A stretch of 36,045 bases of DNA from a virus, in the IMG/VR virus record IMGVR_UViG_3300032046_006284, positions 1 to 36,045 of that record; one strand, written 5' to 3'. Under the pieces are notes generated by a model. That model was not told where the DNA came from, made no database searches, and saw nothing but the letters and a program-made list of their open reading frames with translations. The translations under genes and the position numbers were made by a program. Positions 1-36,045 of the stretch are shown here, piece by piece (within the stretch, counting starts at the first letter, position 1; every line of letters begins with the position of its first letter).

Positions 1-1812
1 GGCTGTCGGCACCAGCAGGATCGCGGGCATGATGCCGATGGGCTTGCCGTCGGCGTCCACCTGGTCCATGAAGGCCTTCTCGGCCTTTGACAGGCCGTCG
101 ATGCCCAGGACGGTGTCGGTGCCGTGGAGGTAGTTGTGGTTCCCGGCGGCGAAGAACGTGGCATTGTTCAGGAACGTGCTCCAGAACACGTCGTTGATCT
201 TCAGGCCGCTGCCGCGACCCAGCTTGCGGGGCACGGTCGTGATCGCGCCTAGGTCGTCGTTGATGATGTCGCGGCGGTCGATGGAGAGCATCAGGCCGTA
301 GGTGTCGGCCTTGTTGGTGTAGGATTCCTCGCCCAGGGTGCCGTGCTTGAGTTCCCCGCCCGGGGCCACGATCTCGTACTGGTCCCGGCCGATCAGGCGA
401 TAGCTGGTCACCGTCTTGAAATCCTGCACGTTGCGAACCGCGCAGATGTTCCGCCAGACGCGCTCGACGCTGAAGAACCCCTCCAGCAGGAACTTGTTGG
501 CGACGTTGGAAAGGATCCCGCCGATATCGATCGCCGACCAGCCAGCCTGGAGACTGTGCCCGAAGGCGAAACGCAGCACGGATCGGCTGTCGCGGAAGTT
601 GCGGCCGTCGTAGCCGTTGGCCCAGGCCGCCTCCAGCAGCAGTTCCTGCAGGCCGATCCCGCCACGGAACCGCTGGTCAGCGGCCTCCACGGCCTTCTCA
701 CCGTAGGCGCTGGCGACAGCATCGCCCTTCACACCGCCGGTCAGCATGCACGCGGCCTCCAGTACGCTGCCGGTCATGGAGTTGTCGGGCACATGCGCCG
801 CCGGGGCCTTGGGCCGGTCGGCCCGCAGGACCTCCAGCTCCGTGCGCGTCACGTCCCAGCCCTCGCTGATCGCCTTGGCGGCGATCTGGGCGTGCTGGTC
901 GTCGCAGACCTTCCGCACGGCCTCGATCCGCTGCTGCTCAGCGGCGGCGCGGGTGCGCATGTCGGCGATGGGGTCGATGGTGATGCCGGCGTCCTGGGTG
1001 GCAGTGGCCTGAATCGCAGGCGAACCGGCGTCCGTGCCGGTGGTGGCCTGCGCCTGCACTGCATTGCCGTCCGTGGCGGTCTGCTCAACCTCCACGGCCT
1101 GGTTGGTGTCCTTGTTCTCATCCATGACAGAGTTCTCCTTGGCGGCCTGGTTGGCCGCGATGGTCGCGGAGGTGTTCCGATCCGCGCCGACGAATACGAA
1201 GCTGATCTCACCCAGTTCGGCCCTGCGGGCCACCAGAACCGGGCCGTTGAATGCACTGCCGTTGACGTTGACGCTGCGCCCCTCGGGCACGAACTCCCGG
1301 GCGAGCACCGCCGCCCCGATGGAGGCCTGCCAGCGGAAGCCCCGATCGTGGGCCTCCACCACGCGCTGCACGCGCGGCGAGGTGCCGATGACCTCTCCCG
1401 AGGCGATCAGGCTGCTGCCGACCACCTCCACACGGTCGGTCTGGCCCAGCAGGTCGTCGATGTCCTGGTTATGCCCCACGAAGATGGGCCAGGAGGCGCG
1501 CGAGAGGTCCAGGCCGGACAGGTCAACGACCACCGGGTACGAGAACCCGGCGATCCGCATCGCCCCGCCGGTGTACGCCAGCATGGTGAAACGGCGATTA
1601 CGGGGCTGGCCCTCCTGGGCAGCAGCCTCGATGGTGAGCGTGCCGGTGAGCTGGAGCCTATCCGGTCTACTCGCCTGGACGCCTGCCTGCCGCTCACAGA
1701 CCGCCAGGCGCTGGCTGGCATCTGAAAACTCCCGAACCATTGTGGCATCACCCATGCATCGCTGGATGAACTGCCGGCGGTCCTCGCCCTTGTGTCTCTC
1801 AGGCAGCGGCAC
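1..1812 (-). CDS. prohead protease / major capsid protein fusion (C-terminus outside window)
   Basis: Builds the procapsid shell and matures it. The N-terminal part (about residues 1-210) reads as a phage prohead serine protease: an IFVGHNQD segment carries the likely catalytic His and RWQASIGA the likely Ser, and the domain closes with the usual ISFVFVGADRN signature. An Ala/Thr/Gln-rich linker follows, beginning near the internal MDENKD, and then a Mu gpT-like major capsid region (KFLLEGFFSVERVWRNI). Such protease-capsid fusions are a known class in which the enzyme releases itself from the shell protein. I chose the GTG at 1812 because AGGAGG lies 6 bases upstream; an ATG at 1842 is in frame but has no spaced ribosome site. 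The start overlaps the end of the portal gene by 14 bases, which suggests coupling. The frame stays open to position 1, so the end of the capsid domain is not seen. Confidence 0.9.
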   Translation of the reverse strand, partial: MPLPERHKGEDRRQFIQRCMGDATMVREFSDASQRLAVCERQAGVQASRPDRLQLTGTLTIEAAAQEGQPRNRRFTMLAYTGGAMRIAGFSYPVVVDLSGLDLSRASWPIFVGHNQDIDDLLGQTDRVEVVGSSLIASGEVIGTSPRVQRVVEAHDRGFRWQASIGAAVLAREFVPEGRSVNVNGSAFNGPVLVARRAELGEISFVFVGADRNTSATIAANQAAKENSVMDENKDTNQAVEVEQTATDGNAVQAQATTGTDAGSPAIQATATQDAGITIDPIADMRTRAAAEQQRIEAVRKVCDDQHAQIAAKAISEGWDVTRTELEVLRADRPKAPAAHVPDNSMTGSVLEAACMLTGGVKGDAVASAYGEKAVEAADQRFRGGIGLQELLLEAAWANGYDGRNFRDSRSVLRFAFGHSLQAGWSAIDIGGILSNVANKFLLEGFFSVERVWRNICAVRNVQDFKTVTSYRLIGRDQYEIVAPGGELKHGTLGEESYTNKADTYGLMLSIDRRDIINDDLGAITTVPRKLGRGSGLKINDVFWSTFLNNATFFAAGNHNYLHGTDTVLGIDGLSKAEKAFMDQVDADGKPIGIMPAILLVPTA

Positions 1813-3289
1813 GATCTTCCTCCTCTTCCCGGTCGGTCTCATCCTTCTCGGGCGCGGCCGGCGCCTGCGGGTCGGCCTGCGCGGCCGAGAGGCCGAGTTC
1901 CTTCATGAGCGAGACTTCCTTCGCCCGCTGGCGGAGCTCCGTCTCCCAGTCCTTGCCTTGGCGGGCAAACTCAGCCGCCAGTGTGGTGGTGCTGCTGGCC
2001 AGCCGCGTGGCCTGGGCGTTGGCCTCTTTGGCCGGGTCCACATGTTCGTGGCCGTCCCAGAACCACTGATGCGGAGCATCAGTGCCCTCCGTAGCCTTGG
2101 CGGAGGAGGGCCCAGACTGGCCGTGCAGGTCGATGCTGAACACCTTCACGGCCTCGGCCATCCAGGCCGACAGGACATGGTCCAGCACCACCGTCTCGCA
2201 GTGGGTCTGCTCGACGCGGATGCTCTTGAAGTACGTCTGATGGTCCAGCCGCCCTGAGGCATAGTTGTAGCCCGAGCTGTTGCAGGCGGCGATGTTGTAG
2301 GGCATGTTCAGGCAGCGGGCGATCTCGTTGAGGATCTCGCGCTTGAACTCCGCATAGCTTGTGGTAGGCTGTTGGGCCTCGATCTGCCCAAGCCGCCAAC
2401 CGTCGGGCAGGACGGTGGCCATCCGCTTCTCCAGCTCGACGACGTCCATCGGCTCCAGCGCCTGCGCCTCCCCATTGGCCGGGGCGTCGGTAAACAGGAC
2501 CGCCGCGAAGTCCGCCGCTGTCTCGGCCGCCGCAAGCACGGCGAGCGTGTACCGCCGCAGCTGGGCGAACAGGGGAAGGGCGGGGGTGATCTCCGGCACG
2601 CCGCGGCGCTGGCCCGGGCGGTCCGCGCGGAACCAGTGGATCATGCCGGCCGCGGGGACGGTGTCGTAGTCGAGGCTGCCCCCTGAGTTGCCACCGCCGC
2701 CGGGATGGGCCTTCAGGACGTGGTATTCCTTCGGGTTGCCGAAGGCGTCGAAGACGATGCCGTCCACGGCGTTGGCGCCAGGCGTGCCCGCCTTCGCCGA
2801 GGCCAAGGCGGGTGAAGCCACCTGCTCGGCCTCGATGAGTGTCAGGTCCAGCTTGATAGGGGAGTCGAGGCTGTCATTGCTGAACAGCACCGCGAAGGCC
2901 TCGCCGTCCTGCGCCCGCGCCTGCCGCATGGTCCGGAGCTTGCCGCTCAGGTCCACGGCCCTGGCCCAGGCGGCAAACTCCCTCTCAATGGTGTTATTGA
3001 CCTCGGCGCTATCGGTGAGCATCTGCAGCCGAGGGCCCGTCCCGGTCACATCGTTGGCCAGCGTCAGCACGATGCCCCGGGCGTAGCTATTGTTGGCCAC
3101 CTCGTAGCGGGCCCGGTTGCGGAGCGTTCGGCGGACAGCCGCATTCGCCGCCGCGTCGGCCGACAAGCCGTCCGCATTGGCCCAGTGCCGGGCGTTGTCC
3201 GGGGTCGTGGCGGCGGCGTCAAAGCGGGCCCGAAGTGACAACGAAACTTGCTTGATCTGCTGCGCCTTCGATTTGCTGAACGGCCACAT
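1799..3289 (-). CDS. phage portal protein, lambda gpB family
   Basis: Forms the dodecameric ring at the capsid vertex through which terminase pumps DNA. The 496-residue length and the order of segments (NNSYARGIVLTLANDVTGTGPRLQ near residue 70, FRADRPGQRRGVPE mid-protein, GYNYASGRLDHQTYFKSI near 370, then an acidic Glu/Asp-rich tail) fit the lambda-type portal family. The start at MWPFSKSK is preferred: the frame extends 72 codons upstream, but that stretch covers the 65-codon gene at 3292-3489 and is Arg/Pro-rich, as expected of an out-of-frame reading. The capsid gene overlaps its 3' end. Oddity: two GC-rich palindromic mini-repeats sit in frame inside the gene (2085-2110 and 2787-2812) and add short Ser/Ala/Lys-rich peptides to the protein. 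Confidence 0.92.
   Translation of the reverse strand: MWPFSKSKAQQIKQVSLSLRARFDAAATTPDNARHWANADGLSADAAANAAVRRTLRNRARYEVANNSYARGIVLTLANDVTGTGPRLQMLTDSAEVNNTIEREFAAWARAVDLSGKLRTMRQARAQDGEAFAVLFSNDSLDSPIKLDLTLIEAEQVASPALASAKAGTPGANAVDGIVFDAFGNPKEYHVLKAHPGGGGNSGGSLDYDTVPAAGMIHWFRADRPGQRRGVPEITPALPLFAQLRRYTLAVLAAAETAADFAAVLFTDAPANGEAQALEPMDVVELEKRMATVLPDGWRLGQIEAQQPTTSYAEFKREILNEIARCLNMPYNIAACNSSGYNYASGRLDHQTYFKSIRVEQTHCETVVLDHVLSAWMAEAVKVFSIDLHGQSGPSSAKATEGTDAPHQWFWDGHEHVDPAKEANAQATRLASSTTTLAAEFARQGKDWETELRQRAKEVSLMKELGLSAAQADPQAPAAPEKDETDREEEEDRAAA
2085..2110. repeat. palindromic mini-repeat inside portal gene (copy A)
   Basis: An imperfect 26-base palindrome: on the plus strand CCTCCG pairs with CGGAGG across a 9-base loop. 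On the coding (minus) strand it is read in frame as part of SSAKATEG, a peptide that looks out of place in a portal. Its size and centre resemble the element at 2787. I recall similar in-frame GC hairpins scattered through genes of some uncultured planctomycete-like genomes, but this needs a genome-wide repeat search. Confidence 0.55.
2787..2812. repeat. palindromic mini-repeat inside portal gene (copy B)
   Basis: A 26-base element with perfect 8-base arms CCCGCCTT and AAGGCGGG around a 10-base loop, again in frame in the portal gene, where it encodes ALASAKAG on the minus strand. It has the same length and overall build as copy A at 2085 but a different sequence, so the two would be members of related families rather than direct duplicates. 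Confidence 0.55.
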
Positions 3290-3291
3290 GG

Positions 3292-3489
3292 TCAGGACAC
3301 CCCCGGCGGCGAGAGTTTCACAAGCCGAATCCCAAGCCCCTTGCCGCGTGAGGCCTTCTTGCTCTGGAGATACCTGTCGGCCGCAATCTGGTCGGGCAGC
3401 TGGTGCTGCTCCACGTTGACGCCGTCCGCGCCGGCCTTGGCGGGGCCTTCGGCGTTCTGCCGGATCGAGTTGTCGAGGTCTTCGGCCAT
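3292..3489 (-). CDS. small conserved phage protein between terminase and portal genes
   Basis: A 65-residue soluble protein, acidic at the start and basic at the end (QIAADRYLQSKKASRGKGLGIRLVKLSPPGVS). Small proteins with the same GIRL-K-PPG ending occur next to lambda-like portal genes, where a gpW-like head-completion role has been assumed; I cannot assign one from sequence. The start is set by AAGGGAG about 7 bases upstream of the ATG. The gene stops just before the portal ATG and is followed at once by that gene. The conserved AAATGTAG element lies 15-31 bases upstream of its start codon (3504-3520). Confidence 0.7.
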   Translation of the reverse strand: MAEDLDNSIRQNAEGPAKAGADGVNVEQHQLPDQIAADRYLQSKKASRGKGLGIRLVKLSPPGVS

Positions 3490-3503
3490 GGGCTCCCTTA
3501 CCC

Positions 3504-3520
3504 ATCTACATTTGCGGGAG
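3504..3520 (-). promoter_or_regulatory. AAATGTAG element, copy 1 (upstream of the 65-residue phage gene)
   Basis: Read on the minus strand this is CTCCCGCAAATGTAGAT. It matches the elements at 21750 and 34815 (CTCGCGTAAATGTAGAGA) in 14 of 17 positions and, like them, lies shortly upstream of a minus-strand phage start codon. The upstream half found in the other two copies (CAACAGCACA) is not conserved here. Best guess is a phage promoter or processing site. Confidence 0.4.
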
Positions 3521-3563
3521 GGGCGCGTTCTTTTCGCCCAAGGGGCGATTGGGCCGAAGATTG

Positions 3564-3746
3564 TTACAGATATGGAATTGGGGCCCCGATTTGCTCGCGA
3601 GTCAGCACCCGCCAACCGCAATAGCGGCATTCCTTGCGGCGGATGATCTGAGCCTTCTTGGGGCGGGTGTAGACCACGCGGAAGTGCCTGCACCCGCACT
3701 TGGGGCATTCCAGACCTAGGCGGCTTTTCTCATTGATCATGGTCAT
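3564..3746 (-). CDS. NrdR-like zinc-ribbon protein
   Basis: A 60-residue protein that is almost entirely one zinc ribbon: CPKCGCRHFRVVYTRPKK at residues 14-31 and the second Cys pair in KECRYCGW. The pattern CPKCG...F-RVV-TR...IRR-EC..CG is that of the N-terminal domain of NrdR, the repressor of ribonucleotide reductase genes, but the ATP-cone domain is absent. It is probably a small nucleic-acid-binding protein of the phage. Its ATG at 3746 shares ATGA with the terminase stop codon, which favours this start; a second ATG two codons later is better spaced from the GGAG upstream. The odd point is a regulator-type zinc ribbon inside the packaging module. Confidence 0.7.
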   Translation of the reverse strand: MTMINEKSRLGLECPKCGCRHFRVVYTRPKKAQIIRRKECRYCGWRVLTREQIGAPIPYL

Positions 3747-6016
3747 CTGCTCCGCTGAAGCTCCGACAGACGGAGCACCTTGCGAGGGTTCTCCCGCGCC
3801 TCCAGGCCGGCCAGGGCGGCCCCCTGGATGCTGGCGGCCACGGCGCAACCAACCAGGCAGTCCAACCAGTGGTTATCCGGGGCCGTCGCGCGGAGCTTCC
3901 ATTCGTCCACCACCCGCCCACGGGCCTCCACTTTCACCGGGTACTCGGACACCAGGTGCTCGGCGAAGAGCCGGTGCTCCTCGCCCTTGTGCCCGAACAG
4001 CGACAGGCACCCCTGATCGCCCATCGTCACCGCAAGACGGGCCTGCACGAGGCTCTTCCAGTAGTTGGTGTCCATCAGGACGTAACGGACCTGCCTGCGC
4101 CCCTGGACGTTGGGGATGCGCCAGTGGTGGCCGATCCGGTCGCCGCGTTTCCGCTTGTACTCCGAGAACGGCGTGCTGGTCGCGCCGACGTACTTGCCGT
4201 GGCTGGGCAGCAGGATGCCGCTGTGGCTGCTCTGGCGGCAGAACTGGTAGACCACATCCGTGGATTGGCCCCAGTTGGCGTCGATCAGACAGCGGTCGAC
4301 CTTCACCATCGCCCCGTCGTCCCGCCGCCACGGGCGGTTGAGGTAGTCGCCCGTCAGGGCCTCCAGGGCCGAGTAGATCGCCCCCTCGACGCCGGCCTTG
4401 GGAAACGCCCGCGGGATGGTCCTGCGGGCATCGCGCAGCGTGAAGAACGGCCGCTGCTGGTCGGGCCAGGCGCCATAGTCCAGGACGTAGCCGGTGAAGT
4501 CGTCCTCCCAGGCCGCCACGACGAAGAAGAGCAGCCGGGCCTGGACGTCAACGAACATGGTCAGGTGGCTCGCTCCCAGGGGCACTTCGCCGCGCCGATG
4601 GCCGTTGGTCTTGGCGGCGATCTCGTCGGCCGTCAGCACGCCGGCGGTTTCCTCCTCGACGAGGGGTTCATTCTGGTACTCCGCGAAGAACGCCGCCTCG
4701 TCGCGGAGCTTGAGATTCATGGCGTGCTGGATGGCCGATAGCTCGTCTTTGTTGTACCGCTGCGGCCAGGCGGCCACCGCCCCGGCGTCCATCGCCTCGC
4801 GGTTGGCGCGGTAGAACTCGGTGGCCTCTTGCCCGTCGCCGTCGTTCCGCAAGCTGTCGGCCCGCAGCTCCGCGTATCGCACCCAGAGCTTCTCGTTGCT
4901 TGGGAATGCGTAGACCAGCTTCGTCCGTTCGCCTTGCCATTCGGGATGCTTTTCCCGGTCGAGGATGTTGTCGGCCATGTCGCCGGGTCGGATCACCGTC
5001 GCGCACATCAGCCCGGCGATCTTCTTGCCGGGACCGGCCATGCCCAGGACGTCGCCGGCCAGGATGGCCTCCCGCCGCTGCGACTGCGACGGCGACCAGG
5101 CCGACTCGGTCGTCTGCGGGTCGTCCACCACGACCAGCTGCGGGCGCACGACCTGCCCGTCTGCTCGGGCATGGTTCTGACCGCGGATGTCGGAACCCTT
5201 CATGCCCGAGCAGGAGATCGCCACGCCGCCGGCGCGGCTGCCGGCGATGGTCGGAAGGGCGACCTTGTCCGCCGCCCATTCGATACGGGTCGGTTCGCCG
5301 TTGTAGCGCTGGCCCTTCTGGCGGTTGGTGATCCGCTCCAGACCGCGGATCGGATGGGTGACTTCCGGGAAGTCCTCGTGGAGCAGCGGGTTGGTCTCCA
5401 GCCACGTCTTGATGGTCTCCAGGAGCTGCTTGGCCCGGTCGGCGCTGGCGGCGATGAGGCACACGAAGGGCGTAGCGCCCATCAGCGCCGCCCAGACGCA
5501 GGCCGTCTGACAGAGGACCGTCTTGCCGCTGCCGCGGGGCATGGCCATGGCGAACAGGCCGCCGTTGAGCACCGCCCGCTCGATCTTCTGGATCACCCGA
5601 TGGTGGTCCGGCGACCAGGGCAGGTAGAAGATCTCCGGGAAGTACGTCTCGCAGAAGAAGCGGAAGTTGCTCGATGCCTTGGCCCTCCGCTCCGCGTCAA
5701 CGACGGCCGGCGGCTCCCCGATCTCCTGTCCGGCCCGCGCAAGTTCGGCGTTCCGCTCGGCCGCCCGGGCCTTCATGGCTTCGTAGGCGGCCTTGGGATC
5801 GCTCGCCTGGCGATCGCGCTGCTCCAGCTCATCCACCAGCCAAGCGGCGTAGCGCAGCAGGTCGATGTGCCGGCCGTCGCCGATGCGGTAGCCCGCCCGC
5901 ATGCGGTGGCGGTAGAGCTGCCGCTCGCTGGTCACCTCGCCCAGCGGCGTAGAATTCAGCGCCCGCACCAGGTCGGCGGGCTTCAGTCGCCTTGGGTCAT
6001 TCTTCGCCAACGGCAT
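3743..6016 (-). CDS. terL: phage terminase large subunit, GpA family
   Basis: ATP-driven DNA packaging motor and nuclease, 757 residues. The ATPase shows Walker A AMPRGSGKT (about 158-166) and Walker B LVVVDDPQ (294-301). The C-terminal RNase H-like nuclease has the expected acidic residues in TMFVDVQ (D490), CLIDANWG (D579) and DNHWLDC (about residue 715). The first 60 residues are unusual: they carry a predicted HTH-like unit (RAGYRIGDGRHIDLLRYAAWLVDEL) that resembles the small protein encoded immediately upstream (GAPTAADGRINLVHCMAWLIREF), so a small-terminase-like domain may be fused to the motor. The gene overlaps that upstream gene by 20 bases, and the zinc-ribbon gene downstream by ATGA. 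Assignment is secure; the N-terminal interpretation is inference. Confidence 0.95.
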   Translation of the reverse strand: MPLAKNDPRRLKPADLVRALNSTPLGEVTSERQLYRHRMRAGYRIGDGRHIDLLRYAAWLVDELEQRDRQASDPKAAYEAMKARAAERNAELARAGQEIGEPPAVVDAERRAKASSNFRFFCETYFPEIFYLPWSPDHHRVIQKIERAVLNGGLFAMAMPRGSGKTVLCQTACVWAALMGATPFVCLIAASADRAKQLLETIKTWLETNPLLHEDFPEVTHPIRGLERITNRQKGQRYNGEPTRIEWAADKVALPTIAGSRAGGVAISCSGMKGSDIRGQNHARADGQVVRPQLVVVDDPQTTESAWSPSQSQRREAILAGDVLGMAGPGKKIAGLMCATVIRPGDMADNILDREKHPEWQGERTKLVYAFPSNEKLWVRYAELRADSLRNDGDGQEATEFYRANREAMDAGAVAAWPQRYNKDELSAIQHAMNLKLRDEAAFFAEYQNEPLVEEETAGVLTADEIAAKTNGHRRGEVPLGASHLTMFVDVQARLLFFVVAAWEDDFTGYVLDYGAWPDQQRPFFTLRDARRTIPRAFPKAGVEGAIYSALEALTGDYLNRPWRRDDGAMVKVDRCLIDANWGQSTDVVYQFCRQSSHSGILLPSHGKYVGATSTPFSEYKRKRGDRIGHHWRIPNVQGRRQVRYVLMDTNYWKSLVQARLAVTMGDQGCLSLFGHKGEEHRLFAEHLVSEYPVKVEARGRVVDEWKLRATAPDNHWLDCLVGCAVAASIQGAALAGLEARENPRKVLRLSELQRSR

Positions 6017-6272
6017 GGGTCGAAAACTCCCGGATCAGCCAGGCCATGCAGTGCACCAGGTTGATGCGGCCGTCCGCCGCCGTCGGCGCGCCGCGTTCGA
6101 TGTGGCGGCGGATCGTCTCGGCTGTGGTCCACCGGCCGCCCACGGCGGTCAGGATGCGGGCGGCCTGCTCGACGCTCAGCGCCGCCGGGTTGACAGCCGC
6201 GGGGGCGCCGGGGGCGGACGGGCGTTCCGCCGGGGGCGGCGGAATCAGGCCGGAATCTCCGCTAACTGCCAT
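5997..6272 (-). CDS. small HTH-like protein, possible small terminase subunit
   Basis: A 91-residue protein with a Pro/Ala-rich N-terminus and a compact helical C-terminal unit starting at LSVEQAARIL. The segment around residues 55-83 (TAETIRRHIERGAPTAADGRINLVHCMAWLIREF) looks like a Nu1/small-terminase type HTH and is visibly related to the N-terminus of the terminase encoded next. Its position just before the large terminase gene fits a packaging-initiation role. The ATG at 6272 has AGGGG 9 bases upstream; the longer frame upstream would run into the divergent promoter region. It is the first gene of the leftward head module, with its promoter presumably in 6273-6393. Confidence 0.65.
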   Translation of the reverse strand: MAVSGDSGLIPPPPAERPSAPGAPAAVNPAALSVEQAARILTAVGGRWTTAETIRRHIERGAPTAADGRINLVHCMAWLIREFSTHAVGEE

Positions 6273-6393
6273 AAGTGTTGGCCCCTGCGAAGCATGTGAC
6301 ACGAAAGAATCTGCCGAAATTCCAGGAATCAGGCTTAGCACCGGCGCGACCCCATGGCCTGATGTGCTCGTGAACATCGGGAAGGAGAACACG

Positions 6394-6705
6394 GTGAAGA
6401 CGAGCACGCGAAGCACCACGGGACCGACGCGGAAGGCCGGCGGAAAGAAGTACCCGGACTACGGCAAGCAGGATCTCGCGGTCCTGGCCGACGCCCGGCG
6501 GTGGCTGAACAGCCACGGGCTGAAGCGGTTCGGCCTGGACGACGCCGAGCGGGCCCGCCGGGCGGATATCTACCGCAAGCAACTCGAGGAGACGGGGCGC
6601 ATCGAGTACCTGCCGGCGGCACGCGAGCGGGAGCGGCGACGGCCGACGACGCGGTTCTCTTGCGGCGACGCCCTGGGGCGACACCTGGCGGCTAGCGCCG
6701 GCTAG
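6394..6705 (+). CDS. hypothetical basic protein
   Basis: A 103-residue, Arg/Lys-rich protein of unknown family (GGKKYPDYGKQDLAVLADARRWLNSHGLKRF then a charged helix DDAERARRADIYRKQLEETGRIEYLPA). No domain recognised. GTG start with AAGGAG 6 bases upstream; the same leader style (GGAGAACAC before GTG) is seen at the other plus-strand phage gene, 9365. It is the first gene of a short plus-strand cluster that diverges from the head module, leaving 121 bases (6273-6393) for two promoters. The last 30 residues are low-complexity and Arg-rich. Confidence 0.6.
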   Translation: MKTSTRSTTGPTRKAGGKKYPDYGKQDLAVLADARRWLNSHGLKRFGLDDAERARRADIYRKQLEETGRIEYLPAARERERRRPTTRFSCGDALGRHLAASAG

Positions 6706-6744
6706 CGGGGCGCGGCGGGCGCTACCCAGCACAAGGGGAAGAGC

Positions 6745-7068
6745 ATGAACCGCAAGACCAGGAGACAGGACATGACACGCAAGAAGCCCAAGACGTACGA
6801 GGCGGAGTTCCGCGGGAAGAAGGTCCGCGTGACGGTGCCACAGCGCCACCAGACAGTGGCCTACTCCGGCGAGGCGGTGGAAGTCCTGCGGGACGTCCTG
6901 CGGGACAACCTTTCGCCCCAGGCCGTCGCCGCCATCGCGGCGCACCTCCACGGCATCGTCAAGACCACCGACGACAAGGCCAACGGCGAGGTCGTGTGGT
7001 TCACCCAGCAGCTCCTGGAGATGCTCGGCGACCAGTACAACGCCCTCTGCGAAGAGCTCGGACTCTAG
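6745..7068 (+). CDS. hypothetical phage protein
   Basis: A 107-residue protein with a basic N-terminus, a short beta-rich segment (YEAEFRGKKVRVTVPQRHQTVAYSG) and then mostly helix ending in LLEMLGDQYNALCEELGL. Family not recognised. Two starts are equally well supported: the ATG at 6745 (AGGGG 6 bases upstream) and the ATG at 6772 (AGGAG 7 bases upstream), which would give 98 residues. It lies 39 bases after the previous gene and 9 bases before the HARE-HTH gene, all on the plus strand, so the three probably form one transcript. Confidence 0.65.
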   Translation: MNRKTRRQDMTRKKPKTYEAEFRGKKVRVTVPQRHQTVAYSGEAVEVLRDVLRDNLSPQAVAAIAAHLHGIVKTTDDKANGEVVWFTQQLLEMLGDQYNALCEELGL

Positions 7069-7077
7069 GAGGCGGCC

Positions 7078-7794
7078 ATGAAGAAACGCCCAACTGACTG
7101 TGGCAGACCGCACCCGCAGGCGTACTGCGTGTGCAGCGAATGTGAGATCGCCCGGCGTAGGGCCGGGCCCAACACAAGGAGCACGAAGATGGACAAGAAG
7201 CGGAAGATCGAGATTGGGAAGGTTTACAGCGCCAAGGTCGGCGGCTCGTGGCTGCCGATGCGGATTGACAAGTCGCTGGGGCACGGGCGCTACGAGGGCA
7301 TGGACATGCACAGCTGCAAGAAGCTTAAGGTCGCCTCCGACGCGATCCGCGGCGACGGCCAGACGGCCAAGCAGTGGCATCTCCAGCAAACCGCCCAGGA
7401 GCATGGCGCAGCGCCCTCGCAGGCCTCCGAGCCCGCGACGAGGAAAGGCGCCGCTGACGCCGCCACAGCCGCACCCGGCGGCGCAGGGGCGAAGACCGCC
7501 GAGCGGCCGGCCCAGGAAGCAAAGCCCGCCCGCAAACGCGCCACGGGCGAACCTGGCGCCACCTCGCGCGGCCCCAGCGGCCTGGACGCCGCCGCCACGG
7601 TCCTGGCCGAGGCCGGCGAGCCGCTCAACACCAAGACGATGGTCGAGCGGATGCTGGCGAAGGGCCTGTGGAAGACCGCCGGTCGGACGCCTTCCAGCAC
7701 AATTTACGCCGCGATCATCCGCGAAATAGCCGTCAAGGGCGCCCAGGCCCGGTTCCGCAAGGTCGAGCGGGGCAAGTTCGAGCTGGCCAAGTAG
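7078..7794 (+). CDS. HARE-HTH domain protein with N-terminal Cys cluster
   Basis: A 238-residue protein. The C-terminus (about residues 165-238: LDAAATVLAEAGEPLNTKTM...GLWKTAGRTPSSTIYAAI...RFRKVERGKFELAK) matches the HARE-HTH winged-helix family, found in chromatin proteins, RNA polymerase delta subunit and restriction or modification systems and proposed to sense modified or methylated DNA. The N-terminus has a Cys/His cluster ending in YCVCSEC, and the middle is a low-complexity Ala/Pro/Lys linker. The ATG at 7078 follows AGGAGG by 5 bases. A second in-frame ATG at 7189 also has AAGGAG 7 bases upstream, so a shorter form without the Cys cluster is possible. The adjacent convergent gene is a DNA methyltransferase, which makes a link to DNA modification attractive but unproven. 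Confidence 0.75.
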   Translation: MKKRPTDCGRPHPQAYCVCSECEIARRRAGPNTRSTKMDKKRKIEIGKVYSAKVGGSWLPMRIDKSLGHGRYEGMDMHSCKKLKVASDAIRGDGQTAKQWHLQQTAQEHGAAPSQASEPATRKGAADAATAAPGGAGAKTAERPAQEAKPARKRATGEPGATSRGPSGLDAAATVLAEAGEPLNTKTMVERMLAKGLWKTAGRTPSSTIYAAIIREIAVKGAQARFRKVERGKFELAK

Positions 7795-7808
7795 ATCACC
7801 CACTACGT

Positions 7809-9137
7809 TCACGCCTCCTCCACCCCGGCTCCAGCAGGAGTCGGGGTGCTCTTGGCCTCGATCCTCTCGGCCTTCCTGCCGGCGAAGCGCTCCCAGCGCT
7901 GCACGATCACGTCGCAGTACAGCGGGTCGATCTCCATCAGGAAGGTGTGCCGGCCCGTCTGCTCGGCCGCGATCAGCGTGCTGCCCGAACCGCCGAAGAG
8001 GTCCAGGACGTTCTCGCCGACCAGCGATGAGTACTGCATGGCCCGCACCGCCAGCCCGACGGGCTTCTGGGTTAAATGCAGGTAGTCCTGAGGGTTGTCC
8101 TTCTTAATGTGCCACAGATCCGGGACGTTCGGAGGGCCGTAGAAGACATGAGCAGCCCCCTCCTTCCAGCCATAGAACGCCCACTCATGGGCCCCCATGA
8201 AATCCTTCCTTGTCAGCACCGGGTGGAGCTTGTCCCAGATGATCATCTGGCTGAAGTACAGTTCGCTTTCCTTCAGCGCGTTGGGATAGTTCCAGATGTT
8301 GCTGTACCCGCCCCAGATGTAGAAGCCGCGCCCTGGCTCCAGCACGCGCGTGATGTTGCCGAACCACGCCCGAAGCAGTCGAGCGAACTCCTCGTCGGAG
8401 ACGAAGTCGTTGACCAGCGGCCGGTCCTTGGCCCGCAGCTTCTTGTCCGTCGCGTGGGTCTTGCCCCGGATGGCCCTGTCCATGCCCTGCTGGCCGATGG
8501 GCCGGTCGCCGGTAGCGGCGATAGCATTGTTGCTTCGGGAGGCCACGCCGACGTTGTACGGCGGATCGGTGTTGACCAACTGGACGCGGGCGCCGTCCAG
8601 GAGGCGGTCCACATCCTCGGGCTTGCCGCTGTCGCCACAGAGCAGGCGGTGGTTGCCCAGGATCCACAGGTCGCCCGGCTTGGTAACGGCTTCATCCGGC
8701 GGGGCGGGTACGTCGTCGGGGTCCGTCAGGCCCTGCGTGCCGTCGGGATCGAGAATCTTGGCCAGTTCGTCGGCGTCGAATCCCAGCAGGTCGAGGTTGT
8801 AGTCGGCCGCCTGGAGGTCCTTCAGTTCGATGGGCAGCAAGTCCATGTCCCATTCGGCCAGTTCCGCCGTCTTGTTGTCGGCGATGCGATAGGCCTTCAC
8901 CTGCTCGGGCGAGAGGTCCTGGGCGACGTGGACCGGCACCTTGGCCAGGCCCAGCTTCCTGGCCGCCTTCCAGCGGGTGTGCCCGCAGATGATCACGCCA
9001 TCGACATCCACGACGATGGGCTGGCGGAAGCCAAACTCGCGCAGGGACGCCGCCACGGCGTCGACGGCGTCGTCGTTGACGCGGGGGTTCTTGTCGTAAG
9101 GCCGGATCGAGTCAATGTCCCGAAGTTCAACCTGCAT
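7809..9137 (-). CDS. ParB-domain / DNA N4-N6 methyltransferase fusion
   Basis: A 442-residue phage modification enzyme. Residues 1-110 are a ParB/Srx-like domain (RPYDKNPRVND, GHTRWKAARKLG, RIADNKTAELAEWD). The methyltransferase follows, with catalytic motif IV as NTDPPYNV (DPPY at 191-194) ahead of the AdoMet-binding motif I near the C-terminus (DLFGGSGSTLIAAE), the order of the beta class. DPPY indicates exocyclic amino methylation, most likely N6-adenine; the substrate site cannot be read. No restriction partner is adjacent, so it is probably an orphan enzyme protecting phage DNA or regulating expression. The start at 9137 has GGAGGT 5 bases upstream; a 69-codon upstream extension has no support. 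The gene converges on the HARE-HTH gene with 14 bases between stops. Confidence 0.93.
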   Translation of the reverse strand: MQVELRDIDSIRPYDKNPRVNDDAVDAVAASLREFGFRQPIVVDVDGVIICGHTRWKAARKLGLAKVPVHVAQDLSPEQVKAYRIADNKTAELAEWDMDLLPIELKDLQAADYNLDLLGFDADELAKILDPDGTQGLTDPDDVPAPPDEAVTKPGDLWILGNHRLLCGDSGKPEDVDRLLDGARVQLVNTDPPYNVGVASRSNNAIAATGDRPIGQQGMDRAIRGKTHATDKKLRAKDRPLVNDFVSDEEFARLLRAWFGNITRVLEPGRGFYIWGGYSNIWNYPNALKESELYFSQMIIWDKLHPVLTRKDFMGAHEWAFYGWKEGAAHVFYGPPNVPDLWHIKKDNPQDYLHLTQKPVGLAVRAMQYSSLVGENVLDLFGGSGSTLIAAEQTGRHTFLMEIDPLYCDVIVQRWERFAGRKAERIEAKSTPTPAGAGVEEA

Positions 9138-9364
9138 GGTGCACCTCCGTGTGCTGGGTTTGGGAAAACCGGACAGCGCAAAGCAACTCTGTCTAACACC
9201 GCGACCGTTTCCGCCGCGGTCACCGCGCCTGCGGCCAGGAAGGAACCGGGCCTTGGCTGGGACTTCGCCCAGCCAAGGTGGTCGCTGCGCGACAGATGAA
9301 TGAGTATCCTGCTCGGCTGGAATAGCAGGCACGTCGTTATCCATCCGGGACAGGAGAACACAGC
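9138..9364. promoter_or_regulatory. divergent intergenic region with strong hairpin
   Basis: Separates the methyltransferase gene (leftward) from the 570-residue gene (rightward) and so should hold both promoters; I could not pick convincing -35/-10 pairs. It contains a perfect 11-base inverted repeat, CCTTGGCTGGG at 9251-9261 and CCCAGCCAAGG at 9268-9278, with a 6-base loop. There is no U-run on either strand, so an operator or leader structure is more likely than a Rho-independent terminator. Confidence 0.45.
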
Positions 9365-11077
9365 GTGATCGGCGACGACGCTTTCACTCGGTACTATGCC
9401 CCTCTGCTTGACGACATGTACGACGTGGTGGACCGCATCGCCCTCAATGCCCGATACAATTTCGCGTGCAGCCCCGGCGGATTTCGGGAATGGTGGTTCG
9501 ACCGTTACGGGACATTCGACAATCTCAACGACACGTTCCTGATGCGACAGGCGGGCCGATTCTCCCGACGCGCTCGCGGCTGGGCCAGGAAGCACAACGT
9601 CCCATTCGTTGAATGCGAGGCTGGCACTCGCAAGGACCGGCTCATCAAGGACTACCTCCCTTCCGATCCGAACTTCACGGGCGTGTTTGCCATCTTGACG
9701 TCCCGCAGACCGTCGCCTGTATGGCAAGTATTGCGATGTGAGAATAGTCCGGGCAGCTTCCATCTTCAGCGCAGAGACCCCATGCCGTGGGTCAAGCACT
9801 ACCACTTCCACATCATGGACAGGACCTGGGGACACGTGATCGTCGCGATGAGCGGCCATCCGCCGTTTCAAGCGTTGGTCATCCTCAACGGGCACGAATA
9901 CACGGCATGCCAAGCCCGGCGCAAACACATCCAGTTCGAGAAGGAGGGCAATTGCTTCACGTCGATGTCCGACTCTCGCGGATTTGCCGAGGTTGCAGAA
10001 TCCTTGCGGCGGCCGGCCGCTGTAGGGCAACTGAAGCAGATATGCGACCGTTGGACGCATTGGTGCGCCAGCTTCGGCGTCTCGTTCGCGGAACAAAAAC
10101 GCACCCGGTTCCGCTACGAGTATTCCGTCTTCGAGGTGGAGTACAGCCGCAACCTGCTGTTCCATTGCGGGCGGTACATGGAGCGCGTGTTCGATGGAGT
10201 GATCGACCGGACTCGCGCCACGATGGACGTCAAACGGGTGATGAAGATATTCGGCTGGTACGTCCGACCGTTCAAACACACCTACAACTTCAACCGCGAG
10301 CAGGTTGTGCTCGAGAGACCTACGTATGACCTGACGGTGTTCAAGCTGCACTTCCGTGGCTTGACCCTGAAGATGTATACCAAAGGCGAGCGCGTCCTGC
10401 GGGCGGAGGCGATGGTCGAGCGGATCGACCGGCTGGAATGCGGCCGGTCGGTGGACAACTTCCTGGCCATGATCAAGGTACTGTCCGAACTGCTGGAGAC
10501 CTTCCTCAATCACCTCCAGTGCATCGACATGCCGTGGGTCGCAGAAGACCAACTGGACACGTTGGCCCAGCCGGGCCAGGTCGGTCAGACCCGCACCGCC
10601 GGGCTGGACATCGACAAGCCCAGGATACGCGCTGCCATTCATGGGGTGCTGGCCTTGTCCCTCAAGCCCGGGGGATTCACCGCCGCCGAACATGCCGCCA
10701 AGATCAATGAACTGACGGGCGGTGAATTGCATTACACGACCAGGCAGTCGGCGTATGACCTCAAGAAGGTTCGCGGCAAGGGACTCCTGCTCAAGGCGCA
10801 CCCTAATGCCAGGCGATACCAGGCTGAACCCGATGCACTGCGAACGATGAGCGGCCTGATCGTCCTGCGCCAGAAGGTCATCGAACCGCTGCTCAAGTAC
10901 CTCGGCCGGGCCAAGAGCGGCAACGTCCCGCGAGAGACGGCGAAGCTCGATCAGTATTTTCGGGACATGCAGCATGTGATGGTCAAGGTCTTCCAAGAGC
11001 TTCACCTCATCGGCGAGCACTCGCTGAACAAGGTGCTGGCTGTCGGCTGGACATCGCGTCGCCAGCGGCGTGCATAG
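9365..11077 (+). CDS. 570-residue protein of unknown family
   Basis: I do not recognise a described domain. The protein is basic and Arg/Trp/His-rich. Distinct segments: an N-terminal EWWFDRYGTFDNLNDTFLMRQAGRFSRRARGW, a central HYHFHIMDRTWGHVIVAMSGHPP followed by ALVILNGHEYTACQARRKHI (residues about 143-196, with several His and paired polar residues that could form an active site), a region of aromatic and charged residues, and a helical C-terminus from about 420. I believe related multi-copy proteins occur in other environmental bacteria without known function. GTG start, CAGGAG 8 bases upstream. It lies on the opposite strand to the genes on both sides and is flanked by a hairpin region and by the GTGAAAC repeat array, so it behaves like an inserted unit. 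Confidence 0.75.
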   Translation: MIGDDAFTRYYAPLLDDMYDVVDRIALNARYNFACSPGGFREWWFDRYGTFDNLNDTFLMRQAGRFSRRARGWARKHNVPFVECEAGTRKDRLIKDYLPSDPNFTGVFAILTSRRPSPVWQVLRCENSPGSFHLQRRDPMPWVKHYHFHIMDRTWGHVIVAMSGHPPFQALVILNGHEYTACQARRKHIQFEKEGNCFTSMSDSRGFAEVAESLRRPAAVGQLKQICDRWTHWCASFGVSFAEQKRTRFRYEYSVFEVEYSRNLLFHCGRYMERVFDGVIDRTRATMDVKRVMKIFGWYVRPFKHTYNFNREQVVLERPTYDLTVFKLHFRGLTLKMYTKGERVLRAEAMVERIDRLECGRSVDNFLAMIKVLSELLETFLNHLQCIDMPWVAEDQLDTLAQPGQVGQTRTAGLDIDKPRIRAAIHGVLALSLKPGGFTAAEHAAKINELTGGELHYTTRQSAYDLKKVRGKGLLLKAHPNARRYQAEPDALRTMSGLIVLRQKVIEPLLKYLGRAKSGNVPRETAKLDQYFRDMQHVMVKVFQELHLIGEHSLNKVLAVGWTSRRQRRA

Positions 11078-11473
11078 CGACAAAATGTTGTCGATACGGG
11101 GCGCGGAAGGGTTCCGTGAAACGAGGGAAGATGGGCAAGGTGCGCGTCCACGTTCGCGCCGGGTGTCTGGCCGTATCCTTGCTCGACCACGCAAGAGATC
11201 GCCCAACCTGCGCCAACGTGGCGCGACCTGCGCCGCGCCTTGGACGGGCACGTTTCACCTTTCACCCTTTCACCCCTCGTGCGCGTGCGCGGACGTGTCG
11301 CGCGGGCATGCGGGTGAAACGTGGGAAAGGAGATATAGAAGAGAGAGACGTTGTTGTTTTTACTATACATTCGCGCTGTCCCACGTTTCACCCCATGCCG
11401 GTGAAACCAGGGTGAACTTTGACCGTCCAGAGACCCGAAAACGCGCGACCGCGCCCACGATTCACCCCAGGTT
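11078..11473. other. gene-free GTGAAAC repeat region with AT-rich core, candidate replication origin
   Basis: The stretch between two converging genes holds no convincing gene. It is filled with copies, on both strands, of a motif with consensus GGGTGAAACGTGGG (11116, 11249, 11260, 11268, 11312, 11380, 11400, 11461, 11470, 11477). Two full copies at 11312-11326 and 11379-11393 form a perfect 15-base inverted repeat that brackets an AT-rich segment (about 11330-11372). In the rightmost cluster the repeats recur about every 11-12 bases, one helical turn. Iterons plus an AT-rich unwinding region next to the primase gene suggest a phage origin; an operator array is the alternative. Confidence 0.5.
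11312..11393. repeat. perfect 15-base inverted repeat flanking AT-rich core
   Basis: The left arm 11312-11326 is GGGTGAAACGTGGGA and the right arm 11379-11393 is its exact reverse complement, with 52 bases between. The interior includes a purine run (AGAAGAGAGAGA) and GTTGTTGTTTTTACTATAC, the most AT-rich piece of the surrounding kilobases. A 52-base loop makes a transcription terminator unlikely. Confidence 0.7.
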
Positions 11474-11492
11474 TCACCCACGTTTCACCCCC
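11470..11492. repeat. phased GTGAAAC repeats overlapping the end of the primase gene
   Basis: Two tandem copies (on the minus strand GGTTTCACCC and CCCACGTTTCACCCCC reversed) overlap the stop codon of the Prim-Pol gene, so that its last residues GVKRG are spelled by the repeat. A third partial copy is at 11461-11468. Spacing between equivalent bases is 11-12. Confidence 0.6.
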
Positions 11493-13705
11493 TGCGCCAG
11501 GCGGTATTCGACCTTCGCCGATCCGGCCCGTGGCGTCGTGATAGACTCGATGTCACCGCGCTGGATGAGCGTGGTGGTCAGCTCCTGGAACCTGCGGCAA
11601 TCCATCTTCATCCGCTTGAGCAGCGTGCTGTGGGCCAGCGTGCAGTTGGGGCTGGCGCGGAGCTTGCGGATGACCTTCAGGCACTCGGCGTCGAACTCGC
11701 CCTCGGCGACGTGCTGGCTGGCCATGAAGAGCATGCGGCGCGTCTGGTGCTGGACGAACGCGGACGCCCAGGCGACGGCTTCACGATCAACTGTCGGGTT
11801 CTGATGGTCCTGGCTGACGGCGTGTATGAGCGCCAGCTTGCGAACGTTCTCGCTGACGCGGCCCCAGACGGTCGTGCCGACTTCGTCCTTGACGGCCTCG
11901 GCCTTGTCGTACTCGACCTCGGCGGCGCGTCTGGTCTCGATCAGCAATGCCTTGGCGTCATCGGTCTGCGGGACGATGGCCGGGATGGGATGGATGTTCA
12001 GCAAGTTGCCCTTGCGCTCGCCGGGCTGGTAATCCGCCCACCAGCGGGCAGTCTCGACCAGGCGGGACGGCAGGTCGCGGATGGACGGTTCCTGCCCGTC
12101 CCCGCGTGCCCCGGCCTCCAGGACGATCATGCGGGCGAAAAAGCCGTTGGAGAGCATGCGGGACGAGAGCGCCTGGTAATAGTGCGTCGGCACGGCCGTG
12201 CCGAAGATGGTCAGGCTGGGCTGGTCGATCGCGCCGGGGTTCTGGTCGCCTGCCTTGCGCCGCATGGGATAGACCGACGCGCTGCTGGTGTACATCGTCA
12301 GCAGCGTGCCCATGAGATTCTCCTGACGGCCGTCCTTGCTCTTGCTGATCGACTGGAGCATGGTGTCGATCTCGTCGGTCTGAAAGAGCATCGCGGGCTG
12401 GAGGAACAAGGCGTCCTGGATGCCTTCCCCGCTGGCGAACTTGTCGCCGACGCAGTGGCCCAGGCCAACCTCGTACAGCAATCGTGTGTTAATCCTCCTG
12501 GGCCAGTCCTTGCCGGCCGACGAGAACGCCAGGCCCAGCAGATACAGGTTCGTGCGGTTGTCCCCGCCATCCCGCACCTTCCGCCCGGCCAGGAATGACT
12601 GCATGGCCAGCGCGCCGCAGAAGGCCATGATCGGATTTGGGTACGGGGCGGTCTCCATGCAGAAGTCCATCAGTTTGCCGACGAAGCCCGGCACGCGCAG
12701 GAGTTCCGGTGGGATCGGGCCGGAGTCCTCGACGATGGGTTGCGGTGGTTCGCTATCCGGCACGATGCCGGCCATGATGCCCGACAGGTCGACCACGGGA
12801 TCGGGCGAATCCTGTCCATATCCCTGTGTCCGAAGGGTGCTGGCGGCGGCCGAATAGTCGCCGTTGTGCTCCAGCAGCGCGTACACGCCGAATGGGCCGT
12901 ATGCCTTGCCCGGCTCGAAGGGCGCGGCGTTGGACGAGAAGACGTACAGCACGCCGTCTTTCAGCGTGGCCGACCAGCCGGAAGACTTGCCCGGCCTGCG
13001 CCAGTACTCATTCTCACCGCCCTTGGCCAGTGTCCAGCCGTGCTTGACCAGGACGGCCCGCACGTCGCCATGCGCCGCAAAGTCGTCGCCGGGTCGGCCC
13101 ACGTTCGGTGCCCCGACCGGGGTCGGCTCGGGGGCCGGGACGTGCTCGTTCAGTGCCCAGGCGACCGACAGGAGGATGTCACGCTCCTCGGCTGTCAAAG
13201 TGGGTAGGTTGGCGAACCCGCCCCGCACCAGCGTGTAACCCGGCGACGGGGCGCAGAGGAACAGACCGCCCTCGCCGCGGGTCTCGATCAGCGTCTGGAG
13301 CTTGCCGTCCGTGCCCCTGCGCTGGGCGAGTTTCAGGTTGCCGCAAACGGGCGCGGCGCAGCGATAGACGGCGTGTAGACCGCCGCGCTGGCTGTGCTCC
13401 ATGACCAGGCGGGCCAACAGGCCGGGGGCCTGTTCCTCCACGAGCTGCGCCCAGCGGTCGAACAGCGCGCCGCCGGCGTCGAAGTCGATCATCTCCAGGT
13501 TGCCGGAGATGGCCCCGGTGAGGATGCACAGCGCGTGGCCGTTGCTGAACCACGCCCGGACCTCCACATCGGTGGGCAAACGCCGCTGGTACTGCTTCCA
13601 CGACGCCACGACGGGGCGCTTCTGGTCCAGCCGGGCGGGCAGGACGCACAGGCGGGCCTCGCGGTAGGCCAACGCGGCATTCAGCATGTCGGGGGAATCG
13701 GCCAC
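11474..13705 (-). CDS. bifunctional DNA primase/polymerase with DUF3987-type helicase domain
   Basis: The replication initiator of the phage, 743 residues. The N-terminal Prim-Pol (AEP) domain shows the metal-binding EMIDFDAGG (D74, D76), HSQRGGLHAVY in place of the usual SGGxH motif, and LIETRGEGGLFLCAPSPGY. From about residue 340 a DUF3987-type P-loop domain follows (MAFCGALAMQSFLAGRK, LGLAFSSAGKDWPRR as a weak Walker A, FQTDEIDTMLQSI as Walker B-like). Together these would open DNA and synthesise primers. GTG start at 13705 with GAGG 8 bases upstream; the ATG six codons on is an alternative. It sits 9 bases downstream of the helicase gene, in the same operon, and its 3' end lies inside the GTGAAAC repeat region, a plausible origin for it to act on. 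Confidence 0.88.
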   Translation of the reverse strand: MADSPDMLNAALAYREARLCVLPARLDQKRPVVASWKQYQRRLPTDVEVRAWFSNGHALCILTGAISGNLEMIDFDAGGALFDRWAQLVEEQAPGLLARLVMEHSQRGGLHAVYRCAAPVCGNLKLAQRRGTDGKLQTLIETRGEGGLFLCAPSPGYTLVRGGFANLPTLTAEERDILLSVAWALNEHVPAPEPTPVGAPNVGRPGDDFAAHGDVRAVLVKHGWTLAKGGENEYWRRPGKSSGWSATLKDGVLYVFSSNAAPFEPGKAYGPFGVYALLEHNGDYSAAASTLRTQGYGQDSPDPVVDLSGIMAGIVPDSEPPQPIVEDSGPIPPELLRVPGFVGKLMDFCMETAPYPNPIMAFCGALAMQSFLAGRKVRDGGDNRTNLYLLGLAFSSAGKDWPRRINTRLLYEVGLGHCVGDKFASGEGIQDALFLQPAMLFQTDEIDTMLQSISKSKDGRQENLMGTLLTMYTSSASVYPMRRKAGDQNPGAIDQPSLTIFGTAVPTHYYQALSSRMLSNGFFARMIVLEAGARGDGQEPSIRDLPSRLVETARWWADYQPGERKGNLLNIHPIPAIVPQTDDAKALLIETRRAAEVEYDKAEAVKDEVGTTVWGRVSENVRKLALIHAVSQDHQNPTVDREAVAWASAFVQHQTRRMLFMASQHVAEGEFDAECLKVIRKLRASPNCTLAHSTLLKRMKMDCRRFQELTTTLIQRGDIESITTPRAGSAKVEYRLAQGVKRG

Positions 13706-13714
13706 TCAATCGCC

Positions 13715-16591
13715 TCAGAACGGGATGTCGTCATCGGGCGCGACCGGCGCGCAATCCGGCTCCGGCGACGCGCGGTCCAACTCGCCGTCGCTCTCGGCCG
13801 GCGCAGGCATGCCGTCTTCACCCAGCGGGCCGTTGGGCACGAACGGCGGGTAATCGTCCGCGCCCTCGCCGGCGAGCCGGTCGCGGTCCATGAGCGGCGG
13901 CTTGGGCCCAAGCTTGTGCGCGATGATCCGGTCGTACTTCTCGCCGCTGACGTGGCGAACCGTGATGGCCTGGGTCTGGCAGATGCCCCCGGCCCGGCAG
14001 ACTGCAACCGCTTCATCGACGTCGGCCGGGACCGGCTCGTCAGACCGCTGCCGCCACCAGGCCTCGGCCTTGGCGCGGGCGTAGCCGGCGTGCTCGAAGC
14101 AGACCCACTCGGAGATGTACCGCTGCCAGCCGATGCGATATTCCACGCGCATCGTGCGTGGGGCATCCTCTGAGGCGTCCCGCTTGACGTGGACGCCGTA
14201 GGACACTTCCTGGACCGGATGCTCGGTGTCCTCCACCTGGCCCGACAGCACGCCCGCCGTGGAGGCGGTCGTGTCATGCCTGTTGCGCTGCGGCGGCGGG
14301 AACTGATATCCGCACTCCGGGCAACAGGCATAGGCAGCGTGAATCACCGCCTGGCATTGGGGACATTCCTTCGCCGGGGCCTGGCCGTTGCCGCCGGCGC
14401 GGTCCTTGATCTGAAGGGCATCGACAGGACCGTGGCGCAGGACGTTCCCGCCGAAGTCCAGGACCAGACAATCGGCCTTGGACGGATGCAGCCGGAACCC
14501 GCGGCCGACCATCTGGTAATAGAGGCCCGGCGAGAGCGTCGGGCGCAGCATGGCCACGCAGTCGATGTTCGGCGCATCGAATCCCATCGTCAGGACGTTG
14601 ACGTTGACCAGGTACTTCAGGTCGCCCTCGCGGAACTGTTCCAGCAGCGCCGCCCGCTCGGCGGAAGGCGTCTCGCCGCAGACGAAGCCGCATTCCTGGC
14701 CATGCCCCAACGTCAGCGCCGTCTGGATATGCCTGCCGTGGCCGACGCCGCTGGCGAAGACCAGGACGCTGTGCCTGTCGGCCGTCAGTTCGACCAGCTC
14801 CGCGCAGGCCGCGTTGACCAGGTCGTCGCCGTCCATCAGGTCCTCGACCTCGGCGGCCACGAACTCGCCGCCCCGCACGTGCAGGCCCGACGTGTCAACC
14901 TTCGCCTTGCCGGCCTTAGTCTTCAGGCCGCAGAGGTATCCCTGGACTATCAGTTCACGGACGCCGACCTCGTAGCAGACATGGTTCAGCAGGTTGTCCG
15001 GGCCGCAGATCATGCCCGTTGTCATCCGAAACGGCGTCGCGGTCAGGCCGATCAGGCGGACGTTGGGGTTGACGACCCTGGCCTCGGCCAGGAACGTGCG
15101 ATACATGCCCTCGCCCTCCGGCGGCAGCATGTGACATTCGTCCAAAAGGATCAGATCAAACCTGTCGAGTTCCGCCGCGCGGCGGTAGACGCTCTGGATG
15201 CCGGCGACGATGATGGGCTTGTTGGTGTCCCGGCTGCGAAGGCCGGCGGAATACACGCCGATGTGCATCCACAGGTCCGGGGCCATGACGTGGAGCTTCT
15301 CCACCGACTGTTCGAGCAGCTCCTTCACGTGGGCCATGACCAGCACCCGGCCGCCCCACAGGCCCACCACGTCGCGGCAGATGGCGGCCAGGAGCGGCGT
15401 CTTGCCGCTGTTGTGGTGGACCATGAAGTGCCCGTCCACGTACAGGTGATCGCCATCGAGCAAGAAACCGAAATACAGGCCCCGCCCGGCGGGCTCGACC
15501 GTGAACCCGGTTCGCAGCACCGATTTCTTCTGCTTCCGTGCCGTTGGCTTGCGCCGAACCAGTCGGCACGGCACCTGTGTGAAATCGCCCCAGATGGACA
15601 AGCGATAGAACCATCCGCCCGCCCCCGTCTGGCACTCAGAGTACTTCCGCGTGCAATGGACGGCGAATCCCAGGCTGCGAGCCAAGAAGGCGATGTCGGC
15701 CGCCAGCTCGCGCGACTTGGTCGTATAGTCGGCACCGCTGCTGGTCGCGGCACCGTCACTATCCATCAACCCCGCCAGAAGACAGAGGCGATCATGCCCG
15801 CTTGCGGTAAGGTATGCTTGCGGAATGAACTTTCTGCCGGAGTCCAAGCCCGATAGGCCCAGCGCGCCCAAGGCTTCAGTAGCCACGTTGAATCTGCCGC
15901 GGGATCGGACCAGCGTGTAGGTGGGGCAGCGCCCGCCGCTGGCGTTCACGGATGTCTCGCAGCCGAGAAGACGAGCGTATTCCTCCCAAGCATCCGCGAT
16001 CTCATCATCGGCCGTCGTCAGGTCGGCCACGCCCTCGGTCAACCCGCCGTCTCCCAAGAGAAGGCCAAGAATGTACGGGGGCACGGGCAAGCTGGCCGGG
16101 TCTGTGAAGTCGACCGCAACGCTGTAGAGCTTGCGGAGATGTCTCCATGATCGCGGCTTGGCCAGGTACTGGCGGACCGAGACGTTGTCGATTTCCCCTC
16201 CCTGCCGGTAGCAACTGAACTGGGGCTTGCCTGCATTCGTGCATACCAGCGAGAGGACATGATCGGCATTGACCACGAACGGGTTGCCGCGATGCGGGAT
16301 GATGCGATAGAGGTCATCTTCGCCCCGGCAGAGGGCCTGAACGCGGCGGGGTTGACTGTCCGGTCCCATCAGCAGGTCGCCGACAGCGACGTCTTCCACC
16401 GGCTTGAGCGTCCCGTCAAACATCAAGATCGGGTGTCCTGCGGCATGACACCCCGTGGGCATGACGACGACCGGATTGTCGTCGCGCCGGCGCAGGTGGC
16501 CGTACACGGCGTCCAGCGCCTCGGCCTGATATGGTCGGAGCACGATCATTGGCGGCCGGGCGGCCGGGATGTATAATGCGCCCGCTGTCAT
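13715..16591 (-). CDS. SF2 DEAD/DEAH-type helicase interrupted by an intein
   Basis: 958 codons; after splicing, a 611-residue helicase. Extein motifs: Walker A split as VVVMPTG (41-47) and SGKTPLL (395-401), motif II LILLDECHML, motif III LTATPFR, motif VI QMVGRGFRLHP, and near the C-terminus a four-Cys zinc ribbon (CPQCQ...CCPECG). The acidic C-terminus ends DDDIPF, a pattern seen on proteins that dock to single-strand binding or clamp proteins. It probably unwinds phage DNA during replication or recombination, since it belongs to the operon with the Prim-Pol protein. ATG at 16591 lacks a clear ribosome site; Met15 is a possible later start. The zinc-ribbon gene at 16613 diverges from it with only 21 bases between start codons. 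Confidence 0.93.
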   Translation of the reverse strand: MTAGALYIPAARPPMIVLRPYQAEALDAVYGHLRRRDDNPVVVMPTGCHAAGHPILMFDGTLKPVEDVAVGDLLMGPDSQPRRVQALCRGEDDLYRIIPHRGNPFVVNADHVLSLVCTNAGKPQFSCYRQGGEIDNVSVRQYLAKPRSWRHLRKLYSVAVDFTDPASLPVPPYILGLLLGDGGLTEGVADLTTADDEIADAWEEYARLLGCETSVNASGGRCPTYTLVRSRGRFNVATEALGALGLSGLDSGRKFIPQAYLTASGHDRLCLLAGLMDSDGAATSSGADYTTKSRELAADIAFLARSLGFAVHCTRKYSECQTGAGGWFYRLSIWGDFTQVPCRLVRRKPTARKQKKSVLRTGFTVEPAGRGLYFGFLLDGDHLYVDGHFMVHHNSGKTPLLAAICRDVVGLWGGRVLVMAHVKELLEQSVEKLHVMAPDLWMHIGVYSAGLRSRDTNKPIIVAGIQSVYRRAAELDRFDLILLDECHMLPPEGEGMYRTFLAEARVVNPNVRLIGLTATPFRMTTGMICGPDNLLNHVCYEVGVRELIVQGYLCGLKTKAGKAKVDTSGLHVRGGEFVAAEVEDLMDGDDLVNAACAELVELTADRHSVLVFASGVGHGRHIQTALTLGHGQECGFVCGETPSAERAALLEQFREGDLKYLVNVNVLTMGFDAPNIDCVAMLRPTLSPGLYYQMVGRGFRLHPSKADCLVLDFGGNVLRHGPVDALQIKDRAGGNGQAPAKECPQCQAVIHAAYACCPECGYQFPPPQRNRHDTTASTAGVLSGQVEDTEHPVQEVSYGVHVKRDASEDAPRTMRVEYRIGWQRYISEWVCFEHAGYARAKAEAWWRQRSDEPVPADVDEAVAVCRAGGICQTQAITVRHVSGEKYDRIIAHKLGPKPPLMDRDRLAGEGADDYPPFVPNGPLGEDGMPAPAESDGELDRASPEPDCAPVAPDDDIPF
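15410..16450 (-). other. LAGLIDADG intein within the helicase Walker A motif
   Basis: Codes residues 48-394 of the precursor, 347 residues. Block A begins at Cys48 (CHAAGHPILMFDGTLKPVEDV); block B is around NADHVLSL; two LAGLIDADG helices of a homing endonuclease are at ILGLLLGDGG and CLLAGLMDSDGA; block F/G ends in LDGDHLYVDGHFMVHHN with Asn394 and extein +1 Ser395. Cys at the start, His-Asn at the end and Ser in +1 are the residues needed for splicing, and both endonuclease acidic residues (Asp181, Asp278) are present, so it looks active for both functions. The insertion point, between TG and SGKT of a P-loop, is a classic intein site. Confidence 0.95.
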
Positions 16592-16612
16592 GGATTGACC
16601 GGGAGACGCGAC

Positions 16613-16771
16613 ATGAGCTTCGAAAAGGAAGTCGAGCGAAACCTACTCAAGATGCCAATCGAGCTTCCCTGCCCGCAATGCGGCAAGAAACTCCGCAAAT
16701 CGCTCCGTGAATTCCAGCGCGGCGTGAAGTGCCCCGGTTGCGGGATCACGGTCCAGACGACGGGCAAGTAG
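16613..16771 (+). CDS. small zinc-ribbon protein
   Basis: A 52-residue protein, MSFEKEVERNLLKMPIELP then CPQCGKKLRKSLREF and KCPGCGITVQTTGK: two CxxC knuckles 16 residues apart, a complete rubredoxin-like zinc ribbon with a short N-terminal helix. GGGAG lies 7 bases before the ATG. The family resembles small phage and plasmid zinc ribbons with N-terminus MSFEK-V; the target is not known. It is the only plus-strand gene within the 11.5-22.4 kb operon region and overlaps, on the opposite strand, the last 43 codons of the 100-residue frame at 16643-16945, so one of the two may not be expressed or the overlap is real. Confidence 0.75.
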   Translation: MSFEKEVERNLLKMPIELPCPQCGKKLRKSLREFQRGVKCPGCGITVQTTGK

Positions 16772-16945
16772 GACGGGGCCGTAATCGCCATCCAGCCACA
16801 GCCTGAAATGGCCCTTCGCCGATCCGTCCCTTCGCACCAGCGCGTGAGCATCCAGCAGCGCCTTGCGAACGGAAGCGGGGACGCGAAGCCTGACGCGGAC
16901 GATGCTCCTGACGTTGTTCGTCGCGGCTCTTGGTGCTCGGTTCAC
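16643..16945 (-). CDS. hypothetical protein antisense to the zinc-ribbon gene
   Basis: A 100-residue frame with ordinary protein composition (SIVRVRLRVPASVRKALLDAHALVRRDGSAKGHFRLWLDGDYGP...) and no recognised domain. In its favour, its ATG shares ATGA with the stop codon of the upstream 68-residue gene, the junction style used throughout this operon. Against it, the 3' 129 bases lie opposite the convincing zinc-ribbon gene at 16613-16771. The part from 16772 to 16945 is free of other genes. Confidence 0.45.
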   Translation of the reverse strand: MNRAPRAATNNVRSIVRVRLRVPASVRKALLDAHALVRRDGSAKGHFRLWLDGDYGPVLLARRLDRDPATGALHAALEFTERFAEFLAALRAGKLDWHLE

Positions 16946-17148
16946 GCCTCGTCCTTCTCAAGATCGTCGTCTGACAGATGCAGCCCTTCCCGGCGGATGA
17001 AGAAACACTCTCCGCAGAGCCAGACCCATTCGATTTCATCGAAGTTGTGGAAGAGGAACGGGGCCGGGCCGTGCCGGCAGTCCCGCCGGCGCTTGCAGAA
17101 CTGGCACTTCCGTCGCCTCGGCCGCTGTCTTTCCCAAGTCTCCATCAT
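16942..17148 (-). CDS. small Cys-rich putative zinc protein
   Basis: 68 residues: a basic start (ERQRPRRRKCQFCKRRRDCRHG) followed by an aromatic stretch (FLFHNFDEIEWVWLCGECFFIRREG) and an acidic tail. The cysteines form CxxC at 15-18, a single Cys at 24 and CxxC near 45-48, suitable for one zinc site. No family recognised. The ATG at 17148 shares ATGA with the stop of the phosphoesterase gene; another ATG follows directly. Confidence 0.65.
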   Translation of the reverse strand: MMETWERQRPRRRKCQFCKRRRDCRHGPAPFLFHNFDEIEWVWLCGECFFIRREGLHLSDDDLEKDEA

Positions 17149-17918
17149 GCGGTCACCTCCGCGCCGTCAGGCAGGATGCAGCGGTCTTCCATGATCGGGA
17201 TCGTGTAGAGCGTGTCGCTCCGCCGGCCGAGGTAGCCCAAGATGAAGGCGTTGACCCACTCCACCGGCCTTCCCGCGCCGTACAGGGGCACGGGCTTGCA
17301 TAGGCAGCCACAGGAGCGGGCCTGGATGACAGCGCCCGGCGACCAGATGTTCTGGATGATGCAGGCGTCGGCGCGATGAGTATGCCCGTGGATGACGCTC
17401 TTGCCCTGGCTGATCTGGAGATGGTTCTTGGTGGCGTGGCGGGCATACGACCAGCCGTGGACGGCGATGATCCGGGAGTTGACGCGGTGGTGCGGATACC
17501 GACCGTCGGCCGAACCGTAACGCACGTAATCGCACGCGGCTCGGCCCTTCGCCAGACGGACGCGGGGGGCGAGCATGGAGTATGCCCCGCGCCCCTCGGC
17601 CGTGGCCGCCGCCCAGCGGTCCAGCCGATACTCGTGATTGCCCTCCACGATCACCAAGCGCGACGAGACCTTCTGGAGGCGGTCCAGCAGCCTGTTGGCC
17701 TGGCGCAGATCATCTTCATAGTCGGTCTCAGGGACGCCATGGGTCAGCGGGTGGATGGAGAATTGCCCGCAGTCCAGCAGGTCGCCCAGGCAAATGATCA
17801 TGTCGGGGCGGATGCGCTCGGCGGCGCGGCAGAAGACCTCCACGGCCCGGCCGTTCTGGTACGGGATATGGACGTCGCCGAAGGCCAGCACCGTCTTGCT
17901 GCCGACCTTGGCCATCAT
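17145..17918 (-). CDS. calcineurin-like metallophosphoesterase
   Basis: A 257-residue two-metal phosphoesterase. All five motif blocks are visible: FGDVHIPY (D15, H17), CLGDLLDCG (D46), VEGNHEYRLDR, AVHGWSYARHA and VIHGHTHRAD. Phage enzymes of this family act on nucleic acid ends, cyclic nucleotides or protein phosphates; the substrate here cannot be read. The start ATGATG at 17918 overlaps the preceding stop as ATGA and follows GGGGGAGGA directly. A longer frame upstream (58 codons) covers the end of the DUF6378 domain and is not used. It lies in the middle of the leftward replication operon. Confidence 0.88.
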   Translation of the reverse strand: MMAKVGSKTVLAFGDVHIPYQNGRAVEVFCRAAERIRPDMIICLGDLLDCGQFSIHPLTHGVPETDYEDDLRQANRLLDRLQKVSSRLVIVEGNHEYRLDRWAAATAEGRGAYSMLAPRVRLAKGRAACDYVRYGSADGRYPHHRVNSRIIAVHGWSYARHATKNHLQISQGKSVIHGHTHRADACIIQNIWSPGAVIQARSCGCLCKPVPLYGAGRPVEWVNAFILGYLGRRSDTLYTIPIMEDRCILPDGAEVTA

Positions 17919-18562
17919 TCCTCCCCCGCGACCAGCGCCGCCGTGCGGGCGTAACCGGCAATGTCCACCAGGTTGTCGCGCTTGTGCCGATGGGCCTGGC
18001 GGGCCATTTTCACGGCGATCATGCACAGCGGTACGTCCATCGCCGTGATCTCGGTGCCCTCGCGGAGCTTGCCGCCCAGGATGCCCGTCCACATCCGCGC
18101 CGTCCTGGCAAAGTCGTCATCCGGGCGGCCGTAGTCGTCGCGCCTGTCGCCGCCCGTGATCCGGCGGGCCTCGTCCAGGATGGATTCCGCCGGCGTCTCC
18201 TCCACCAGCTTCAGGATGGTCAGGCCGAACGTCGGCGCGGGGGGATTGTGGATTGGCTGGCCGGTGGCGGCGTCAAAGACCTCGAGTCCCATTTCGTGGG
18301 CCAGCAGGTACTCGAACTTCGCGCCGCGCGACTTTTCCCAGCCGGGCAACAGCGCAATGGAATCGCACTGCGCCAGCAGCAGCACGTCGGCCCGCAGGTA
18401 GCTCTCACGCGGCAGGTCGGTCCGACCGCCGAAGTTGTCGGCCGGGTTGGCGACGACCCACCCGGCCGCCCGAAGCCTCGTCGCGGCCTCGTGAAAGGCG
18501 GGGAAGTTGTGGTCCCGGTAGCCGGTCATCGGGCCGGCGATGTAGATTCGTCGCTGGTTCAT
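17915..18562 (-). CDS. DUF4406 (nucleoside deoxyribosyltransferase-like) + DUF6378 protein
   Basis: A 215-residue two-domain phage protein. Residues 1-100 match DUF4406: IYIAGPMTGYRDHNFPAFHEAA, the helix ADVLLLAQCDSIALLPGWEKSRGAKFEYLLA with the conserved W and E, a fold related to nucleoside 2-deoxyribosyltransferases that cut the N-glycosidic bond. The C-terminal part matches DUF6378 (RITGGDRRDDYGRPDDDFARTARMW, IAVKMARQAHRHKRDNLVDIAGYA), a helical domain reminiscent of nucleotide pyrophosphohydrolases. Joined, they suggest a role in nucleotide pool or modified-base metabolism. Start at MNQRRIYIAGP (18562); the 20 codons upstream lack homology. ATGA links it to the phosphoesterase. Confidence 0.85.
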   Translation of the reverse strand: MNQRRIYIAGPMTGYRDHNFPAFHEAATRLRAAGWVVANPADNFGGRTDLPRESYLRADVLLLAQCDSIALLPGWEKSRGAKFEYLLAHEMGLEVFDAATGQPIHNPPAPTFGLTILKLVEETPAESILDEARRITGGDRRDDYGRPDDDFARTARMWTGILGGKLREGTEITAMDVPLCMIAVKMARQAHRHKRDNLVDIAGYARTAALVAGEE

Positions 18563-18623
18563 GGCTGTTCGGCCTTTCCGGTCAGCACGTGACCGTCTTG
18601 ATGGTTGGGAAGATTCGGGCACG

Positions 18624-19010
18624 TCAGTTCATCTCCGCGCCGCACAGCGGGCAGCGCGCCAGGGGCATGTCAGCGATCTGAACCTCCAGACGCCCGGAGG
18701 GCATGACCTGCCGCCGTCGCGTCAGGAGCAAGTCGATCTGGCTGTCGTCCACGTAGACTCCCGCGTGCTGGAGGGCGTCGAGAACGGGCTTTTGAATGTT
18801 GTCCAGGTCGCGCCGCCGGTTGTCGGGCGGGAAGGCGTCCATGCACAGTGCGATCCGTCCACCCGCCGGTGGCTTGCGCGGCCCGCCGCCGCCAAGGAGG
18901 GCGCAGACGTTCCCGCGGAACGCCCGGCCCTCCCGGCTGATCAGCGTGCGGTAGCCCACGTGGCGGTAGTACGTGTTCAGCGTGGGCGGATATGGGAGTG
19001 TGAGGATCAT
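18624..19010 (-). CDS. rusA: RusA-like Holliday junction resolvase
   Basis: 128 residues. The N-terminal LPYPPTLNTYYRH and the catalytic acidic triad in RRRDLDNIQKPVLDAL (D68, D70) and VYVDDSQID (D89) place it in the RusA family, with spacing matching E. coli RusA (D70, D72, D91). It would cut branched recombination and replication intermediates before packaging. An unusual extra is a C-terminal CPLCGAEM, half a zinc knuckle. The ATG at 19010 shares ATGA with the stop of the upstream gene. Confidence 0.93.
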   Translation of the reverse strand: MILTLPYPPTLNTYYRHVGYRTLISREGRAFRGNVCALLGGGGPRKPPAGGRIALCMDAFPPDNRRRDLDNIQKPVLDALQHAGVYVDDSQIDLLLTRRRQVMPSGRLEVQIADMPLARCPLCGAEMN

Positions 19011-19300
19011 GCCGCCTTGCGCTCCGAGGGGATGGCCGCGACGGGGGCCTCGTCCTTCCGCTCCCGCGCCCTGCGCCACTCAAGGAACCGCGCGAGTTCC
19101 GCCTTCGCCTCAGTGCGGCTGGCGAACTCCCGACGGTAACTGGGGTCCTTCGTCCAGATGAGCCCCTCGAACGGCTCAGTGCTCATCCAGTGGAGGAAGT
19201 CCGGGTCGTGGATGCACCAGAAGGTGCGGACCACCTTGCCGCGGCGCACTTCCCGCTCCTTGACGACGCGCTCCCGGAACTCCGACTTGGTCGTCTTCAT
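19007..19300 (-). CDS. hypothetical protein of replication operon
   Basis: 97 residues, highly charged, with an aromatic middle (TFWCIHDPDFLHWMSTEPFEGLIWTKDPSY) and a helical, basic C-terminal half. No family recognised. It is linked to genes on both sides by ATGA overlaps (19297-19300 and 19007-19010), which is the best evidence that it is translated. Confidence 0.7.
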   Translation of the reverse strand: MKTTKSEFRERVVKEREVRRGKVVRTFWCIHDPDFLHWMSTEPFEGLIWTKDPSYRREFASRTEAKAELARFLEWRRARERKDEAPVAAIPSERKAA

Positions 19301-19758
19301 GGCTGCCTCCTCCAGGGCGGGGTGGTGCTCGTGGCCGGGGCCTGCTGGGGCACGCCGGCGGCGGACTTCGGCTCAAAGCCCTTGACCTCGTTGGTCAGTT
19401 CGCCAGTGTCGTCGCGCTTCTTGACCTTCACCGAGATCAGAAGCGGGATGTTGTAGAGCTCCACGCTGTCGCGCGGCGTCATCACGCCCACGGCCCGGCA
19501 GACGGCCGACAGCTCCGACTGGGCGATCTTCACCGCCGTCTGGTTGGGGTTGGCCAGGTTCAGCCGTGCCCACAGCACGCGGCCCTTGTGCTGGCCTTCC
19601 AGAATGGTGAAGGTCAACTGGAGGTAGCTGCCCTGGCCGTTCTTGGTGGGCTTCATCTCGCTGTCGGTGATGGCCGCCAGGTACTTGCCGGCGGGGATCG
19701 CCTCGAATGAGGCGGTCGGTTCGACCTCGTTCGCGTTGAATCCGTTTAGGTTCGCCAT
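19297..19758 (-). CDS. DUF669 phage protein (probable single-strand DNA-binding function)
   Basis: 153 residues matching DUF669 along the length: MANLNGFNANEVEPT, IPAGKYLAAITDSEMKPTKNG, YLQLTFTILEGQHKGRVLWARLNL, AVGVMTPRDSVELYNIPL, with a flexible Pro/Ala/Thr-rich tail ending in TPPWRR. Members lie beside Sak4/AAA ATPase genes in phage recombination modules, as here, and are thought to have an OB-like fold and bind ssDNA. GGAG-type ribosome site (AAAGGAGCC) just upstream of ATG. Confidence 0.88.
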   Translation of the reverse strand: MANLNGFNANEVEPTASFEAIPAGKYLAAITDSEMKPTKNGQGSYLQLTFTILEGQHKGRVLWARLNLANPNQTAVKIAQSELSAVCRAVGVMTPRDSVELYNIPLLISVKVKKRDDTGELTNEVKGFEPKSAAGVPQQAPATSTTPPWRRQP

Positions 19759-19777
19759 GTCAGTCGGCTCCTTTCGC

Positions 19778-20002
19778 TCAGTTGCACAGTTCTTCCATGT
19801 CCATCCACCATTCCGGGTTGTTCAGCAGGGCCCGGAGGGTCCGGGCTTCCTTCTCCGTGATGGACACGATCGTCTGTTCCGTGGGGCTCTCGGCCGCGGC
19901 CAGCCTCAGGTACGTGCAGTGGCCGATCCGTTCCCACCAGCACTCGGCCGCCGGCGAGAGCGTCGCCGGGTCGCTGCGAGGATTGGGCTTGGCGGCAGTC
20001 AT
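19778..20002 (-). CDS. hypothetical small protein
   Basis: 74 residues, MTAAKPNPRSDPATLSPAAECWWERIGHCTYL then mostly helix ending ALLNNPEWWMDMEELCN. No domain recognised; the Trp pairs at each end are notable. The ATG shares ATGA with the Sak4-like gene stop and GGGAGGGG lies 5 bases upstream. It sits between the Sak4-like ATPase and DUF669 genes. Confidence 0.65.
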   Translation of the reverse strand: MTAAKPNPRSDPATLSPAAECWWERIGHCTYLRLAAAESPTEQTIVSITEKEARTLRALLNNPEWWMDMEELCN

Positions 20003-20706
20003 GACGCCCCTCCCATCGCCTTCATCAGGGCCGGCCAGGACAGCTCCAGCGGCCCGGCGATCCCGTAGCGGTTCTTGGCCAGGAGTTGGTTGGTCTCGCA
20101 CAGGATGAGTTCACGGCCGGAGGCGGCAACGTGTGCGGTGCCCACGAAGTCGGACCACTCGATCATCGTGTTGGCCAGGTCGGAGTGGATTTCGGGGGAG
20201 GATTTCTCGATGGTCAGCCCGTCGATGGTGGTGATCTCGCGCCGCGTGGCGTGGGCCAGCAGCACCACGGCGATTCCGGCGTTGACGATCCTGTCCAACG
20301 TCGGCAGCAGGTACTGGTAGACGTAGTTCTTCAGCACCTGCCGGCCGTTGCCGTACCCGCCGTGGGAACGATTGAGGGTCTGCTTCATCCCCGCTGCCGT
20401 CCCGTCCACGCCGGAGACGTGCTCCTCGATGCGCCGAAGCAGCCAATCGATGGAGTCGATGACGACGGTGCCGTACTCGTGGCCGCCGGCCGCCAGGGCG
20501 TCCAACCACGCCTGGATCGAGGGCCAGTCGCACAGGTACGGCGTGCGGTCGCACTTGACGTGCGCGGCCCCGTTCTCGCAGTCCACGATGATCGGCTTGC
20601 TGGCGTTGGCCCCGAAGGTCGTCTTGCCGGCCCCCGGCGGGCCGTAGACGATGCCCTTGGGGGCCCGCATGTGCGTCTGGTTCAGAACGGTCGATGGCAA
20701 TGGCAT
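19999..20706 (-). CDS. Sak4-like RecA-fold ATPase
   Basis: 235 residues. Walker A is VYGPPGAGKTTFGA (about 20-33), Walker B VVIDSIDWLLRR, followed by a RecA-like core (YLLPTLDRIVNAGIAVVLLAHATRREI) and DFVGTAHVA; it belongs to the AAA_24/Sak4 group of phage annealing or strand-exchange proteins. Neighbours fit a recombination module: DUF669 protein, RusA and a PD-(D/E)XK exonuclease. The ATG at 20706 is chosen because the match begins just after it; the frame extends 21 codons upstream but that part is weak. A 147-base gap with a hairpin separates it from the exonuclease gene. Confidence 0.88.
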   Translation of the reverse strand: MPLPSTVLNQTHMRAPKGIVYGPPGAGKTTFGANASKPIIVDCENGAAHVKCDRTPYLCDWPSIQAWLDALAAGGHEYGTVVIDSIDWLLRRIEEHVSGVDGTAAGMKQTLNRSHGGYGNGRQVLKNYVYQYLLPTLDRIVNAGIAVVLLAHATRREITTIDGLTIEKSSPEIHSDLANTMIEWSDFVGTAHVAASGRELILCETNQLLAKNRYGIAGPLELSWPALMKAMGGAS

Positions 20707-20776
20707 ATCTCTTGCCCTTTCTGTTTGGGTTTCCGAAGGTGCATCACTCACGTTTGGCCGGCCGGCCATTTCGGGC

Positions 20777-20795
20777 GGCGGGAGTCGAACCCGCC
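20777..20795 (-). other. tRNA T-arm-like hairpin between recombination genes
   Basis: On the minus strand the sequence GGCGGGTTCGACTCCCGCC forms a 6-base stem with a 7-base TTCGACT loop and contains an exact tRNA B-box (GGTTCGACTCC). Further 5', GTCA and TGAC pair around a 7-base loop ACGGAAA. No matching acceptor or D arm can be drawn, so it is not a complete tRNA. It lies in the 147-base gap between the exonuclease and Sak4-like genes. Confidence 0.4.
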
Positions 20796-20853
20796 CGGCG
20801 GGACCGTCATTTCCGTTGACCTGTCGCGCCGCCGCCTCCGGGGCCCGGATGTT

Positions 20854-21666
20854 TCAGATCGCGTCGAAGACGCGGACCTCCTCATAGCCGGTGGGCCAGA
20901 CGCCCAGCCGCCGGCACTCCTTCAGCCGCTCGATGGCTGCGGCGTTCTCGCGGGCGCAGCCGTCCAGCAACTCCGTCAGCACCGGGAAGACGCCCGCCCG
21001 ATACGGCTCCTTCTTCTCCACCGCGATGAAATGCACTGGAACAACCACCCCGGTCGCCGCCGCCAGCACCGACCGATAGAACGCCATCTGGTAGGCGTAG
21101 CCATAGCGCCGGCCGTCGGCTAGGAAGTAGTCGATGTCGTCGCAGGTCTTGAGGTCCACGATGCCGCGGCCGGGATTGAGCCAGTCGATGCGAATCTGGC
21201 AGGGCATGCCGCAGTAATCGGTCCGCACAACGCCCTCGGCGATGCCGTCGACGATCAGGTCTACGGCCCGCTCGTTCATGGCCACCCCGACGGCCATGTT
21301 GTCGATCAGCACCTCTTGCTTGGTCGAGATGATGGGCTTGCCTTGCGCATCGGCCCAGTTCTGATATGCCTGCGAGTCGCTCTTGAACGGCTTACCGGTG
21401 GTCTTGTTGACCGGGCCGTCGCTGACTAGGTAGCGCCTGGCGAACTCGTCAAGGCCCTCTAGGATGCGGCAGTGCGTTGCGCGGCCGATGAAATATGCTT
21501 GGCGGTCGGGTTTCGCGATCAGACCCAGGCAGTCCTTGTGGTAGAGCAACGGGCACTTGCGGAAGTCCGCCAGCCCGTGGCTGCCTAGGCACTCGCGGCC
21601 CTTGGCGTGGTAGACGTCCTCGGGCTCGTGAATCAGGATGCTCAGGTCTATGGCGTGGTCGTCCAT
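20854..21666 (-). CDS. PD-(D/E)XK exonuclease, DUF3799/exonuclease VIII-like
   Basis: 270 residues. N-terminal YHAKGRECLGSHGLADFRKCPLLYHKD is the typical entry segment of RecE/exonuclease VIII-type nucleases; the active site is CQIRIDWLNPGRGIVDLKT with Asp and Asp-x-Lys of the PD-(D/E)XK motif, followed by the helix YGYAYQMAFYRSVL. It would resect double-stranded ends to feed the annealing ATPase encoded downstream. Start at MDDHAIDL (21666), AAAGG 6 bases upstream; 23 upstream codons overlap a hairpin and are unlikely. Preceded by the second copy of the AAATGTAG element and a strong hairpin. Confidence 0.9.
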   Translation of the reverse strand: MDDHAIDLSILIHEPEDVYHAKGRECLGSHGLADFRKCPLLYHKDCLGLIAKPDRQAYFIGRATHCRILEGLDEFARRYLVSDGPVNKTTGKPFKSDSQAYQNWADAQGKPIISTKQEVLIDNMAVGVAMNERAVDLIVDGIAEGVVRTDYCGMPCQIRIDWLNPGRGIVDLKTCDDIDYFLADGRRYGYAYQMAFYRSVLAAATGVVVPVHFIAVEKKEPYRAGVFPVLTELLDGCARENAAAIERLKECRRLGVWPTGYEEVRVFDAI

Positions 21667-21693
21667 GATTGCCTTTCCGGGGGACCGGCGGTC

Positions 21694-21731
21694 GGGGCCC
21701 CCGAACGCGCTCCATCGCGTTCGGAGGCCCC
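21694..21731. terminator. GC hairpin between sigma-like and exonuclease genes
   Basis: GGGGCCCCCGAACGCG (21694-21709) pairs with CGCGTTCGGAGGCCCC (21716-21731), 15 of 16 positions, with a 6-base loop. It lies after the stop of the sigma-like gene and 28 bases before the exonuclease start codon. No U-run follows on the minus strand, so attenuation or mRNA stabilisation is as likely as termination. Confidence 0.45.
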
Positions 21732-21749
21732 ACACTGCCCGCTCCTATC

Positions 21750-21786
21750 TCTCTACATTTACGCGAGAGGCAAAACTGTGCTGTTG
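21750..21786 (-). promoter_or_regulatory. AAATGTAG element, copy 2 (upstream of exonuclease gene)
   Basis: Matches copy 3 at 34815-34851 in 32 of 37 positions, including CAACAGCACA and CTCGCGTAAATGTAGAGA on the minus strand. Here it covers the last codons and TAA stop of the sigma-like gene. CAACAG and GTAAAT are 18 bases apart in both copies, a spacing suited to -35 and -10 boxes. Transcription would run into the exonuclease, Sak4-like and following genes. Confidence 0.45.
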
Positions 21787-22412
21787 CGGCCCAGAAAAAC
21801 CTGTAGATTCGCCTCCTTGAAGCACTCCCGGATTCGCTTCATCGCCCACCTGATCTCCGGCGGCGACGTGTTCAGGAGCTTGGCGGCCTTGCGGATGGAG
21901 TGGTGCATCAGCGCCCGCGCGATCTCTTGATGGCGCGGGGACAACCGGGCCAGAGCCGCCTCCATGTCGATCCGAAGGTCGGCCGTCGCGGCCGGATCGC
22001 CGCCGCCTTTGGCGGGGTCCACCACGGATTCGCCGAAGCCCTCCCCGAGGTCGTCAAAGCCGACGACCTGCGGAACATCCTCGTCCTGCCTGAGCATCAT
22101 CTGCCGCAGGTGGTAGCAGTAGCGCCGCCTCAGGACGCGGCTGATGAACGTCTTCCACGAGGACCGCTTGGCGTTGTAGCGGGGGATCGCCTGGACCAGC
22201 GCCATCAGCAGGTCCTGCGTCAGGTCTTCGCGCTCGTCGGGCGGAAGATGGAGCTTCTCCATCAGACGCTCGACCAGGTACTCGACCCTGTCGTGAACGT
22301 AGGCTTCGGCGGCGTCGGGCTTGACGCCGCCGACAATTCCGGCGACCAAATCGCCGATACTGTGGGGACGGTGCTTCTGAGGCTGTTTCTGGGGGGCGGT
22401 TTCCTGCGACAT
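21759..22412 (-). CDS. phage-encoded sigma70-like factor
   Basis: 217 residues. Region 2-like segment at about 40-105 (EYLVERLMEKLHLPPDEREDLTQDLLMALVQAIPRYNAKRSSWKTFISRVLRRR) and a region 4-like HTH at about 150-200 (ALARLSPRHQEIARALMHHSIRKAAKLLNTSPPEIRWAMKRI). These are the two domains of short ECF-type sigma factors. It could direct host polymerase to phage promoters. ATG has AAGGAG 8 bases upstream. It heads the leftward replication operon, consistent with an early or middle regulator, and its stop codon lies inside the AAATGTAG element. A plain HTH regulator is an alternative because region 2 is divergent. Confidence 0.8.
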   Translation of the reverse strand: MSQETAPQKQPQKHRPHSIGDLVAGIVGGVKPDAAEAYVHDRVEYLVERLMEKLHLPPDEREDLTQDLLMALVQAIPRYNAKRSSWKTFISRVLRRRYCYHLRQMMLRQDEDVPQVVGFDDLGEGFGESVVDPAKGGGDPAATADLRIDMEAALARLSPRHQEIARALMHHSIRKAAKLLNTSPPEIRWAMKRIRECFKEANLQVFLGRNSTVLPLA

Positions 22413-22556
22413 CGCGGTTCTCCTTGATCAGGAGGCCAGGGTTTGGCGGCCCACGACGGGCCGCACCGCCCTCCGCGCGATTTGCAGGAAACGGCATCAG
22501 GAAGTTGGCGACTCGCGGTAAGTGCTTTTATGCACGGCACATCGGTGCGTGGAAGA

Positions 22557-22597
22557 CGCTTTTGCGCTTGCATCAAATGGGACGAAGTGCAAAAGCG
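22557..22597. promoter_or_regulatory. inverted repeat upstream of sigma-like gene
   Basis: CGCTTTTGC (22557-22565) and GCAAAAGCG (22589-22597) form a perfect 9-base inverted repeat, 23 bases apart, in the 208-base gap between the HTH-like gene and the sigma-like gene. A shorter palindrome GTGC-TTTTAT-GCAC is at about 22522. Operator sites for the leftward promoter, or a termination structure for the HTH-like gene, are both possible. Confidence 0.35.
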
Positions 22598-22620
22598 ACT
22601 GTGCCGTCAGGGAGGAAGAG

Positions 22621-23118
22621 CTACCTGCCGTACTTCATGACCAAGTCGAGGTTGTCCGCGATTCTCCAAAGCTCTCTGAACATGGGATCGTCATTGAAAC
22701 AGCGCGTGAAGTGAAATGGCTTGAGGCCCGCCCGGCGCGATAGCTCCGACTTGCTCGGCCGCTTCAACAGTTTGGGCTCGCGGTTGGACTGAATGAGGTC
22801 GAACGCGTGGTCGCGTGCGGCGCGGATGTGCATCACCAACTCCTTCTTGAGAGCCTCGATCTTCGCAGCGAGTTCCGCTCGTTTGCGTTTGGGCTGCCTT
22901 CTGGCGGATGCTGCCAACCCAGTTAGCCCAAGGGACAGCCGCAGCCCCGGATTCAGCCCAGCAGGGAATCTGATCAAATACAGCAGAAATGCCGCGAGTC
23001 GATCCGGGAGCACGCCGTAGAGGTTAGCTGCAGCTTGGACGTCAGCATCGGCTGCGGGGTGGCCCTTTCCGGTGCCACGGTGAAGGACGGCATGGGCCGC
23101 CGCCAGCAAGCGGATCAT
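22621..23118 (-). CDS. HTH-like protein, unknown role
   Basis: 165 residues, basic. The middle is helical (KRAELAAKIEALKKELVMHIRAARDHAFDLI) and the C-terminus SKSELSRRAGLKPFHFTRCFNDDPMFRELWRIADNLDLV has the shape of a helix-turn-helix domain. I chose the ATG at 23118 (MIRLLAAAHAVLHRG, AAGGG 9 bases upstream); the frame continues 62 codons further but with Arg/Pro-rich sequence over the intergenic region. It is the last leftward gene before the plus-strand cargo operon and could regulate either side; a phage repressor role is possible but not shown. Confidence 0.6.
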   Translation of the reverse strand: MIRLLAAAHAVLHRGTGKGHPAADADVQAAANLYGVLPDRLAAFLLYLIRFPAGLNPGLRLSLGLTGLAASARRQPKRKRAELAAKIEALKKELVMHIRAARDHAFDLIQSNREPKLLKRPSKSELSRRAGLKPFHFTRCFNDDPMFRELWRIADNLDLVMKYGR

Positions 23119-23172
23119 CTCGTTCGGCCCTTCAGGTCGCAGATTGTGCTCCGCTGCGGTCAAGGTCGTAGT

Positions 23173-23187
23173 CCCCGCAGAGCGGGG
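23173..23187. other. hairpin in divergent region before cargo operon
   Basis: CCCCGC-AGA-GCGGGG, a perfect 6-base stem. A second palindrome, GGCGTGG-TGACAG-CCACGCC, lies at 23263-23282. Both fall in the 272-base gap between the leftward HTH-like gene and the rightward cargo operon; they have the form of operators. Confidence 0.35.
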
Positions 23188-23335
23188 CCTCCTTGCTGTC
23201 GCAGGTAACGGATCGTGCGGCAACTCAACCGCCAACGTATCGCGCCGGGGTAGGACGTCTACGGCGTGGTGACAGCCACGCCGGAATCCGCGCGGCGGAA
23301 GCAACGGGCCTGACAGCGCGGTTCTGCCCGCGCCC

Positions 23336-23364
23336 TTGATATGCGGCGTCGAGCTCGATAGAGT
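23336..23364 (+). promoter_or_regulatory. putative sigma70-type promoter of the cargo operon
   Basis: TTGATA (23336-23341, 5 of 6 to consensus) and TAGAGT (23359-23364, 4 of 6) are separated by 17 bases. The predicted transcript would begin near 23371, giving a leader of about 20 bases that includes the GAGGTGG ribosome site of the first cargo gene. Confidence 0.5.
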
Positions 23365-23390
23365 CGCCGTGAAAGCGACGAGGTGGCTCT

Positions 23391-24113
23391 ATGGACCGCA
23401 GACAAGTGATCAAGGCATTCGAGCGTCTGGCGGTATCGTTGGAGTGGCGCGTATTGAATCGTGAAGAGATGAACCTGTTGCTTGCCAAAGTGTGCGGTCA
23501 ATTCGACGGCGGTTCGCCGCCAAATCAAAAGGCCCTCAATCTGGCCGTCATGGCTGAATACCACGCCATCGCCGATGTATTGTGCCCGACGGAACGTGTT
23601 GCCAAGGCTCTCTTGGGTGGCGATTCCTTCGACGACGATCCCGAATGGATACCCTTCGAGAAGGTTCTCGCGATCCTTACGCCTCTTCTGTTGGAGATTC
23701 ACTTCATCGACCGTTGTTTAGGGGCCATGAGGACCCTTGCCTGGCCCTACCCTTCCATTGCCAAGCAGTACAATGCTGTGCTGCCGTCTCTTGCCTCCAC
23801 CGCGCTCGCCAGCGAAGAACTCGGGGCGCTTCTTGGGAAGTTTCACGAATTCCGCGAACTTATGCGACGAGCACTATCCACTGATACACAGGCACATTGT
23901 GCATGGTTCCGCAATCTGCTTAATGGGAAAGATACTTGGCGGTTAGATCACGCGGCCCTGGCCGTAATGGCCAAGTGTCTTGAGCGCGCACCTGACGTGC
24001 GTTTCGAAGGACGGGGGGAACAGTTCGCGCTTCTCCGTGATCGTTGGAGCGACGTCAAGCAATTCCTGGCCGGCCGAGTCAAAGCATGCCAGTTCATTCG
24101 GAGCACCACGTGA
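23391..24113 (+). CDS. cargo operon gene 1: all-helical protein of unknown family
   Basis: 240 residues, soluble, predicted almost entirely helical, with no signal peptide or membrane span. Segments such as NLAVMAEYHAIADVL, FEKVLAILTPLLLEIHFIDRCLGAMRTLAW and LGALLGKFHEFRELMRRALS suggest a helical bundle. No motif or family recognised. AGGTGG lies 4 bases before the ATG. Gene 2 starts 14 bases after its stop, so they are co-transcribed. Being cytoplasmic, it may be a regulator or cytoplasmic subunit of the membrane system encoded downstream. Confidence 0.75.
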   Translation: MDRRQVIKAFERLAVSLEWRVLNREEMNLLLAKVCGQFDGGSPPNQKALNLAVMAEYHAIADVLCPTERVAKALLGGDSFDDDPEWIPFEKVLAILTPLLLEIHFIDRCLGAMRTLAWPYPSIAKQYNAVLPSLASTALASEELGALLGKFHEFRELMRRALSTDTQAHCAWFRNLLNGKDTWRLDHAALAVMAKCLERAPDVRFEGRGEQFALLRDRWSDVKQFLAGRVKACQFIRSTT

Positions 24114-24127
24114 AAACAGGTGAGACA

Positions 24128-25720
24128 ATGGACACTGCGCACATCAGCGACGTTGATCTGACGCTGTACGCTTCCGGGTATCAGCACTTCTCCCCGGATG
24201 CCCTGCGAGCTTTTCAGATGCACCTGAAAAGTTGCGAGTTGTGCGGCGACAGGCTGGAGCGATACATCGAGTCGGCTGCCTCATCGCAATCGGCCGGAGG
24301 ACATTCAAGCGACGGCGGCATTCAGCATAGCCTCGGACCAAGTCCTCGTCACACGAAGCCGCTGTCGACACCCCACACGCCGAAAGCGGAAAACGACGCG
24401 CCTGTGTTCAGGTTCCTGCGGAGAATGGCCACCGTCGATGCGGCTCGATGGTCGAGATGGGCGTTGGCTGCGTGCTTGGTGCTGGCCTGCGGACTGGTTT
24501 GGGCCGGTAACGAGATTCACAGCAGATACGTCCAGAATCTCCGGGACCTCCAAGAGATCACAAGGCTTCGCCAGGAAGCGGCCAAGTCACAGGCGCAATA
24601 TGACCAGGCGTGGTCCGCGCTCCGGTTCGAGGATGTCGTCAAGCCCGTAATCCGCATCCTGCCGGCCGAATCTGGCGGCAAGCCCAATCGGGTCCGCGTG
24701 GAGCTTTCGCCACGGATCGAGGAGGGGTTGGTGCGAGACGTGTCTGTTGGCTGGGGCGATGCGGAAGCCGCTTGGGAACCCATTTACGAGGCCCATGGAA
24801 CGGCCAGGGGCTTCCAGGCCGTTCACGAGTATCAATTGCCGCCTGCCGGCCAGACTCGTCAGTGGACTCTGCGAGTTCTCTATGCCGTGCCGGATGCCGT
24901 GGCAGCCGCACGGAGGCTCACGCCGGACCAACTGACCTCGGCCTGTCAGGTCGAGGCCACCGCGGACGGACTTCGCCTGCTGGTCGGGACCGATGTCAAG
25001 GGACCCGCACCTGAACTGGCGGCGCCGGGAGGGTTCAAAGTGGCTTGGCTGACCCCGACGTCGGGTGCCGAGGTGGGCTGGAAAGTCAGGGTGACAGTCC
25101 AGTCGCCATCGGCCACGGAACTCCTGACGCTCCTGGTGCGTCCCGTCTCCGGGAACACGTTCTATGTTCAATCAGGTGCCCGTCGCCTGCCGGCTGGGAC
25201 GCCGGAATCGTTTGACGTCCAACTGGGCGGCGGACCGGAATCGGCCATTGGTGCGGATTTTGACATCGTGGCCGTCTGCGATAGCAGTTTCCTTCCCAGC
25301 CGGTGGTCCCTGGACGTCAGCCAAGTGCCGCATTCGGCGATAGCCGCCCGAATCACGGTTCGAAAGACGGCCGGAACAATCCGCGTTGCCGAGGCAGAAA
25401 AGAAGTCGCCGGATGCCGTCGACGTTGAGGGCGCAATCTGGACCACGCACGGCGGTGCCCTGCTGACGAAGGAAGACGGCCACTACCGGGTACTGAAGGC
25501 ATTTCCGCCCGCAATCGACGGCAATCGCTTTTCTGAATCCTTGCCGGTGAAGGAAGCGGGCCTCCGCGACGTGTATCTGCTTGTCCATCGGGAGGGCGAT
25601 CCAGCCCTGGAAGTCGGCCAGACACTGGCTGATTTGCCCCCTGAGTCGCGGCTATACAAGTGCGGCATCAGGTCGAACGACGCGCAAACGAAACCTTTGG
25701 AAGAAGGAGATGGAAGATGA
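24128..25720 (+). CDS. cargo operon gene 2: membrane protein with HxxxCxxC zinc motif and Ig-like domain
   Basis: 530 residues. The cytoplasmic N-terminus has HLKSCELCGDRLERYI (H32, C36, C39), the zinc signature of ZAS anti-sigma factors. A single membrane span lies at about 110-128 (SRWALAACLVLACGLVWAG), followed by a short coiled coil (EITRLRQEAAKSQAQYDQ) and a large extracytoplasmic region. Within that, WLTPTSGAEVGWKVRVTVQS begins an Ig-like module related to one in gene 3. No known enzyme motif. It could sense an envelope signal and pass it to a sigma factor, or simply anchor the complex. The ATG at 24128 has AGGTGA 5 bases upstream. The stop overlaps the next start as ATGA. Confidence 0.75.
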   Translation: MDTAHISDVDLTLYASGYQHFSPDALRAFQMHLKSCELCGDRLERYIESAASSQSAGGHSSDGGIQHSLGPSPRHTKPLSTPHTPKAENDAPVFRFLRRMATVDAARWSRWALAACLVLACGLVWAGNEIHSRYVQNLRDLQEITRLRQEAAKSQAQYDQAWSALRFEDVVKPVIRILPAESGGKPNRVRVELSPRIEEGLVRDVSVGWGDAEAAWEPIYEAHGTARGFQAVHEYQLPPAGQTRQWTLRVLYAVPDAVAAARRLTPDQLTSACQVEATADGLRLLVGTDVKGPAPELAAPGGFKVAWLTPTSGAEVGWKVRVTVQSPSATELLTLLVRPVSGNTFYVQSGARRLPAGTPESFDVQLGGGPESAIGADFDIVAVCDSSFLPSRWSLDVSQVPHSAIAARITVRKTAGTIRVAEAEKKSPDAVDVEGAIWTTHGGALLTKEDGHYRVLKAFPPAIDGNRFSESLPVKEAGLRDVYLLVHREGDPALEVGQTLADLPPESRLYKCGIRSNDAQTKPLEEGDGR

Positions 25721-26316
25721 GACTGACAAATGTGAAGCCAAGAGTGGGACGATGGTTTGTCCTGTTGGGCACGATAGCCATCGCCGCTTGCCTGGTCGGA
25801 TCGGCCGCTCAAGGCCAGGACCAGGCGACGGGCGTTTCGACGGCGGAACTGCTCCAGCGTATTGCGGCCCTGGAGAAGCGTGTGGCCGCGCTGGAGGAGC
25901 AAGTTGCCGCCCTCAAGAAGGCCGCGCCGAGCTCGCGGCCCGCGGCACAGCCGAAATCCACGGTGGAGATCATCTCCCCGGTGAACGGCGCGGCCGTCGG
26001 CATGAATGTTCTGGTTGAAGGGGTCGTTCATGTCGAGGACATGGGCGAACGGATGGTGGTCGTTGGCGTGCATCCCATGCTGACGAACATGATCTGGATA
26101 CAGCCCCCGCCGCTGAAGGTCGAGAAGGTGGAAGACGGGTATCGCTTCCGTTGCCGTGCCTATTGCGGAACCGAAACCCAAGGCGTCGGTGAGGAATTCG
26201 AGCTGTACGCGATGCTCGCCAAGAAGGGCGCTATCAAGGAAGACGACCAACTGGAAGGTATTCCAAAGGACGCCGAGGCAAGCCCCTCCGTTCTTGTCAC
26301 ACGCAAGAAAGACTGA
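25717..26316 (+). CDS. cargo operon gene 3: exported coiled-coil protein with Ig-like domain
   Basis: 199 residues. N-terminal signal sequence or anchor (RWFVLLGTIAIAACLVGSAAQG), then a regular heptad coiled coil (LLQRIAALEKRVAALEEQVAALKK, about 44-67), a short linker and a beta-rich domain starting at VEIISPVNGAAVGMNVLVEG. That domain aligns by eye with the Ig-like module of gene 2 (SP/TP-x-x-G-x-x-VG start, E/DF-x-x-A-x-L/V end). The coiled coil suggests a dimer or trimer. ATG at 25717 overlaps the gene 2 stop, with AAGGAG 8 bases upstream. The Cys in the signal region lacks a clear lipobox. Confidence 0.75.
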   Translation: MRLTNVKPRVGRWFVLLGTIAIAACLVGSAAQGQDQATGVSTAELLQRIAALEKRVAALEEQVAALKKAAPSSRPAAQPKSTVEIISPVNGAAVGMNVLVEGVVHVEDMGERMVVVGVHPMLTNMIWIQPPPLKVEKVEDGYRFRCRAYCGTETQGVGEEFELYAMLAKKGAIKEDDQLEGIPKDAEASPSVLVTRKKD

Positions 26317-26416
26317 AGGAGTCTGCCGACTCGGTAGCAATGGAAAGTCCTGACTGTTATTCATGGCTTGTATGAGCCTTGACGTAGGCCGAGGATTCCT
26401 TCCAAGGAGAAGGGCA

Positions 26417-27436
26417 ATGAAAGCCAAGGTCGCACTCGCAACTGTTCTTGTCCCCCTGTTCGCGGTACTTGCGGTTTATGCCGGTTTGGCGTGGATCAAC
26501 AACGTCTGCATCGTGACACAATGGGACCCTCAATCGCCCAACAAGGTCTATCACGGGCCCATGCGCTACTTCGACGTTTACGCGGTCGACTTTTCGACCG
26601 CCACCACATTCATTCCTTTCTTCGGTTTTGGGCTGATTGCGGCTGGGCTCATCAGGATCCTCATGAACGCGTCTTCGCGGAACCCAACACCGACGGCATC
26701 GAAATATTTCCCGTTCTTCCTCTGGTACAATCCCATCATGATCAACCTCGGGCTCATCGGGACAGTCTGGGGCCTGATTATGATCGGGTTCTACCCTGAT
26801 AATATTGGCATGAAGGATCTCATCCACTGCCTTAACACCGCGCTCTACTCCACTCTGGTCGCCCTGGTATGGGTGTACACGCTTGTCATCCCGCTGAGGC
26901 GTGTGATGCAGTGGCTCTACAAAGGCGACGCAGCGATTGCCGACCCGCAGGCATCCGACCTCGAGTCCGGGTTCAGAAAACTGGGTAACGCGACTGCCCA
27001 AGCGGGCGGAAACATCGGCGAAATGGCGAAGAGCGCATCTTCGGCCAATGCTGAGATCAACAACATGACGACCGCGATGAAGGGCGCCGAGGGCAGAATG
27101 AGCGGCATGTTCGCCAAGCAGAACGAAGTCCTTGATCGCCTGAGTGCGGCAGCCCAGGCTCACCAGAGCCTTCTGGATGAGCACAAGCGGTGGATGCAGA
27201 ATGCTGCCGAAGAGCTTGAAGCGGAGAGGGCACAGAGGCAGAAGGCGGAACAGGATCGGAATGACGAGAGGCAGTGCCGCGAGAAGGTGGAAAAGGATGC
27301 GCAGGCCGCTGCGAAGGAGCGGGATGACGAGAGGGCACGCAGGCTGAAAGCGGATCAGGATCGCGACGTCGCCAACGCGGCACTTGACAAGACCAGGGAC
27401 CAACTGAGGAAAGTCAAGAAGCTCGTCACGGAATGA
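26417..27436 (+). CDS. cargo operon gene 4: MotA/TolQ/ExbB-type channel subunit with coiled-coil tail
   Basis: 339 residues. Four predicted membrane spans (about 5-27, 64-82, 104-125, 140-160). The last two carry the family hallmark: INLGLIGTVWGLIM and TALYSTLVALVWVYTLVIP, with Thr116 and Thr146 at the positions of the ion-path threonines of ExbB. From residue 170 to the end is a cytoplasmic tail, first Ala/Ser/Met-rich, then a charged coiled coil (EELEAERAQRQKAEQDRNDERQ...). ExbB/MotA proteins form pentamers that turn ion flow into movement; a long tail of this sort is seen in ZorA of the Zorya defence system, but no other Zorya gene is near. AAGGAG lies 7 bases before ATG at 26417. Confidence 0.8.
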   Translation: MKAKVALATVLVPLFAVLAVYAGLAWINNVCIVTQWDPQSPNKVYHGPMRYFDVYAVDFSTATTFIPFFGFGLIAAGLIRILMNASSRNPTPTASKYFPFFLWYNPIMINLGLIGTVWGLIMIGFYPDNIGMKDLIHCLNTALYSTLVALVWVYTLVIPLRRVMQWLYKGDAAIADPQASDLESGFRKLGNATAQAGGNIGEMAKSASSANAEINNMTTAMKGAEGRMSGMFAKQNEVLDRLSAAAQAHQSLLDEHKRWMQNAAEELEAERAQRQKAEQDRNDERQCREKVEKDAQAAAKERDDERARRLKADQDRDVANAALDKTRDQLRKVKKLVTE

Positions 27437-27451
27437 ACAAGGGAGACTGCC

Positions 27452-28312
27452 ATGAACAACATACTGCAACTCATAAGGGAGCGTTTCGGCGGCTCTGACG
27501 AGGAGACTGGCATGACAGAGGCGCTCTCGAACATGGTGCAGATCACCATGGCGGCGCTCATGATATTCATCATGATATCGGTGCTCTTCATCGCCAAGTC
27601 CAGGGCCGAGGTCGAGGAACTCAAGGGAAAGCTGCCATACTACGTGAACAGCCTAGAACAGATCAGGAACACTGAACCTGGAATGGCTCACACGGAGCGC
27701 GAGCAGGCGCTCATCGAAGTCCAGCGGCAGAAGCTTCTGAGAGCCCTGGATGCGCTGGAGTCTGAGACCCGGACAAAACTGGCGCTCAGTGTGTTTGCCA
27801 GGAGCAATAACGACGGCAGCATTGATTACGCCGTAGACGGCGTGCTTGTCGGCGACAAGGTCTCGGACAGGCACTTCATCGAAGGCTGCAAATTTGCCTC
27901 GCAGAACCTACCGTACCACGACAGGATTTGCCAAGACTGGCTCACCTGCGTGCTTCTCAGGTCTGAGATGACGCTGAGAGACAGCCCCGGCAACATCATC
28001 GTCGGCCAGACTCCACAGATCGTGGAAGAGGGCAACGAATCATGGCTGAAAGAAGAGATCAGGAAGAGGATTGACGGGCTCTACAAGGACACATGCTCGT
28101 TGCAGCGCGCAGTCCTCGCCCGGCTTCAGAGCTTCTACAGGAGCAACCAAGAGGCGCTGAAGGGGACCGAGGTCTACGGGTTAGTAACGAGCTACTTCTC
28201 GGCCAAGCCTGAAGAGCGTAGCAGTATGGTCTCCAGGATCAGCAGCGAACTCTACAGGCAGGCTAAATCTGTGTTTGAGCAGCAGGGCGTTCCGCTGCTC
28301 AGCGGCGTGTAG
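27452..28312 (+). CDS. cargo operon gene 5: single-span partner of the channel subunit
   Basis: 286 residues with a short cytoplasmic N-terminus, one membrane span (about 25-48, LSNMVQITMAALMIFIMISVLFIA), then a soluble, mostly helical domain. The topology, and the place directly after an ExbB-like gene, are those of ExbD/MotB/ZorB stator partners. However, the Asp that these partners carry in the span is absent (Asn and Gln are found instead), and no OmpA-type peptidoglycan-binding motif is visible. It may be a diverged or non-conducting partner. GGGAG lies 7 bases upstream of ATG; the gap to gene 4 is 15 bases. Arg is often encoded by AGG, unlike the phage genes. Confidence 0.7.
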   Translation: MNNILQLIRERFGGSDEETGMTEALSNMVQITMAALMIFIMISVLFIAKSRAEVEELKGKLPYYVNSLEQIRNTEPGMAHTEREQALIEVQRQKLLRALDALESETRTKLALSVFARSNNDGSIDYAVDGVLVGDKVSDRHFIEGCKFASQNLPYHDRICQDWLTCVLLRSEMTLRDSPGNIIVGQTPQIVEEGNESWLKEEIRKRIDGLYKDTCSLQRAVLARLQSFYRSNQEALKGTEVYGLVTSYFSAKPEERSSMVSRISSELYRQAKSVFEQQGVPLLSGV

Positions 28313-28339
28313 CGTGCTGAAAGCGGGAAGGAGAAGGCG

Positions 28340-30691
28340 ATGAGGTACACAGGACTCATTACAGCTGCGGCCATGCTGTTGCTGACTACGTTATGCCTGG
28401 GCAGCGACGGAGACATGTCGGCCAAGAGCGAAAACGCGAAGCTGACCGCTGAGCTTCTTGTGGGCAGGCTCGATGAGAGCCTGAAGACCCAGGCCGTCGA
28501 TGAGGCCCCGCTCTGTAAGGAGATGAGCGACAACAAGGAGAAGCACAGGAACCCAGGGGACAGCCAAAACATCCTGAAACAGGTCGTGGAGAACAGCCTT
28601 CGCCAGTGGCGCAGCGGCGAGGTCGATCGCATCATTAGACAGCTCGATTCCAACAAGCCGGAGAATGTCAGCAGCTGGTTCACCGAGGAGGAGAAGACGA
28701 CGTTCATGCGCTGCCCCGACGATGCAATCAAGCAGAACATGGGCAAGAGTTTCGCCCCGCTGTTTGATATGGTGAGGAAGAGGATCTGCAGCGATCAGTG
28801 GGACAGGATGCTCCGCGATGTATACCCGACTGAGCAGGAGTTCGAGTCAACCGATCATGGGAAGCTGCGTGGCATGCTGGTCGACAGGCTTGTGAAGAGA
28901 CAGAGCGAACCCGTCTTTGAAGAGAACAAGGCTCTGCTGGGAAGCAGCTTCGTCGCCCCCATCATCGCCGACGCCCAGGACCAACTGAAGCGACAGAAAG
29001 AAACCGTCGAGAAGTCGAACGGCGGCAGCGCACTCATGCCAGGCGAAATCAGCAAGTCCCTGGGAGACGAGATCAATGCCCTCAGAGACTCCCTGAGGAA
29101 ATCCAAGGAGGGCGCCAAAGTTGCGAGCAAGGTTTATGATGTCTTCCCCTCCGTTGCGAGGAGTATTCCTGATCGGGCAAGTGGCCTTGCAGCCGAGAAG
29201 TTCGCTGCAACACTGTCAGGCCTGGCGTGCCCCGTCGGCAAGGACGCCGTGAAGTCCATGATCAGTGGCAACGTGGCTGCGCATTCCAAGAAGGACAACA
29301 GTTGGAACCTCTGTTGGCAAGCTCTCGCATCAGGCATCCAGGACCAAGGTGTGGCAAAGCATGCCGAGACAGTGCCTGAAGAGAAACGGCAGGAGTTCCA
29401 GAAGTTCCTTGCGAGTCTGATCGCAGGCAATGAGTTGTGCAGGGGCGCCATGAGCAAGCTGATCGAGCGCAGCCTGGGCACGTCTTTTGCCGAGGCCAGG
29501 GAAGAGATCTCAAGCGAGCAGTTCCAGGGTTCCTTCGGCCCGCTTGCCACCTTCGCATGGTGTCCGGAAGACAAAGAGATTGACGGCCGCTACAACCTGT
29601 CGTCTGTTGAAGTTGCGGAACCCCTGAAGATGCCCGGCATCTCCCCGAAAGGATTTGAGGCATCCAGCCTGCTTGAGGAAACCGGCCAGAAGGTTCTGGA
29701 GGCAGAGAAGGTTCTGATTAATGATGGCTTGGCAGCCATGAGAGCCCAGATGGTGATCGTCGAGAAAGTCGAACCCGCCATCAAGAGCCAGCTCAAGGCG
29801 ATGATTAGCCTGCCCAAGCCGGATGACCTGGCAAGGTCCTACGCCGAGAGGGTCGAAAGAGAATGGGGCGGAGTTCCACCTCCAAGACACACGACAGCCT
29901 TGGGCGGCCCGAAAATATACAGCAGCCTCTTCCAGCGCGTGATCGACGACATTCGGAGAAGGGCGAAGGACATGCTGCCTTTGGAAGTCGCTCGCCGCGC
30001 CGACGAGAAAGAGCAGAAAGAGGCTAAGGAAGCCATGGCCAAGGCCGAGTCTGAGAAGGCGGCAGCAGCAAGAGCCGAAGCCGAGAAAGCAGCTGCAGCA
30101 AGAGCCCAGGGTGGCCAGGGAAACGGCAATGCCGGAGGAGCTGGCAGCACAGGGCAGGGGAAGGCAGGAGGCGGCGGCGAAGGTTCCGGCGGCGGTATTG
30201 GCGGCGGGACCGGAGGCGGAGCAGGACCCGGAGGAGGCGGCGGAGCCGAAGGTGGCGGACAGCGCCCTGTGGATACGATAATCGACATGGACTACAATGC
30301 AGGGAGGATCACGGCGAAGGTGCTGTTCCCGAAGAAGGGCACCGAAACCTTCGAGTTCGTGTTGGGCGAAGGAGGCGAGATTGACCCGGCTACCCTCGCG
30401 GCCTCCATGCAGAATGCGCAGGGGCTCTTTGAGGCCTGGCTTAAGACCTTCGGAAATGTGGAGAAGGAAACCAGCCTGTTTGTGGTAACGAGGGTCTTTG
30501 ACGGCAGGGTGTACTACGGCATTGTCTTCAACTTCAGACAGTGCCTGAAGAACGCCCTCGGTTCTGTCGGCAACAAGAGACTCAAGGTCCATTGGTACGA
30601 CGGGCTCTTTCCCAAGGAGGACAAGGACAAGCGCGAGATCCCTAGCAGGATAAGGATCGAAGCAAGGCCCCTTGGCAGTAGGGAGGTATAG
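28340..30691 (+). CDS. cargo operon gene 6: large exported protein with glycine-rich hinge
   Basis: 783 residues, with an N-terminal signal peptide (TAAAMLLLTTLCLGSDG). Residues 25 to about 560 are charged and helical with no recognised domain. A coiled Ala/Glu/Lys stretch (EKEQKEAKEAMAKAESEKAAAARAEAEK) leads into a glycine-rich hinge (about 600-645), followed by a compact C-terminal domain of about 130 residues (TIIDMDYNAGRITAKVLFPKKGTETFEFVLGEGGEI...). The layout resembles TolA-like or other periplasm-spanning connectors, with a long helix, flexible hinge and globular end. AAGGAG 7 bases upstream of ATG. About half of the Arg codons are AGG or AGA. Role unknown; a link between the motor subunits and an outer target is inference. 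Confidence 0.75.
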   Translation: MRYTGLITAAAMLLLTTLCLGSDGDMSAKSENAKLTAELLVGRLDESLKTQAVDEAPLCKEMSDNKEKHRNPGDSQNILKQVVENSLRQWRSGEVDRIIRQLDSNKPENVSSWFTEEEKTTFMRCPDDAIKQNMGKSFAPLFDMVRKRICSDQWDRMLRDVYPTEQEFESTDHGKLRGMLVDRLVKRQSEPVFEENKALLGSSFVAPIIADAQDQLKRQKETVEKSNGGSALMPGEISKSLGDEINALRDSLRKSKEGAKVASKVYDVFPSVARSIPDRASGLAAEKFAATLSGLACPVGKDAVKSMISGNVAAHSKKDNSWNLCWQALASGIQDQGVAKHAETVPEEKRQEFQKFLASLIAGNELCRGAMSKLIERSLGTSFAEAREEISSEQFQGSFGPLATFAWCPEDKEIDGRYNLSSVEVAEPLKMPGISPKGFEASSLLEETGQKVLEAEKVLINDGLAAMRAQMVIVEKVEPAIKSQLKAMISLPKPDDLARSYAERVEREWGGVPPPRHTTALGGPKIYSSLFQRVIDDIRRRAKDMLPLEVARRADEKEQKEAKEAMAKAESEKAAAARAEAEKAAAARAQGGQGNGNAGGAGSTGQGKAGGGGEGSGGGIGGGTGGGAGPGGGGGAEGGGQRPVDTIIDMDYNAGRITAKVLFPKKGTETFEFVLGEGGEIDPATLAASMQNAQGLFEAWLKTFGNVEKETSLFVVTRVFDGRVYYGIVFNFRQCLKNALGSVGNKRLKVHWYDGLFPKEDKDKREIPSRIRIEARPLGSREV

Positions 30692-32066
30692 CGGGTACAG
30701 CGGCTCGACTGCCGGTTGCGACGGGACCGCCAGCACATTCTGTGAGGAACTCGAAATGAAAACAAGACTCCCAGTTCTGTTTGTCCCTCTCATCGTTGCG
30801 GCTGCACAAAGCATCGCCGCAAACACCCCACCGACGGTAAGAATTGAGAGCCCGAAGGAAGGGTTGAAGGTCAGCGGGGCCGATGACATTTCATTCAAGG
30901 GCAGCGCAACAGACCTTGAGGACGGCGACATTGCGGGAGACAGGCTTGTCTGGACGTCAGACCTAGACAACTCCATTGGAGAAGGCAAGTCATTCGTTTG
31001 TAGGTTGTCCGAAGGCAACCACATCATCATCCTGACTGCCACAGACTCGAATGGCGCAAAGGGCAGGGGCTCGGTGTTTGTCATGGTCGAGGCCAGACCA
31101 AAGCCCGCGGAGACGCCTGTCACGCCAAGACCATCCGAGAAGCCCCAGGCCCAGCCAAGACCGCCGGCTGCGTCCGCGCCTGGAAAGACTCGGCTCGTGG
31201 CCGTCGGCAGGCTGAAAGGCGTCTGCTATGGCCCCTTCCGCGACAACGAGGGCCCCGATGTCGGCGTCTATCCGACAGCGGAAGAGATGGAAGCGGACTT
31301 CTCTTTGGTGCCGAAGGTGGCGTCTGCCGTCAGGACCTATGGGGCTTCAAACACTCCTGGAATGATCCCCGAGCTCTGTGACAAGGCCGGCGTCGACTGT
31401 TACGCAGGGGCATGGCTCGGCAAAGCTGAGGCCGCGAACGCCAAGGAAATCGAGGCATTACTCAAGGCCAGCGCGCAGAGGCTGAAACACACCAGGGCGC
31501 TGATCGTTGGCAACGAAGTTCTCCTGAGGAAAGACCTGAGCGAGGACGAGCTTGTCGGCTACATCAGGCAGGTGAAGAAGGCAACCGAGCTTCCTGTCAC
31601 GACTGCTGAGGACTGGCACCGGTGGCTGAAGCATCCCAGCCTCGCGAACGAGGTTGACTTCCTGCTGGTTCATGCACATCCGTACTGGGAGGGCGTACAT
31701 GTTGAGAATGCGGGGGAGCACGTGTTCAAGGTATGGAAGTACATGATGGCCGCGTTTCCCGGCAAGAGGGTCGTCATCGGCGAGACAGGTTGGCCCTCGG
31801 AAGGCGGCACCGTCGGAGAAGCAGTTGCCGGTAGAGACAACCAGGCACGCTTCATGAGCGACTTTGCGCACCTGGCGGAGAAGGAAGGCATCGAATACTT
31901 CTACTTCGAAGCATTTGATGAGAAGTGGAAGGCCAAATTCGAGGGCAGCGCGGGTGCATGCTGGGGCATCTACAACTCCGACGGTTCACTCAAGAAGCAC
32001 ATGGTGGGCATCGTTACTGTTAACGGCATCACCAGGAAGCCCAGGAAAGTCTCTCGTGTGGACGTT

Positions 32067-32512
32067 TCAGCACCGCTTCTTGTCTACACAGAACCCGGCT
32101 CGGACAGGAACGGGGTCCAGCCTTCCGGATGGACGACGTTCTCGCCACAATTGGCGCTGCCTTGCCCAGTGGGGCTCGGCCGCGATACGGCGGACATGCC
32201 GCTCGGGGATCGGCTCGCCCCCAGCCGTCACCCGCGGCAGGTGGAGCAGTTCCTCCTGGATGTCCGGGGCCAGGTGAAGCAGGTTCATGATCTGCGTCAC
32301 CCGGGCGCGGGTGACGTGGCCCAGGCGGGCGATGTCGGCCTGGTCGCGGACACCGCCCGATTCGAGCAGGCCATCGAAGTGGACCGCCAAGGCCATCAGG
32401 CGCGAGATACGCGGCACACGGCCGGCGGGAGTGTCGCGGACGGGGGCAGGGCCCGCCTCGATTCGGCGTTTGCCCTTATTGGCCATCGAGAAGTGTATCT
32501 GTCGCGTGACGG

Positions 32513-32528
<16 letters not shown>
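32067..32528 (-). CDS. ParB-like HTH protein of the integration module
   Basis: 153 residues. A central HTH (DQADIARLGHVTRARVTQIMNLLHLAPDIQEELLHLP) resembles the ParB/KorB DNA-binding fold, followed by RHVRRIAAEPHWARQRQLW. Proteins of this type are regularly encoded right after the large serine recombinase in such prophages and may control excision or its expression. The start at 32528 overlaps the recombinase stop by 16 bases, AAGG 5 bases upstream. The last about 20 codons after QLW read into the antisense of the cargo gene 7 sequence, so the original C-terminus is probably replaced. Confidence 0.75.
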
Positions 32529-34065
<1,537 letters not shown>

Positions 34066-34069
<4 letters not shown>

Positions 34070-34563
34070 TCGTCCTTTGCCTCCTGTATGCCGAAGAAGT
34101 GGAACCCATTCCAGTGGCTGCCGCTGATGGCGTGGGCCACCGCCGAAAGGCTGCGGTAGAACTCGCCATCGTACTCGAAGCCGTCTGGCAGGACGGTCAC
34201 GCGGTACTCGTGGCCCTTGAACACCCGCGCCAGGACCGTCCCCGGCATCGGCAAGCGGGCGTCGCGCCGCACGGCGATCCGGCCCGTTACGACCGACGTG
34301 CCGCCGGCTGGGGGCGTCATCATGTCCTTGGGCGGACGCAGGCGCAGGTCGGCCTCGCGTGCCAGTTCCTGCGCACGCTGCCGGGCCCGGTCGGACAGTC
34401 CGCCCTCGGCCAGTGCCTGCACCCGCCAGGCGCAGCGGCGGAACAGCCAGTCCCGGTTGCCCGACCGCGACTCCTCGCCGAACAGCTCGGCGTACTTGCC
34501 CCGAAGCTCGCCGGCTGTCATCCGGCGCAGGGCGGCGATTTCCTTGTTCATGTCCGGTCCCAT
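34066..34563 (-). CDS. DUF2924 protein
   Basis: 165 residues matching DUF2924: MTAGELRGKYAELFGEESRSGNRDWLFRRCAWRVQALAEGGLSD in the N-terminal half, and GTVLARVFKGHEYRVTVLPDGFEYDGEFYRSLSAVAHAISGSHWNGFHFFG in the C-terminal half. The family nearly always precedes large serine recombinase genes in prophages, hence a presumed helper of integration or excision; the biochemical activity is not known. GGGAG 7 bases before the ATG at 34563. ATGA overlap with the recombinase gene. Confidence 0.92.
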
Positions 34564-34590
34564 GCGTGCTCTCCCGGCGCTCTCGCGCCG

Positions 34591-34785
34591 CTAACCAACG
34601 GGCACACAGGGCCGAGTTCCGGCGACGCAGCCAAGGGGTCTTTGGCGGGATTCGGCAGATTCTTTGGGCGGTTTGTCGCCGCCATGCATGCGGACCAGGC
34701 CGGTCGCCAGGAGAAGAATGATCGCCCGCCGACGCTGACGCGGGTCCAGACCGTCCTCGTTCATCCGTGAACGCTTGATGCTCAT
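34591..34785 (-). CDS. short hypothetical protein heading the integration module
   Basis: 64 residues with a basic start, a helix (RRRAIILLLATGLVRM) and a polar tail (PPKESAESRQRPLGCVAGTRPCVPVG). Similar short proteins precede DUF2924 and recombinase genes in related prophages, from familiarity rather than a search. No clear ribosome site. The AAATGTAG element lies 28-47 bases upstream of its start codon. Confidence 0.6.
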   Translation of the reverse strand: MSIKRSRMNEDGLDPRQRRRAIILLLATGLVRMHGGDKPPKESAESRQRPLGCVAGTRPCVPVG

Positions 34786-34812
34786 GTTCGCTCTTGGAAT
34801 GATGCCCTCCTG

Positions 34813-34851
34813 TATCTCTACATTTACGCGAGCATCGAAATTGTGCTGTTG
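34813..34851 (-). promoter_or_regulatory. AAATGTAG element, copy 3 (upstream of integration module)
   Basis: On the minus strand it reads CAACAGCACA, then CTCGCGTAAATGTAGAGA, 32 of 37 positions identical to copy 2 at 21750-21786, 13 kb away. Unlike copy 2 it does not overlap a gene, which argues for conservation of the DNA element rather than of a protein end. Confidence 0.5.
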
Positions 34852-34871
34852 AGGGCCGGAATCCGGACCGT

Positions 34872-34957
34872 CCTGTTAACCAGAGAGTGGCCGACGGGGC
34901 AGAGAGTCCGAGAGTCCCGGCCGGTGGCGGTTGGAGGGCGTTGGCGTGGTTAACAGG
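34872..34957. repeat. 11-base inverted repeat related to the tRNA-Asn anticodon loop
   Basis: CCTGTTAACCA (34872-34882) and TGGTTAACAGG (34947-34957) are exact reverse complements. The core GGTTAACAG also occurs in the tRNA-Asn gene, where it covers the anticodon loop (35138-35146). This could mark integrase binding or a past attachment site, or be a coincidence with a short core. Confidence 0.4.
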
Positions 34958-35057
34958 CTGAGAGCGGTTGACGGCGAACCACGATAGGCGTGCCGATACA
35001 ACATGTCGCCACAACTCGCGTTACGGTCGCGGCTTGGGCGGCCATCGTGACGGCGGT

Positions 35058-35104
35058 GTCAGCGCAAACAAAGAGGCCGCAGGCTTGTTTGCCTTTGGCC
35101 TGAC
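35058..35104 (-). terminator. hairpin directly after tRNA-Asn
   Basis: Nested stems begin one base after the tRNA 3' end: GTCAG/CTGAC outside and GCAAACAA/TTGTTTGC (35064-35071 and 35085-35092) inside. On the minus strand the right side of the inner stem is T-rich (CTTTGTTTG). The position suggests a terminator or 3' processing guard for the tRNA. Confidence 0.5.
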
Positions 35105-35177
35105 CTCCCCGACTAGGGCTCGAACCTAGAACCTAGCGGTTAACAGCCGCTCGCTCTACCAATTGAGCTATCGGGGA
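35105..35177 (-). tRNA. tRNA-Asn (anticodon GTT)
   Basis: 73 bases. Acceptor stem TCCCCGA/TCGGGGA is fully paired, the D arm contains AGCTCAATTGGTAGAGC, the anticodon arm AGCGG-CTGTTAA-CCGCT has T33 and anticodon GTT (35144-35142), and the T arm is CTAGG-TTCGAGC-CCTAG. The discriminator base is G, usual for Asn. CCA is not encoded. It is most likely a host gene marking the chromosomal side of the prophage boundary. Confidence 0.97.
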
Positions 35178-35204
35178 ATAGCCCGCTGCCCAAACCAACT
35201 TCTA

Positions 35205-35233
35205 ACGATAGCGGACGCGCGGCGGATCGTCAA
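35205..35233 (-). promoter_or_regulatory. promoter of tRNA-Asn
   Basis: On the minus strand TTGACG (5 of 6 to consensus) is followed after 17 bases by TATCGT (4 of 6). Transcription would start about 20 bases before the mature tRNA end, leaving a short leader. Confidence 0.65.
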
Positions 35234-35250
35234 GCGGCACCGAGCCTGAC

Positions 35251-36045
35251 TCATCCCCAGTTTCCTTTGGTGATTTCACGGCGTAGGTTGCGTGCCAGGC
35301 GGAATAGAGGCGGCAAGGGGGTCATGAGCATGGCTCGGCCGATAGTCACCAGGCTGCCTTCTCCGCTACGGTTGATGGAGCACCACTCGCCGCTGCGATA
35401 GGTCTGGCTGGCGTGCAGCCCGATCATCGTCAGCAGCAGGTACGCCAGGGCCAGGATCAGCAGGAGGCGATTGAGCCGGTGGGGGCTCTTGATCAGGGTC
35501 AGCCGCAGGGCAAAGCCGTTTCGCAGGTTCTTGGCATCGCAGAGGTACTCCTCGATGCTCATCCGATGGGCCAAGATCCTCGTCAGCTTGACCGCCCCGA
35601 TCCATGGCAGATTGGTCGCCAGGAACCACGGCGCATCCTGGTCCTCGTACCAGGCCACCGCCAGGTTCTGCTGGACCGGCCGTTCCCTGCAATACGCCGC
35701 GTCACGCAGCACGCTCCGCTGGCCCATCTTCACCGGAAGGTCCAGAAGCTTGCCGGTAAGCGCCGGGCATTGCACGTACAGGTCGGGCTTGATCCGCAGG
35801 ATGTAGTCGAACTTCAACCCCTGGCATAGTCGGGCCATCTCCGTTGGCCCAAAGCCCCGGTCGGCCAGGATCCCCCCCTGCGTGGCGTCGGGCGCCATGG
35901 TCCACAAGGCCCGCAGCAGGCCATATTCGAGGTTATTCTGGGAACGCAATAACTCTTCGTCCCGGTACGCCTGCCACCGCAGAGGGATGGCCCGGCCCTT
36001 GAGCCTGGCGGCCAGAACCAGGCAGGGGAAGCAACGAATCTCCAC
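35251..36045 (-). CDS. IS4-family transposase, N-terminus outside window
   Basis: The last 264 residues of a DDE transposase. GGILADRGFGPTEM carries the second catalytic Asp, and HRMSIEEYLCDAKNLRNGF is the Y-E-K-like signature with the catalytic Glu; hydrophobic LILALAYLLLTMIGL and a basic C-terminus follow as in IS4-group enzymes. The first Asp would lie beyond 36045. The frame is intact within the window. It lies 74 bases upstream of the tRNA on the chromosomal side; the terminal inverted repeat cannot be defined from one end. Confidence 0.85.
   Translation of the reverse strand: MEIRCFPCLVLAARLKGRAIPLRWQAYRDEELLRSQNNLEYGLLRALWTMAPDATQGGILADRGFGPTEMARLCQGLKFDYILRIKPDLYVQCPALTGKLLDLPVKMGQRSVLRDAAYCRERPVQQNLAVAWYEDQDAPWFLATNLPWIGAVKLTRILAHRMSIEEYLCDAKNLRNGFALRLTLIKSPHRLNRLLLILALAYLLLTMIGLHASQTYRSGEWCSINRSGEGSLVTIGRAMLMTPLPPLFRLARNLRREITKGNWG

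Follow-up and report, generated by a model that had tools for sequence, protein, structure and literature searches.

A conserved repeat array 3' of a phage Prim-Pol gene: a probable replication origin and its putative winged-helix initiator

Repeats and genes at the locus

The sequence analysed, hereafter the window, is the whole 36,045-base IMG/VR virus record IMGVR_UViG_3300032046_006284, and all positions are given in its numbering. An array of short repeats occupies the gap between two convergent genes, coding for a 570-aa protein (+ strand) and a Prim-Pol protein (- strand), and extends into the last codons of the latter. The features of the locus are reported in Table 1.

Table 1. Features of the array and of the adjoining genes, in window numbering
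Feature	Position	Strand	Remarks
ParB_N-methyltransferase fusion	7809-9344	-	Homologue follows the array, same strand, in 86/113 relatives
570-aa gene, family unassigned	9365-11077	+	Convergent with the Prim-Pol gene
Iteron, far group (AGGTGAAACGTGCC)	11247-11260	-	Matches the +200 to +220 group of relatives
Iteron, far group (GGGTGAAAGGTGAA)	11254-11267	-	
Iteron, far group (GGGTGAAAGGGTGA)	11262-11275	-	
Iteron, exact; distal arm of the convergent pair flanking the AT-rich element	11312-11325	+	Pair orientation kept in 87/111 relatives
Central AT-rich element; minus-strand reading ATGTATAGTAAAAACAACAACGTCTCTCTCTTCTATATCTCC, A-rich, then pyrimidine tract	11329-11370	-	Kept at loci whose iterons are unrelated
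Iteron, exact; proximal arm of the convergent pair	11380-11393	-	
Iteron, middle group (CGGTGAAACCAGGG)	11399-11412	+	
Degenerate iteron (GGGTGAACTTTGAC)	11410-11423	+	
Iteron, gene-proximal group (GGGTGAATCGTGGG)	11454-11467	-	
Iteron across the Prim-Pol stop codon	11466-11479	-	
Iteron, exact; within the last Prim-Pol codons	11477-11490	-	Coding overlap in relatives too
Predicted C-terminal winged helix, residues 670-736	11498-11698	-	Iteron halves covary with residues 691-701 (5' half) and 724-734 (3' half); covariation, model, fold search
Prim-Pol / AAA+ helicase / winged-helix protein, 743 aa, proposed initiator	11474-13705	-	Pfam, PHROG, fold search

Allowing one mismatch, the 36-kb window contains 15 copies of the motif GGGTGAAAC, compared with 7.2 expected by chance; nine of the 15 are clustered, on both strands, within 239 bp (11252-11490). 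Two further copies, with two mismatches each, are found at 11114-11127 and at the degenerate iteron of Table 1. Four copies are exact nine-mers, and the exact GGGTGAAACGTGGG is present at the three sites so marked in the table. A de novo 10-mer search of the 460-bp array region of the window gave a score of 21, compared with a maximum of 10 for shuffled sequences and of 9 for control windows of the same record. The array is a set of genuine clustered repeats, above chance. The at least ten copies in 380 bases, reported in an earlier note on this DNA, are reached if degenerate copies are counted, the strict figure (up to one mismatch) being nine in 239 bp; of the span assigned at that time, 11116-11492, the conserved part is about 11247-11490, and the 5'-most copy, at 11114, is without counterpart in relatives.

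The strongest iteron pair forms a perfect 15-bp inverted repeat (arms 11312-11326 and 11379-11393), still 94% complementary when lengthened to 18 bp, and an AT-rich stretch, 11327-11378, sits between the arms. The copies starting at 11454, 11466 and 11477 are spaced by 12 and 11 bp, a roughly helical phasing; the second and third of them run into the 3' end of the Prim-Pol gene, whose stop is at 11474. All these elements, namely the inverted repeat, the AT-rich stretch inside it and the helically phased copies over the gene end, had been described in the earlier note and are borne out. At 11466-11490, and at the equivalent position of relatives, the iterons entering the last codons give variable protein tails, rich in GVK/GET/GGE. 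DnaA boxes, which are frequent in plasmid origins and are no requirement for phage-initiated ones, were not found near the array (up to one mismatch), and their count over the whole window was not above chance.

The 743-aa protein contains a Pfam Prim-Pol domain (E 5.7e-12) and matches PHROG primase families. In the AlphaFold model (mean pLDDT 84.5), the N-terminus resembles the fold of pRN1 ORF904 (Foldseek E 9e-7 to 1rni; profile E 4e-4), and the closest folds found by Foldseek for the rest of the protein are MCM/ORC AAA+ proteins, with low or partial overlap. The C-terminal model (pLDDT 79.2) matches winged helices of the MarR, TFE and PadR types, with probability near 1 and modest E-values; in this model, helix 2 corresponds to residues 692-699, helix 3 to 703-716 and the wing hairpin to 719-736.

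The facing 570-aa protein shares 43% identity, over 96%, with a plasmid protein from Mycobacterium riyadhense; the latter protein is found at several places in its record, one of them near an IS4 transposase. No homologue was found in viral contigs by pattern, nor in phages, and the gene looks like an inserted mobile gene.

Conservation of the array among Prim-Pol relatives

Relatives of the Prim-Pol protein were collected from viral contigs and genomes, and reduced to 136 full-length proteins with less than 92% identity, nearly all from Planctomycetota prophages. For each of them, the region between -60 and +400 around the stop codon was searched de novo, on both strands, for its best 10-mer, without reference to GGGTGAAAC. 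The median score 3' of the gene was 18, whereas shuffles had a median of 7 and the 544 control windows from the same loci one of 8. The array scored better than all ten shuffles in 125 of the 136 relatives, and by more than two in 113; the other eleven, not above all shuffles, include L049-type proteins, with another type of winged helix. The relatives' own repeats were not in excess in the control windows of their loci. The array is kept across the Prim-Pol family; its lack of conservation in related phages had been named beforehand, in the earlier note, as grounds for abandoning the proposal. As a signature, GGGTGAAACGTGGG was uninformative in viral contigs, with more than 119 scattered matches, nearly all single.

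A common layout recurs at these loci. Proceeding outward from the gene end, it consists of up to three direct copies, one to three inverted copies, a direct copy, the AT-rich centre, an inverted copy and, about 200 bp past the stop, further direct copies. This layout persists where the repeat word is wholly different (GGTGAAAGAAG, GGTGAAACATG, GTGAAGGATT, GTGACGGATT, GCAATAGGTT, TTGCGGTATT and others); besides GTGAAGGATT, CAATAGGTT is also a non-cognate iteron type.

The AT maximum falls between the convergent iteron pair, at a median spacing of 60 bp, in 87 of 111 loci, and the AT excess over the locus mean is 0.35, compared with 0.16 in control windows. The centre sequence is common to different iteron types: an A-rich, TATA-like stretch is followed by ACAACAAC and then by CTCTCTCT, running from purine to pyrimidine whatever the repeat type. 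A profile of the centre had matches within the array at 56 loci, all of them on the gene-sense strand, and no match elsewhere; loci of this kind had served to build it. Runs of 10 or more pyrimidines were found in 79% of the arrays and in 7% of the controls. The central-element pattern is no signature by itself, since it produced 119 single matches in viral contigs, about the estimated chance number. According to a review, Prim-Pols favour two purines at the start, and mammalian primases favour pyrimidine templates (PMC10345425); because of these preferences, a primer-start site at the centre is plausible, and the centre may plausibly be seen as a candidate unwinding element and primer start.

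The methyltransferase gene that comes after the array on the same strand in 86 of the 113 relatives, together with a weak promoter match in the centre (GTGAAA-18-TATAGT), makes a regulatory role possible: the array could be an operator or promoter, by which the Prim-Pol winged helix regulates its own gene or the downstream methyltransferase gene. However, 23 array-bearing relatives have no methyltransferase homologue in the DNA examined, the downstream ORF runs in the opposite direction in 29 of 107 cases, and in the window the convergent 570-aa gene separates the array from the methyltransferase. The layout is also fixed to the Prim-Pol stop and not to that of the following gene, whose distance varies from about 200 to 1150 bp; a regulatory site is considered very unlikely. 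If the array is an origin, methylation near it may matter, because of the methyltransferase homologue that so often follows.

Arrays were also sought in distant isolates. A clear one was found in a Spartinivicinus plasmid (23 vs 11), a weak one in Sinorhizobium AP-16-3 and an at most marginal one in Synechococcus Ssp-JY40; the repeat search detected none in Roseobacter CRP-901 and Vibrio H188, nor in BPP-1, the latter result agreeing with the 2014 paper (PMC4234260). The same kind of N-terminal Prim-Pol, fused to other helicases, often has arrays of other words in the same place. Loci L064, L067, L068, L071, L073, L080 and L081, where Prim-Pol is followed by a different helicase and C-terminus, have such arrays directly 3' of the gene.

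Because the closest Prim-Pol relatives are mostly in Planctomycetota genomes, the host of the virus is probably a planctomycete. Cultured lysogens with a relative include Neorhodopirellula pilleata (L323) and Bythopirellula polymerisocia (L349). In one planctomycete chromosome (G004, CP087563) about 20 stretches match this Prim-Pol, and many related prophages would therefore coexist there.

Covariation of the repeat word with the winged helix

Iteron distances were compared with protein distances over 114 loci. The correlation with the winged helix was high (Mantel r 0.83; the largest value in 300 permutations was 0.16), whereas it was 0.25 with the Prim-Pol domain and 0.30 with the helicase. 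Given the winged helix, these two values dropped to -0.02 and -0.13, so that the rest of the protein explains nothing.

The two halves of the repeat were analysed separately on the 95 loci with iterons alignable in one register. For helix and wing residue ranges picked after viewing the alignment, the 5' half showed a partial r of 0.78 with residues 691-701 and of 0.02 with the wing, whereas the 3' half showed 0.68 with wing residues 724-734 and -0.03 with the helix; the remaining winged-helix residues did not exceed 0.14 with either half. This double dissociation recurs in the viral-only and in the genome-only subsets. A scan of all alignable columns, without preset ranges, assigned 98 of the top 100 residue-base pairs to the winged helix, which makes up 7.6% of the columns.

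Specific residues accompany specific bases. At positions 692-693, HS is found with GTGAA(A/T), HQ or RQ with GTGAAGG, and RR or RN with GTGACGG; at positions 728-729, GR is found with GAAG, TK, TN or TR with GATT, GW with C(A/T)T, and GS, GA or GT mostly with CGTG. Four residue-base rules were evaluated in phylogenetically independent pairs, taken from a tree built by a quick method on the Prim-Pol and helicase parts only, and held in 15:0, 14:0, 11:0 and 12:0 pairs (sign tests 6e-5 to 1e-3). Crossed controls, pairing the wing with base 7 and the helix with base 8, were not significant in independent pairs.

The rules were fixed before new genomes were fetched, and both strands were scored. 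Scoring covered 28 new non-redundant loci; arrays were present in 19, and nine loci were within the scope of the rules. In this small set, where seven loci belong to the commonest helix class, the predictions were correct for the 5' half in 9/9 cases and for the 3' half in 8/9, compared with 7/9 and 6/9 when the commonest class is guessed, and with 58% and 43% for mismatched assignment.

On the strength of this covariation, the winged helix very probably binds the array. The earlier note had listed the Prim-Pol and the 570-residue protein as candidate binders: the former is favoured by the covariation, and the latter was discarded, having no homologue in the 113 array-bearing relatives.

Pure linkage, with winged helix and array inherited as one cassette, was considered and rejected: helix and wing follow different half-sites and the rest of the winged helix follows neither, a double dissociation that linkage of neighbouring DNA cannot easily produce. 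Clustered sites for partition, packaging or attachment (parS, cos/pac, attP) do occur in phage genomes, and a gene for a ParB_N-methyltransferase is nearby; yet the repeat word tracks the Prim-Pol winged helix, and the integrase and tRNA-Asn are more than 20 kb distant, which leaves a site of this kind extremely improbable.

A wider proposal is advanced only tentatively. The winged helix may use a modular two-part code, in which the helix-2/turn region would read the 5' half and the wing the 3' half, without relying mainly on the canonical recognition helix. As the two parts would change separately, phages could alter their origins stepwise, and numerous origins independent of one another could coexist, even in one host with many such prophages, the conserved purine-pyrimidine centre possibly being their common melting and primer-start site. 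It is unusual that the covariation falls, according to the model, mainly on helix 2 and the wing and less on helix 3. Geminivirus Rep is a rolling-circle HUH Rep of ssDNA viruses, unrelated to the Prim-Pol system in both protein and mechanism. For this Rep, which has an iteron-related domain, two papers also describe initiator residues and iteron sequence as covarying (PMC12548392, PMC10611410).

The proposed origin and its known counterparts

Clustered repeats, an adjacent AT-rich region and an adjoining gene for the proposed cognate initiator, as expected of iteron-type origins, are all found at this locus. The array is likely to be a phage replication origin, or an origin combined with a P4-crr-like region, recognised by the phage's own Prim-Pol, and replication probably starts there. 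The origin reading of the earlier note is supported by the conservation of the array and by its covariation with Prim-Pol, from which we infer the role.

On this reading, the array follows the gene for its proposed initiator immediately on the 3' side, with a small overlap. The encoded protein is predicted to have three parts, with an archaeo-eukaryotic Prim-Pol at the N-terminus, an MCM/ORC-like AAA+ helicase after it and a winged helix at the C-terminus. The winged helix would bind about nine iterons, residues 691-701 (helix-2/turn) setting the 5' half (GGTGAA..) and wing residues 724-734 the 3' half, as the strong covariation suggests. From the layout, copies in two orientations, about 10-12 bp apart within groups, may load helicase rings on both sides of the AT-rich centre; the centre, flanked by the convergent iteron pair, would then melt, in keeping with its conserved AT excess. 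More speculatively, Prim-Pol could prime at the centre, where the conserved pyrimidine tract may be the start, with extension in both directions by other polymerases; priming on this tract and bidirectional forks are both speculative. A change in wing or helix 2 is accompanied by a change in the iterons, and related phages would therefore have distinct origins.

Phage P4 (NC_001609) is organised alike, with primase, helicase and C-terminal DNA-binding domain in one protein, and with iterons in mixed orientation directly 3' of the alpha gene (crr); the P4 iteron GGTGAACA resembles GGTGAAAC, and crr, used as a positive control, was recovered by the repeat search (20 vs 10). A C-terminal winged helix, the origin-binding domain of alpha-type proteins, is also predicted here. 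The primase of P4 is, however, of the DnaG/Toprim type (PMC4234260), whereas here it is a Prim-Pol, and sequence similarity between the Prim-Pol protein and P4 alpha was not detectable (best E 0.21). P4 also has a separate ori1. Because crr lies 3' of alpha and ori1 elsewhere, 3' arrays need not be the start site, and the present one, which like crr directly follows its gene and has iterons on both strands, could be a crr-like accessory or copy-control site bound by Prim-Pol, with replication starting elsewhere in the genome. Against this, no second motif cluster is present in the window (a record that may be incomplete), and the array has a conserved AT-rich centre, unlike an iteron-only region; a purely accessory site is judged unlikely.

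The pRN1 ORF904 system is similar in the Prim-Pol fold match, in the C-terminal winged helix and in the position of its essential cis region, just 3' of the gene. The pRN1 type also has an SF3 helicase, and for the helicase part of the present protein the nearest folds were MCM/ORC AAA+ proteins, with partial overlaps. Replication of pRN1 depends on a hairpin 3' of ORF904, and specific binding was not found there; a hairpin after a similar gene was also proposed for the origin of phage BIP-1 (PMC4234260). With inverted arms of 15-18 bp, the array might likewise act as a stem-loop or at the RNA level, either as a pRN1-like hairpin origin or as a bidirectional terminator of the convergent genes. 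But the arms are iteron copies, 46 nt apart, and the conserved feature is a fixed binding word varying with the protein; the array region, moreover, has neither an Rfam match nor a terminator-like site. A stem-loop is disfavoured and seems hardly credible. The 3' element of pRN1-type replicons is a large hairpin, whereas here it is a conserved iteron array.

As the Toprim primase of P4 and the hairpin of pRN1 both fail to find a counterpart, the system belongs to neither type: it is a combination of pRN1-type protein parts and P4-style iterons. Prim-Pols fused to helicases, some of them MCM-like, are known from the PrimPol-PV1/PrimQH families, where a C-terminal winged helix was suggested for origin recognition (Kazlauskas 2018, PMC5862659). 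That paper names no origin sequences and the word iteron is absent from it.

If correct, the origin reading describes a self-initiating replicon in the manner of P4 and pRN1, with a residue-base code deduced from covariation, and gives a concrete origin to a group of Planctomycetota phages that is large and mostly uncultured. It would tie a specific DNA word to a Prim-Pol initiator; the 2014 pRN1 study could not find such a word and used a hairpin model instead. The residue-base table can be put to a direct test in vitro, and would amount to a readable winged-helix recognition code; a known origin adjoining its initiator would be a starting point for replicating vectors in Planctomycetota.

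Other regions of the window were also inspected. A block at 26363-32792 (+) contains a membrane protein looking by eye like MotA/ExbB and a run of large genes, with lower GC; PADLOC gave no match on this block, which may be host or cargo DNA. At 19999-22412 (-), genes for a Sak4-like annealing protein and a RecE/exonuclease VIII-like nuclease adjoin a sigma-factor-like gene. A large serine recombinase gene adjoins tRNA-Asn (35104-35178), and this region, 32513-35178, is likely the prophage integration end. At 13715-16591 (-), an intein, consisting of a Hint domain and a LAGLIDADG homing endonuclease, splits a DEAD/ResIII helicase close to the Walker A motif.
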